The notes beneath the pieces are model-generated. The model saw nothing but the letters and a program-made list of their open reading frames with translations. It had not been told where the DNA came from and ran no database searches. Source: Selaginella tamariscina (taxonomy: Eukaryota; Streptophyta; Lycopodiopsida; Selaginellales; Selaginellaceae). Taken from it: a stretch of 64,000 bases of DNA. Shown piece after piece: positions 1 to 64,000 of this stretch. Location of the stretch: positions 256,001 to 320,000 of the forward strand of contig PUQB01000022.1 in the NCBI GenBank assembly GCA_003024785.1, read 5' to 3'. Position 1 is the stretch's first letter; every line of letters begins with the position of its first letter. The position numbers were made by a program, and so were the translations under genes.

Positions 1-800
1 GTACTGCACCGTGCCCAAGAAACGCTGGACTTCCTGTACTGTACGGGACGAGGGAACTCTCGAACAGCTCGCAACTTCATTGGATCCACCTGTAAACCCT
101 CTCGAGATATACGGTAACCCAAGTAAGTGGTGTCGGTCGAACCAAACACACACTTTTCAAGTTTCAACTTCAGGCCAACTTCTCGAAATCGATCAAGAAC
201 GCGCCGTACATCACGAATGTGATCCTCCCAAGAACCAGACCCATGAATGAGCACATCGTCGATAAAATCGGCAGTGATATCAGGCATATCGGAAAGAAGC
301 TCATCCATCATGCGTTGAAAGGTGGCAGGAGCTGAAGTCAATCCAAAAGGCATGACCAAAAACTCGTAAAGACCAAATGGTGTCCGGAAGGCCGTTTTTG
401 GAATATCCTCCTCAGCCATAGGAACCTGCCAATATCCTGATGCCAAATCCAACTTAGTAAACCATCGACTCTGACCCAAACGATCTAATAGATCGGCAGA
501 GTTCGGAAGTGGATAGACATCTTTGATGGTAACATCGTTAAGAGGTCGGTAATCCACACAAAATCGGAGAGATCCATCAGGCTTGGGAACCAAATGAGGT
601 TCACATGCCCATGGACTCCGTGACGGACGACACACTCGTTTACCAATCATATCAGTAACAGCTGTTCGCATGGCTGATAACTCCTTTGGTGACCTGCGTC
701 GAACCGGGACTTTGAAAGGCTTTGCATTGCCGGTGGGTATACAGTGTCGAGTCTTCACACGTGCACCTTGGGACAGATCAAATTTGAACAAACTTGCATA
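1..800 (-). pseudogene. E1 reverse transcriptase (broken)
   Basis: No intact ORF remains, but the minus-strand translation shows the reverse transcriptase series: a YRPLN-type motif around 540-560, the FTKLDLASGYWQ-type block around 425-475, the MPFGLTSAPATFQR block around 305-355, and the catalytic FIDDVLIH motif encoded by 246-269. The segment starts mid-domain at base 1 with a VQRFLG motif, the usual end of the gypsy RT palm/thumb. It is the polymerase that copies the element RNA into DNA in cytoplasmic particles. Frameshifts and stops indicate it is dead in this copy, unless they are assembly errors. Confidence 0.8.
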
Positions 801-999
801 CTGTTTCTTAAGTTGTTCGATGCAGTGTGCTCGACACTCAGGTGACGGATCCGGCATTTGAACCTGTTGAGATGAACACCACCCCAAGACCGGAATCAAA
901 GGAGCTGTATGCGTGATACAAACAGCAACAAACTTCTCTGGACGTAAAGGAACAGACTAAAGACACAGACTCCAAGCGTAATACAGGAGGAGAGAGTGA

Positions 1000-1384
1000 A
1001 AAATCACATGTACCTTTCGACTGCTTTAACCAATCACATCCCAGAATGATGTCAAAGACCTGGGAAGGGACAACCCTAAGAGACCCAGAGGGAAACTTAC
1101 AGTTGGCACCCATAACCAGCGTAGTCGAAGTGGTGTACTGTGATACTGCACGAGACTGCCCATTACCATATAAAATGTGCAAGACCTTATCTGCTCGTTC
1201 AAGGGTAATGAGCACCGATGCCCAGAGAAGTAGTTATGGAAGACATACTAGATCCTGTATCCACAAGCACTGTGACTGAAACATCATTCACTCGTGCAGA
1301 AAATGTGAAAACTGGATGATTGGTGGAACTTGCAACCCTTGATATGCATAGCGAAAAAAGCATGGAGGTGAGTTTCCATCGCAC
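1000..1384 (-). pseudogene. E1 retropepsin-like aspartic protease (broken)
   Basis: The catalytic motif VDTGSSM is encoded by 1244-1264 (minus). About 45 codons later, after a frame change near 1200, comes an ADKVLHILYGNG segment and then FDIILGCDWL, the hydrophobic-hydrophobic-G motif that follows the active site in gypsy proteases. The enzyme cleaves the Gag-Pol polyprotein. It lies between the zinc knuckle and the RT as expected. Two frames are needed to read the whole domain. Confidence 0.8.
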
Positions 1385-1550
1385 GGGATCCCTCCGTCGC
1401 CCGTACGATTACTGGTTTTCCGCAACAGATCCACCGCAAGAGAGCGTCATCATCTGGAAGCTCATCATCAGACATAATGGCCGCCACAGGTACACCATCC
1501 GGAACATATGGTCGCCAGCCTGGATGTGGTGGACGCCAATCAGGATACAC

Positions 1551-2476
1551 ATCGCATGCCCGCCAAGTATGTCCAGGTGCCCAACAGGCCCAACAATGAA
1601 CTTGATTGGGTGACCTGCATTGTTCCGATTCCTCCTGTCACGAATCCGTGGATTTTGACCACCACGGGCAGGAACTGGAGCAGTGCAGGACGATTTCGTG
1701 GAGGTGGTCCACGGGGTGGGCCCCGAGGTCGACCACGAAAGGCTTGTCGTGCGGGCACATATGCAGCAGCGCATCAACCTCCATTGGATCAGCACGCTGA
1801 AAAGAGGAGCAGGTAACCCAAGGGGACACGGCCCTCACCAGGCACCAACTCAAAACGTTGAGCTAGTGCAAAAGCTTCCTCCAATGTGGTAGGACGAAGA
1901 GCCCGAACGAATCGAACAAGTTCGGGTCGCATAGTTGGCCATAACATACCGAGCTTAATGGGCTCAGGCATGTTAGGATATGCACGCCGAACTAAATCCC
2001 CGAACCTAATACTGAACCGCATAACAGACTCACCAGGATGTTGTCGTATCGCATGCAGTTGTTGGAAAGCATCATCTGAATCCTCAACTTTGCCAAACGT
2101 ACGTTTGAGGCATTCCGTTAACCGATTACTATTGGCTTGAATCTCCGCAGCCAATCCATTATACCACTTGAGCGCAGGGCCTTCCAAACATGTAGGGAAT
2201 TCTCTGAGAGCACGGGCCTCATCCCAACCATGGTAACGAACAATGACTTGGAAATGATCAAACCAGTGGTATACATCATCTCCCGGATCACCACAAAAAG
2301 ATCGGGGTCGAACCCTCGGATTTGTGGTGAAGAAGAAAGGAGTACTAGAAGCAGATCCCCCATGAGGCTCAGACGGGGAAAGGAGGACGAACCCTCAACA
2401 AAGCGCTCCAACAACTTGTTTGTGCATCAATAGCAGTAGCAATAATGCTAAAAGCCGTCTCCATATTCATTGTCAT
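1551..2476 (-). pseudogene. E1 Gag with CCHC zinc knuckle (broken)
   Basis: The likely start is the ATG at 2476-2474 (minus), 34 bases inside the primer-binding site. The 2187-1789 frame carries a Retrotrans_gag-type domain: GPALKWYNGL near its start, then FGKVEDSDDAFQQL and ESVMRFSIRFGDLVRRA. A CX2CX4HX4C zinc knuckle (C-W-A-C ... G-H ... A-C) is encoded by 1595-1554. Between them lies an Arg/Gly/Pro-rich linker. Gag forms the particle and the knuckle binds element RNA. At least two frame changes (near 2150 and 1780) break the gene. Confidence 0.8.
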
Positions 2477-2509
2477 GGAAACAAGAAAAGGAAGGCGGAA
2501 GAAAGGAAT

Positions 2510-2526
2510 ACCCAACTTCTCCACCA
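2510..2526 (-). promoter_or_regulatory. E1 primer-binding site
   Basis: The minus strand reads TGGTGGAGAAGTTGGGT one base inside the LTR edge. It begins with TGG, the complement of a tRNA CCA end, and differs from the E2 site by one base. I cannot assign the tRNA with confidence. Confidence 0.6.
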
Positions 2527-2527
2527 A

Positions 2528-2723
2528 TGAAAGAGCAGATATATATAAAATGTCAGATTATTCAGCTACAAAAACCCTGCTTATATACAGGAGACCTCCT
2601 GCCACGTGGCACACATGCGACACGTGGCGCTGACACATGGGGCCAGATCACCACCCATGTGTCACTATGCATGTGTGTATATACACATGCGTATATACAG
2701 TATGTTATATATATACAGTATCT
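2528..2723 (-). repeat. E1 5' LTR (main part; last 4 bases at 7489-7492)
   Basis: In sense orientation it begins TGTAAGATACTG (read across 7492-7489 and then 2723) and ends CTCTTTCA at 2528, followed by the primer-binding site. It contains a TATATAAGC promoter-like box near 2580 and a repeated CACGTG-type motif around 2600-2625. Total length is about 200 bp, similar to the LTRs of E2. The bases after 7492 (GAGTT) should be the E1 target duplication, but the partner copy is outside the window. Confidence 0.7.
2719..2723. repeat. Target-site duplication TATCT (left copy, E2)
   Basis: TATCT directly precedes the E2 5' LTR and recurs at 7484-7488 directly after the 3' LTR. A 5-bp duplication is the normal integrase signature of gypsy elements and fixes the E2 boundaries exactly. 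Confidence 0.95.
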
Positions 2724-2960
2724 TGTAAGGTTCCATGGTATATACTACGTATATACGCCACGTATACTCTGCCATGGAGGTGCCAAGTGGCATTAGGATT
2801 CATACACACTAATATGGGCATTGGCTAATCTGGGGCTGGCTAATCTGGGCACCATGATTTACTTGGTACCAAGAGTGCTAATCCTAGCACAAACACTTAG
2901 TATAAATACCCTGTATCAGTCAAACCTAATGAATCGTATTTAGTATTCACACCTCTCTCA
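2724..2960 (+). repeat. E2 5' LTR
   Basis: Starts TGTAAGG and ends CTCTCA, with TG...CA termini. A TATAAATA box at 2901-2908 is preserved in the 3' LTR at 7423-7430, so it is the likely promoter of the element RNA. Confidence 0.93.
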
Positions 2961-2961
2961 T

Positions 2962-2978
2962 TGGTGGAGATGTTGGGT
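2962..2978 (+). promoter_or_regulatory. E2 primer-binding site
   Basis: TGGTGGAGATGTTGGGT follows the LTR after one base, and nearly matches the E1 site. Confidence 0.65.
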
Positions 2979-3046
2979 GGTCCTTTTTCGGCTTAGTTTT
3001 TTTTGTGTTCTTTTTGTCTCCCTCTTCCCTTGTGTTCTTGGTCGTG

Positions 3047-3964
3047 ATGGCGACCGAAGAAAGGTGGTTGCAGTTGTTCGATGCACTGCAATTGAGCGTG
3101 GCGAATCAACTGCTCTGCTACGAGAAATTCACCAAGGAATGCAGCAGAATGCTAGTATGCCACAGAGTTCCAATCCACACCTTTTATGTTCCAATCCACG
3201 TGTTCGTCCAGATTCTTCAAGGGGGAGGTTGGAGCAGACGTGTACCATTGGTGGGAACATTTTCAAGGGATTGCTGACTACCATGGATGGTCTGACTCCC
3301 AGCGGTTGCGAGAGTTCCCAACGTGTTTGCAAGGACTTGCCTTGCAATGGTACAATGGTGTCCCCGTTCTTGATCGACAAGATTGGAACATCTTATCCCA
3401 GCGTTCAAGCAAGCTTTTGGTAAGCCCGAGGATTTTGCTGCAGCTTTTCGTGAGCTCCATGACTTGAAGCAAGTGTCGGGAGAGACCGTCCAACGATTCG
3501 GGATTAAGTTTCAAAACTTAGTCAATCGTGCAGATCCAAGCATGACAGAACGGTACGATTGGGCTTGTTATGGTCGGCTCTTCGCCCTGATTTGGCTGGC
3601 TTGGTGGAGGGATTTGGTCTTTCGACTGTGGAGGAGGCCTTGCGGATTGCACAAGATTTGAGAACTCGTTGGGGGCAGCACAACGTGTATATCCTGTATC
3701 GGCACCTATTCCTGGGACATCCGATCCTGTTCCGATGGAGGTGGGTGCTGTTCAGATGGAGGACCATCCTCAGGCCGCAGGAGGGGCCCAGGCCAAGCTG
3801 CTGGTCGGCATGGTCGTGGTCGTGGTTGTGGGCGGAACATTCAGTGCTATGAGTGCCGAGGTTGGGGACATGTTGCACAAGCATGTGCAAATCGACATCA
3901 AGTAGCTGCCATCGAGACTGCAGAAGAAGTGGAGACTCTTCCGCAGCCGGAAAACGAGGCGTAG
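3047..3964 (+). pseudogene. E2 Gag with CCHC zinc knuckle (broken)
   Basis: The start chosen is the ATG at 3047 (MATEERWLQLFDALQ), about 70 bases after the primer-binding site. The Retrotrans_gag region is readable in pieces: VYHWWEHFQG and LALQWYNG in one frame, then FKQAFGKPEDFAAAFRELH and ETVQRFGIKFQNLVNRADP in a second, then LVEGFGLSTVEEALRIAQ in a third. The CCHC knuckle CYECRGWGHVAQAC is encoded by 3845-3886, and the frame ends at the TAG at 3962. There are at least four frame changes. Gag is the RNA-packaging shell protein. Confidence 0.82.
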
Positions 3965-4596
3965 TGCATGGGGTGTCAGAGGACCCATGCACTAGGCACA
4001 TTGCACCACCTCTGAAGAACTTGATTCCAGCTCATGGTCGACACTTCCCCGAAGCACCTTTGTTCTTCCATGCTTGTGCGGGCATAGGGGTCTCGAGTGA
4101 GTTACTAGACACCGAGCATTTTATGTTTGTGTTCTTCGGCATGGTAGAAGGAACTCCTGTTTCAGTCCTGGTGGACTCCGGATCCAGTATATCTTCTATC
4201 AATCGATCAGTAGCGGAGTCCTTGCACTTGCACACAGTACCAGCAGAGCGAACTTTGAAGGTAGTGTTTGTTGATAAGCAGTCTTTTGCTCGATCACATC
4301 GAATTGCACATGTGCCTATGGTGTTAGGAGGATACCATCATCTACTTCCGTTGCAGGTGATGCCGAGCCAAGTCCATGACATCATCCTCGGTGTCAATTG
4401 GCTTCGTGCGGTCAAGGCAAGATGTGATTTTAAAATGTGCACGTTGTCTATCCCAGGATGCCCCCCATTGCAGGCTACAGAACATGCACCGAATGGCATG
4501 GCGGCAACATTGCAGGGCATGATGGCGCCTAAGGCAGAGCCTTCTCCAGAGCAACGAGCTAAGGACATCTACCTCGCCAATTCAAACCCATTGTAG
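3965..4596 (+). pseudogene. E2 aspartic protease
   Basis: One frame stays open from upstream of gag's end to 4596. The active site VLVDSGSSISS (Asp at 4174) is followed by VVFVDKQS, VMPSQVHDIILGVNWLRAV and CDF, the standard protease core with its ILG motif. The family usually has D-S/T-G, as here. This is the best preserved domain of E2. The protease is followed by an IPTGTTRPIRMGLRRRSP-type segment in another frame that links to RT. Confidence 0.85.
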
Positions 4597-4609
4597 GAGA
4601 TGCGAATCC

Positions 4610-5890
4610 CCTGTTGACTACTCGACATCACATCCCGACTGGTACAACTCGCCCGATCAGGATGGGGCTCAGGCGACGATCTCCAAAGGAGAAGGATATC
4701 CTGAATCGTTGTGTGAGGGAGATGCTAGAGTTGAAGGTGATACGTAAGTCCCGAAGTCCATGGGCAGCAGAACCACACCTAATTCCAAAGCCGGATGGAC
4801 TACACGTTTCACTATTGACTTCAGGCCATTGAACGATGTTTCTGTTCCAGATTCATATCCACTACCAAGGGTGGATGATTTGGTTGATGCATTGGGGAAT
4901 AGCCGGTACTTCACTATCCTTGACATGGCTTCTGGCTATTGGCAGATCCCTATGGCTCCTGAAGATGCAGCAAAGACAGCATTTCGAACACCATCCGGCT
5001 TGTACGAGTTTATGGTCATGCCATTTGGGTTGGTCGGGGCCCCAGCAACCTTCCAGCGGATGATGGATGAGCTATTGGAGGGCTTTGAAGAATTTGCACG
5101 TGCGTACATCGATGACCTTCTTATTCACTCTGCTACGTGGGAGGAGCACCTTCAGCAGTTAGAGCGGGTCCTGCAGCGATTGGTGCAATACGGGCTGAAG
5201 TTGAAAGAGCAGAAGTGCAAGTTCGGATGTACCTCTTTGAAATACTTAGGATTCATTATCACAGCAGAGGGTGTGAAACCGGATCCCAAGAAGACCCTAG
5301 CTGTACGAGAATTTCCTGCTCCTGAGTTAGTGGTGGAGTTGCAGCGTTTCTTGGGAAAGGCAACATACTAGCGAGGTTTGTTCTGCGGTTCTCAGATTTG
5401 ACAGCCCCATTGCGAGGATTGTTAAAACAAGGAGCTCAGTTCGGTGGTCCAAGAAGTGTCAGAAGGCTTCGAGGATGTTAAGGCATTGCTAGGATCTCCA
5501 CCTTTGTTGCGGTATCCGAACTTCGCCAAATCCTTTATTCTTCGACCGATGCTTCAGATGTCGGGTTGGGGGCCAATCTGTTGCAGGAGACTCCAATGGT
5601 CAGCGGTACCCAATCGCTTATGCAAGTCGGAGCCTTACTGATGCAGAAAAAATTATTCCACCACGGACAAGGATGTCTGGCAGTTGTATGGGCCTTTCAA
5701 AAGTTCCATACATATCTCCATGGCTCCAACACATTGTTGGAAACTGATCATGCTGCGTCAACTCAATCATGAAGAGGAGGAATGTGACGGGACGACTTGC
5801 ACGTTGGGCGTTAATTTTGCAAGGGTATCATTTTCGGGTTGTTCATTGCCCAGGGTCTAGCATGGCAGATGTGGATGCGTTATCCCGAGC
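4610..5890 (+). pseudogene. E2 reverse transcriptase and RNase H (broken)
   Basis: RT is largely intact from 4760 to 5371: FTIDFRPLNDVSVPDSYPLP, then FTILDMASGYWQIPMAPEDA, then [20 protein letters not shown], then the catalytic YIDDLL at 5105-5122 and LKYLGFIITAEGVKPDP. A stop follows LGKATY at 5371. RNase H continues in other frames: an AYASRSLTDAEK-type segment near 5625, a DHA segment near 5745-5755, and a VVHCPGSSMADVDALSRA-type end at about 5840-5890. RNase H removes the RNA strand during copying. Frame breaks occur near 4790, 5371, 5440 and 5600. Confidence 0.85.
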
Positions 5891-7232
5891 TCTGTGGTAG
5901 TGGCATCCCCTGTAGCATTGTTGCCGGATGCCCTTCCTGATCGCGTACTTCCGAGGCGGGAAGACATTGTGGAGGCTCAAAAGATGGAGCCATGGATCAG
6001 GAGGTTGCGTGAGGTCTTGAGTAGTGAGGTACCCTGCGAGGATCTTAATTTTTGCACATATGCACGATCTTTCAACTGATGGATGACTTGCTTGTCTTTG
6101 TCGGAGACGGTTCCAAGTGTCGTGTGGTGGCACCACCAGTTTACATTAACTCCTGGTTGCAGTTCTTTCATGACAACCCGATGTCCGGACACATGGGATT
6201 CCAACGATGCCTTGAGAGGATTGACAGCACTTGTATTGGCCCCGATTGCGACAAGACCTACATGAGTACATACGTGTCCGGAGTGTCAACGGCATAACGT
6301 GTCCACACTTCCTCCTGCGGCAACCCTGGAACCAATTCGAGTTTCTCGCCCCTTTGAGCTGGTAGCGTATGACATCATGGGACCATTCCCTGTGTCGCAA
6401 TTCGGTAATCGATACATCATTGTGTGCTCTGATTACTTGACTCAGTGGGTAGAAGTGTGTGCTTTGCCAGATGCTACAGCAACTTCCATCATCAAGTTCC
6501 TACTAACTCAAGTGGTGCTGAGGCATGGTTGTCTCGAACGAATTTTATCGGATCAAGGACCAGGCCCAGCAGCGAAGCATAGCTTTGTTGATGCGACGGT
6601 TGCACATCCGACAATCTTTTGCCTCAGCTTATCATCCTGAGACTGATGGTTTGGTGGAGCGGTTGAACAGAACTTTCAAAGTCATGCTTGCCAAGTATGT
6701 GCGCCCTGACCATACGGATTGGGATATGTGGCTTCCATATCTCCAATTTGCTTATGTTTCAGCCCCTCACAAGTCAACAGGGATTTCCCCATTCAAAGCT
6801 TTGTATGGTCGTGAACCTGTATTGCCACCAGCAGTTGGCATCACTCCTCACAAAGCACGGTATATGGATGGGCGTATGTGGTTGGAGCATTTGAACCAAG
6901 TCCTTCCTCTGTTGTATGCTCAAGGTGGAGAATAGTTAGCTCATGCACAAGAGTATCAGCGTCGGACTTACAATCAACGACATCGAATACCACCTCAATA
7001 CCAAGTGGGAGATTTGGTTCTCGTCAAGTTTCCAAGGTTAGGGGATCAAACACACGTAGCAGGGCTTCAACCGCGATGGGTCGGGCCTTGGAGTGTTGAA
7101 GAACAGTTGGGAACACAAGTGTATCGCTTGAAGCGGCGTGATGGGGTTCGGGAGTCACAACATGTCACTCATGTGTGTCGGCTACTACCGTTCCACCAAC
7201 GGACACTCGTCCAAGGAGGAGGACCACCTTGA
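5891..7232 (+). pseudogene. E2 integrase with C-terminal GPY-like module (broken)
   Basis: The zinc-binding region shows SGHMGF near 6185-6200, and CPEC is encoded at 6275-6286 in a second frame. The core is preserved: first Asp in LVAYDIMGPFP (6371), second Asp in ILSDQG (6551), and Glu in TDGLVERLNRTFK (6657). These form the DD-E triad that joins element DNA to the chromosome. The C-terminal part (7005-7232) carries GDLVLVKFPRLG, a PRWVGPWSVEEQ block of GPY/F type, and VTHVCRLLPFH. No chromodomain is visible. Frame breaks lie near 6290, 6570 and 6935. Confidence 0.85.
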
Positions 7233-7251
7233 TAGGTAGAAGCCATGTCTT

Positions 7252-7263
7252 GAGAGGGGATGA
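7252..7263 (+). promoter_or_regulatory. E2 polypurine tract
   Basis: GAGAGGGGATGA abuts the 3' LTR; E3 has the near-identical GAGAGGAGGGGATGA next to its LTR. This tract primes plus-strand synthesis. Confidence 0.75.
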
Positions 7264-7483
7264 TGTAAGGTTCCATGGTATATATTACGTATATACGCCA
7301 CGTTATACTCTGCCATGGAGTGCCAAGTAGCATTAGGATTCATACACACTAATCTGGGGCTGGCTAATCTGGGCACCATGATTTACTTGGTACCAAGAGT
7401 GCTAATCCTAACAAACATTTAGTATAAATACCCTGTATCAGTCAGACCTAATGGAATCGTATTTAGTATTCACACCTCTCTCA
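7264..7483 (+). repeat. E2 3' LTR
   Basis: Direct copy of 2724-2960 with small indels, the same TG...CA ends and the same TATA box. It is followed by TATCT at 7484-7488. Confidence 0.93.
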
Positions 7484-7488
7484 TATCT

Positions 7489-7500
7489 TACAGAGTTAAT

Positions 7501-7540
<40 letters not shown>

Positions 7541-7768
7541 GCACATATACACAAATATATACTTTTTTGGCTAGTTAATACATGTACATGTATATAGTTG
7601 CCTAATTTATTAATATATAATAATTATTTTAATTTTGATTATGCTTGTTAATCTACTTAAATTTCTTTTTAAAAAAAGATATATTAGCATATTCAAGTAT
7701 ATTCTAAAATGTGTGTGTGTGTTGTGTGTATGTGTGTAACACAGAATTTAAGTCATGAGAGCATCCCA
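7489..7768. other. AT-rich spacer with TA microsatellite
   Basis: Bases 7489-7492 complete the E1 LTR. A (TA)n run occupies roughly 7506-7538, and a short TG run sits near 7710-7735. I see no gene. Confidence 0.7.
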
Positions 7769-8864
7769 TTAAAGTATCTGCATTGCAACAACTTGACCAG
7801 GAACAGGCAGTTTAATCTCTCTAAACCGAACTGGTTTAGTAGTTAAATCCACAACCCGGATTAAACCATCCACAGAACCACATATCTTACCATTCCAACC
7901 CACAACATTAGCCAACTTCTTAATCCTCTCGTCCTCAACAACACTAACCCACCGCACGGTACTCTCTTCATACCTCTTTATCCTCCCTGCAGTCTCCTCG
8001 ACAACATAAAACTCACCGGAATAAGCAACCCCGGTGCCGTTCCAGCAACGCGCGTAACACTCTGCGGCATGTCCGACCACGTCTCCGTCTCCGCGTCGAA
8101 CACCGCACCGACCCGTGCAGTAACGACGGAGCCGTGCTGCACACTCGACCGCCGAGGTCGCCTCTCGGCTGTACTTGGGAGACGCCAGCGATGGTACCGC
8201 TCGCCATACCGCGGGTACCGCGGAGGTATCCCAGACCTCCGCCGAGGTTGCAGTGGAGATATCCCATTCGCTACCGCATCCGCTTGCTACAAGTAGCTTA
8301 CCACGCACGGTACCGCAGCAGCACCATCTCCGCGGGGTAATATACCTCGGCCCCGGGACCACGCGCCAGTGTACACATCAAACACCAGGGACTCTCCAGA
8401 GCTGGCTCGATACGACCGACCGATAGTCTCGTCCCGGCCACGACGAACAGCTTGTGGCTGGTGGACGCGCATTGGATGGAGGAGTGCGAGTGAGGGCCGA
8501 GGAAACCCGGACGGGAGAGCTCGAAGCAGCTCGTACCGTGCGGCATCGGCGGAAGTCGGTGCCACTCGGTTGCTACGGGGTCGAACGCATGCCACGCGAA
8601 CGAGGCACCGCTACTGCTTGCGATCAGCACGTACAGCCAGTTGAGATTGGAGTTTCCAATCTCTGTTCTCGCTACGTGGAAGAACGAATTGCACGACCTG
8701 CCCAGCAGCTCCTGCCAGGATTTCGATACGCCCCAGAGACTGTATAGTGATGGTACTCTCGACAGACACTGAGTAGCTAGATGGTCGGGCAGGCCCGGAA
8801 TGAGCGCTCTCTCGTGGCAATCCTCGCCCGCCAGTGACCTCTGTACATCTCTCTTCTTGTTCAT
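7769..8864 (-). pseudogene. SKIP25-like F-box/kelch-repeat protein (frameshifted)
   Basis: The chosen start at 8864 gives MNKKRDVQRS and then ALIPGLPDHLATQCLSRVP, the F-box-like opening of plant SKIP25-type proteins, followed by GVSKSWQELL. Kelch-like segments follow: FDPVATEWHRLPPMPH, HKLFVVAGTR, LVFDVYTGAWSRG (a different frame, near 8380), PRRWCCCGTVRGKLLVASGCG, KYSREATSAVE, GEFYVVEETAGRIKRYEES and WVSVVEDERIKKLANVVGWN. The end is LPVPGQVVAMQIL at 7769. The family acts as substrate receptor of SCF ubiquitin ligases. At least three frame switches are needed (about 8430, 8360 and 8150), so this is a pseudogene or carries assembly indels. It is GC-rich in an AT-rich neighbourhood and is the only ordinary host-type gene here. 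The family is fairly sure, the exact orthologue is not. Confidence 0.72.
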
Positions 8865-8929
8865 CTACACTATAGATCTGAATTTCAGCAGAGGAAGAGC
8901 TCCTACAATGTGGTGGAAATTGCATAGTA

Positions 8930-10630
8930 TGATAATATGATTATTATTATTATTTTAAATAATAAAAAGAATCATATAATAAGTAAAACAAACCTGCATG
9001 CATTTAAAAGAAAAAGCTGCAGCACAAAAAGAAACTGGCTTGTCCGCACGCAATGGTGTTTTTTTAATCAAAAGCTGTTAAATTGTTTTTATATACTACT
9101 GCCAGGAGAATATTACTGTATATACCAAATCAGAAATTTACATAGTCACCTAATTTTATTTTTTTCTCAGTATCGATTCTATGAACACGACAGTTTGGTG
9201 GTGGTCCAATATCGTGCATTTTGCGTATTTTAAAAAATCTTAATTATTATTTTCTTACTATTGACTCTTTATTGTACTTACAAAAAGATAAGCATCTCAA
9301 TGTATAGTATCGTGATTATGAAATAAAAGATAACTTTAACATATGTGGTGTGATACATAAATATATTTAGCAATAACTCTTACTCATTTGTATCGGATAG
9401 TTATATGTACTGACCACTCAACTCAATAGTCTTTGTTATTGTAAAATTTAAAATTATTATATATATTTATTAATGTGAGATATTTTAAAATGCGAATGGC
9501 GACTATCATGTGCCACCTTAACATATTCATGTGGTTGTCATATAGTCGACAGTAGATACGATTTCTTTTCGTATTTATACACATGTACGTGTATGTCGGA
9601 CATTTTTGAATAAAGTTAAATTTATTTTGGAGCAGAAAAAAAGGTATGATTTGGAAGAATGTCACAAGTTGGAAATGTAACTAAGTTGGTGAAAGCCACG
9701 GGGGTTTTCGCTTTAAGGTGTCAATATTTCGCTTTTACATATTATTTTAATATATTTATATACATTTTAATTAATATAATAATATATAAACGCGATAAGG
9801 TAACAAACTGGAAAAGTATAGGCTTTGAACAATCAAGTGCAATGTACGCGTCCGCAAAAGCTTTTATAACGTGTGTATAATGAATTCTATATGGAATCAA
9901 TACACACGTCATATATTTCCTTTTATGCATTATATAAAGCGTACACACATGTGTGTGTATGTGTATGAGTGTGTGTAAAGTATTCAACAAAGGAGACGTA
10001 CACGTATATAAGTTTTGGAGTAAACTTTTGATGTTGACTTTATTTTCTTATATTGGAAATAAAAGTTATATCCAAGTACAATGTATACTGTCAGAGGTTT
10101 AAGGTTTAATATATAGGTATAAATATAAATATATTTATTACTGTTTAAATATATAGACGTATATTAACGCGTCGTATCACATGGGTGTGTAAGAAATCCA
10201 GATATAAATGGACTCGACTATGTAGAGCAAAATTAAGAAATAAATAATTTAAATTTATTTAATTTTTAAGACTTTTGGAATATATATAAAACAATGAATA
10301 ATTAAATGTCTCTCTATGTCTCTCTCACACACACACACGAAGTACCAACACTCTGTCTACTGTAGACTGAAATGAATATCAATATACTTACTCTTAATTT
10401 TCCACAATATAGAAATTTTTCCATATGAGAATAAATATACACTCGTATGTATATTAAACAATACAAACTTGATATTATGTAAAAACACGATGACAGATTA
10501 AGATGATACTTAATAAGTAATTAAAATAATTTTAATAGTAACAATGAGACGATTTATTTATTTTTAATATTATGGTATAATTATGACTAATTAATTAGTT
10601 AAAATTATTATAAACTTTCTTTCTTCTTAT
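8930..10630. other. AT-rich intergenic DNA, no gene seen
   Basis: Reading frames are short and of biased composition. There is an ATT microsatellite at about 8936-8955 and CA/TG-rich stretches near 9930-9980 and 10325-10340. Confidence 0.6.
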
Positions 10631-10735
10631 TTAAGTAATTTCATAATTAATTAAGTTACATTAACGTAATTAAGTAACTTTTAAGTAATTTCATAATTAA
10701 TTAAGTTATATTAAAGTAATTGAGTGACTTTAGAT
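10631..10735. repeat. Two-copy 50-bp tandem repeat
   Basis: The block beginning TTAAGTAATTTCATAATTAA at 10631 recurs at 10681 with few changes. It is AT-rich and has no coding potential. Confidence 0.75.
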
Positions 10736-10871
10736 TAAAATTAATTAATGTAATATAAATAGTGTTGATTAAATATTAATTACATTGTCAAAGTAATGGA
10801 AAACATGGTTAAGTGCCAGTGCAGAAAACCCATAAACATAATATATGTACTGAAATGTATAAATAGATAAT

Positions 10872-11248
10872 GGGCTGGGTCGCACTGACCTTAAAACCCT
10901 TAGTGCACCCTTAAGAATACATAAAATAATTGTATTTTAAGGGTTTTTGCGTTGCACCTCTAACTTGTGATGTCACTATAAAAAATGCACTTTTTCCCCA
11001 TAACTTAAGGGTAGAAAACAGGTCCTTTAACCATCTTTAAGAAAAAACATCATTTATTGTTAGTGGGACAGTGTCACTCTTAAGATGAATATTTTATATG
11101 TTTTAATTGTTTTTATGTGACATTAAAAACCCTTAAAAAATTTAACTATCATTACATTTTAAAGATGAATAGGATAGTAATACTACATAAAAATTTATGT
11201 AATAACCTTGAGTGCTTAAGGGATTTAAGGGTCAGTGCGACCCAGCCC
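10872..11248. mobile_element. MITE-like element, 377 bp, TIR GGGCTGGGTCGCACTGACC
   Basis: The left end GGGCTGGGTCGCACTGACC (10872-10890) is the exact reverse complement of the right end at 11230-11248. Weaker matching continues inward (TTAAAACCCTTA against CTTAAATCCCTTA). AAT flanks both sides, consistent with a 3-bp target duplication. The inside has no coding potential and repeats the sub-terminal motif CTTAAGGG/TTTAAGGG on both strands. Size, ends and a 3-bp duplication fit a PIF/Harbinger-type MITE, but the superfamily is inferred. Confidence 0.85.
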
Positions 11249-11320
11249 AATGTCAAGTTGATTTTTGTTTTATTGTAGCTGCCAAGATGCTATTAGTGCC
11301 AATAAATAAGAGTTGACTAA

Positions 11321-11643
11321 TTTGCAGAATATAGCCCCCTCTATTTCAATACTATTTAGGAGGGATTTCAGATGTTTATATGTTATGACATAAAAGAAAA
11401 TCTAATAACACATTAAATTTTTTTATGTCGGCTACAAATTGAACATTACACCACACGATTGTCTAAATACACCCATACACACCCAAATATACATTACTAA
11501 CACATGGAATACACCCCAATTAAGCATCACACATCAAAAAAAACTTAAGAATGTACTCAAGAAACCCTTGGGAATTAAGGTAAATAATTAATTTTTCTTT
11601 AGTTTTTTTATACACGTCCTAACAGGGGGCCATGTTCTGCAAG
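11321..11643. mobile_element. Second MITE-like element, about 320 bp
   Basis: The left end TTGCAGAATATAGCCCCCT at 11322 and the right end at about 11622-11642 are inverted repeats matching about 17 of 20 bases (consensus TGCAGAAYATRGCCCCCTST). The interior is AT-rich and non-coding. I cannot find a convincing target duplication, so the edges are approximate. Confidence 0.55.
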
Positions 11644-11674
11644 TGTCCCTAAGAGTCTATTAATTAATTAGTTT

Positions 11675-11835
11675 TGTAAGAGCTCGGAATATAGAAATGT
11701 GTATATCCATTAGTTCAGAAACCCTAACTTATATACAAGAGCGAGTGGTCCAGATTGAATCCAATCCGACGGCTATCAAAATCCACTACGCTAATAATAG
11801 TATGTGCACATGCAGCCGTACACGTGGATCTTACA
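11675..11835 (-). repeat. E3 3' LTR
   Basis: In sense orientation it starts TGTAAGATCCACG at 11835, right after a GAGAGGAGGGGATGA purine tract (11836-11850), and ends GAGCTCTTACA at 11675. A TATATAAG promoter-like box lies near 11730. The 3' edge rests only on the TG...CA rule because the second LTR is not available. Confidence 0.6.
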
Positions 11836-11867
11836 TCATCCCCTCCTCTCGGAAGGGTGTAAGTTGG

Positions 11868-13199
11868 TTAGGGTTCTCTTGTAGACGGGCCCGGATCTGG
11901 AGGAACATCAGGAGGAGGCACTGGTGGATCTGTAGGCGGCACAACTTGTTCCCGTTGCACAAAATGCTTCAACCGTTGCACATGTACAATCTCCGGAGGA
12001 TCGGGTTGAATGTCGTGCCGAACCTCATAAACCTGTGGCCCTACTTGCCGTAACACTCGATACGGTCCTTTCCATTGAGGAAGGAGACTCTTAGCTAAAC
12101 CACGTACCGTAAGCTTGGGAAAACGAACCAACACCAGTTCATCAACCTTGTACTCCAGGAGGACGATGATGCGAGTTGTACGTTGTTGTTGTCCTACTTG
12201 TACGCGGCCCAAGTGTTCTGCTGACTCCGCACGAACCAATGGAAGAATGCTCGTCAGATACCGATCCCACGACCTAGCATCAGCAGCTCGCGGTAACCGA
12301 GAAGGCAAACCCAACTCCGTTGGCAACACCGGGTCATGACCATACAAAGCTTATATGGGAAGTACCAATGGAACTTTGAACTCCAGTGACATAAGCATAT
12401 CGGAGAGACGGCAGATAACCATCCCAATCTGAATGTTGAAAGTTCACATACTTTGCGATCATCCCCTTGAAGGTTCTAACAGCCGTTCCACTAAACCATC
12501 TGTCTGAGGATGATAAGCACTTGTGAAAGTGTGGCGTATCCCTAATCGAGATCAAAACATGAAATGCCTCAGCCATAAATGCGGACCATTATCCGAGAGA
12601 ATTCGCTCCGGACAAGAATGCTGAAACACGACCCGATTCAGGAGAAACTGACCAACAGCAGAAGCAGTCGCACTAGCAAGAGCACCAACTTCTACCCAAC
12701 GAGTTAGGTAATCAGAAGCAATAATAACGTACTCGTTACCAGCAGTTGACCGCGGAAAAGGTCCCATCAAATCAAATGCCACCAATTCAAACGGACGAGA
12801 AACTGCAATTGACTCCAACCGTCCTTCCGAAGCACATGGGGGAGTATTGCGAGCTTGGCACCACACACAGCTACGCACATACCGAATCACATCTCCTCGC
12901 AACTCCGGCCAATAGAAAGATCTGCGCAGCTTCTCCATCACCCGACGATGTCCCATGTGCCCCAAGAATAGGAGAGTCATGGTAAGCATGGAGGAAGCGT
13001 GGAATGAAGATTGAAGGCACCACCAACCGCAAAGGATCATCTGGATCAGTCCCCACAAAATAAAGAAGGTCATCCTGAAGGCGATACTGTGAATGTAAAT
13101 GCCTGAAAGGCAAGTCATCAGCAAGTGATGCAGGATTCTCAAACCCATCACGAAGCCTTCGAATCCACGGCTCAACCTTTTGAGCTTCCCGAACCTCAT
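11868..13199 (-). pseudogene. E3 integrase with GPY-like C-terminus (broken)
   Basis: Read from 13199 down, the zinc-binding part is LGHMGHRRVMEKLRRSFYWP followed by CVWCQ. The catalytic core has Asp in LVAFDLMGPFPRS, Asp in ERILSDNGPH, and Glu in an AYHPQTDGLVERLL-type segment near 12490-12520 in another frame. The C-terminal frame (12347-11868) contains YKVDELVLVRFPKLT, LPQWKGPYRVLRQVGPQVYE (the GPY/F module) and IVHVQRLKHF, then a proline-rich end. There is no chromodomain. It is broken near 12560, 12480 and 12340. Confidence 0.85.
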
Positions 13200-13845
13200 C
13201 CAAAGACGGCAAATCTAACTCTGCATTCTGCGGACACTGAACGTCAAGCACAGCAACTGCTGATGGTACGGAATCTTCATCCAAAAAGTCCACTGAAGCT
13301 GGAACAACTGGTTCCTCTGGGGCAACAGAAGAGAGAGAAGGTGGAAGAGGAGCCCGAGAAAGAGCATCAGCATCAGCCATGGAACTCCCTGGACGATGAA
13401 CAACTTCAAAGTCGTAAATTTGAAGTTTCAAGGCCCACCGAGCAGTACGCCCAATCAAATTCTTCGCTTCAACAACGAAGTGACTGCTGCATGATCACCT
13501 TCCAACAACGTCCGCGAACCATGCAAGTAGGCATGGAGCTTCTCAAAACCCCAAACTGCTGCTAGACACTCCTTTTCAGTCGTGGAGTAATTCACCTCTG
13601 CTGGCTGCAATGTACGGCTGATGTACAATGGGATGTCGTTGGCCAGGAACACTCGTACTCTCCTGCATCAATACACCCCCGAGGCCGATGTCAGAAGCAT
13701 CTACACGCAAGATGAAAGGACGAGTGTAATCCGGGTACGCCAAAACTGGAGGAGTCGTCAACAACTCTTTGAGATCTGCAAATGCCTGCTTGCAATCCTT
13801 AGACCAAACAAAAGAAGTCATTGACGATTTCAACAACGCGCGCAA
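12871..13845 (-). pseudogene. E3 RNase H (broken)
   Basis: Three frames carry the domain. FADLKELLTTPPVLAYPDYT and FILRVDASDIGLGGVLMQES lie in 13845-13576 (catalytic Asp in VDASD). Then come NYSTTEKECLAAVWGFEKLH and LEGDHAA (13652-13455), and finally ARWALKLQIYDFEVVHRPG with ADADALSRAPLPP (from 13458). The long tail to 12871 is the linker before the integrase zinc finger. It directly follows RT, as in all gypsy elements. Confidence 0.85.
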
Positions 13846-14743
13846 CGGTGCAGTACGATCTGAAAGATGATCACAAAACGACCCAGATATTGTACCTTGC
13901 CAAGAAAGCGTTGCACATCATTCACACACTTCGGCGTAGGGAACTTCAAAACTGCAACTAGTTTGTCAGGATCGACTTGCAAACCTTCACGTGAAATGCG
14001 ATAACCCAGATAAGTGGTGTCCTTTGATCCAAACACACTTAGATGGCTTCAACTTCAAACCAACTTCCCGCAGCGATCCAAAACCTTACGTACATCACCG
14101 ACATGCTCCCCACGTTCCATCCGAATGGATCAAAACATCATCGATGAAATCGCAGTCACCTCCGGCATGTCGCAAAGAACCTCGTCCATCATACGCTGGA
14201 AAGTTGCTGGAGCATTGCTCAAACCGAAAGGCATCACCAGGAACTCGTACAGGCCAAATGGTGTCGAAAAGCAGTCTTGGGAATGTCCATGTCAGCCATC
14301 GGAACTTGCCAATATCCAGATGCGAGATCTAACTTGGTGAACCAACGGCTCCGCCCCAGTCGATCCAAAAGGTCTGCAGTATGAGGAAGTGGGTACACAT
14401 CTGAGACGGTTACCTCATTTAACGGGCGATAGTCAATGCAGAATCGAACGCTCCCATCAGGCTTCGTCACAAGGTGAGGTTCGCACGCCCAGGACTTCCG
14501 GATAACACCCTTCTCCAACATCTCTTTGACATTCGCTCGTAAGATCTTGAGCTCCTTTGGTGATCGACGCCGAACAGGTACCTTGATTGGCCTAGCTTCT
14601 CCAGTTGGAATAGGGTGGCGTGTCGCAATCTTGGCCCCAGATGACAAGTCGAAGTTGAAAAGATCAGCATACTCCTTCTTGAGTTGATCAACAACTACAG
14701 CACGACGATCATCTGATGGATCCAAAAAGAAAAGGAAGAGCAT
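13830..14743 (-). pseudogene. E3 reverse transcriptase (broken)
   Basis: Starts with an ATRHPIPTGEARPIKVPVRR segment, then [40 protein letters not shown] and, after a frame change near 14270, the [14 protein letters not shown] block and the catalytic FIDDVL motif encoded by 14131-14148. The end is TTYLGYRISREGLQVDPDKL and VQRFLGKVQYLGRF (14036-13830). It is closely similar in style to the RT of E1. Confidence 0.87.
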
Positions 14744-15030
14744 GAAGGGAAAATGGTTGGAAATAAGGGTGAGACAAAAGTGATGGAAGCAGAGGTGGAA
14801 GCAGATGGACGAAGTGGAATAGAAGTAAGAGGAATGGAAGAGTCAAACAAGGGGGAGACTTTTCAAAGTCACACTTGGCATGATTGCGAGTTAACCAATC
14901 CATACCAAGAATAAGGTGAAAAGCTTGACTCGGCACCACCCGCAAAGATTGAAGCTCGAGCTCACATCATCCACACGAACAACAATGTCCACTTCATCCC
15001 GCGAACAAGCATGAGTATGTCCGTTGCCGT
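14709..15030 (-). pseudogene. E3 protease, C-terminal part
   Basis: The minus frame 14945-14709 reads MRVVPSQAFHLILGMDWLTR and NHAKCDF, the region after the protease active site, as in E1 (FDIILGCDWL) and E2 (HDIILGVNWL). The active-site half falls at or beyond the N gap. Confidence 0.75.
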
Positions 15031-15047
15031 ACAGAATGAAGACTGGT

Positions 15048-15069
15048 NNNNNNNNNNNNNNNNNNNNNN
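15048..15069. other. Assembly gap (22 N)
   Basis: A run of 22 N. Sequence changes completely across it: an E3 protease on the left, and on the right a CCGGATTAATCCGCCGC motif followed by AT-rich DNA. Confidence 1.
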
Positions 15070-15720
15070 AAGAGGCGAAAAAAAATGGCCGGATTAATCC
15101 GCCGCCCCGGCTAACCGAGAATATTAAGTTAAAGTATATTTAAACGGGATAAATCCCTAACAGAATATATTGTAATCCTAATGCATTCCTAAATCCCTAA
15201 ATTCTAAAATTTAAGAGAGAATGTAAGAGAGTGAATCTTTATAAATATATCTAAATTTGTTTATAATACTTACTTGTAAACAGCACTGAAGGCGCCGTGC
15301 TTTCCTATAAACAATAGCGCACCCAATTTAATGTCGCTCCTGAGCTGATCACTAAGAAGAAAAAAGAAAATCTGAAGAGTGAAAATGAAGAAACCCTTGC
15401 CGGAGAAAGAACCAGATCTGAATTTGAGTGGGAAATTAAATTATTTTCAAATTTACATGTCAGATAATACTTATGTCAGAAATTCGAAATTTTTGAAATA
15501 ACAAAAAGAAAATTTAAGATGAGTTGAAACAAATAACCGAGTCTGACATATATACTCTCCAATTCCAATGAGTGTTTTAAAATTGCATTTAATGTTATTC
15601 AAGTGCTTCAAGCTGTTTAATATTACGAAATTTTTGTAATTATTCTACATTCTTAATATTCAAGTATATATTATTAAGTTTATATTATATATATATATAC
15701 ACTAATACAATAAATAAATT
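15070..15720. other. AT-rich DNA, one palindrome relative at the start
   Basis: GCCGGATTAATCCGCCGCC (about 15091-15109) matches the palindrome family of 18318-19375. The rest is AT-rich with no convincing gene. Confidence 0.6.
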
Positions 15721-15730
15721 GATATATTAT

Positions 15731-16456
15731 TATGTATCATTTAAAATATATTCATAGTCTGTTTATTATTATTATTTTCTTAATTACTCGAGTAATTAAT
15801 TTACATTTCCTACTATTAATGGGATATTCTTTATTATTTTCTTAATATTGAAAGAATATTCAATATTAAACCTGATTATCATAATTAAATTAGTCTTATT
15901 CTTAATTATCTCAGTAATTATTCTACATTTGTATATATTAATGGGATTTTCTCAATTAATTTGTTATTATTTCAAGAATATTCCTATGTTAAACCTTATT
16001 ATCAATATTAAATTAATATATATTATTAAAACTATATAGATATATATTAGATAAAATGATGTATTATTATGTATAATTTAAAATATGTTCATAGTGTGTA
16101 TATTAATTTCATTTCTTAATTACTTGAGTAATTAATCTTCTTTATATTAATGATATTCTTTATTATTTTCTTATTATTCCAAGAATATTTCAATATTAAA
16201 CATGATTATCATAATTAATTTAGTTAATTATTTCAAGTACTTGATCTACATTTGTATATATTAATGGGATTTTCTCAATTAATTTCTTATTATTTCAAGA
16301 ATATTCTAATGTTAAACCTTATTATCAATATTAAATTAATATATATTATTAAAACTATATATGGCTATATATTAGATAAAATCATATATTATTATGTATA
16401 ATTTAAAATATGTTCATAGTGTGTATATTAATATTATTTTCTTAATTATTCGATGT
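15731..16456. repeat. Tandem repeat, period about 325-337 bp
   Basis: The block starting TATGTATCATTTAAAATATA at 15731 recurs at 16068 and 16393. Each unit also carries ATTAATGGGATTTTCTCAAT and GTTAAACCTTATTATCAATA segments. There are about two full copies plus a short third. It is very AT-rich and non-coding, and resembles a young satellite-like duplication. Confidence 0.8.
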
Positions 16457-16654
16457 TTGTTTTGCACATATTATATATAAACACAATCATAAATTTATAT
16501 ATACACGTGCACACGCATTAGAAGCACTTACAAAGACACATATGCACACACATGCACATTGCCTAAACCAAACTTGAGAAATTATATGTTGCTTCTTTAT
16601 TGAAAAACATCATGTTCAACGCATGTATGATCTATATGTACTCAATCTGTGTGT

Positions 16655-17345
16655 ATGTAACACATTGAATTTACACATGTAATATATATGTATGTTTGTG
16701 TGTATACACGTGTGTATGTATATATGTGTACTAATATATGCAATGTGTACATTTTCATTTGTTAACACTCTATCTCTTTCTCATACATACATAGTGTCAC
16801 CATGCATAATCCCTTCTCTCATACATACACACCATCATGATCATGATCCATAATCTTGCCTCTTCTCTATCATACATCACCATGCATGATCATGATCCAT
16901 AATATGTAGCCTGTCTCTTCTCTCATACATACACACCATGCATGATCCATAATATGTACTGATGTTACAATATTATGTAATATGTATAATGTATATTTGT
17001 GTATAACACTCACTCCTCTCGTACATAAACACCATGCATGATCCATCCTAACCCTAAACCCTAAACCCTATGTAACACATTGAATTTACACATGTAATAT
17101 GTATGTATGTTTGTGTGTATACACGTGTGTATGTATATGTGTGTACTAATATATGCAATGACATTGTGTATGAATTTAATTTATTAACACTCTTTCTCTT
17201 CTCTCATACATACACACCATGCATGATCCATGTAAATATGTACTGTCTCTCTTCTCTCAAACATACACACCATGTATGATCCATAATATGTATTATCACT
17301 CTTCTCTCATACATACACACCATACATGATCCTGTACTCTGTCTC
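16655..17345. repeat. 414-bp duplicated block and 'catgcatgatcc' repeats
   Basis: TATGTAACACATTGAATTTA at 16655 recurs at 17069, with a further 80 or so similar bases. Between and after the copies, units of the form CTCTCATACATACACACCAT followed by GCATGATCCATAATATGTA recur at least six times (about 16785-17340). No coding potential. Confidence 0.75.
17047..17070. repeat. Interstitial plant-type telomeric block
   Basis: About three units of CCCTAAA, on this strand as CCTAACCCTAAACCCTAAAC. It abuts the second copy of the 414-bp duplication. Too short to be a chromosome end. Confidence 0.85.
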
Positions 17346-17810
17346 TCTAATATTAATATGTACTAATATGTATGTATGTCTATGTGTATAATACTATGTG
17401 TGTATATATGTATTGCTACACGTGAAACTTTAACACTCTCATGGACACACACGTGTTAAACCCTTGCATAATATTTATTCTTGGGGTGTATGTGATACAC
17501 CCACGCACACGCACATGCTGATAATATAATGAAAGAATATTCGTTTAGGGCGAATCTATAGTTTATTCTTTTTAGGGTTTAAGTATATTCTTAAAAGGAA
17601 TATTTAATTAGGGTTAATATATATTCTATTCCTTTTAGGGTTTAAGTATATTCCTAGGGTTTGTAAGGCGGCGGCGGCGAAATCTCCTTCTCTGTCTCAC
17701 ACAGGTGAGATCTCTCTTTCTCTCTCTCACATGCACACTCCTCTGAGTTTATTTATTTATTTTTATTTACATATATATTTATATGTGTGTGTATCTTAAT
17801 AATATAATTT

Positions 17811-17858
17811 AGATCTCTATCTCTCGCACACACACGCACACTCGTATACATATACACA

Positions 17859-17952
<94 letters not shown>

Positions 17953-18033
17953 CTTCTCTCTCTCTCTTCTCTATAGATCTCTATCTCTCGCACACACACG
18001 CACACTCGTATACATATATATATATATTTGTGT

Positions 18034-18102
<69 letters not shown>

Positions 18103-18320
18103 TCTATTTATTTATCTATATATATGTGTGTGTGTATCTGTATAATTTTATTTATTTATCTATCTCTCGCACACACACGCGTATATACATATACATATAC
18201 ATATATATGTGTGTGTGTGTATCTGTATAATTTTATCTGATTTGACTATCTCTAGCACACACACACACTCTCTTACACACACATATACATATATATATAT
18301 CTGTGTGTGTGTGTGTGTAG
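17811..18320. repeat. TA and CA microsatellite cluster
   Basis: A (TA)n run fills about 17862-17949. A (CA)n run fills about 18032-18077, followed by (TA)n to about 18102. The block ATCTCTATCTCTCGCACACA occurs at 17812 and 17978, and a related version at about 18159, so this is a small tandem duplication carrying microsatellites. Frames read through it are simple-sequence artefacts. Confidence 0.9.
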
Positions 18321-19375
18321 CGGCGGATTAATCCCGCCGTTATATGGTGAGACGTGTGTAGCGGCGAGATTAATCCCGCCGCTATATAATTAGCCACTCG
18401 GTGGCAGGATTAATCCCGCCGCTCATTCATTACCCTCATGAGCGGCGGGATTAATCCCGCCGCCATTTCAGGCCCGAGTGAAGGGCCTGGGCGGCGAGAT
18501 TAATCCCTCCGCCTACGCACGCCCTGTGCGGAATCGGGCGGGATTTATCCCGCCGCCATTGGCCTGCCTGAAGGGCCTAGGCGGTGGGATTAATCCCACC
18601 AGATTCCGCACAGGGCATTGGCGTCCGACGAGATTAATCCCGCCGCGTACGCATGCCCTGTGCAGAATCGAGCGGGATTTATCCCGCCGCCAAAGGCTTG
18701 CCTGAAGGGCCTAGGCAACGAGATTAATCCCGTCGGATTCCGCATAGGGCATTGGCGTCCGGCGGGATTAATCCCACCAACTAAGGCCCAAGTGAAGGGC
18801 CTAGGCGGCGGGATTAATCCCGCCGCGTACGCATGCCCTGCGCGGAATTGGGCGAGATTTATCTCGCCGCCAAAGGCCTGCTTGAAGGGCCTAGGTGGCA
18901 GGATTAATCCCACCCGATTATGCGTAGGGCATTGGCGTTCGGCGGGATTAATCCCGCCGCATAGGGACTGAGTGAAGGGCTTGGGCGGTGGGATTAATCC
19001 TGCCGAGCCTTCAATGCCTGTTGGAGGGATGAATCCGCAACCCTTCCTTTTTTACTCCTTTGGTGAGTCAGACCAACCCCAAACGTTTATGTCTGAAACG
19101 TATAAGGTTTACAACATACCAATGGAGAGGACTGGGAAGGGTGGCGAGATTCATTTCACCATCCCTTACATGGTGGGCGAGATTAATCTTGCCGCCTTTC
19201 TGGAGTCACTGAAGGGGTGTGCTAAATAAATCCTGCCAAGTTCTCTCTGAGACCGAGAAGGGTGGCAGGGTTAATCCCGCACTCCCGTTCAGGGCCTCCA
19301 GAAAGGTGGCGAGATTAATCCCGCCCACTCTTTCAGGAGGCATTGAAGGGGTGGCGAGATTAATCCCGCTGCACC
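18318..19375. repeat. Array of GGCGGGATTAATCCCGCC palindromes
   Basis: About 20 copies of a palindrome centred on ATTAAT. The consensus GGCGGGATTAATCCCGCC equals its own reverse complement. From about 18580 to 18995 copies are spaced about 45 bp apart. A variant with ATTTAT in the centre alternates with the standard form. The spacers also recur: GCCCTGTGCGGAATCGGGCG, GAAGGGCCTAGG, GGGCATTGGCGTCC and CGTACGCATGCCCTG. Arm changes are often compensated (GGTGGGATTAATCCCACC, GGCGAGATTTATCTCGCC). Copies decay toward 19375. GC content is high between AT-rich flanks. The function is unknown. Confidence 0.9.
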
Positions 19376-19475
19376 TTCCATATGAATATATATATGTATT
19401 AGTATATATAAGTTTGCATATCTCTTATTTTTACATCTTATTTATATTCGATCAAATAGCCAGTAAACTATGTAA

Positions 19476-19561
19476 AACTGTCTAAAGCTCACATTTGTGG
19501 TGGTTCTAAAAACAAATATATCTTTCTTTTGCACTAGCACAAAGGTGAGCTTTGGACAGTT
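19476..19561. repeat. Inverted repeat (hairpin) downstream of the palindrome array
   Basis: AACTGTCTAAAGCTCACATT at 19476 is matched in reverse complement by a segment ending at 19561 (read back: AACTGTCCAAAGCTCACCTT). Arms are about 24 bp with two mismatches and the loop is about 37 bases. It could be a hairpin or the edge of a small element. Confidence 0.7.
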
Positions 19562-21104
19562 AATTCCGTCCACTTCTCTCTGTGTATTATTTTTGTGTAT
19601 TCGGGTTTATACAAGTGTGTGTGCGTTTTATATGATTTGTATTCATAATGTATTATTTTGCAGAAGGACAATTTAATTAAACAAGGAGATTAAGTCATTA
19701 GTATGGAGTCGTCGTCAATTCAGGGTAAGAATTAAAATAAAATTTGTTATACTCGGATATGTGCTTGAAGAATTAATCATTTTTGTATTCAGATGTGGAA
19801 TTGAGGTGGCATTGAAGACGAGAGCAGGAGAAGAAATGGGCAAGGGATTTGAAATCAACTTGGCCATATTTCAAACTAAATGGGAAGCGCATTGGAACAA
19901 CCATGGTTGCTGTCAAACTAACCTCTATCACATCGCATGGACAAGCAAAACAATGGAAAGTGGTGTGCTAGTCAAGCATCCGAAAGCATGCTGCAAACCC
20001 AGATTGAGCGATGCTCGAAAACTATGCCTTGTTCCATCCAATGTCACGTTCTCGGTCCAAAGGTCACCAGTTACAACATTAATTTCGGGTGGTTTTGTCG
20101 ACTTGTGAATAATGACGTTCACGTGTTCATTAATGATGTTGACCGTGGAGTTCTTCTTCAACTCAACGAAAGCCCATCTATGGAGGAGATCCAACTGGAT
20201 GTTTATTTCGAAGATCTTCAGACTCATCGAGTAGGTGTATTCTCAGCAGAGATTGCTTCACAATACAAAAATCCACAAGTGGAGCAATCGTCCCTCTTCA
20301 CATTGAAGAAGAACACAGCGACACCATTAAGGAGATTGAGAGGGTGGCTTGGTCTCAGGTTCTTTATAGATCACGTTCAATTTGCTTAGCAAATTTCGGG
20401 AGCTGAAAGAATGTGCCGAGAACATTAGAACAACATCAATCGGGGATCACACATGTTGATTCGGATCATAGAAGAAAATCATTAGTCGTTTTGTCAGCTG
20501 CACCTGTGGCGTCCCATGCTGCAATAAGCCATAAGGAAATGATGTTAGATGATAGGATTTACGAGTGTAGGGTTAAGTATTGCAGCGTCAACCCAAACTT
20601 TAATTACATGCCACTCAATCAGGAACGTGTAGCTGAGCTCATGGAGAAGATGAAGGATGACAATTCTTACACCGTTCCACATAATGCTGTTTTGTGTGCA
20701 TACTACGAGAGAAATAAAGGCGCTGACAAAGTGTGGATCACAACACCGGAACAAATGAGGAAGGTTCAGACGGAGAATAGAAAATCAATCAAGTACTACA
20801 TCATTAGTGGCCAGCACATAATAATGGCAGCCCAACGACTTCTCGATGAACACAACAAAGGAACGATGGCAACAAAACTTTTCGAGCATACCCGTGAGAA
20901 GCTGACGGAAAAGATCGGCGTTTTTAGCAAAGCCGAATCTCACAATGAGCAGTACCATAAGTTATCAGCGGAATGGGACACTGCAGATACCAACCACTAC
21001 AATAGCAAAATATGGGAGAAGTTCAAACACACGCAAGCCGTGTGGGAATCTTTCAGCGACCACAAAGAGCTACTGCAGGGAATACACAATCTGCGGACTA
21101 TCGG

Positions 21105-21166
21105 GTAAGCAAATTGTTTGGGGGGATTTATCTTGCCGGTATATTAATTTGTCTTTTTTCTCAGAG
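21105..21166 (+). other. Intron in methyltransferase gene
   Basis: Donor GG|GTAAGC, acceptor TTTTTTCTCAGAG|AGTT. Splicing at the second AG joins ...TIG to VEEIVAVDFAQ without a stop; the first AG would put TAG in frame five codons later. Confidence 0.7.
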
Positions 21167-22006
21167 AGTTGAAGAAATTGTAGCAGTTGATTTTGCCCAG
21201 GTGGGCGGGAAGGAAACATCCTTTTTGATGATGTTGATTTCTTGTCCCGAGGATAGGATCTTTGCGAAATGGTTGGGGATTATGGAATCCTTTGCAAAAG
21301 GAACACTGAAGAAGAAGCAGACAAGTGAAGTGGAGCCCTCAGAGAAGTCTGCAAAGAAACTCAATAAGACGCCGAAGGCTAAGTCTGTTCAATCTATAAA
21401 GGATGTAGACAACGATTTCAAGCTCACATGGTTGAAGCCTTTAAATGGAACAACGATGGAGGAGATGGAAGTCTTGGCTGATTTGGTGATTGATGGCAAA
21501 TTACAGATTAACAACAGCAGCCCCACCTCTCCTTTTCATCTCAAGGCAATGGAGTTGAAGACGGTCAGGCACTTCAAGGAGTGGTTGGGAATACACTGCC
21601 ACAAACTGGGTTGGATTTCGGCTTCAACATACGAAGAGGTCAGCAAATATTTGCATGTGACAAATGATGATATGCTTGTCGAATGGGTGAATCAATCGGA
21701 AGATCTGAGCAAGAATCTATTGCACGCCAACGCCAAAAAGGAGAACATTGTGATGACGCCTTCTCTTATGGCAGTCCTTCAGCAGGGAGAACCGAGTTGA
21801 ACCTTATAAAAGAGGATGCTACGAATCACGACAAGCCCTACAGATGTTTGTTGTTGGATTCGGAGACTTTATGGGGTACCATCACTGCTTGTAGGAAACC
21901 GTTTCAATTGTTCGTGATGGATCGGGGGTGTCAAAAAATCCTTTGACAGACAGGACACTAGAGGATTTGGTGAAGAAACTTAGTCGTGCAAGTATATACA
22001 AAGAAG

Positions 22007-22060
22007 GTATTTATTATTGAATTCAATACTTGCACTCTTGACTGATATCTACGTTTTCAG
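22007..22060 (+). other. Intron in methyltransferase gene
   Basis: The 54-base intron has donor G|GTATTT and acceptor CGTTTTCAG|GTAT. Splicing removes an in-frame TGA and restores KEGIYFLILAHVTDTF in the frame of the methyltransferase exon. Confidence 0.8.
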
Positions 22061-22911
22061 GTATTTATTTCTTGATTCTTGCTCATGTCACCGATACCTT
22101 TGCCTTCTCCTTTGCCAAGAGGAATAAACATCGTTGGACAGGATTTTATATGAATGATGCTGATCCGAAGTGCATTGATTCGGTAGTTCACTTGGTTGTT
22201 AAGAATGCGCCAAACAGTTTCAAACTTCCAAATGACTGGCCAAGCATCTGTTTGCACTCCAACGACCTTGAACCTCCATCCAATACACCGATAGCTGAGA
22301 GTGACGTATTCGGCAATGTACGTTATCCAAACATCACAAGTCAAGCGGCACGGAGCATCGTCAACTTGATCAGGGGTCCTCACAGTGATGCGTGGGTTTT
22401 TGACTACTGCACTAGGGGGTCCGTCTTGAAGGAGTGTTACCTTCGGGATACATGTGTATTTGCCGTTGAAAAGGATAAGACCATGGTTGAGGATTTGAAC
22501 AAGTGGATAGATAGGTTCTAACCTGACTACCCCAACGAATCCATAAGGAGTATTTGAGAAAGTTCCCTCCAATAAGTGCGATAGCTCTGAAGACGAATCT
22601 GGTTCAATCTCGGAGTCTGAGGACGAACTTCAATCAGATATTAGACCGGAAGTTATCTCGAGGAGTACAGAACATTCGCACACTCCATTACCCATGGAAA
22701 CATCAATAGATACAGAAGATCTGAACCATCTCACAAGCGGCTTAGACCTTCTTCGCCTCACTCAGAAGGTAATAGCGAAGAAGAATTGTTAATGAGTTCT
22801 TAGAGTGACGAATAGTTGTAAATGAGTGTAACATAAGGCATTTTTGTATATTTCGTTTATATTTGTACAGAAAATAAATTCTCAAGGATTAATGAAGCTT
22901 TTAGTTCAAAC

Positions 22912-23972
22912 ATGGGTCACACATTAACAAGGTAAATAATATACCTTGATAATTTTAAGGTCAGCTAATTATCATTTTGCAGATGTAATGAAACAATTGA
23001 GAACATGGATTTTCAGCATTGGCATGAGGTAAGAGAGGGGTTTGGCGACAATTTCTTGTGCCACATGTCAGAATGACAGAGTTCATGCAGGAAATGGATA
23101 ATAATGCAGCTCAAAACATCGTTACCATGGGGGCCACTTCAGTTTTTTCATCATCATTTTTATTGGCTTCAGTTCCGAAATCAATTTCTTCAGCGCATGC
23201 AATATCTGAATCTTGTAAGGATGATGTACAATTAAATGATGAAGGGATAGGCAACGAGATAGTGGCAACGGATAAATGTGAAAGGGAGCAAACAAGTGAT
23301 TTGCAAAGTATTCAAGAGGCAACGCTATCTCATGTTACTCATGGCCATATTGTGTTGTTGGATGTCAATGGTGTTCTGCTTCATCGACAAAGGCCCGAGG
23401 ATAGGAAAAAAGAAATCAAACAAGGAGATTTCATTCCTTGTCATGGTAAATTTCGATATGATATTATTTTTCGTCCAGGGTTGGATCGTCTCTTTCAAAA
23501 GCTTAAGGAGATGGGTGCGCTTGTGGGATTTGGTCATGCATGCAGATTCATAACTTAACACCGCTGTTGAATTTGCTTAAGAAACATTGTAGTGTTGCAG
23601 AAGAGGTGATTCGTAAAGATTGGATTTTTGACCAGCGAATGTTATAAACCTCTCGAATTTCACAATATAAGAAAGGAAAGCAAGCCATACTTCTTCAAGA
23701 ATGAAAGAATAATTGGGACTCATGGGGAGATCAGTCGCTTAAGGATAATGAAGAATGCACATATCTTAGTAGTAGACGACTCTCCTCAGAAGGCTATGCT
23801 CAACCAAAACATTGCTTGTATTCATCCAATCACTTTCGATCCATATTCTGATACTGATATCATGGATGAGCTAGTGAATACTTGGATACGTGCCTCAGAA
23901 AGAAGAATCTCGAAAATTTTTGTGAGCAGTATCCACCGTATCAAACATTTCCTGAAGCTTTTCTTTTCGTGA
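22912..23972 (+). pseudogene. FCP1/NIF-like HAD phosphatase domain protein (spliced, frameshifted)
   Basis: A likely first exon is the ATG at 22912 to 22931, with an intron at 22932-22982 (GT-AG). A second exon continues from 22983, and the main body runs 23058-23558 in a different frame. The N-terminal 90 residues are low in recognisable features. The catalytic segment HIVLLDVNGVLLHRQRPEDR starts near 23344, then FRYDIIFRPGLDRLFQKLKE. After a frameshift near 23535 come IHNLTPLLNLLKKHC and KDWIFDQ. After another near 23630, ILVVDDSPQKAMLNQ and IHPITFDPYSD lie around 23760-23850, the second half of the HAD fold. Typical FCP1 enzymes have DLDET at the nucleophile; here it is DVNGV with the second Asp replaced by Asn, as in some plant relatives, so activity is doubtful. 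It lies about 110 bases after the methyltransferase stop in the same orientation. Confidence 0.72.
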
Positions 23973-24095
23973 TTTTGAATTTTATAAAATGAAGGATAGC
24001 AACCGGGCGCTTTATAATATTATTCTTAAGGAACGTCATTTTTAGATGAGCCTTTATGCAGACCTGGTCTTATTACATCTTATGTATTAACAAGG

Positions 24096-24260
24096 ATGGC
24101 AACTCCCAATTGCATTCGTGAGAGTGTTAAGTGGTGGCAACAACATCAAGATATTGACCAAAATGATTTGATTAATCCGGAGAGTGATGATTTAGACAAA
24201 ATGAGGAAATTTCTCTGTATGGTTAGGAAGAAAGTATTTATAAATAAATTAACATGTTGA
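24096..24260 (+). CDS. Small ORF, 54 aa, unrecognised
   Basis: The ATG at 24096 opens MATPNCIRESVKWWQQHQDI and closes at the TGA at 24258. Composition is ordinary rather than low-complexity. It may be a last exon of the phosphatase-like gene or of an unrelated remnant. No family is recognised. Confidence 0.3.
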   Translation: MATPNCIRESVKWWQQHQDIDQNDLINPESDDLDKMRKFLCMVRKKVFINKLTC

Positions 24261-24529
24261 TAAGAAAATGATTTCATTTGTAATTATGTTTGATAGTATT
24301 TCTTCATTATTGTAAACTATTTTTAGAATAATATGAATATTCTAAGATATTTTAGGAATATTCCTTACTAAGTAAGGTTATTGAAGGATTAATTAATTAA
24401 TTAATTAATATTTCACGTATCATGCCCACTTTAGTTACAACGTGCATCTATAGAGCCTCATCTTCAAAAACATTGTGCAACTATGATGGCCTTCAAAGAG
24501 TTTAAAGTAGCAAGTCACAATGAAGGGAG

Positions 24530-24946
24530 TGCCACTTGGCCTACATCCTTACCCACTATATAAGCAGACATGCGAGTAGTGGGTCGGGTCCTTCTAGTCC
24601 ATCTTCTTTGTGTGTCTTGGGGCCACCTTGTACCTATAAGAGGCAAAATATATATACATCTCTTTTGTCTATTGTTGTCTGCTCTGGTCTCTCTCCTTTC
24701 TCTCTTCTCTTGCTCCCTCCTTAGATGGAGCTTGCACACTAGAAGGAGGAGAGCTTTAGTGCACTAATACATGGATCCTTGCAGCATTCGAGTAAAGGCC
24801 ACCATTACACTTCCCTTTTACATCTTGAGTAATGGCCAAACCCCCAGCTCGAAACCCTAGGATTGGGCATTGGCAACAACGTCTTGGCGATCACCGAGAC
24901 TACCCAAAGTCACCTCACATCTGGCCTGCGGAGTCCCCGACGACCA
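24530..24946 (+). repeat. LTR remnant, same family as the E5 LTR (3' part)
   Basis: CCACTATATAAGC near 24552-24564 and GTAGTGGGTCGGGTC near 24576 match the promoter region of the E5 LTR read on its sense strand. The end, TCTGGCCTGCGGAGTCCCCG plus ACGACCA at 24946, matches the E5 LTR terminus. The 5' part is missing and no internal element follows, so this is a truncated or solo LTR. Confidence 0.75.
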
Positions 24947-24969
24947 AACACTTTAGTGAAGTCCTCATT

Positions 24970-26044
24970 TAACAGGTGCATCCCACTAGGCATTTGTTGA
25001 TTTCATACCAAGAGTTTCACACTTCTCTTGTGCTGCAACCAAGCCCCTTTTTAGTGCCTGAATATGCTCCTAATTTGTCTCTACTCACTAATAATCTCGT
25101 AAATTGTAAAGATCAACCTAATGTCCACAAAAATCCTCCTGCAACTTTGACCAAAATGCATTCTTACCTCATGTGTCTTGATGGTATAAATACATTCTAT
25201 GTTGTTTTCAACTCTACTATTTGGTTCATGTTCCCAATAGTTGAAATGAACCGATCACCATCATAAGTTCTCTCAAATTGTGGTTGAGAGCCAACATTGC
25301 TGAAGACATTTTCACAAACATCAGAGCATGTAAAAGCAAAAGGAAGCCTTAGAGGATACTTATCTCTAAAGAGCTTCACCAAGAACACAATGAAGTGGTA
25401 TTCATTTGAATATCTATGAAACACTCATTGCTCACAAAATTTTCCTTGAGCTTATACTAGAAATGGTTGAGTAGCCACAGTCTGGAGTGAATAAGAATGA
25501 AAAACAAAAGGAGGTAATAAAACCAAACTTGAAAAAGAAGGATACTATTGATGCAGTCACTACTCTCTCTGCAATTGATTTTGTTAGAGACATGAAGATT
25601 CCATATACAATGCCCCACTTCTAGGTACACCTATGTCCCCAAAGAATGCACTTTTCTTGGCTACACTCTCAAGATAGAAAGGTAGCATTGCACTTTTCTA
25701 CTTGCTAGCCTTTGAACAACAACTCAATTTTGTTGATCTTGTCTCTTTACATTTCCAACACATGCCCATGTTGTTGATGTGGTAGAAACTTCCAAACATC
25801 TATGGTATGATTCATTGTGATCATTTTATTTCTAGCAACTAGTGCTCTTGAAGTAGCATTGATAGCATTGACTAGTGTTTTCCCATTATGAATGAAGTTT
25901 TTGGTTTGTGTAGACCATCAATGTCCCCATCCATGGTACAATGCAGACATTTTCCAACCTTCCTAAGAAATGACAAATGGTATCACCTTTGTCTTATTGT
26001 AGTCTTGTAATTGTTCCTTCCTTCAATGTTCATCACCATCATAT
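24970..26044 (-). pseudogene. Degenerate minus-strand ORF series, probable transposon protein
   Basis: Minus-strand translation gives coding-like pieces: FIHNGKTLVNAINATSRALV and ARNKMITMNHTID (about 25840-25800), YLESVAKKSAFFGDIGVPRS (about 25680-25600), and an open frame at 25424-25197 beginning MFHRYSNEYHFIVFLVKLFR with DVCENVFSNVGSQPQFERTY. Stops interrupt all of them. No family is certain. Together with 27096-27691, which lies upstream on the same strand, this looks like one decayed transposon-borne gene. Confidence 0.45.
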
Positions 26045-27012
26045 ATGCAAGTTGTAACAAAATGGGAATATTTATAGTCTCATTTCTTAATAATTAGCAA
26101 TTTTAGTTATTTAATTAGCATTTTATAATATTAAAGGAATATTCTTTAGAATAATAATATGTTTAAACAAGAAATTCTTTAGAATATGTTTGAAGACAGA
26201 ATATTTTTAGAACATTATATTTTGTAATTGACCCTTTAATAAATTATACCATTCATTGACCAAAAATTAATAACATTATAAAAGTAGAAGGTATTAAGTT
26301 ATAAATATATTATATTTAAGATTGATGGGTTTAATATAAAAATTATTAAAGAGCATGAGAGGTACATTATATAAATATTTATGTTGTTATTAAAAATTAA
26401 TATTTAAAATAACATTAATTAAAAATTTGTACTAGAATAATATTAATATAATATACAAAATCCTATATAGTCAATCTTTCATATCTTTTTATAAATTTTA
26501 TAGTTAAGTAAACAATTTAGTATTATTATTAAAAGAGTTTATTATAATTATGAATTTAAATATACTATATTTTATAATTTTGTAATTGCTTTGAGCTTCT
26601 GAAAATATACATTCTCTTGCAGTTTTGTTAATCGTGACTTTATCAACGCTTCTTAACATTCACACATATCGAATGGATTTAAACATTTATAAAACATGTT
26701 AGGTTCTTTTTGAATTGGGAGACCATGCTTTCTCTAGGCATCCATTATATCTTTCGCTCTCCTTCTCATGCCGTTTTTTTGTGGTTTAAACCATGCAACA
26801 TTTACCATATTATTTTTTGTGATAACTTCAGGTTGTGTCAATAATTTGATCCATTCAAATAGGCTGATTATATAATACATTTGGAGTAATAAGGATGATC
26901 ATTAGTTTTTGAAGATCCTTGCAGCAATCAAAGTATGGTTTAGGGTTTTTGGTTCCGTTGTTCAACAAAGTATGGGGTTTGCACTTCCACATCACTACTG
27001 ACTTTTATGTCA
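26045..27012 (-). repeat. Inverted-duplication arm A (partner 39171-40103)
   Basis: The reverse complement of this segment matches 39171-40103 along its length, from GACATAAAAGTCA...GTGATGTGGAAGTGCAAA at one end to TTACAACTTGCAT at the other, with scattered indels. AT-rich, non-coding. Here it lies directly downstream of the 27691-27096 ORFs. Confidence 0.85.
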
Positions 27013-27095
27013 TCTGTGCTCATTGATGTCATTTTAATCTCCTCTCACCAGGCCAAAAAGGTGTGTTGTAATTCTGTACTTGTGACAATAGGCCC

Positions 27096-27691
27096 TTATA
27101 ACTCTTGAACAACAGTCTCCCAATAGTCGACCAGATGCTTATATAGTTCTGAGTAACCAGTTGCCTTATCATAATTCTTTAACATCAATTTTTGAACCCA
27201 TGCCACATATTTTTTGATGCCATCAATAATAAGCTCTTGTTTCTTGAGCTGGGCACTCAATAGAATAGGGTTTTGTTGTTCTTTTGGGAGAAGTGGCTTT
27301 CCAGCCTCTCCACTTTTGAAGAGCATTAAGCCCTCTTTCAGTAACCACTCATGCTCTGATGGTCGTAACTTGTACTGCATAATAGGTATACAATCTCTTA
27401 TGAAGAAAAAGAATTGTAGTGGCACAAGGTGATTAGTTAAAGAATCGCTCCCCTCTTTGATATATTCCTTGATAAACTTTTTGAAGTTTGGCACCTTAGT
27501 CACAAGCAAAGCACAACTTTTTTGGAGATACAATTTTCAAAAAGATCCATCATATGCAGTAAGGTAAGTGCACTTGTCCTTTTTGTAGAGTTGGAGACCT
27601 TGCTGAAGAATGCATCAATATTTTCATGAATGTGACCAACCATAAAGAAACTGAGCGTGATTGTCTTAAACTTGGCAATAAGCATTGACAA
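27096..27691 (-). pseudogene. Transposon-associated ORF with GHxHxxID motif (DUF7869-like), frameshifted
   Basis: The 27691-27500 frame reads MSMLIAKFKTITLSFFMVGH followed by IHENIDAFFSKVS. The pattern G-H-x-H-x-x-I-D-x-x-F-S is typical of a large family of uncharacterised transposon-linked proteins (DUF7869 type). After a frameshift near 27520 the second frame runs to 27096: KSCALLVTKVPNFKKFIKEY, a RDCIPIMQYKLRPSEHEWLL segment, QQNPILLSAQLKKQELIIDG, and a C-terminal helix region. The molecular role is unknown. The family assignment rests on the motif alone. Confidence 0.5.
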
Positions 27692-27726
27692 GTATGCTAG
27701 TACATATTGGTTGACGGTGGTTTGAC

Positions 27727-27930
27727 ACCGTCACACAGCTAGCCGGCGGGGACGCCAACCAGCGCAAACGAGCGACGGACGAAGCGCCAGATAAGGGAGG
27801 TACTTCAGGTATGAACTGATAGCGACCGATGTCAGGCGGCGACGTAACCATGTGTAGATCCGATCGTCCGGACCAGCTACCTAGGGTACGAAGGACAACA
27901 TGTGTGAGGGAGGCGCATAAATGTGACAAG
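27727..27930 (+). repeat. LTR remnant, E5 family (5' part), cut by E4
   Basis: AAGGGAGGTACTTCAGGTA and the segments around it match the sense strand of the E5 LTR (bases about 38580-38440 read in reverse). The match stops exactly at ATGTGACAAG where the E4 LTR begins, so E4 inserted into this remnant. Confidence 0.75.
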
Positions 27931-28550
27931 TGTCACAACCCGATACAGAATACAGGATTACGGATATAGGATATGGGTTGCAGGACTTTCCTACAAGATA
28001 TTCCTACCAGGATTCCGGACACAGGATACGGTTGCAGGATATTCCTACAGGATATGCCACAGGATATGCCTAGAGGATAAGGGATATGTGGACTCATCTT
28101 AGCCTTTGCATGCATGCAGTCACTTTTGCATGCATGCAACCACTTTTAGCACTCATGCCTAGATTAGCTCTTGGAGTTGTGAGCATAAAAGCTCCAACCT
28201 AATTGTTATACAATTAGTTACTATCAACACCAGTCTTACCATGATCAATCTCGTCTTGTCTTGTTCTTGTCTTGTTTCCTGTCCTGCTCATGTCTTGCTC
28301 CTGTTTCCTGTTCTACTCCTGGATCCTGTCCTGCTCCTGTCTTGTTCCCGGATCCTGTCCTGATTCTGTCTTGTTCCTGGATCCTGTCCTGCGCCTTCCT
28401 GTCTTGCTCCCGGATCCTATCTTAATCTTGTCTTACTTCAGGATCCGTCTTGTTCCTGTTCCTATCCTGCTCTCGCTCCTGCTCCTGAGTCAAGCCTTCA
28501 TGTTCTTGGAATCCTGTTCTCTTCCTGTTTCCTGGATCGTGGCTTGACAG
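27931..28550 (+). repeat. E4 5' LTR and leader (right edge uncertain)
   Basis: It starts with the chromovirus-type TGTCACAACCC. Repeated AGGATA/CAGGATAT units fill 27945-28085. Two TGCATGCATGCA (RY-type) motifs sit at about 28106-28138, and a GCATAAAAGC box near 28181 is a plausible promoter. From about 28250 to 28540 a C/T-rich minisatellite of TCCTGTCTTGTTCCTGGATCC-like units precedes gag. No second LTR is available to fix the LTR end, and no primer-binding site is recognised. Confidence 0.6.
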
Positions 28551-28640
28551 TTTGATAGTAACTGTTTCATAGTTCTCCGTTTTCCAACTACCTTTTTCTT
28601 GATTCTTTCCTTCATTTTCCTCCTTTTTCTTTCCTAGATC

Positions 28641-29617
28641 ATGGCTGATTTTGAGCGCTTTCAACGCGAGCACCAAATGTTACTTCATGAGCTGGCCACT
28701 TTGCGCCAAGTGGTCACCGACCTGCAAGGTTCCACCAATGCGGCACATGCAGTTGCTGATGCATCCTCCAAGGCTGCTGCACAAGCTCTCTCCTATGCAT
28801 TGGTGGTTCCCGCTTCATTGAACTTTTCTTCGGAGTCGAAGGCTAGCATGCCAGAGAAGTTCAGTGGCAATCGTGTCGATTTCCAAGGTTTCCTGAATCA
28901 GATCCGGCTTTTGATCCATATGCAACCACGGCGCTACTCGACTGATGCTCAAAGGTGGGTCTTTTGGCATCCTTACTAAGTGGATCTCCACGGGCTTGGG
29001 TTGCCTCCTTGCTGGAGCGTGACGACCCATTGATGGAAGACTTTGAAGGTTTTGTGGCTGTCTTTGAAGCATGTTTTGGAGATCCTGATAAGTACCGTTT
29101 TGCATGCACAAAGTTACGAAAGCTCACTCAAGGATCCCGACCAGCTTCCGTCTATGCATCCGAATTTCAGCAACTTTGCACGAACATTCCATGGGACGAG
29201 ACTGCATTGATCGAACACTTCCGTTTTGGGTTGAGGGATGACGTGAAGGACCTTCTCCTTACGTTACCGGATGCCCAAACATTAGCGGAGATCATGCAAC
29301 AAGTTGTTCGTTGCGACAACCGTTTGTTCGAGCGTCGTTAGGAAAGATCCCGTCAGCAGTTCCTGCAAACCAATCCTGCAGCTGTGGTACATGTTCCTGC
29401 ACCACCTTCTGGAGTAGTTCCTATGGAGGTTGAGAAATCCAAGCGTGACTCTCTTTCCGCTGCTAAGAAGCAACGTCGTCGCAGTGAGAACCTGTGCTTG
29501 TATTGTGGTGGAGCAGGACACAAGGTGGCAGATTGTCCTATTAAAGCCATGAACTTCAAGAAGCGTGAAGTTGAAGCTGAAGTTCAGTCGGAAAACTCCA
29601 ATGTCCACTTCGTCTAG
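28641..29617 (+). pseudogene. E4 Gag with CCHC zinc knuckle
   Basis: The start is the ATG at 28641 (MADFERFQREHQMLLHELAT), right after the C/T-rich leader. The capsid region reads MPEKFSGNRVDFQGFLNQIR and, after a frameshift near 28960, GSPRAWVASLLERDDP, FVAVFEACFGDPDKYRFACT and LIEHFRFGLRDDVKDLLLTL. A stop follows ERR at 29341, and the frame resumes to the CCHC knuckle CLYCGGAGHKVADC (about 29496-29537), ending at the TAG at 29615. It has one frameshift and one stop, and is better preserved than the other Gags here. Confidence 0.85.
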
Positions 29618-29638
29618 GAGCCGCCAAGTTGGACGTAG

Positions 29639-30290
29639 GTGCAGGCTTCATTGGTGTTGCTCCCATCACTTAAGTTTCCTGTACACATTCATCTTAATAA
29701 TCAAGAGCTTATGGAGTTTGCCTTGTTAGACACTGGTGCAAATGCATGCTTCATGGATGACACATTTGCAACTCAACATGGCATTTCGGTGGTGAAGTTG
29801 AAGCGTGCAATTCCTGTAGAGGTGGCCGACGGGCGTCTGATTGCTTCTGGCGCAGTTACCCATGTTACCGAACCTCTCTCCTGCAGTTATGGCACATTCA
29901 ACTGTTCAATTTCTTTCAACTTGATCAAGACTCGGTCGACTCCCATCATTTTGAGCATGCCATGGTTCGTTGTTGCAAATCCGCAAATCGACTGGAGGTC
30001 TAAGATGCTCACGTTTTCCTCTCCGACAGCTAGGATCAATCCTGTACCTTCCTATGTGCAGGATACATCCTTAGTATCTGAGGCAGTACAAGCTACAGGA
30101 TTGACCGTGCCTGTTCCTGTACCAGTGTTGAAGACTCCTCCTCGACAGGATTCACCTCATGTCAGTTCCTCAGCACATCCGCAGGCTCTCTCCCACTCCT
30201 ATAAGTTTGCGGTGTCCTGTACAAGGTTCTTCCAATCCTGTATCAGTGTCGAAGGTTCCTCCTCAACAGGATCCACCTCCTGTTGATTCG
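29639..30290 (+). pseudogene. E4 aspartic protease
   Basis: The frame from 29639 contains FALLDTGANACFMDDTFATQ, with catalytic D-T-G near 29729, then VEVADGRLIASGAV and TPIILSMPWFVVANPQIDWR, the equivalent of the ILG motif plus the flap region of sushi/Tcn1 elements. Beyond 30080 the frame runs into a Pro/Ser-rich spacer with repeated CCTGTACAGGATT-type DNA (30100-30480), where frame is lost. Confidence 0.85.
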
Positions 30291-30699
30291 TTAGCACATT
30301 CGCAGGCTTTTCCCACTCTGTGCAACCACAGACTCCTGTACAGGATTCTTCCAATCCTGTACACTCACACTCTCCACGGCCCTGTACAGGTGATTCTCTG
30401 ATCCAATCCCAGTTACACTCATCAACAACCACACAGGTTTTTTCCAATCCTGCTCTTTCTGTTACCCTGCTTCTGTTCCCCCCAAGATCCTTCCTCTTTT
30501 TCAGTCACAGCTCCCTCCTTCTCCTCTCCGAGTTCTTACCACTACCATGCATGAACTCGCCACTGATCCTGCTCCTTTCCACCTTTTTGCCTTTCAAGTA
30601 ACTCCTACGTCCTCTTCTACCTTTCCTGTATCCGACTCTCCTGTTTTTCAATCTCCTTCTCCTCTCCTTCTCCTTTCCTCCTTCCCTACCATCCAAGTA

Positions 30700-32090
30700 C
30701 CACGACTTTAAGGACGTTTTTGACAAGCACAAGGCTGCAGTTCTTCCTGTTCACAGGTCCTACGACTGTCCTATTGATCTTGCGGAAGGAAAGACTCCAC
30801 CATTCGGACCGATTTATGCATTGTCACCCACAGAGTTGGAGGTTCTTCGTCAGTACATCGAGGACAACTTGGCATCCGGCTTCATTCGTCACTCAAAGTC
30901 CCCTGCAGGAGCGCCTATCTTCTTTGTCAAGAAGAAGGATGGGAGTTTACGTTTGGTTGTGGACTACAGGGGTTTGAATCAAGTCACCATTCGGAATCGG
31001 TACCCGTTGCCATTGATCCCGGAACTTCTCGATCGGCTGCGAGGAGCAAAGGTGTTCACGAAGATCGACTTACGAGGGCCTACAACCTTGTACGGATTCG
31101 TCCCGGCGATGAGTGGAAGACTGCCTTTCGTACAAGGTATGGACATTTTGAGTACACGGTAATGCCTTTCGGCCTTACCAATGCCCCAGCGTGTTCCAAC
31201 ACATGGTGAACGACATCTTTCGTGACTTCTTGGACCAGTTTGTGGTGATCTACCTCGACGACATCTTGATTTTCTCCAAGGACCAGGCGGCACATGACAA
31301 GCATGTACGACTAGTTCTAGAGCGGCTTCGCGAGCATGGCCTGTACGCGAAGTTGGAGAAGTGTTTTTTCGATAGGGATTCGGTGGAGTTCTTGGGCTAC
31401 ATCGTCTCTCCTGCTGGCGTTTCCATGGACATGCACAAGGTGAAGACCATCGTGGAGTGGGAGAGGCCCAAGTCGGTACGAGATGTACAATGTTTCCTTG
31501 GCTTTGCAAACTTCTACAGGCGGTTCATACAGGACTTCTCCAAGCGTACTTCCACTCACAGAACTCACCAAGCGCACAGGTTTTCTCTTGGTCCGACAAG
31601 GCGGAAACATTCACAACACTCAAGGACGTTTCACGACAGCTCCGATTTTAGCACATCCTGACCCTTCTCATCCTTTCTTCATTGAAGCAGATGCCTCGGA
31701 TTTTGCAGTAGGATCCGTCCTATCGCAAGTTGGAGAGGACAAGTTGCTTCATCCTGTAGCTTTTCACTCTCGTAAGTTCCTGTCGGCGGAGATCAATTAC
31801 GAGATTCATGACAAGGAACTCAAGGCCATTGTGGATTCGTTTGAGGAGTGGCGGCATTTCCTGGAAGGTGCTGCACATCCTGTACAAGTTCTTACGGATC
31901 ACAAGAACCTGGAGTACTTTCAAACGGCTCGAGTTCTCAGTCGGCGACAGGCTAGGTGGGCAGAGTTCCTATCACGTTTTGACTTCGTCATCGTCTACAG
32001 GCCCGGTTTTCGGAATGGCAAGGCGGACGCATTGTCTAGGCGCTCTTACCTTGCACCAAGCCCGGGCGATCCTGCATTTGACTGTCAAAG
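30700..32090 (+). pseudogene. E4 reverse transcriptase and RNase H
   Basis: RT starts around 30700 (a [10 protein letters not shown]-type segment). [40 protein letters not shown] and [18 protein letters not shown] lie in 30821-31078. After frameshifts, MPFGLTNAP lies near 31160, and the 31191-31661 frame holds the catalytic YLDDILIF (31251) and [20 protein letters not shown]. RNase H follows in the 31483-32484 frame: HPFFIEADASDFAVGSVLSQ, INYEIHDKELKAIVDSFEEW, VLTDHKNLEYF and FRNGKADALSRR. Frameshifts lie near 31080, 31180 and 31580. Confidence 0.88.
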
Positions 32091-32977
32091 GCAAGTGTTG
32101 TTGGGTCCTGATCGATTCCGGCTTGCGGCACTGCAGGTTCATCAGGCTCCAGCAAATTCAACACTCCTACAGGACGTCCGTTCGCAGTTGGCTACAGACG
32201 ACTTGGCAAAGAATGTGTTCTCACACATTCATCCTGACGTTGCAAGTTCCTCTTCCTCCAGTTCCCGTCCAGACTACAACCTGTTCACCATACAGGATGG
32301 ACTCCTGTACCGGGAAGGTCTCCTGTACGTTCCTGTTGGTATTTCCAGGACTCGTGTGGTACAGGATTGTCATGATACCCCGGCTACAGGACATTTTGGT
32401 GTGGCCAAGACAGTGGAGTTGGTGACTCGCAACTATTGGTGGCCTGGGTTGCGAGGTTTTGTGGAGATTTGTACGGAGTTGTGACACTTGTAGCAGGTCG
32501 AAGATGCCTCATCATGCACCCTCTGGTCTTCTTCGTCCTCTTCCTGTTCCTTCTGCTCCTTGGAGATCCATTTCTATGGATTTCCTCACAGATCTTCCTC
32601 CTTCTCGTGGATTGATGCAGTTCTTGTGGTGGTTGACCGTTTCACCAAGCAGGCTCATTTCCTACCCTGCAACAAGACAGCTACAGGTCAGACAACTGCC
32701 GAGTTGGTGATCCGCGAGGTGTTCCGACATCATGGTCTTCCTGAGAGCATTGTTTCCGATCGAGGTCCACAATTCATGTCCAAGTTTTGGCGAGAGCTTC
32801 TTCGGAGTCTACAGGTTAAAGCGGATCTTTCTTCAGGATATCACCCACAAACCGATGGGCAGTCCGAACGCACAATTCAGACCTTTAGAACAGTATCTTC
32901 GTTGCTTCATCAGTTACCAGCAGGACAACTGGTTGGACCTTCTTCCAATGGCGGAGTTTGCCTACAACAACTGGCAT
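32091..32977 (+). pseudogene. E4 integrase, truncated
   Basis: The zinc-binding HHCC part shows CHDTPATGHFGVAKTVELVT, NYWWPGLRGFV and, after a one-base shift, CDTCSRSK. The core has Asp in a SMDFLTDLPPS segment, Asp in ESIVSDRGPQFMSKFW, and Glu in SGYHPQTDGQSERTIQ. The sequence stops in the FAYNN motif of the core at about 32977 and switches to reversed E5 sequence, so about the last third of the protein and any chromodomain are gone. Confidence 0.86.
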
Positions 32978-32984
32978 GGTGATC

Positions 32985-33310
32985 TATGATCAATATGAAG
33001 TGGTTGCCCAGAAGGTAGTGGTGAAACTTGGATACCCCGTAGATGACTCCATGCATTCTTTGTTGGTCGCCGAGTAGTTGCGTTTAGCTGGCGTCATGAG
33101 TCGACTTCCGTATGCTATGGGTCGAAGCATGCTCTCGTCATCCTCCTGCGATAGGACCACGCCTGCCGCTACGCTCTGAGCCATCCGTCTGCAGGTGGAC
33201 TTGGCGGTTCCAATCAGGTGGAATGAGGATGGGCGCTTCTACCAGTTGACGCTTTATGTCTTCAAAGGCTGCCTGCCGGTGGGGGTCCATTTGTACAGAA
33301 CTCCCTTGGT
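32985..33310 (-). pseudogene. E5 RNase H (broken)
   Basis: The frame 33184-32990 reads VAAGVVLSQEDDESMLRPIA and YGSRLMTPAKRNYSATNKEC. A shifted frame then gives a KFHHYLLGNHFILIIDH-type ending at about 32985, the end of the recognisable domain and the junction with E4. Confidence 0.75.
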
Positions 33311-34140
33311 GAGTAATTCCGTCATTGGTTGGTCCCTATCCACATATTTCCGGATAAACTTATGATTAGAACCCTACTTTCCCCAGGAACCTTTGGAGTT
33401 CCGAGACGTTCTGTGGAGGGGCATTTGGCCAGTGCTCGTACTGAACCTGGGTTCCACCATGATGCCTTCCTTGGAAACAATGTGCCCCAGCAACTTTCTC
33501 GCGGTCATGCCAAATACGCACTTTGAGGGTTGAGAGATATCCCATATTCCTTGTAGCGTCGGAATACCCATTCCAAGCACGTCACATGGTCTTCCGCTGG
33601 TCCGTAAGCTGTGAAGTCGTCCAGAAAATGCCTCGGACAAAGTCTGTGAGGTTGTCCGGGAATACCCGCTGGACCAACCTTTGGAAACGTGGCTGGAGCG
33701 TTGCAAAGCCTGGACGGCATAACTCTAAAGGCATAAGCTCCCCAATCCGTGATAAAGGCAGTTTTGGCCTGGTTTTGCTGCGATCTTCACCTGATTGTAT
33801 CCACTGAAGCCGTCCATGAACGAGTACATCTCATGGCCTATCTGATGGCCTCTGTGAATGGAATAGGGAATGGGTCCTTTCTGTGGCGGCATTCAGCCGT
33901 TCGGTAATCTATGTAGATCTCATCCGGTCGTCTTTCTTCGGCACGATCACAATTGGTGACAGCCATTCCGGGTTTTCGATGGGGTAGACAAAGTCCGCTT
34001 GAGCCACTTGTCGATCTCTTGTTTGGCCTTTCGGGCGTAGTTCGGGTTGATGCGGTAGCGTTGTTGCCGGCTGGGTCGAGTGTCGGGTTTCAGTTTAATT
34101 TGATGCTGACACAATTCCGGCGGTACCCCCCTTAGGTCGT
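33311..34140 (-). pseudogene. E5 reverse transcriptase (broken)
   Basis: Pieces in three frames: a KKDDRMRST-type segment near 33940, PIPFTEAIR-like near 33850, RLCNAPATFPKVGPAGIPG in 33720-33505, the active-site equivalent HFLDDFTAYGPAEDH in the same frame (family form FLDDF), and ARKLLGHIVSKEGIMVEP in 33706-33374. The FLDDF form of the active site matches E8 and differs from the YIDD/YLDD of E1-E4. Many frame changes. Confidence 0.78.
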
Positions 34141-34188
34141 GATAGGTCCAAGCGAATATTTCTTGTATCTTTGGAGACAGTCGGTGAT

Positions 34189-34977
34189 CTATTCTTCCAG
34201 CTGTGCTCCAATGTGAGCGTTAATATTTACTAGTCGGGGGTTTTCGTCAGAGCTTATGTTGACCTGCTTGACCGCTGCTTCGGGCGTTATGTTCCACCCA
34301 TACATTGGTCGGCTACGGTACTCTTCCTGGGCCGAGGGGGCTAGACTCGTTATTTCCTTCCACAGAACAGGCCACTTCGGGATTTGAGCTTCCGGAGTGT
34401 CTGTATCGGTTTCTAACCGAGTCATTAGGTATGTAGCGACCGACTCTCGTACTTTCGGTCGAGGGTCCACCTCTCCTAGGACGAATAGCTCTAGCAAGTA
34501 TGCTAGGATGGCCGCTTCGTCCTCATCATCCAGCCCCTCCCCCCAGTCTGGGAGATGGTATTCTTGGGGTTGGGACTCCAAGGGTGGCGCCGAGACTTGT
34601 CTTGCAGCGACGGATATGACTCCTTCCTTGACGGGAAACTGAATCCACTGCTTCTCCCAATCGTGTTGTACCCTTGCGCCCCGGAGCCACGGCCGGCCTA
34701 GGAGCAAGTCGAACCCCCTTTTGGCGTGCATGTCGAGGACGACCACGTTTATCAAGAACTTAATGCTCTGGATCCTGATGCTTACCTTCCTCATGATTCC
34801 CTTGGGAACCACCTTGGTTTGGTTTGCCATGCGTATGAGGAAGGGTGAGGGCTCTGGAGGTGGCATTCCCAGTTGGTGATGAAGTTCTGTGGACATGATG
34901 TTCACGCATGATCCCCCATCTATGATTACGTTGTGGACTGTACGTCCTACCATCTGAACAGGTATGGTCGTCCACAA
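34189..34977 (-). CDS. E5 aspartic protease region, open frame of 262 aa
   Basis: The longest intact frame in E5. The active site is in TVHNVIIDGGSCVNIMSTEL (D-G-G-S instead of D-T/S-G-S), then HHQLGMPPPEPSPFLIRMAN, IRIQSIKFLINVVVLDM and FDLLLGRPWLRGARVQHDW, the ILG-equivalent. The acidic stretch LPDWGEGLDDEDEAAILAYL follows, as in E6 and E7 (EGYDWFNGIDNQEEVEIL). Gly at the second active-site position is common in Tat-type plant elements. The ORF ends just before RT. Confidence 0.8.
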   Translation of the reverse strand: MWTTIPVQMVGRTVHNVIIDGGSCVNIMSTELHHQLGMPPPEPSPFLIRMANQTKVVPKGIMRKVSIRIQSIKFLINVVVLDMHAKRGFDLLLGRPWLRGARVQHDWEKQWIQFPVKEGVISVAARQVSAPPLESQPQEYHLPDWGEGLDDEDEAAILAYLLELFVLGEVDPRPKVRESVATYLMTRLETDTDTPEAQIPKWPVLWKEITSLAPSAQEEYRSRPMYGWNITPEAAVKQVNISSDENPRLVNINAHIGAQLEE

Positions 34978-34999
34978 AGTCTACCACTGTTGTTGCGAC

Positions 35000-37521
35000 C
35001 CTTGGGGCCGTGACTGCGGCTCCGTGCAGTTCTCAGGTGAGGACTTCATACAGGCCTGGGGATAACCGTAGCAGTTCCCCTAAGGTTACCGACACGTGGG
35101 TTTCTCGGATCTTCCCAACGAGGGCCTCGTGCATCCCCGTTGTGCCCCTGGCCTCTGCGCCTTGTGCCCGTCTTACCTGTTCTGCAGCCGTCTCCACTTC
35201 AACACATTTTTGCTCCCACTGGCCTGGTTTCCCAGGTTTGGCTGCCACTTCCTCTTCACTGGACTCCCCGTTGTCTTTCTCCAAGTTGACTAGTCATCTG
35301 GTCTGTTGGGCTTGGGATCTCATGATTGCCCTGCATTGCAGCTCGGGGGTCAACGTTTCTACATGGTGGGTCTGCAGTGTGGAACCTAGTGCTTTGTGGC
35401 CAGGGCTGGCCCCTCGGCCACCCATGTGGCTTTTGGTACATGTGCTTCCAGCATGGGTTTGAGCATCGCAATCCAGGGGCATTGATACAGTGGATGGTGT
35501 TCGCTGCACAGCATGCATATCAACTCTTGGCGTTCCGACCGTCTATCTCTGTTCATATCTGGGTCAGTTTTGTTTTCATTCCCAGGAACATGACCTCTGG
35601 TCGCGGTCTCCTGACCGCGATCTGCGGCAAAATTGGCCCCCCTACGGCTCTCATACCGTCAGTCTCCTAGTGATCCACCTCCTGACGCTCAACGGCCCAG
35701 GCGCCGGCCTGGGGTGGCGCGCTGCTTAGTAGCTTGGTTAGCTGTGGGATCCATGGACATTACACACTTTGCAATACCTGTCCCTGCGCACTGTGTATCC
35801 TAACTGAGCAAGAGTTGCCACTAGGTCTTCCTGCTTTATGACCGCTCTGTACATCCCCTCCGTTGGGATTGCGCATGCTCCCTGGTCCCCTCCTGTCTTT
35901 CTCTCCAGGTCGGATTGGGGACATATGAGAGGTCGTCCTCATCTGTGGTGGTGCCATTGGTCCCTTCTGCATCCGGTTTGTCCTGCGCCTTCCTTTCTTG
36001 GCGTCATTCAGCTTCCCGCTTTTCGGCCTTTCTAGCGTATCGGAGCAGCTTGTCGAACGTCCGATCGTCATTTAGGCCGATCCACTTGCGGATCTTCGGC
36101 CGCAGTCCCTTTCGGTACCACATTTTCTTGGTCAGGTCAACTGGGGCGTCTCTTAGCCAAGCAATGTACCCCAGCATGCAGACCATGTACTCGTCGACCG
36201 ACTCCCTGCCTTCTGTTTCAAGCTCGTTAGCTTGTGGATCACCTCCTCGTCACTCTTTTCTTCCCGGAAGGTATCCAGAAATGCCCTTCGTGCAGTTTCC
36301 TAGCGGGCTCCTCCATTCGCCTCATGGAATCGCATCCACTAGGCGTGTGCCTTCTTGTCCAAAGTGCAGGCAAAGGCACTCATCTTCTTCTGATTGTCGC
36401 TCACACTCCAGAGTTCGCACACTTGTTCGAACTTGTGGACGTGTTGGTCTGCGTCTTCCCCCTTTGCTCCACGGAACGTGGTAAGGGCACTGTTACATGC
36501 TCTCTTGCATCCGATTGAGTGCTTGGGCTAATAAGGTGACCGGGTCGGCTCCCATGACGTCCCGTTGTGCCTAAGAGTTGTTCCGATCCGGACCCTCCGC
36601 TTCAGACGTGGTGTAGTCCACGTCCTGGTATTCTGCGGGCACCCTTTTCTTTCCTCGCAGCCTTGCCCTCCCATTGAGGGTTGGTGACGAGGACGGGTTC
36701 CTCCTGGCTGTCCCTTGAGGGCCCCCGCCGCGAGACCATCCTAACGGCTGGTGGCACAGCTTACCTTGGTTGGACAGTTTTCCCTCCTCTAGCGAGTAGT
36801 TTTGTATGACCATGCGCGGATTTCCCTCGCGACGTCTAGACGGTTGTGATCGATGGGGCGATTCCTCCTCGCCCCGAGACGGTATCCCCCTGTCTGGTAA
36901 TGGTTGCGGCTTGCCGTGTGCCCTGGCGGATTTCCCTCGCGGGGCCGGTGCGATACTAGTTGCTCGGGCGAATCTCTCCTGCCCTTAACGAATTCCTCTC
37001 GTCCCTTCTCCAAGGTAGCCACTGTGCGGCCCCTCTTTCTGGTGCCTCCTCCCAGTCCGTCATCTCGTCGACGTCCAGTCGCCTCTGCGCAGGCGGTCGT
37101 CCCATGTGTACCCCGGCCTTCCGAAGCCTTGGGTTCTCATCTGGTAACCACCCTGACCTGCTGCGTCGTCCGATCGGCTGAACTCCTGATGCAGAGGTTG
37201 CCTTGTTGGCAATCGATGCCCCTCCCTACGGGGGCTTCCCGAATGAGGCTCTTCCTCCCCTCTTTCCGGGCAGACACGGGCCCCCAGCGTTACCCTGATG
37301 GGTGACGATGGCCCTGGGTTTCCTATCTTACCTCCATCGTGGCGCTGGTCACGCTGGGCTTCTGGCTCATGTCCCCTGTCACTATCCGTGTTGCTTTCGT
37401 CCCCTCGAGATTCTTGCCTCCGTCGCAGGGCTACCCTCTCCTGGGGTTCTCCTTCGAGGGTACTTGTCAAACACTGGTTCTGCTTGTTGGTATGGGAGCT
37501 CTTCGTGGCCATCACTTTCAC
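35000..37521 (-). pseudogene. E5 Gag (broken)
   Basis: The minus frame from 37521 starts with a Lys/Arg/Glu-rich disordered region (about 150 residues), continues in other frames to 36571, and has the Retrotrans_gag segment LGYIAWLRDAPVDLTKKMWY and RPKIRKWIGLNDDRTFDKLL in 36186-36004. A degenerate knuckle (CKVCNVHGSH) lies near 35750-35785. A frame at 35284-35033 (MEKDNGESSEEEVAAKPGKP, then a VTLGELLRLSPGL segment) corresponds to the VTLGQLIKVAPYIRNQI segment that precedes the protease in E6, E8 and E9. Confidence 0.7.
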
Positions 37522-37970
37522 CTACATCGAGAGGAGGGCTTTCGTCGTCTCGCCATCCGTCCCACTCTGCTTCGTAGGTTACTGTCAGGCGAAATCGCCC
37601 GTTCAGGCGCTAATCATGCCCACATGCTGCCGTGCCTGGATTGTCGTCCGGACATGCTGCGGTTCCTTCATATCCTTCTTCGTCATCAGTGGCGTGCGAC
37701 CGCCTCTACCGCTGGTGTGCCAAGTTTACCGCTGCTCAGAGATTCGACCATGCGGCATTACCGTCGTTCCCTCGGTTAGGTGAGGCAGGGGCCGATTGCG
37801 GCAACCGAGGTGTCTCGCCGCCGTCCATCAATCTCCCTCGGCCGGCCCATCGCATTCTCCTGGTCAGTTGTTGCTCGTCAATCTTTATTTGCTCGAATGA
37901 GTTAATCCCGACTCTTCGTTGGGCTGCCACTCTACTTACTACCGTGAACTCCATCTATGTGTACTATCTA

Positions 37971-37987
37971 TCCCTCCATGGTCGCCA
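37971..37987 (-). promoter_or_regulatory. E5 primer-binding site
   Basis: The minus strand reads TGGCGACCATGGAGGGA, a few bases inside the LTR edge. The same start, TGGCGACCA, is used by E6, E7, E8 and E9. The TGGCGA form resembles tRNA-Arg sites of plant Tat/Ogre elements; the tRNA identity is inferred. Confidence 0.75.
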
Positions 37988-37991
37988 CAAA

Positions 37992-38780
37992 TGGTCGTCG
38001 GGACTCCGCAGGCCAAATGTGGTGCTGCTCAGGCAGCTGCAGTGGTCGCCAAGACGCTATTGAGTGTGTCCAACCCCGGGGTTCTGCCGGTACGCCAGCC
38101 TCACCTCGAGAGTAATGGGAAGTATTGGGATGGCCTCTACCCGGATGCCGCGAGGGTCCGTTACAGGTGAGAGGGGAGTTCTACTGAGATGACTGGGCAG
38201 AGAGGATTGTGGGACCCAGGAGTCGGCAAGCGGGAACGGCCGCTGGTGGGAGAATAGAAGGAAATGGATATATATTGCCTGCCTGAGTACAACTATCTCC
38301 GACAGTGGAGTAATCTATAAGACGCAGACTTGACTCCAAAAAGACCCCGACCCACTACCAGCCTTCCGGCTTATATAGTGGGTACCTACCACTAGTCCCT
38401 AGCTACATGTGGCGCTCTCTCACTGGTCCACCAGAGTCCTGCCTGTCACATTTATGCATCTCCCCACGCGTGCTGTCCTACGTACCCTGGGTAGTTGGTC
38501 CAGACGATCAGATCTTCGCCCGCTTACGCCGCGCCTGACATTGGTCTCCATCAGTCCGTACCTGAAGTACCTCCCTTCTTCGGCATTTCGTCTAGCCGCT
38601 TGTCCGCGCCGGTGGCGACTTGCCGAATGGCCGCAATGACGGGCCACCATCAGCCACTCCTGAGGTAAGGCCCGGCTTGCCGGTCAAACCCCGGGGTTGG
38701 ACGCTCTCAATAGCATCTTGGCAACCACTGCAACTTCTTGAGAAGCACCACATCTGGCCTGCGGAGTTCCCGACAACCAG
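37992..38780 (-). repeat. E5 5' LTR with about 130-bp terminal inverted repeats
   Basis: In sense orientation it starts TGGTTGTCGGGAACTCCGCA at 38780 and ends ...TCCCGACGACCA at 37992. The first and last 130 bases or so are inverted copies of each other (37992-38120 against 38652-38780), far longer than the usual TG...CA. A CACTATATAAGCC promoter box is encoded near 38370-38385. Partial copies at 24530-24946 and 27727-27930 confirm that it is a repeated unit. Confidence 0.8.
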
Positions 38781-38950
38781 ATATCACACAGGAAGTTATC
38801 TTAAGGAGCACAAAACATTCAATTACTTTACTGAGCATGGAAACATCAACAGAAGAAGCGAAAGATGTTGAACGATCTTCCAAGCGGTTAAAACCTTCTT
38901 TGCCTGGCTCAAAACATAACAGTGAAGATGATTTGTTAATGAATTGTTAA
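38781..38950 (+). pseudogene. Second copy of the methyltransferase gene 3' end
   Basis: The frame is open from the E5 LTR junction: DITQEVILRSTKHSITLLSM, ETSTEEAKDVERSSKRLKPS and SEDDLLMNC, stop TAA at 38948. It aligns with 22641-22803 (RPEVISRSTEHSHTPLPMET, SEEELLMSS). The rest of the gene is absent, replaced by E5. Confidence 0.85.
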
Positions 38951-39138
38951 AGTAATAAATAGTTGTAAATGAGTGTAATATAAAACATTTTGTATATTTA
39001 GTTATATTTGTACATAAAATAAATTCTCAAGGACTGATGAAGCTTTAGTTCAAACATGGGTCACACATTAACAAGGTAAATAATATAGCTTAGTAATTAA
39101 GGCTAGTTAACAATCATTTTACAGATGTAATAAGGCGA
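38951..39138 (+). repeat. Copy of the methyltransferase-phosphatase intergenic region and first phosphatase exon
   Basis: Matches 22804-22990, including AAATAGTTGTAAATGAGTGT, the ATG exon ATGGGTCACACATTAACAAG, its GTAAATAATAT donor and the TTTTACAG acceptor. Similarity stops just after GATGTAAT (about 39130), where arm B of the inverted duplication begins after a short unmatched stretch. Confidence 0.85.
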
Positions 39139-39170
39139 CTAGTTACTTAGATCTATATAAGCATGTGGTT

Positions 39171-40103
39171 GACATAAAAGTCAATAGTGATGTGGAAGTG
39201 CAAATCCCACCCTTTGTTGGACAAAAAAATCAAAAACCTAAATCATAATTTTATTGTAAGGATCTTCAAAAACTAATGATTGTCCTCATTACTCTAGATG
39301 TGTCATATAACCAACCTATTTGGATGGGTTGAATTATCGACATATTTAAAGTCATCATAAAAAACAGTATGGTAAAGGTTGCATGGTTCAAACCACATAA
39401 AAGGTAACATGAGAAAAAGAGTGAAAGGTATAATGGTCTTCTAATCATAAAGACCCAACATGTTTTATAAATGTTAAATCTATTCGATATAGGTGGATGT
39501 TAAGAAATGTTGATAAAGTCACAATTGGCAAAATTATAAGAGAATGGATGTCTTATGATGCTTAAAGCAATTACAAAATAATATATTTAATATTCATAAT
39601 TATAATGAACTCTTTAATAATAGTACCAAATATTTCCTTAACTATATACATTTATAAAAAGATATGGAAGATTGCATATAAGATTTTGTATATATATATA
39701 ATATTACTAGTACAAATTATTAATTAATGTTATATTTAAATATTAGTATTTTAATAACAACATAAATATTTATATAATGTACCTCTCATGCTCTTTATAA
39801 CATTTATATTAAGCCCATATAATCTTAAATATATATATTATATAATTTAATACCTTCTACTTTTATAATGTTATTAATTTTTGTCCATTAATGTTATAAT
39901 TTATTAAAGGGTTAATTACAAAAATGGAATGTTCTAAAAAATATTTTGTCTTTAAACATATATTCTAAAGAATATTCTTTCTTTAAACATATATTATTTT
40001 AAAGAATATACCTTTAATATTAAAAATTGCTAATTAAATCACTAAAATTGCTAATTATTAAGAAATAGGACTATAAACATGTCCATTTTATTACAACTTG
40101 CAT
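39171..40103 (+). repeat. Inverted-duplication arm B (partner 26045-27012)
   Basis: Reverse complement of 26045-27012, AT-rich. It begins GACATAAAAGTCAATAGTGA and ends TTACAACTTGCAT exactly where the foldback element starts. Confidence 0.85.
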
Positions 40104-41796
40104 ACTAGAGTATCCAACCCCTTGGCGACAAACCCATAACACAACCCCAAAGGGTGTGCCCCGGGCATTATATTATGTGATGTCCAACTCAGTGTCACAT
40201 CTTCATGTGACACTGCCTTCCACGATGTGGGCTATCATGCCATAGCCCCTTAGATTCAAGAGTTGCACTAAGTGCCACAAATGTGGCTCCTAAATGCCAA
40301 CTCTAGAACCCCTCATGAACCTGTCAAACAAGATCCATGCTCATAGTTGGACAAGGACATAAATGTGCCTTGCTTGGCCGTGAGTGCTACACCTAGCTTG
40401 ACATGGAAAAGGAGGCTGGAGATAAGTCTCTACCTCTGCCTCTTGGAATGTGCAGTCTAACAAGACCTCTCATGCATGGATTCACCAAGGTTAAGGGTAG
40501 GCTACCTCGAAGGTGGGATGTACCTCTGTTGTTTGGAAGTTGAGGCGGCACAATAAAGGACTGTACCTTAATGACACAAGCTAAAGCTTGCACCGGTAGA
40601 AGAGAAACGAACTTAGTTATGAACCCAAGAGCTCTCCTACCACATACTCTACCTTATTTATGTGATGGACCCCCCCCCCTTCTTTTCTTATATGTGTAAG
40701 TGGGTTGGCACGAAATTTCAAGTCCTTAGTTAATGAGACAAGTTTAATTAACCTAAATCCCACCCCTAAATTCTACCTTAGGGGTGGGGATTTAAGGGTG
40801 TGAGTTAGGTCAACACTAGGGTTAGTTTTACTTATGACTCCTTTTTACTTTGGACGTTATTTTTGTTACCTACTGTACTATGTTGATGGACCTTAGATGT
40901 AGTAGAAAACAGGCCCGCTTAGTGCACTTGGGTATTTGTTAATGGTCCAGCTAGGTGTCATTAAGTATTTGCATGAAACTCTAGGCGAATCTAGAACTTA
41001 CATTTTAAAAAACCCACCCCCAATTTTGACGTCCCAGTTAGGTTGATTGGTTAATGCAGATGAGTTCGGCGTGTCAAGTAGGGTTAGGAACACCCCTAGG
41101 GTTGATCAAATTCCCACCCCCTCATGTAGGGTTTAAGGGTGGGAGTTAGGTTAATTAAACTTGTCTCATTAACTAAGGGCTTGGAATTTCATGCCAACCC
41201 ACTTACACATATAGGAAAGGGGGGGGGCGCGCTCCGTCACATAAATAAAGTAAAGTATGTAGTATGAGAGCTCCTAGGTTCATGGCTGAGTTCGTTGCTC
41301 TTTTGCCAGTGCAAGATTTAGCTTGTGTTGTTAAGGTACAACCTTTTTTGTGCCCCTAACTTCCAAATAATAAGGGTACGTCCCACCTTCGTGAATCCAT
41401 GCTTGGGATGTCTTGTTGGAATGCACGTTTCAAGAGTCAAAGGTTGAAGCTTGTCTCCAGCCTCCTCCTCCATATCAAGCTAAGAGCAACACTCACAGCT
41501 AAGTAGGGCACATTCGTGTCCTTGTTTAAACTGAGGTCATGGGTTCTTAGTTGACAAGGTTCCTTACTGAGTTCCCGAGGGATAACCAAGGGGTTCTAGA
41601 GTTGGCATTGAGAGCCACATTCATGGCACCTGGTGCAACTCTTAAATCCAAGGGGCTATGGCATGATAGCCCATATCTGGGAAACAATGTCACATCTTCA
41701 TGTGACATTAGGCTAGATGGTACACAGTACAACGCCTAAGGCACGCCCTTTGGGGTTGTGTCATGGGTTTGTCACCAAGGGGTTGAATACTTTAGT
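40104..41796. mobile_element. Foldback element, arms about 700 bp
   Basis: The left arm (40104 to about 40830) and right arm (about 41085-41796) are inverted copies. The ends are ACTAGAGTATCCAACCCCTT and, read back, ACTAAAGTATTCAACCCCTT. C-run and G-run tracts sit opposite each other at about 40671 and 41221, and TATGTGTAAGTGGGTTGGCA at about 40691 pairs with its complement near 41200. The loop is about 250 bp. There is no coding potential, and no clear target duplication is seen. It fits a non-autonomous long-TIR (foldback/Mutator-like) element. Confidence 0.8.
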
Positions 41797-42202
41797 AAAC
41801 AAGCATGCTGGTGCTCACACTAGGGTGCTAAGCCTTGGGCATCGGCTCAAGGGAGGTTAGGTCTTGTAACTAGGTGTGCTTTGGCACACTTGGCTAGGGG
41901 GTTATCCAAACCCAGCCTTGGGGAGTTGGCTTAACAGAACACTCTTGTTTGCATACGGCACACACTCATGATCTCACTAAGTACTAGCCCTAAGTCTAGG
42001 GTATGTCTAAGCCACTCAAACCCTCAAGGGTTAGTCGTGGTTCAAGGTACCTCTTGTCACCCTAAAAGGGTTGTACTCTCGGATGAGGGTGATTCCTCAA
42101 GGGTAAGTGACGATGCCTTAGCTCTGTCACGGGGGTATGTGTAAGACACATCTTCTTTGTGGGGTTAGGGCATGAGCATGTCTAGGTCTACTGGATAGGA
42201 TC
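41797..42202. other. Single-copy-looking spacer, left target flank of E6
   Basis: No gene seen. It ends with the E6 target duplication GGATC at 42198-42202. The pre-insertion site continued at 51759. Confidence 0.5.
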
Positions 42203-43178
42203 TGTTAAACAGGAAAACCGAAAATCCCACCTTTTTCCTGTTTAACCCGATTTCCTTTCTCCTAACCTTTAGGAAAGGTTACACACTTTCTTTCCTTCAA
42301 CTCTCCACACATATATATATCAAAACTCCTTCTCTTAAAGCCACAATGACTGGTCTCCGAAGTCAAGGGCAAGAACGGATTTTGGCTATTGCCTTGTTAG
42401 ATCCATTCATTGAGAGTACACATACATACACACAATATCTTATAATATGCATCTTTCATTACTACATGAATACAAAAGACAAAGTGTAGAGAACCTTTAT
42501 CTCCTGCTGAAACTTCAAAATAGAGACCCTCCTCTCCTGTTAGAACTTCTTGTGGAGACCCTTCTGGAGACCCTTTCTTCGTTGCCCTAACTACCCTTAA
42601 CTACCCTTCCTCTCGCCACGTCATCCTTTCCTTTACTAGATTTCCTTTTCCTTTTCCTTTTCCTTTTCCTTTACGAGATTTCCTTTTCCTTTTCCTTTTC
42701 CTTTTCCTTTACTAGATTTCCTTTTCCTTTTCCTTTTCCTTTTCCTTTACGAGATTTCCTTTTCCTTTTCCTTTTCCTTTTCCTTTACGAGATTTCCTTT
42801 TCCTTTTCCTTTTCCTTTTCCTTTACGAGATTTCCTTTTCCTTTTCCTTTTCCTTTACGAGATTTCCTTTTCCTTTTCCTTTTCCTTTACAAGATTTCCT
42901 TTTTCTTTTCTTTTTCCTTTCCCTTACTCACCTTTTCCTCTCGGTTAGGATTTTCCTCATTCACAGCCTTTCTTTCCTCTTCCTTACACACCTTTTCCTC
43001 TCGATAAGGATTTTCCTCCTTCACAGCCTTTCTTTCCTTTTCCTTACGCACCTTTTCCTCTCGGTAAGGATTTTCCTCCTTCACAGCCTTTCTTTCCTTC
43101 CATGCTTACTATAGACCTTCCTACCCTTATTCTCTCTACAGTAGTATGTCCTATGCTCCTAATATTTTACCTTTAACA
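42203..43178 (-). repeat. E6 3' LTR (976 bp, expanded minisatellite)
   Basis: TG...CA ends. Compared with the 702-bp 5' LTR it carries a large expansion of TTTCCTTTTCCTTTTCC units ending ACGAGA at about 42625-42895. A second small repeat, TTTTCCTCTCGGTAAGGATT (about 60-bp period, three copies), lies at 42940-43090. Confidence 0.93.
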
Positions 43179-43317
43179 CTGCCCCCTCCTTATTCGTTGA
43201 TGTGTCCTCACGGCAACTATCCTATTCCTTCCTTTGGATGTTTATCTTCATGGTACTGATTCTCTCCTTTATACTTCCAAAAGTTGTCCTTCACTTTCCT
43301 AAGTTCTTGGTTTGAAG

Positions 43318-44092
43318 TTAATACCTTAAGTTGTAGCACTTGCTTTCCTGCATCTTATTCCTTAGGATCAGGATTTGCTTTCTCTTCCTGTTCCTGATTA
43401 GTTTTTCCTTCATGTTCCTTTGCTTCTTTTCTATGTTTATATTCTCTTGCTTTAAAGGATCTGTGGTATACACATATGTATACTCTGAAGGTTGTTCCTG
43501 CAAATCAATCTTATATGGGATTGTCTTATAGAACTTTTTCTGTAATTCAGGTCTGTCGTTTTCCTTTTGCTGAACAGTTTCTTTTCCTTTCAGCATTACG
43601 TGAATGTCAATATATGTTAAGACCTTTAAATTAGGATATGTTTTCAGGATTTCTACTTCTTCCTGATTATCTATCCCATTAAACCAATCATATCCTTCTA
43701 GTCGGATTTCCTTTTTAACATACCTTTTAGTATGTTTACAGATCACTAATTTTCCTTCTCCTTCTTTTACCATCATCTTTTCTATTTTCCAGTTCTGAAT
43801 AACCTTATTAGACTTAATCCATAGTCTGGCTAAGAACATAGTATAAACAGTATCCTTTTCTTCTTTTTGTAGGATAAGCAAGGATATCGTATATTTGAAT
43901 CCTTTTACTATGATAGTGACTCCTCTCATTATGCTTAATGACCTTACACTTCGTTGATCAGCCATTTTAAGGTTAAATGGAGCAGGTTGGATTGCTCCTA
44001 AACCCATCCTTTTACATTCACCTTCTTTAATAAAATTCACACATGAACCTCCATCTATTAACACTCGTTTTAACTTATTTCTTCCCACATAT
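43318..44092 (-). CDS. E6 aspartic protease and C-terminal tail
   Basis: Open from inside E7's junction at 44092 to 43318. Active site RVLIDGGSCVNFIKEGECKR, then PAPFNLKMADQRSVRSLS, YTMFLARLWIKSNKVIQNW (ILG-equivalent) and EGYDWFNGIDNQEEVEILKT, with a Lys/Gln/Glu-rich tail that ends before the purine tract. The N-terminal part of the domain lies on the other side of E7 (48774-48983: VTLGQLIKVAPYIRNQILNA and DGQVPCIIVV). E7 inserted about 15 codons before the catalytic Asp. Confidence 0.82.
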
Positions 44093-44097
44093 ACTAT

Positions 44098-44642
44098 TGT
44101 TAACATACAAAACTTTCCTGTGTGCAGAAAACACTGTTCACAGCGCAGGAAAAGCTTTGCAAGTTAAAGTGTAAAGATTTCGTCCAATAGAGAGCTCTAT
44201 AAATATACACTTATCTCGTCTCTAAGGTCAAGGATAGGATTTTGCTTTGGCCATTGCCATGTATAAGCATTCACAATACACCATAAATATGCACTTGCAT
44301 TACTATATGAATACAAAGAAATAGCAAGTGTGGAGACTTACTTCTCTCCCTAAGATACTCTCTCTCTCATGCATTGCTCTCCATAGCCTTCTTAGTCTTC
44401 ATAGTCTCTCTCTCTTGCTGCCCTTCCTTGCCCTAACCGAATCCTGTCCTCCTCCAACCGTCATAATTGTCTGCTTCCTGCAACCGTAGGATCCTTCCTA
44501 CCCTGTAGGATTTTTCCTACTGCTGTAGGATTTTTCCTGTACACAGGATATTTCCTACTACTACTTTCCTACAAGTTACTTCTCCACCGTAGGAAAGTCC
44601 TATGTATGCAGTTCCTACATGCTATATTTTTGGCCTCTAACA
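44098..44642 (-). repeat. E7 3' LTR
   Basis: TGTTAGAGGCC...GTTAACA in sense orientation. Dense GTAGGA/TCCTAC motifs lie at about 44480-44600. Nearly identical to 48227-48768. Confidence 0.95.
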
Positions 44643-44687
44643 CTATTCCCCACCTTGAATCCTTGCAATGTCCTCATTGCAACTATC

Positions 44688-45235
44688 CTACTCCTTCCTT
44701 ATGATGTTAATTTTCATAGTACTATAATTCTCCTCTTTGTGCTTTTGAAAGTTGTTCCTCTCTTCCTTTAGTTTTTGGTTGGAAGTTGATACCTTGAGTT
44801 GTAGCACTTGATTTTCTTCATGATGTTCCTTAGGCTCACTATTTGCTTTCTCTTCCTGTTCCTGAATAGTTTTTCCTTCCTGTTCCTTAGGCTCATCCTC
44901 TATAAACGGAATAGGAAAAACATCCTTCTTTGTGGCATCATTTAACTTCTTATAGTTTACACATATTCCCAACTTTCCATTCTTTTTAGGAACAATCACA
45001 AGTGGTGATAACCATTGTGCACCATGTATAGGATAAATAAAACCACACTTAACAGCTTATCTATCTCCTCCTTCACAAGCTGTGCATAATTAGGATTCAT
45101 CCTATATGCTCTCTGTTTTACAGGCTCACTTCCTGGTAATAATTGTATAGTGTGTATACACAATTCAGGAGGTATGCCTTTAAGATCTTTATAGGACCAG
45201 GCAAAAACATCCTGATATTTTTGAAGCAAATTCAA
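44688..45235 (-). CDS. E7 truncated reverse transcriptase
   Basis: The frame 45235-44996 reads LLQKYQDVFAWSYKDLKGIP, LPGSEPVKQRAYRMNPNYAQ and LVKEEIDKLL, the start of RT. After a frameshift the 44999-44688 frame gives PKKNGKLGICVNYKKLNDAT and KKDVFPIPFIED, and then departs into a Glu/Lys/Gln-rich tail to the stop. Everything from the D-F-(S)G-Y block onward is missing, including both catalytic aspartates of the FLDD motif, so no polymerase can be made from this copy. Confidence 0.85.
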
Positions 45236-45407
45236 TCCTTTTTCTTAGAATTCTTTATCTAATTCCTGAGCAATGAATAGGTTTTTAGGTTCATTTTCTG
45301 TACCTATATTCACTTGCTGCAAAGGATCTGTAGTATACACATATGTATACTCTGCAGGTTGTTCCTGTAAATCAATCTCATATGGGATTGCCTTATAGAA
45401 CTTTTTC

Positions 45408-46070
45408 CTACAATCCGGGCCTATCTTCTTCCTTTTGCTGAATAGTTTTCTTTCCTTTCAGCACTACGTTTAAGTCTATATCTGTCAGGACTTTTAAGTC
45501 AGGATATGCTTTCAGGATTTCTACTTCTTCCTGATCGTCTAAGCCATTAAACCAGTCATATCCTTCTAAAATAAGAGGTCTATTTTCCTTTTTAACATAC
45601 CTTTTTGTATGATTGTATATCACTGGTTTTCCTTCTCCTTCTCCCAGCGTCATCTTTCCTGTTCCCCAATCCTGTATAACTTTGGCAGTTTTCAGCCAAG
45701 GCCTACCTAATAACATAGTATATACAGTATCTTTTCCTTCCATTTGGAGGACAATAAGGGACACTTTATATTTAAGACCCTTTATAGATATAGTCACTCC
45801 TCTCACTATACCTGTAGGCTTGACACTTCTCTGGTCTACCATTTTTAAATTAAAAGGAGCAGGCTCAATGGGTCCTAAACCCATTTTCTTACAAGCATGT
45901 TCCTAATAAAATTAACTCCTGAGCCTCCATCTATAAGAACTTCTTTTATCTTGTTTTTACCAATATATACAGTAATGCTGGGCACATACCCATCATAATC
46001 ACCTTCTTTTTCATAATATTTTTCTACTGGTGAATTTCATTTCCTGTATAGGTAGGTAAGGATTTGATTT
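45408..46070 (-). pseudogene. E7 aspartic protease
   Basis: The active-site segment VLIDGGSGVNFI lies at about 45945-45910, one frame before the long 45884-45408 frame: GLGPIEPAPFNLKMVDQRSV, YTMLLGRPWLKTAKVIQDW and EGYDWFNGLDDQEEVEILKA. It is highly similar to the E6 protease. Read-through to the RT part needs a further frame change near 45400. Confidence 0.82.
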
Positions 46071-46549
46071 TTAATATATGGGGCAATATGTATTAATTGT
46101 CCCAACGTGATTGTAATTTCTTGGCTCAATGCACTTTGAGCCATTGATTCTGCCACGTCATCCTGAATCCGTTTCACATGAATACTCTGTTTTCTAGGGT
46201 TACTCTGTTTTACAGGAATATTCTTTTTCTCTTGAATATTCTTCCCTAAAATAGAATCAGTTATTTTTAGATCTTTAGGTATATCGTCGGTTGTATATCA
46301 TCATCCGAGATATACTCAGGGAGATCTCGTTCTTGGAGATGAGTGTCCATCTCTCCCATTGTTTGCGTACTATCCGCAATGGATTCACAAAATTTCCTTC
46401 TTCTGCTGGAAGGTATTCCTGTTTCTGACATATATTTCTTTTTGTACAGATTACTGCTCTCACGGCAGGATGGTTTTCCAGCTCATTCTGTCCACGTCAA
46501 TGAACCGAGCTCCAAGCTCTCTCTTAGGAGCATTGTTTGAGGTGGAAGG

Positions 46550-48099
46550 CTGATTCTTAGGACAATTTGGAGAAATATGTCCTTTCTCTCCACATGTATA
46601 ACAAGTAAGATTAATAGAATTCTTCCTTGTACTTGTCTTTGTCTATAGTTATTTTGATCTCCATAACTTTCTTTTCTTGGATATCTTTCTGTCCTCTATA
46701 GGACGTCTCTTCCTTCCCATATTAGGCTTATATGGTGGAGCATATCTAGTTTGATTCCCTTATATCTCCTCCTGTATAAGGAACATTCCTTCTGTTATCA
46801 AAAGGATTCTGTTTCTTCCTTCTTCCCAACTCCCAGGCTGTTCCTCATAATAGAGCTTCCTATTCCGAGATGGGAATGTGGTAACAGGTGGTTGTTCACA
46901 GGAAACGCCTGTTATACCACCTTCATTTCTTCCTTCCTTTCTCCTTTCTTTTTCCACACGTGCCACATTTGATTAATAAAATACTTACAGTCTTTTGCCG
47001 AATGTCCTTCTTTATCACATATTTGACATTTTGGCAACTGTAGTCTACACTCATCCTTAGTATGTCCAGGATTTTTACACTTGGCACACCATACTTTGGC
47101 ATCTAATTCCTTATACACAGGATTACCTTTCAAGGACTTAACTAGCTGTAATAACATTCTCTCATCAGCCTTATAATCCCGAACTTTGATAGGTTCATCC
47201 TCATCATCTGAACTATCCCCTTTCTCCTTGAGGATTTTATCTTTCCTTCTGCTATGTTTTCTATTTGTCTCCTCTTCTTCTCATAATCTTTAAGATGCTT
47301 TACAAGATCTTTCCTGTCTACTTCCTCAATTGTCATTGCATAATGCCTATATGGCTTCTGCAATCCTTGCTTATACCATTGAAGCAAAGCTTCTTCCTTA
47401 ACATATAGTGAGCATTTCTTTTCATGCTTTTTAAAACGGTGTGTATATTCCTCTAGAGTTTCAGTTTTTTTTGTAGGATATTTCTGAGCTTCTCTAAGTG
47501 CTCTTCAGGCAACTCTTCCTTTTTAAAGTATTCTTTAAAAGCTTCTGTAACTTTCTCATAATCTTCTCTCACTTCTTTCTCCAACTCATAATACCAATCA
47601 GATGCATTTCCTTTTAATGTGTGAGGAAATATAAGCAACTTATCTGCATTGCTTACTTTATACAACTTTACAACTTCCTCAAACTGCAATAAATGTCTTT
47701 TAGGATTTTCCTTCTTTCCTGCGGAAAATATTGGGAACATCAACGTGCCTCCCAACATTCCGGGGAAAAGTGTCATATTAGACATGCTCGGTGGGTTTTC
47801 TCTACCACCTTCCTCCTCACCAAGAGGGGAATTTCAGGAGATACTCCTCCTGGTCTAATAGGAATCCTGTTCTCCGAGGAGTTCCTTCCAACTCCTCTTC
47901 TCTGCAGTTTGATAGTCACCGTATTGTATATCCTCCACACCTTTAGCAGCACTTTCTCCTATCTGATCAATGAGTTTTATAAAGCTTCTTGCCTATTAGA
48001 AGCTCTATTTGCTCAGCTCGGGCAGCCTCTCTTGGCCTGCCTATTATCTCTCTCTCTTGCTAGAGATAAGTTAGGATTATGTTGCCTCCAAGGCTCCAT
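46550..48099 (-). pseudogene. E7 Gag with CCHC zinc knuckles (broken)
   Basis: The likely start is the ATG at 48099-48097 (MEPWRQH...). Frame 47785-47453 has the capsid part: LFPGMLGGTLMFPIFSAGKK, KENPKRHLLQFEEVVKLYKV and LKGNASDWYYELEKEVREDY. Then come LQWYKQGLQKPYRHYAMTIE (from 47387) and two knuckles, CAKCKNPGHTKDEC and CQICDKEGHSAKDC (47090-46990). A third CYTCGEKGH-type knuckle lies near 46605-46565. Frame changes near 47460, 47150 and 46900. Confidence 0.83.
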
Positions 48100-48207
48100 C
48101 CATCATCATATATATACACACTTCTTTTTCACTTAAGCTCTACTTCTCTCAGAGCTATATCACTTCTCACTTAGGAATTCAACAAATTCCTCCACAACAA
48201 TGGCGAA

Positions 48208-48224
48208 ATCCCTATGGTCGCCAT
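48208..48224 (-). promoter_or_regulatory. E7 primer-binding site
   Basis: The minus strand reads TGGCGACCATAGGGATT, two bases inside the 5' LTR. Confidence 0.8.
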
Positions 48225-48226
48225 GT

Positions 48227-48768
48227 GTTAACATACAAAACTTTCCTGTGTACAGAAAACACTGTTCACAGCGTAAGAAAAGCTTTGCAAGTTAAAGTGT
48301 AGGGATTTCGTCCAATAAAGAGCTCTATAATATACACTTATCTCGTCTCTAAGGTCAAGGATAGGATTTTGCTTTGGCCATTGCCATGTATAAGCATTCA
48401 CAATACACCATAAATATGCACTTGCATTACTATATAAATACAAAGAGATAGCAAGTGTGGAGACTTACTTCTCTCCCTAAGATACTCTCTCTCTCATGCA
48501 TTGCTCTCCATAGCCTTCTTAGTCTTCATAGTCTCTCTCTCTTGCTGCCCTTCCTTGCCCTAACCGAATCCTATCCTCCTCCAACCGTCATAACTGTCTG
48601 CTTCCTGCAACCGTAGGATCCTTCCTACCCTGTAGGATTTTTCCTACTGCTGTAGGATTTTTCCTGTACACAGGATATTTCCTACTACTACTTTCCTACA
48701 AGTTACTTCTCCACCGTAGGAAAGTCCTATGTATGCAGTTCCTACATGCTATATTTTGGCCTCTAACA
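48227..48768 (-). repeat. E7 5' LTR
   Basis: Near-identical to 44098-44642. Followed by ACTAT (48769-48773). Confidence 0.95.
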
Positions 48769-48773
48769 ACTAT

Positions 48774-50923
48774 GATGCAAGGAACTTGTCCATCATAATC
48801 ACCTTCATACAATACTTCCTTATCCATTTTACAGACTGTATATCCTTCACTCGAAGGTGGTGTTTGCTGAACTAAGCTTAATGCATTTAATATCTGATTT
48901 CTTATATATGGAGCTACCTTTATCAACTGTCCAAGCGTAACCTTTACCTCCTGATTTATAGCTTGGTGATACATGGAGTCCATTGTTTTATCATGTAATG
49001 GTAATAATGAAAAACTTTGTTCACCTTTATCTATATCACCTTTGTCTATACCTTCTGATTCATTATCAATCTGACCTTTCTGGTCCGGATCCTGCTCCTG
49101 CTCGCTTACTTTTCCTGTAACAAGCTCTCCTTCTTGTTAGGAATAGTAACTACCTCTCCTTCTCCATCATAACAGGATTCCTTCTCATTCCTTTGAAGAG
49201 CTATAACTGCCCTTATAACGGGTGGATACTCATCCTTTTCCTCCTCTATTTGAATAAGTCATGTTGTAGGCTGTACATTAGTCATTCTGGTGGAAGTAGG
49301 AGGTTGTACATTCCGCCTTGGACATTCCCTAGAGATATGTCCTGTTTCACCACATGTATAACAAACCTGGGAAGGAAAATTCCTACCCTGTGGTCCTTGT
49401 CTATGATTGACCTGATTATATTGATCATTTCTACCTCTTTGACCTTGATAAGGTCTTGCTTCTCTCTATATTGTTTATCATTTCTTTCTGTATAGGATCT
49501 ATTCTTCTGTTGTCCATTGTATGGACCATTCTTTTCTCCATAATACCTATCCTCTTTATTTTCGTAAGGAACATCATTCCTTCTCTCATAATATCCACTG
49601 TTCCTATTCTGATAAGGAACTTCATTCCTTCTGCCATACATATTATTCCTGTTCTCATAAGGAATAGCATTATCATTTCTATCATTCCCATGATTCCTGT
49701 TAGGTGGGAACCTTCTAGGAGGTGGACGTTCATCCATTCTCCTTTCTCTCTCTATACCAGCCACATTCTAGTTCAGGAAATGTCTGCAGTTTCAGGCTAC
49801 ATGTCCTTCCTTTCCCAGATTTGCATGTAGGTAGTTGCAGCCTACATTCCTCCACCGTATGGCCCGGATTGTTATTTAGTGCACCATACCTTTGCCTTTA
49901 TCTCTTCCTTAACTGTCATTCCCTTTAAGGTTTTCATCATTTGAGCCAATGCTTTCTCATCTATTGATATTTACAAACCTTTACTACATCAGCTTCCTCT
50001 TCCTCTTCATCAGAGGATTCTTCCTTTTTCCATATACTTTCAGCTTTCTTTCTCAATCTTTTCTATTTGCCTCCTCTTCTTCTCATATATTTTTAATTGA
50101 TCAATGAGATCCTCTCTATCCTTTTCATTGATAGTAAGTGCTAGATCTCTATATGGTTTTAGCAACCCTTGCTTATACCATTGCAATAAGGCATCCATCT
50201 TACATATGCCTTACACTTTTTCTCATGTTTCTTAAAACGGTGTGTATATTCATCTATCTTTTCTGTTTTGCCTTGAAGGATAGTCCTTAACTTCTCTAAA
50301 TGTTCCTCCGGCAATTCCTCCTTTCTGAAATATTCCTTAAATGCATCAGTAACCTTTGATAATCCTCTCTGACTTCCTTTTCTAAATCATAATACCAGTC
50401 AGAGGCATTTCCTTTCAATGTATGTGGAAATATAAGCAGCCTTTTGCATCCGTCACCTTATACAGTTTTACTACCTCTTCAAACTGTTGTAAGTGCCTTT
50501 TCGGATTTTCTTTCCTTCCTGCAGAGAATGTGGGATACATCACCGTACCCCCAAACATTCCCGGGAAAAGTGCCATATTTGTAATAACCCTTTGCTCTGG
50601 TGTATTCCTCTTACACCTTCCTCCCTTCCTCTTCGAGAGTTCTCAGGAGATCCTTCTCCTTGCAATCTCGGTTATGAACAGCACTCCTTCCGTTCCTCTC
50701 ACAGTCTCCTCTAAACCAGCTGTTTGATATTGCCTCCAATTCTCTGGATCAGCCTCAGATTTCTGTATTGTTTATGCAATATCCTCTACTATCTTACCAA
50801 GGATATTTTGACGTCTATTTTCGTCAGTTTCAGGTTGCTGTTGGGCAGCCACTCTATTGGCCTGCTTTGGTTCCTTTGATCAGCTAAGGCTGGATCAGGA
50901 CGATGGTTCCTCCAAGGTTCCAT
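48774..50923 (-). pseudogene. E6 Gag with CCHC zinc knuckles (broken)
   Basis: The likely start is the ATG at 50923 (MEPWRNH...). A VMYPTFSAGRKENPKRHLQQ-type segment near 50530-50480 and the LQWYKQGLLKPYRDLALTIN-type segment near 50190-50130 match E9. Knuckle remnants lie at about 49890-49780 (broken by single-base losses compared with E9) and a CYTCGETGHISREC knuckle near 49360-49310. The 49764-49282 frame between them is an Asn/Arg/Tyr-rich linker with the repeated pattern RRNxxPYxNRN. The end (48983-48774) is the pre-protease segment. Confidence 0.8.
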
Positions 50924-51032
50924 TCATTCTTCTCTTTACACATCCGGCTCTACACCTTCCGAGCCTTTTTCAGAATGAAATTCTATCTTTTTAGCCTCTT
51001 TTTTAATGAATGCTAACACTGCAATGGCGAAA

Positions 51033-51049
51033 TCCCTCTGTGGTCGCCA
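51033..51049 (-). promoter_or_regulatory. E6 primer-binding site
   Basis: The minus strand reads TGGCGACCACAGAGGGA, two bases inside the 5' LTR; identical to E9. Confidence 0.85.
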
Positions 51050-51051
51050 AA

Positions 51052-51753
51052 TGTTAAACAGGAAAACCGAAATCCCACCTTTTCTTGTTTAACCCGGTTT
51101 CCTTTCTCCTAACCTTTAGGAAAGGCTACACACTTTCTTTCCTTCAACTCTCCACATATATATATCAAAACTTCTTCTCTCAAAGCCACAATGACTGGTC
51201 TCCGAAGTCAAGGGCAAGAACGGATTTTGGCTATTGCCTTGTTAGATCCATTCATTGAGAGTACACATATATACATAAGATCTTATAATATGCACCTTTC
51301 ATTACTACATGAATACAAAAGACAAATGTAGAGAACCTTTATCTCTGCTGGAACTTCAAATGGAGACCCTCCTCTCCTATTAGAACTTCTTGTGGAGACC
51401 CTTCTGGAGCTCCCTACCCTTAACTACCCTTCCTCTCGCCACGTCATCCTTTTCCTTTACGAGATTTCCTTTTCCTTTTCCTTTCCTTTTCCTTTTCCTT
51501 TCCGTTACTCACCTTTTCCTCTCGGTTAGGATTTTCCTTTCACAGCCTTTCTTTTTCTTCCTTACGCACTTTTCCTCTCGATAAGGATTTTCCTCCTTCA
51601 CAGCCTTTCTTTCCTTTTCCTTACGCACCTTTTCCTCTCGGTAAGGATTTTCCTCCTTCACAGCCTTTCTTTCCTTCCATGCTTACTACAGACCTTCCTA
51701 CCCTTATTCTCTCTAGTAGGATGTCCTATGCTCCTAATATTTTACCTTTAACA
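51052..51753 (-). repeat. E6 5' LTR (702 bp)
   Basis: TGTTAAAGGTAAAATATTAGG start and TTTAACA end in sense orientation. Carries the shorter version of the CCTTTT minisatellite. Flanked by GGATC at 51754-51758. Confidence 0.94.
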
Positions 51754-51758
51754 GGATC

Positions 51759-52244
51759 CTAAAGTCTACTCTGGTTATCCTCTAGGGTTCGGGGGATAGT
51801 CATTCTAAGGGACTTAGGATAGGACCCTAAGTCTTCTGCCTAATTAAGCATCTGAGTCAAACTCTTGGGTCATCTTGGAAGACTGAAAGACTTGGCATTG
51901 CTCACACAGAGTAATGACATTGGAAGGCCACTTGGCAGCCACGTGTTGGCCCTTTGAGTTAAAACTCTGACAGCGACTGTATGTTCTAAGGCAATGTAAA
52001 AGATATGGAAACTTTAAGTATTATCTACAATTAATTTCATTGGAGGACAAGAGAATAATTGATGAAGAACATCAAGATCCTTTGTCAAGCTCAAGGGGAC
52101 AAGTACATTCTAAAGTACATGGTCTAATTGGACAACATGTACAAAATATTGAAGACAAAGAGTTGTGGTAGTTGCAAATTCTTACAATTTCCCAATAAAG
52201 AGGCTTCTTAAATTTCATGTGAGTATCCTTACATCATTCAGTGG
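51759..52244. other. Spacer between E6 and E8
   Basis: No gene seen. Continues the pre-insertion sequence left of E6 and ends AGTGG (52240-52244), the expected E8 target duplication. Confidence 0.5.
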
Positions 52245-52854
52245 TGTTAGGATCATAGTTAGACATTGATAGAATTTCTTGTTATTTTATGGGCAATATA
52301 ATGGGAAAATATCAAAAACAATATATATTATGGAAAATCGAGAGTGGGAAGGATATATTGGAGTACCAGTTACTAACGTAATACCGCAATATGAGTCATC
52401 ACCACAATACGATACCAATGGAGTACGGCATGTTTGGATAAGGATAAGGAGGAGTTACAGTAATTGAATGGATAAGGTTGAGAGGCAGTTGCGATAACTG
52501 CTAGTACGGGACCTAGAGTACGGGTATAAATAGATTAGATTAGGACTAGAAGGGGATCCCGAGTATACTGTTATTTTGTACCATGTACTGTGCGTGGACA
52601 TAATTAAGTTTCCTTTCTCTCTCTATACGTTTAACTCTTACTTGTATTTCTGATTGATGTATACTATTTCTCTCTTCCAATACTGTGATGGGATCCATAG
52701 TACTGCTGTCTACTATACACCTGGCCATCCTTACCCTTTTCCCAACCTTCTGATGTCTGATTTCTTCTTTATCTTATTCCGGTAGACCCTTTAATATGGG
52801 TTTATTGACAGCAATCTTACCTATGTGTAGAGGGTAGTATTTTACGGTTCAACA
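52245..52854 (+). repeat. E8 5' LTR (610 bp)
   Basis: TGTTAGGATCATAG start, GGTTCAACA end. A TATAAATA box at 52525-52532 is kept in the 3' copy (near 60963). Confidence 0.93.
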
Positions 52855-52856
52855 TA

Positions 52857-52873
52857 TGGCGACCACGGAGGGA
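52857..52873 (+). promoter_or_regulatory. E8 primer-binding site
   Basis: TGGCGACCACGGAGGGA, two bases after the LTR. Confidence 0.85.
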
Positions 52874-53075
52874 TGGTCATGTTAGTAGGTAATTGATAAT
52901 GTGTTTGTAGAATGTATCAGGATGGGTAGACCGATACCCAAAGGAGTTGTGACGGAGGAAAAAGATTAAGGTTAGGCGAGAGTCCTTAATACGATCAGCA
53001 CAGCTATTGTGGAAATGGAAAATAGTGCATCGAAGACCGCGTGAGAATGGACTTGCAGCATATAGTAGTAAGTGA

Positions 53076-54770
53076 ATGGATGATTATCAACGTATTCTTG
53101 TAGAACGCCAAAGATATGAAGAAATTAAGCAGAGACAGCAAAGAGAGCGCGAGGAGCGATATTTACGACGACAAGCAGTAATAAAGACATAGAAGAGGAT
53201 TGAAGAGCGTGAGGAACAGAGAAGAAAGGAACAAGTCGAAGCTCGAGGACATGAGCAACAAACGACGAAGTACGACGAGGTTACAGAAGAAAAGGATACT
53301 AATCAGGGGAGTGACGATCACGATCCACGAATATCAATGCAAGGAAACTGGGAACTATTGTCAGTGGAAGTACTGGACGAGATGGGAACATTAACAATTA
53401 CAGGGAAGGTTATACCATCTACTTTTTTAGGTCTTGAGAATGAGGATATGAATCGGCATATTCAGCAATTTAAGAAGGCATGTGAAGCCAACGAAATCAA
53501 GGATGAAGATGAGAAACTATGAATATTTCCATTTACGTTGAAGGGAGATGCTAGCGATTGGTATTACAAAAATGCTAACACAATCGATAAGTACAACGTA
53601 TTACTTGCATTATTCAAGAATTATTATGTACGAAAATATTAGAAGCGAGACCCGACAGTGCAGTTGTAGGAAATACAGCAGGGACCTATAGAGGCAGTGG
53701 AAGATTACACTCGACGATTCTGGAGATTATACAACCGTTGCGAGGTCGGAGATGTCAGTGATAAATTAGCAAAGAAATGGTATATAAATAGACTACGGGA
53801 CAACTTACAGCTTCAAGTATGACTGAAAGGCCACCTGACTTAGAGAAGCAATTAAAGAAGTAGAACAACTTGAAGTGTTGATACCTCCAAAATACGTAGA
53901 TGAGGATGAACGAGAATTAAGAAGACAATACCGGAAGGAGAGCAAAATACGGTCAAGAACTAAAGTAATATTTTGTACAACATGCAAAAATGAAGGACAT
54001 AATGCTTCTGAATGTAAAGTACCCAAGTGTCAGATGTGTGGAAGAATAGGCCATGAAGCGAGACAATGTGGAACATGGGACGTACTGACAATTTTCCACC
54101 ACCACCCAGATGGAGAATGCTAACCCATACGATTATCACAACCACAAAATGTTAATTCATACGGCTATTCACAAAGAGCGTATATGGGGAACGCATGAAT
54201 GGTAATGAAAGGAGATTTCCCCATGAATCCAGAGAATTCTACCGACAAGGTAATAATACGGAAGTAGCACGTAGAGGACAGCCTTTGTTACCAGCCCCAA
54301 CACTGCCAGAACAACCATTATTACCACCAATACCACCTCCACCAGCATTACGAGGTCAATGTGACATGTTTTAGATGTGGAGAAAAAGGACACTATTCTA
54401 CTGAATGTAATCGACTTAACAATATTTGCTGTTACAATGTGGTGAGATGGGACATTATTCACCAGAATGTCCGCAACACAAATTTAACACCGGAACATCT
54501 TCCACTGAACCAGCGACACGGAGAATTGAAGTTCAACAAGAGAATGATCTAGTAGATGACCATCACGAACAAAATTACGAGTGCAAATGGGAGCAAGATA
54601 CAGAACTACCCTCACTGAGACGTATGCGGTAACACAAGCCAAGCGAGTACGGATGGAACCAAGCAAAGAAGAACCAATACACAAGAATTGGGAGAAAGAA
54701 AAGGCTACAGTACAGCGAGTAACTGATCAAATTAGAAAATACAACAAGGGGAAAATCAAGACTCTATGAC
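53076..54770 (+). pseudogene. E8 Gag with four CCHC zinc knuckles (broken)
   Basis: The likely start is the ATG at 53076 (MDDYQRILVERQRYEEIKQR), an Arg/Gln/Glu-rich coiled region with a stop at about 53190. The capsid part reads DRHIQQFKKACEANEIKDE-like in 53337-53522 and DASDWYYK-like near 53550. Knuckles one and two, CTTCKNEGHNASEC and CQMCGRIGHEARQC, lie at 53973-54070. Knuckles three and four, CFRCGEKGHYSTEC (54367-54408) and a QCGEMGHYSPEC segment (about 54434-54470, first Cys in another frame), follow. Four knuckles are more than the usual one or two. Confidence 0.83.
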
Positions 54771-54816
54771 TAATGAAATGAGCATGCATTCACAGCAATC
54801 CACATAACAGTACCAC

Positions 54817-55320
54817 TTGGAGATCATTGTTGCTGTGATTCTGCAACAACCTGTACAGTTAACTATAAGGGAGTTACTAACATTAGCACCATTTTTGCGA
54901 ACGCAGATAACAAATGCTTTGGACATGAATAATATTCAAACCGATACAAGTCAAGTAGGAGTGAATACAACGGAAGTTCTTACAAACGAGAAGGACTGGG
55001 ATGAAGAGGTACCAATGATTACGGCTCGGATTGGCAAAAACAATATTCAGAATATACCTATTGATGGAGGTTCAGGAGTGAACATAATTGAAGAGCAGAC
55101 TTGCAAACAATTGGGTCTTGGGCCTATTGAAAATGCCCTTCTTGGTACGGATGGCTGATCAGAGGAAAGTAAGACCCATTGGTATAATCAGATCTGTATG
55201 TATGGAAATTGCAGGAATCAAGTTTAAGGTATCTTTGGTCGTACTACGTATCGAGCAGACGAGTAAACCATATACCAAATTTATTAAAGTGGAATACATT
55301 TATAAAAAGTATAAATAATT
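54817..55320 (+). pseudogene. E8 aspartic protease (broken)
   Basis: The segment LTIRELLTLAPFLRTQITNA precedes the domain, as in E6 and E9. Active site NIPIDGGSGVNIIEEQTCKQ at about 55056-55115. After a one-base shift near 55140: LVRMADQRKVRPIGIIRSVC and FKVSLVVLRIEQ. The final ILG-equivalent is lost. Confidence 0.82.
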
Positions 55321-55499
55321 AGACAAAAATATTTATAAAAGTCAGTTGTTCGAACACAGCAGAAAAAGCCAATCGGAGACCAATTCGACCATTACAAATG
55401 GAGGATTTCGACTGGCATTATGGCTTGAACAAGGAAGAAGAAAAACTCCTATTGAAAGTAATCCAGATCTCATAGAGATAGCACAAGCAGATTTATACC

Positions 55500-56990
55500 A
55501 ATGACTCCGGAAGAAGAAAACTCGGAAAAGGTGGCTACTAGTGATCAACAACAGCAACATATGGATACTCTCAGACTGACGGATAAGTTTAAACAACTTC
55601 TACAACAACAGTTACAATTTGAGATAGAGCACGAACAGAGAATACAGACTCAACAAAAACTGGAAATTACAACGAATGAAAAGATTGAAAAAGTTAAAAT
55701 TAAAATAAGTGAATATGGACCACGAAAAGTACGAATAACAGTTGATCTTGAGCCAGAATACCGAAGAATTGATAGCGGTATTACGTCAAAATGCAGATGT
55801 TTTTGCATGGAGTTATGAAGATCTCAAGGGAGTTCCACCTATGATTTGTACCATAAGATAAACTATTACCACATGCAGTCCCTAGGAAACAGCAAGCATA
55901 CCGAATAAATCCAACATTTTTGGCGAAAGTTAGAGAAGTGGACAAGTTATTACAGGCCGGATTCATATATCCAATTGAAAACTTGGAATGTTATCACCAA
56001 TTGTCGTAGTCCCAAAGAAGAATGGCAAATTACGTATCTGCATTAATTATAAAAATTGAATGATGTAACGAAGTGGGATACGTACCCAATACCATTCACC
56101 AAAGAATTGTTGGATACAGTAGTAGGACACAAAATGTACTCCTTTCTGACGGATTTTAGATATAATCAAGTACAAGTAGATCCAGAGGATCAACCAAAAA
56201 CGGCATTCATTAGTCCTTGGGGTACATATGCGTATCGCGTTATGCCTTTTGGGCTATGCAATGCACCATTTACCTTCCAACGTTTGGTTAGTGAAACATT
56301 CTGGGATTATTTGACCACGTTTATGAAAGTTTTCTTGGATGATTTTAGTATTTATGGAGCAAACAAAAACACCTGGATTGTTTAACGAAGTGTTTTGGAA
56401 ATGCCGGTCGAATAATATAGCTCTTAATCCAAAAAAATGCGTGTTTTCGTAAAATTAGGAATTTTGCTTGGGCATATTATATGTAAGGATGGAATAATGG
56501 TGGATCAAGATAAAATCAAGGTCATACAAACAATGCAACCTCCTAAAGACGTAAGCGGAGTACGACAGCTTCTTGGGAAAATGGGATATCATGAAGATTT
56601 ATCAAAAATTACGCAGCAATAGCGAAGCCATTAACTATGCTTTTAGGAAAACTCAACCATTCAAATGGGATGCGCAATGCGCAGAGTTTCAATACATTAA
56701 AGTAGGCATTAATGAAGGCTCCTATTTTAGCTAGTCCAAATTGGCAGCAGAGTTTCATGTACAAGTGGACGCATCGTCATACGCTATTGGATGCATATTA
56801 ATGCAAACCCAGGAAGACGGAAAAGATCGACCATTATATTACGCGAGTCGCAGTTAGCACCTGCAGAAGAAAATTACACGACAACAGAAAAGGAGGCACT
56901 TGGAATGGTTTATGCAGCTAAGAAATTTCAACATTATCTGCTAGCAAACAAAGTCAAGTTTATTGTCGATCATCAACTTTGACACATTTG
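55500..56990 (+). pseudogene. E8 reverse transcriptase and RNase H (broken)
   Basis: A linker frame (55501-55818) with a Gln/Glu-rich helix leads into RT. The RT core is open in 56056-56385: YPIPFTKELLDTVVGHKMYS, FLTDFRYNQVQVDPEDQPKT, YRVMPFGLCNAPFTFQRLVS and the catalytic FLDDFS at 56332. LGHIICKDGIMVDQDKIKVI follows in 56437-56622. RNase H: a VDASSYAIG-type segment near 56767, LAPAEENYTTTEKEALGMVY and AAKKFQHYLLANKVKFIVDH in 56791-56982. Frame changes near 56385, 56430, 56600 and 56790. Confidence 0.87.
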
Positions 56991-58395
56991 TTAAACAAGA
57001 CTAAGCTCGAAGGAAGATTTATATTGGTTTTTATTATTGCAGAAGTTCAACTTTCAAATCCCAGGCAAATTACACCAACAATAGATTTCCTAAGTCGTAT
57101 TACGAATGAAGAAGAAGGTGTTGGAGTGAATAATGAACTACCAAATGCTAACTTATTTCAGATACAACAAGAACAACAACCAAAACAGTGGAATCACAAA
57201 GGATATCTTCAAGATATTGAATACTTTTTAACTATTGGAACATCACCAGATAAGTACGCAACAACACAACAACGCAAACAACTCGTATTACGATGTAAGC
57301 CATATTGCATAGTGTCAGGTATACTATATAAGAAGGGCGAAGATGAAGTTTTAAGGAGATGTGTGCCAATGGAAGAAGTTCAAACTGTATTATGGGAAGC
57401 TCATTCAGGGGAACATGGTGGACATTTTACAGGAACGTTAACAGCACGAAAAATATTACAGTCTGGATTATGGTGGCCCACGTTATTCAAGGATGCTATC
57501 GAATATTGTCAAAAATGTTTGAAGTGCAACGAACATCAACCAACTCCACACCATCAAGTTCAACCATTACATCCAACGGAACCATTAGCTCCATTTATGA
57601 AATGGGGAATGGATTTTATGGGACCAATCAATCCTAAAAGCAGCAAGAGGAATCAGTATATATGGTACTCATGGATTATGTTACTAAATGGGCAGAAGCT
57701 ATCGCATTACGGGATTGTCGAGCAACACGTGTAGCTAAGTTTATCTACGAGAATATTGTAGTACGATTTGGTGCTCCAATGGAACTTATCAGTGACCAAG
57801 GAACTCATTTCGTCAACAACGTCATCAAAGTACTTTGCAACGAATATTTAGTAAAGCATTACGTCTCCACGGCGTATTATCCATAAGGAAATGGACAAGC
57901 AGAGGCTACTAACAAAATAATGAAGACCGTACTAACCAAGATAGTTAACACCAATTGCAAAAACTGGGATGAAAAACTTCCATTCGCATTATGGGCATAC
58001 CGTACTACATATAAAGTAGTGACAAAGTTTACTCCATTTCAACTTACATATGGATTAAAAGCTATTACACCTATAGTGTATATCATTCCATCATTGCAAA
58101 TGTCACTCGAATACGGCATTGGGGAAGCAGAGCAAGTTAAACAACGACTACTACAACTCGAAAAACTCGATGAGAAACGACAACAAACAGTTTTTAACAT
58201 ACAAGCAATACAAACATGTATTAATGTGTGGCACAACCGATTACGACGAGTACAACGACGACCCATATTCCGAGTCGGAGAAATGGTATGGCATTATCAA
58301 GGGAATCTTCGACCTATTGATTATAAATTCAAGTCCAAATGGTATAGACCATATATTATTACCACATACGAAACAACAACACCGTCACTCTGATG
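56991..58395 (+). pseudogene. E8 integrase (broken)
   Basis: Frame 56979-57734 contains the zinc-binding part (EAHSGEHGGHFTGTLTARKI, then YCQKCLKCNEHQP) and the first catalytic Asp in KWGMDFMGPINPKSS. The next frame (57662-57886) has LMDYVTKWAEAIALRD and the second Asp in MELISDQGTHFVNN. An in-frame TAA follows AYYP at 57882-57886. The Glu lies in a GNGQAEATNKIMKTVL segment near 57900, then WAYRTTYKVVTKFTPFQLTY. The end has RRPIFRVGEMVWHYQGNL. No chromodomain. Confidence 0.85.
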
Positions 58396-58870
58396 GATGC
58401 TACAACACGGGTCTTACTTACAACAAATACGAATCGTATACGGAAATATACATCTAAAAAGCCAGAGGAAGATCTTGACAATGAACCAGAGTATGATTTG
58501 CACAATGGAAAAGCATGTGGCCACCTGGTGTGTGGACGTTAGCAGAATCTTCTGGAAACATCGACAAGATCACCCACACGAGCGAATATCAAAATCCAAG
58601 GAATCGGGAAGTCCGAGGAATGCAAAATCTAATGATGAGATATTCCCTACCAAATCTATCGAAAACCAAGGTATTCACACACCCAACCAATCTGATATCG
58701 ACAAGTGGACAGCTGCACAGAAACTGACAGACCATAAATTCTCTAAGTATAAGATAGGGGCACTCCTCTGCCGATAGCACACATTAGGGTTTCCGAATTC
58801 TTCTTTAGTTTCTTCCTCCTTCTCATCTTTAAGTCTTTCGTCTTTTTCTTCCTTCATTCGGCGGGCACAT

Positions 58871-60677
58871 ATGGAATCGATGGACGAGTATATGGATACG
58901 ACGAGTACTTCGGCAACAGGGGTCAATACGGCGTCTCAATCAAAACTGGCGATTTTAATTCCTCTTACGCTAGTCCTTTATCGTATTGTTCGTCCGGCAC
59001 CAACACTCATCTCGGACATACGAGAATGGATTCAGAGGATGCAATTGGAGCGATATTTCAAAACGTTCGTACAAAAATAGTTGGATCAGCACGGTGAACA
59101 CTTAGTCGACCAGACGATCAAGGCATACCTACCACAATACAAGGCTCTACAACTACAGAGCGGCGCATTTGCATTCACAACTAAGCTTATTCGAGATGTC
59201 CTTGAATTCCCAGAGCCAGACATCTCCTACAATCCAATTCCACAAGTCAATACATACGTTCATCACTACACCAATAATTTGGACAAGTTTCACCAAAAGT
59301 AGAAGACGGTGAATGCGGCACCAACATCAATTCTCTGCGAACCTCATAAAAGTCGTATTAAGGCTATCGCCACTGCGTTTGCTTTTCGCAAAACGCCGGC
59401 AAGATTCAATAAGGAGATCGGGTATGTATATCATCTATCTGAACAGGGACAGAAACCGGATTGGGGGGAGCTAGTCGTAGTAGGGCTGCAACGTGAGTTG
59501 AACACTTTGCACAACCCAAAAGCAAGGACAAGGAGACGTCCGTATTTCCGGTGCTTCATCACATTTTGACAACTCTCAACATTACGTATGCAGATTTAGC
59601 ACCCACAGGTACATCAGCACTCACAACAAGGATGGGATTTTGGTTAGGTCTTACCAATCAGTACCCGGATAATGTTTTCGACGTCTGTAATTTAGATGCG
59701 CCACTACCAACTAAGCTAAAGAAACGACCACGTATGCAAGCAAAGAAGCCAGAGGAGCCGCAGTCAAAGGAACCCAAAATCATACTCAAGTTTGTGGACG
59801 AGGAGGAAGACGATGATCGAGTATTGTAGAGGAGACCTTTACCTCGAGGAGACCAATGGCGGATGCGAAACAGGCCTACGGCATCAACTTCTGTACCACA
59901 TACGGAGTGTGAAGACACAGCACTACCAGATCTTAGTCAGCCCACACCACCAACTTCAACGACACATATGGAGTGCAGGGATTCGGCGCCATTCAACAAT
60001 ACGGGTCCTACCATAGTTCCATCACCACCATCAGTTCAACATCAAACCACGGTAGGTACATCTTCTCATATCATACCACCACATGTAGTACCTCCAGCAC
60101 AACAAGTATGGGAGTCAGCAGTACGGCAGTTAGGACAAGAACCGGATTCAGCAGAACCGACACCTAGACAATTTGCCAAGAATGACATCCACGATAAAGA
60201 ACAACACCAGCAGCAACTCTATTCACCAATACAACAAATGGGACATCACGCTTCGGATCGTCAGGAGCGGGACATTTCAAGGGTTTGAAGCGTACTCGTG
60301 ATCAGACTGCTTCACCCGGACTACCACTGTAGGACCCACCACATGATACAACTCTCAAAGGTCAGCTTTCCCACATTCGTAGTGTCGTTGATTCTATTAC
60401 GCAGTAGGTAGCACTTCAACGAACAAACGCTACTTTCAGTCAGCAGCTTCATGACCGCTGTAATGCGATCGACAAGCAGTTCTTGGAACAATCGAACATC
60501 ATACGGTGTCTGTATGACCAGAACAAGGTACTCATGGATCAAGTATACACACTAGCTAACCAAGTCCATAATATCCATGAGAAGATGAGCGAGTTTAACC
60601 CGGTAGCTACTCCAACATCAGATGACGTGGACGAAGTACGTAAGTTGTATCGGGGTGATGCAACACTTCCAATCTAA
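58871..60677 (+). pseudogene. E8 extra 3' ORF of unknown function (broken)
   Basis: Between integrase and LTR lies a coding-like region read in four frames. 58871-59080 starts MESMDEYMDTTSTSATGVNT and has IREWIQRMQLERYFKTF. 59081-59302 has VDQTIKAYLPQYKALQLQSG and LIRDVLEFPEPDISYNPIPQ. 59309-59569 has RFNKEIGYVYHLSEQGQKPD and WGELVVVGLQRELNTLHNP. 59551-59829 has HHILTTLNITYADLAPTGTS, a Lys/Glu-rich stretch and DEEEDDDRVL. A Pro/Ser/Gln-rich linker (59863-60288) follows. A terminal helix (60483-60677, IIRCLYDQNKVLMDQVYTLA) ends 5 bases before the LTR. Plant Tat/Athila elements often carry an extra ORF here; this one I do not recognise. No signal peptide or membrane segment is evident, so it is not obviously envelope-like. 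Confidence 0.65.
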
Positions 60678-60682
60678 GGGGA

Positions 60683-61147
60683 TGTTAGAATCATAGTTAG
60701 ACATTGATAAAATTTCTTGTTATTTTATGGGCAATATAATGGGAAAATATCAAAAACAATATATATTGTGGAAAATCGAGAGTGGGAAGGATATATTGGA
60801 GTACCAGTTACTAACGTAATACCGCAATACGAGTCATCACCATAATACGATACCAGCGGAGTACGGCATGTTTAGATAAGGATAAGAAGGAGTTACAGTA
60901 ACTGAATGGATAAGGTTGAGAGGCAGTTGTGATAACTGCTAGTATGGGACCTAGAGTACGGGTATAAATAGATTAGATTAGGACTAGAAGGGATCTCGAG
61001 TATACTGTTATTTTATACCATGTACCGTGCGTGAACATAATATAAGTTTTCTTTTTCTCTCTATACGTCTAACTCTTACTCGTATTTCTGATTGATGTAT
61101 ACTATTTCTCTCCTCCAGTACTGTGACGGGATCCATAGTACTGCTAC
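60683..61147 (+). repeat. E8 3' LTR, first part (interrupted by E9)
   Basis: Matches 52245 onward, with few changes, up to TAGTACTGCTAC, where the E9 LTR starts. The remaining 140 or so bases should follow E9 beyond the window. Confidence 0.92.
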
Positions 61148-61578
61148 TGTTAAAGGTAAAATATTAGGAAAAGGAAAAAGGTAAAGGAAAGGAAAAGGAA
61201 AGGATGATGTGGCAAGAGGAAGGGTAGTTAAGGGGAGTTAGGGCAATAGGGGAAGGGTCTCCATTTGAAGTTCCAGCAAGAGATAGAGGTTCTCTACACT
61301 TTGTCTCTTGTATTCATGTAGTAATGAAAGGTGCATATTATACGATCTTATGTGTATGTATGTATACTCTTAATGAATGAATCTAACAAGGCAATAGCCA
61401 AAATCTGTTCTTACCCTTGACTTCGGAGACCAGTCATTGTGGCTTTGAGAGAAGGAGTTTTAATATATGTAAATGTGGAGAGTTGAAGGAAAGAAAGTGT
61501 GTAGCCTTTTTTAAAGGTTTGGAGAAAGGAAACCGGTTAAACAGGAAAAGGTGGGATTTCCGGTTTTCATGTTTAACA
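61148..61578 (+). repeat. E9 5' LTR
   Basis: TGTTAAAGGTAAAATATTAGG start, TTTAACA end, E6 family. Only a short AAAGGAAAAGG repeat near the start. Confidence 0.9.
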
Positions 61579-61580
61579 TT

Positions 61581-61597
61581 TGGCGACCACAGAGGGA
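61581..61597 (+). promoter_or_regulatory. E9 primer-binding site
   Basis: TGGCGACCACAGAGGGA, identical to that of E6. Confidence 0.85.
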
Positions 61598-61706
61598 TTT
61601 CGCCATTGCAGTGTTAGCATTCATTAAGAAAAGAGGTTAAAAAGATAGAATTCTCATTCTGAAAAAGGCTCAGAAGGTGTAGAGTCGGATGTGTAAAGGA
61701 GAAGAA

Positions 61707-63850
61707 ATGAATGAAACCTTAGAGGAACCATTGTCCTGATCCAGCCTTAGCTGATCAAAGGAACCAAAGGCAGGCCAATAGAGTGGCTGCCAATAGCAAC
61801 CTGAAACTGATGAAAATAGACGTCAAAATATTCTTGAAAAGATATAAAGGATATTGCAGAAACAATACAGAAATCTGAGGCTGATCCAGAGAATTGGAGG
61901 TAGTATCAAACAGCTTGTTTAGAGGAGATTGTGAGAGGAACGGAAGGAGTGCCTGTTCATAGACCGAGATTGCAAGGAGAAGGATCTCCTGAGAACTCCT
62001 GAAGAGGAAGGGAGGAAGGTGTAATAGGAAATACACCAGAGCAAAGGATTATTACAAATATGGCACTTTTCCGGGAATGTTTGGGGGTACGGTGATGTAT
62101 CCCACATTCTCTGCAAAAAGAAAGAAAATCCGAAAAGGCACTTACAACAGTTTGAAAGGTAGTAAAACTGTATAAGGTGACGGATGCAAAAGCTGCTTAT
62201 ATTTCCACATACATTGAAAGGAAATGCCTCTGACTGGTATTATGATTTAGAAGTCAGAGGATTATCAAAGGTTACTGATGCTTTTAAGGAATATTTCAGA
62301 AAGGAGGAATTGCCGAGGAACATTTAGAGAAGTTAAGGACTATCCTTCAAGGCAAAACAGAAAAGATAATGAATATACACACCGTTTTAAGAAACATGAG
62401 AAAAAGTGTAAGGCATATGTAAAGATGGATGCCTTATTGCAATGGTATAAGCAAGGGTTGCTAAAACCATATAGAGATCTAGCACTCACTATCAATGAAA
62501 AGGATAGAGAGGATCTCATTGATCAATTAAAAATATATGAGAAGAGGAGGCAAATAAAAAGATTGCAGAAGAAAGTTGAAAGTATATGGAAAGGAAAAAT
62601 CCTCTGATGAAGAGGAAGAAAGCTGATGTAGTAAAGGTTCGTAAATGAGAAAGCATTGGCTCAAATGATGAAAACCTTAAAAAGAATGACAGTTAAGGAG
62701 GAGATAAAGGCAAAGGTATGGTGCACTAAATGTAACAATCCGGGCCATACAGTGGAGGAATGTAGGCTGCAACTGCCTACATGCCAAATCTGCGGAAAGG
62801 AAGAACATGTAGCCCGGAACTGCAGACATTTCCTAAACCAGAATGTGGCTGGTATAGAGAGAGAGGAGAATGGATGAACGTCCACCTCCTAGAAGGTTCC
62901 CACCTAACAGGAATCGTGGGAATGATAGGAATGATAATGCTATTCCTTATGAAAACAGGAATAATATATATGGCAGAAGGAATGAAGTTCCTTATCAGAA
63001 TAGGAACAATGGATATTATGACAGAAGGAATGTTCCTTAAGAAAATAGAGAGGATAAGTATTATGAAGAAAAAAATGGTCCATACAATGGACGACAAAAG
63101 GATAGATTCTATATAGAAAGAAATGATAAACAATATAGAGGAGAAGCAAGACCTTATCAAGGGCAAAGAGGCAGAAATGAGCAATATAATTAGGTCAATG
63201 ATAGACAAGGACCACATGGTAGGAATTTTCCCTTCCCATGTTTGTTATACATGTGGTGAAATAGGACATATCTCTAAGGAATGTCCTAGGCGGAATGTAC
63301 AACCTCCTACTTCCACCAGAATGAATGTACAGCCTACAACACGGCTAATTCAAATAAAGGAGGAAAAGGAGGAGTATCCACCTATTGCAAGGACAGTTAT
63401 AGCTCTTCAAAGGAATGAGAAGGAATCCTCTTATTATGGAGAAGGAAAGGTACTATTCCTAACAAGAAGGAGAGTTTGTTACAGGAAAATGTAAACGAGC
63501 AGGAGCAAAATCCTAACTAGAAAGGTCAGACTGATAACAAATCAGAAGGTATTGACAAAGGTGACATAGACAAAGGTGAATAAAGTTTTTCATTATTACC
63601 ATTACATGATAAAACAATGGATTTTATGTATCACCAAGCTATAAATCAGGAGGTAAAAGTTACGCTTGGACAGTTGATAAAGGTAGCTCCTTATATAAGA
63701 AATCAAATATTAAATGCATTAAGCTTAGTTCAGCAAACACCACCTTCGAGTGAAGGATATACAGTCTTAAAATGGATAAGGAAGTACTATATGAAGGTGA
63801 TTATGATGGACAAGTTCCTTGCATCACAGTATATGTGGGAAGAAACAAGT
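61707..63850 (+). pseudogene. E9 Gag with CCHC zinc knuckles (broken)
   Basis: The chosen start is the ATG at 61707 (MNETLEEPLS...). Capsid pieces: a KENPKRHLQQFER-type segment near 62120-62155, then frames from 62278 (AFKEYFRKEEL-like) and LQWYKQGLLKPYRDLALTIN (62437-62500). Knuckles CTKCNNPGHTVEEC and CQICGKEEHVARNC (62719-62823), then an Asn/Tyr/Arg-rich linker and CYTCGEIGHISKEC (63243-63284). The pre-protease segment MDFMYHQAINQEVKVTLGQL with IKVAPYIRNQILNALSLVQQ is at 63617-63750. It is the least damaged member of this Gag family here. Confidence 0.83.
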
Positions 63851-64000
63851 TAAAACGAGTGTTAATATATATGGAGGTTCAGTGTGAATTTTATTGAAGA
63901 ATGAATGTAAAAGAATGGGTTTAGGACCGATCCAACCTGCTCCATTTAACCTTAAAATGGCTGATCAACGAAGTGTAAGGCCATTAGGTATAGTAAGAGC
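63851..64000 (+). pseudogene. E9 protease, N-terminal part (cut by window end)
   Basis: A TRVLIYGGSV-like active-site region near 63857-63885 apparently has a changed first residue (ATATATGGAGG where E6 encodes IDGG). Then MGLGPIQPAPFNLKMADQRS (about 63917-63976), as in E6. Confidence 0.6.

What the first reader, a model, noticed from the sequence alone, without database searches (positions are those of the whole stretch)
19703..22803. Bacterial/phage-type ParB-DNA methyltransferase fusion in a spliced plant gene
The sequence shows an ISGQH-type ParB/sulfiredoxin-like segment (about 20800-20860) upstream of a methyltransferase C-terminal block (about 22394-22500: VFDYCTRGSVLKECYLRDT, then an acidic residue in VFAVEKDK). 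Motif I comes last, as in beta-class N4/N6 DNA methylases. GT-AG introns that restore frame show it has been domesticated or carried in a eukaryotic genome. ParB-methylase fusions are known from phages and bacterial mobile elements. DNA N4-cytosine methylation by horizontally acquired enzymes is known in bdelloid rotifers and has been reported in a liverwort. A fusion with a ParB-like domain in a plant would be a distinct, possibly undescribed architecture.
Basis: partly seen in the sequence, partly recalled or inferred. Interest (0 to 1): 0.88.

Follow-up and report, generated by a model that had tools for sequence, protein, structure and literature searches.

The report
Jumping gene's ParB-like accessory gene
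The supposed bacterial-type gene is a damaged copy of a gene carried by a very abundant, recently active jumping element of a plant genome, and its ParB-like protein sits beside long arrays of a 16-letter mirror-symmetric DNA site that it may bind.

Summary
The gene at 19703-22803 is real, but it is not a domesticated single gene. It is a decayed copy of an accessory gene of a ~14.9 kb terminal-inverted-repeat DNA transposon (right end at window 24447); 150 of 150 scored places in the genome match it strongly. Intact relatives have four exons, three introns and a 976-aa frame under purifying selection (omega ~0.37). The element has a DUF7869 protein, probably the transposase, on the opposite strand.

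ParB-like: supported. Two motif blocks taken from two other high-copy families of the same genome beat 1000 of 1000 shuffles; those families are ParB-like/N6_N4-methyltransferase proteins (Pfam ~1e-9). Methyltransferase in the window's own family: not above chance, catalytic motifs apparently lost.

I infer a ParB-parS-like self-recognition system on plant transposons. ParB-methyltransferase accessory genes of algal transposons are published (PMC12477816); I found no report of such arrays in my searches.

The parts
15070..24447 (+). Remaining part of a family-A transposon copy; the left part with the transposase gene is not in the window
   Evidence: Alignment to fetched copies; complete 14,913-bp copy in contig C627; run of Ns just left of it
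18322..19369 (.). Array of 20 copies (up to 3 mismatches) of the 16-bp palindrome GCGGGATTAATCCCGC, about 45 bp apart, in front of the ParB-like gene; one more at 15088-15103
   Evidence: 21 matches in the window, 0.19 expected, no shuffle of 100 above 2
19703..19724 (+). Exon 1 of the accessory gene (ATG...), one base shorter than in intact copies
19793..21104 (+). Exon 2: N-terminal part, ParB-like domain and helical part; frameshifted in this copy
20572..20661 (+). ParB-like block 1 (VKYCSVNPNFNYMPLNQERVAELMEKMKDD)
   Evidence: position of the block found in intact relatives, read in the window frame
20788..20853 (+). ParB-like block 2 (IKYYIISGQHIIMAAQRLLDEH)
   Evidence: frame
21165..22006 (+). 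Exon 3
22061..22803 (+). Exon 4 with the methyltransferase-like block (about 22394-22500) and acidic tail; end by analogy with intact copies
   Evidence: methyltransferase reading not above chance
23073..24260 (+). Broken second reading frame, FCP1/NLI-like HAD protein, open over 391 aa in locus L014
   Evidence: Pfam PF03031 7.9e-12 in L014, 5.1e-4 in the window; frame comparison
24421..24447 (+). Right terminal inverted repeat of the transposon

Best explanation
The finding is a decayed copy of an accessory gene of a DNA transposon. The element (family A, about 14.9 kb) has 27-bp terminal inverted repeats, a DUF7869 protein gene (probably the transposase) on one strand and, on the other, a four-exon gene for a 976-aa protein with a ParB-like N-terminal half and a C-terminal half that is probably a degenerate DNA methyltransferase. 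Inferred mechanism: the ParB-like protein recognises the 16-bp palindromes that stand in arrays beside both genes of its own element, and there coats the element, controls both promoters and/or brings copies together; the methyltransferase-derived part serves as a structural or binding module, not as an enzyme. Shown: transposon, copy number, recent spread, intact relatives, splicing pattern in DNA, purifying selection, ParB-like homology to two other transposon families, palindrome arrays. Inferred: that this protein binds these palindromes, and what the binding does.
For: 150 of 150 scored places (5703 first-look candidates) match at E <= 4.3e-122; inverted ends 25 of 27 bases alike; right end reached by 18 of 20 fetched copies; DUF7869 3.9e-21 and 2.2e-13; 3 of 18 spliceable copies open over 976 codons; 66 synonymous to 70 non-synonymous codons against 26:74 expected, omega ~0.37; ParB-like blocks 0 of 1000 shuffles, best of 94 decoys 22 against 51; palindromes 21 in the window against 0.19 expected, 41 in a complete element in two arrays, 18-29 sites before the gene in 17 of 20 copies; family B with 8 exact copies of another 16-bp palindrome, family C with inverted half-sites, in the same place.
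Against: ParB_N of Pfam finds nothing and phage-based profiles do not beat shuffles. The arginine expected in the second ParB motif (GxxR, recalled) is missing in family A. Single-sequence structure prediction was useless (pLDDT 34.5). The methyltransferase half is not above chance; the block model for motif IV landed at aa 655-669, not on VMDRRVS. Of 60 mismatched half-positions in the palindromes only 5 are symmetric, so there is no sign of compensating changes. Binding was not tested, and the arrays could serve the transposase.
Confidence: 0.55

Rival explanations
1. The palindromes are binding sites of the transposase or of a host factor, or hairpin-prone satellite units, and have nothing to do with the ParB-like protein.
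For: One array also lies beside the transposase gene; the units lie in tandem-repeat arrays. Subterminal or internal repeats bound by transposases are common (recalled).
Against: Sites are conserved while spacers are not (partly built in by how units were chosen); families B and C, close in their ParB-like part, share a half-site, while distant family A has another palindrome.
Confidence: 0.35
2. The protein is an active N4/N6 DNA methyltransferase that marks its own element, as proposed for the algal proteins.
For: Families B and C keep a recognisable N6_N4_Mtase domain with motif I IGSGTG; the published proposal for Ectocarpus (passage).
Against: In family A motif I reads DYCTRGS and motif IV, by eye, DRRV; no profile match; even in B and C motif IV reads DLPN instead of D/N/S-P-P-Y/F (motif recalled).
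Confidence: 0.1
3. A host gene domesticated from a ParB-methyltransferase.
For: Spliced gene, purifying selection between subfamilies.
Against: At least 150 near-identical copies inside a transposon with defined ends; the window copy is broken.
Confidence: 0.02
4. The N-terminal half is an unrelated DNA-binding domain that only resembles ParB.
For: No direct match to bacterial ParB models; 9 of 12 phage ParB proteins are not picked out by the family B/C template either.
Against: Both blocks found in the right order, 0 of 1000 shuffles; family B/C have DGNHR in ParB position next to a genuine methyltransferase; phage fusion L037 scores in register, 0 of 200 shuffles, L043 2 of 200.
Confidence: 0.15

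Closest known systems
Sola1-1_Ec32 of the brown alga Ectocarpus and its 1104-aa ParB-like/DNA methyltransferase protein (PMC12477816; passages seen)
   Same: Giant DNA transposon; accessory gene on the strand opposite to the transposase; ParB-like plus methyltransferase protein of about 1000 aa
   Different: Here a genome that is probably a land plant's; DUF7869 protein as probable transposase, not shown to be Sola1; catalytic motifs apparently lost; palindrome arrays, for which the word palindrom- does not occur in that paper
ParB-methyltransferase fusions of phages (twelve phage ParB loci fetched, five of them fusions)
   Same: Order ParB-like then beta-class methyltransferase; families B and C align with them (E 1.9e-6)
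   Different: Family A itself gives no significant match; eukaryotic introns; about 1000 aa against about 410-450
Bacterial ParB-parS (16-bp palindrome parS; recalled)
   Same: ParB-like protein encoded next to perfect 16-bp palindromes
   Different: Dozens of sites in arrays on a transposon; no ParA was looked for; the GxxR arginine is absent in family A; no binding shown

Membership tests
ParB-like/methyltransferase accessory genes of transposons (algal kind) | Gene lies inside a transposon, opposite in strand to the transposase | tested here: met
   transposase role of the DUF7869 protein is inferred
ParB-like/methyltransferase accessory genes of transposons (algal kind) | ParB-like domain | tested here: met
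   Block test against families B and C, 0 of 1000 shuffles; not by Pfam
ParB-like/methyltransferase accessory genes of transposons (algal kind) | DNA methyltransferase domain | tested here: inconclusive
   Family A: 130-740 of 1000 shuffles reach the B/C block scores; families B and C: Pfam 6.7e-10 to 1.4e-9
Beta-class N4/N6 DNA methyltransferase, active | Motif IV (D/N/S)PP(Y/F) and motif I FxGxG (recalled) | tested here: not met
   Family A reads VMDRRVS and VFDYCTRGS; motif IV assigned by eye
ParB/parS | GxxR motif with arginine | tested here: not met
   Family A SGQHTITAA; families B and C DGNHR
ParB/parS | Palindromic sites near the gene, bound by the protein | tested here: inconclusive
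   Sites present; binding not testable with these tools
Sola1 superfamily | Sola1 transposase; 4-bp target duplication (recalled) | tested here: inconclusive
   ATAT at the left of 5 of 6 copies; ATAT on both sides in 2 of the 4 copies with both ends seen; no Sola1 reference at hand

The most novel reading that the evidence does not exclude
Plant transposons of at least two transposase types carry ParB-parS-like recognition systems. Each family has its own 16-bp palindrome array (or inverted half-sites) beside its genes and a cognate ParB-like protein with a methyltransferase-derived tail, site and protein diverging together. They serve to mark, coat, cluster or regulate the element's own copies in the nucleus.
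Probability: 0.4. Interest if true: 0.85.

Novelty: new variant of a known kind. Interest (0 to 1): 0.66.

Why it matters
ParB-like/methyltransferase accessory genes of algal transposons have been noticed, with self-marking offered as a guess (PMC12477816, passage). Here a likely target is visible in the DNA: arrays of a 16-bp palindrome beside the gene, and a different palindrome in a second family of the same genome. That makes the question what these proteins do directly testable by a binding assay. It would also mean that selfish elements of a plant use a prokaryote-type recognition system for themselves, on more than one sort of transposon.

Tried and rejected
Domesticated host gene: rejected. 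Pfam, NCBIfam and PHROGs on family A: nothing usable for the ParB-like or methyltransferase-like parts; stray weak hits (XisI, 2OG-FeII_Oxy_5, IL31, PknG_rubred) judged chance. Sequence search of solved structures: nothing credible. Protein database: no relative; since the phosphatase frame with a clear Pfam match also found none, this database probably says little about plant proteins. Viral contigs: two pattern matches, no relative of the ParB exon; phages: none for the ParB exon, three chance-level pieces for the methyltransferase-like exon. Phage-based HMMs against shuffles: not significant, 175 to 505 of 2000 reach the score, and the full fusion model gave no hit. hhalign of family A at one-sequence depth: ParB region P 0.033 against phage ParB and 0.012 against families B/C, in register; methyltransferase region 0.34 against phages in register and 0.25 against B/C out of register. 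HMM of families B/C against family A: not significant, 69 to 593 of 2000; the later block test with free spacing is post hoc in that sense. My first methyltransferase block model was out of register between phage and plant rows and was redone; there the phage-plus-B/C model reached 37 of 1000 on the whole protein, but at aa 326-385, not in the methyltransferase-like part. Structure prediction of the ParB region: pLDDT 34.5, not used.

Not found in print, searches: (open-access library only; listings seen). Papers of which I saw passages: PMC12477816 (abstract and outline 58), PMC4455052, PMC9033089, PMC10294476. Iyer 2011 and Petroll 2025, cited there, were not seen; Bao 2009 is not held.

Full report
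What was asked. The letters are there. Pfam gives no ParB or methyltransferase match for any exon.

A transposon, not a host gene. Searching the window's own genome (300.7 Mb, 1391 contigs) with the 233-aa ParB frame gave 150 scored places from 5703 first-look candidates, the window included, all with E <= 4.3e-122 and 80-100% identity; by my count 11 of the 150 have a stop inside the matched stretch. I fetched 20 copies. Of these, 18 reach a common right end like the window's...ACTTTAGTTACAACGTGCAT (window 24447), after which flanks differ; 12 loci have these 20 letters exactly. In contig C627 the element is 14,913 bp long and its left end mirrors the right end over 27 bases, 25 alike. The left target reads ATAT in 5 of 6 copies; of the 4 copies with both ends seen, ATAT stands on both sides in 2, not in the other 2. 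Two copies are 99% alike over 6.7 kb and 96% over another 6.6 kb, and the 40 scored left ends (1112 candidates) are at least 99% alike over 163-164 bases: the family moved recently. On the minus strand the left part encodes a DUF7869 protein (3.9e-21 and 2.2e-13 for two exons), which I take for the transposase from its place and motifs (inference). In the window this part is missing, next to a run of Ns at about 15048-15069.

The accessory gene. Exon borders found in the copies give four exons (23, 1318, 844 and 746 nt with the stop in intact copies) and three GT-AG introns. Of 18 fetched copies that could be spliced (in 2 of 20 a border was not found), 3 are open over 976 codons. The window's copy meets a stop at codon 14 and shows 7, 2 and 5 gaps in its long exons against an intact relative. 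Between an intact copy and L019, of the window's subfamily, substitutions fall 37, 37 and 81 on codon positions 1, 2 and 3, with 66 synonymous and 70 non-synonymous codons where 26:74 is expected without selection. Omega is about 0.37 overall, 0.49 in the N-terminal part, 0.21 in the ParB-like part, 0.13 in the middle, 0.44 in the methyltransferase-like part; the short tail had 9 non-synonymous and no synonymous changes. So selection kept the protein, more strongly in the ParB-like and middle parts.

Second frame. Downstream lies a frame for an NLI/FCP1-like HAD protein (7.9e-12 in L014), 391 aa and open in L014; in the 5 other copies compared in which its start was found (window included) it stops early, and in L012 the start was not found. 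Its first motif reads LLDVNGV, with N for the second aspartate of the HAD motif (recalled).

Is it ParB-like? ParB_N of Pfam found no candidate in the genome while ringing in 11 of 14 control genomes, and phage-based models did not beat shuffles. But the methyltransferase family PF01555 rang in 150 of 150 scored places (739 candidates), all over the cut-off, and by eye none lies within 3 kb of a family-A place. Four loci revealed two families: B (C639) and C (C113, C516, C565; C516 looks rearranged), about 51-56% identical in the ParB exon and 71-74% in the methyltransferase exon. Their last exon matches N6_N4_Mtase (6.7e-10 to 1.4e-9) and a phage DNA methyltransferase family (7.6e-12), and their methyltransferase region aligns over 171 columns with phage ParB-methyltransferases (E 1.9e-6). 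Their ParB exon reads ...RRVNPGDLDRLVSSLKKA...KFSCWDGNHRLQALQKLY; Pfam does not call it ParB either. A two-block model from B and C alone finds in the 976-aa protein of family A exactly VKYCSVNPNFNYRPLNQERVAELMEKMKDD and IKYYIISGQHTITAAQRLLEEH, score 51; 0 of 1000 shuffles of the whole protein reach it (largest 48.5), and 0 of 1000 of its first half. Of 94 decoy frames the best had 22. Of 12 phage ParB proteins the best had 37, in register, 0 of 200 shuffles; two more reached 0 and 2 of 200 (the former with one block out of register), and 9 were not recognised. A plain HMM of B and C did not find family A. I conclude that family A probably has the same N-terminal domain as B and C, and that this domain is most likely ParB-like.

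Is it a methyltransferase? Searching only aa 601-920, the blocks V, X and I fall where expected (aa 709-747 and 819-877), but 130 to 531 of 1000 shuffles do as well, depending on the set, and the block for motif IV falls at aa 655-669 instead of VMDRRVS at 698-704; on the whole protein the sets reach no better than 37 of 1000, at a wrong place. By eye motif IV would be VMDRRVS and motif I VFDYCTRGS. The best statement is: probably a catalytically dead remnant, by homology of the N-terminal half and by layout. In B and C motif I is intact (IGSGTG) but motif IV reads DLPN, so activity is uncertain there too.

Transposons of B and C. On the opposite strand before their ParB-like genes (C639, C113) lie long frames of another protein with a weak SWIM match (0.0027, below the cut-off); the family-A transposase finds nothing there (no tblastn match). 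I take it for a Mutator-like transposase from recall; this is not shown, and the ends of these elements were not determined.

The palindromes. The window has 21 matches (up to 3 mismatches, 3 exact) to GCGGGATTAATCCCGC where shuffles give 0.19 on average and 2 at most; 20 lie between 18322 and 19369, all 21 inside the element. The element in C627 has 41, 23 exact: 13 at element positions 3772-4467, beyond the 5' side of the minus-strand frames, 27 at 8240-9734 in front of the ParB-like gene, and one at 11513. In 17 of the 20 fetched copies 18-29 sites stand in the 2.5 kb before the ATG, the last one 342-344 bp before it in 15 of these 17; L014 has 7 (truncated there), L013 none (rearranged) and L028 one (no ATG found; a fixed position was used). 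Median spacing is about 45 bp. In 22 units the 16 palindrome columns are 86-100% conserved and the spacers, away from its edges, mostly 32-50%; units were chosen by similarity to the palindrome, so part of this is built in. Of 60 mismatched half-positions only 5 are symmetric, so compensating changes are not seen. Family B has 8 exact copies of AGTCGGCATGCCGACT (12 with up to 3 mismatches), about 40 bp apart in the main run, between its two divergent genes; family C has no such full palindrome but half-sites TGCCGACT and AGTCGGCA (9 and 10 in C113, 4 and 5 in C565, 6 and 1 in the rearranged C516, 0.09-0.17 expected each), in C113 and C565 mostly just before the gene. B and C, close in protein, share a half-site; A, distant in protein, has another palindrome. 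This is what ParB-like proteins and their own parS-like sites would look like. Three families are few, and no binding was tested.

Mechanism proposed. The accessory protein recognises the arrays of its element by its ParB-like domain and there acts on both promoters, or spreads, coats and clusters copies. Shown: gene, arrays, family-specific sites. Inferred: binding and its effect.

What is known. The Ectocarpus transposon paper (PMC12477816; passages; [quoted passage not shown] The word palindrom- does not occur in its held text. So the kind is known; what seems new, as far as my searches reach, is the probable land-plant host, the DUF7869 partner, the degenerate catalytic motifs and above all the palindrome arrays.

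Noticed in passing
L051-L056 (contigs C516, C639, C565, C113 of the same genome): Two further high-copy families (B, C) with genuine ParB-like/N6_N4-methyltransferase genes, divergent from another transposase-like gene with a weak SWIM match.
   Followed up: partly
window 23073-24260; L014 7020-8195: FCP1/NLI-like HAD reading frame inside the transposon, possibly a captured host gene, with N for the second aspartate of the HAD motif.
   Followed up: partly
L010 8491-9461; L026 right flank: Right ends of some copies abut the left region of other copies, as if inserted into or recombined with them.
   Followed up: no
window 17050-17070; L025 750-870: Short plant-telomere-type CCCTAAA repeats inside the left region of the element.
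   Followed up: no
window 3-956 (-), 4748-5368 (+), 14237-14842 (-), 31152-31658 (+), 34192-34980 (-), 56922-57731 (+): Retrotransposon fragments: reverse transcriptase, aspartyl protease and integrase zinc-binding matches; 6 of 10 frames scanned had a match.
   Followed up: no
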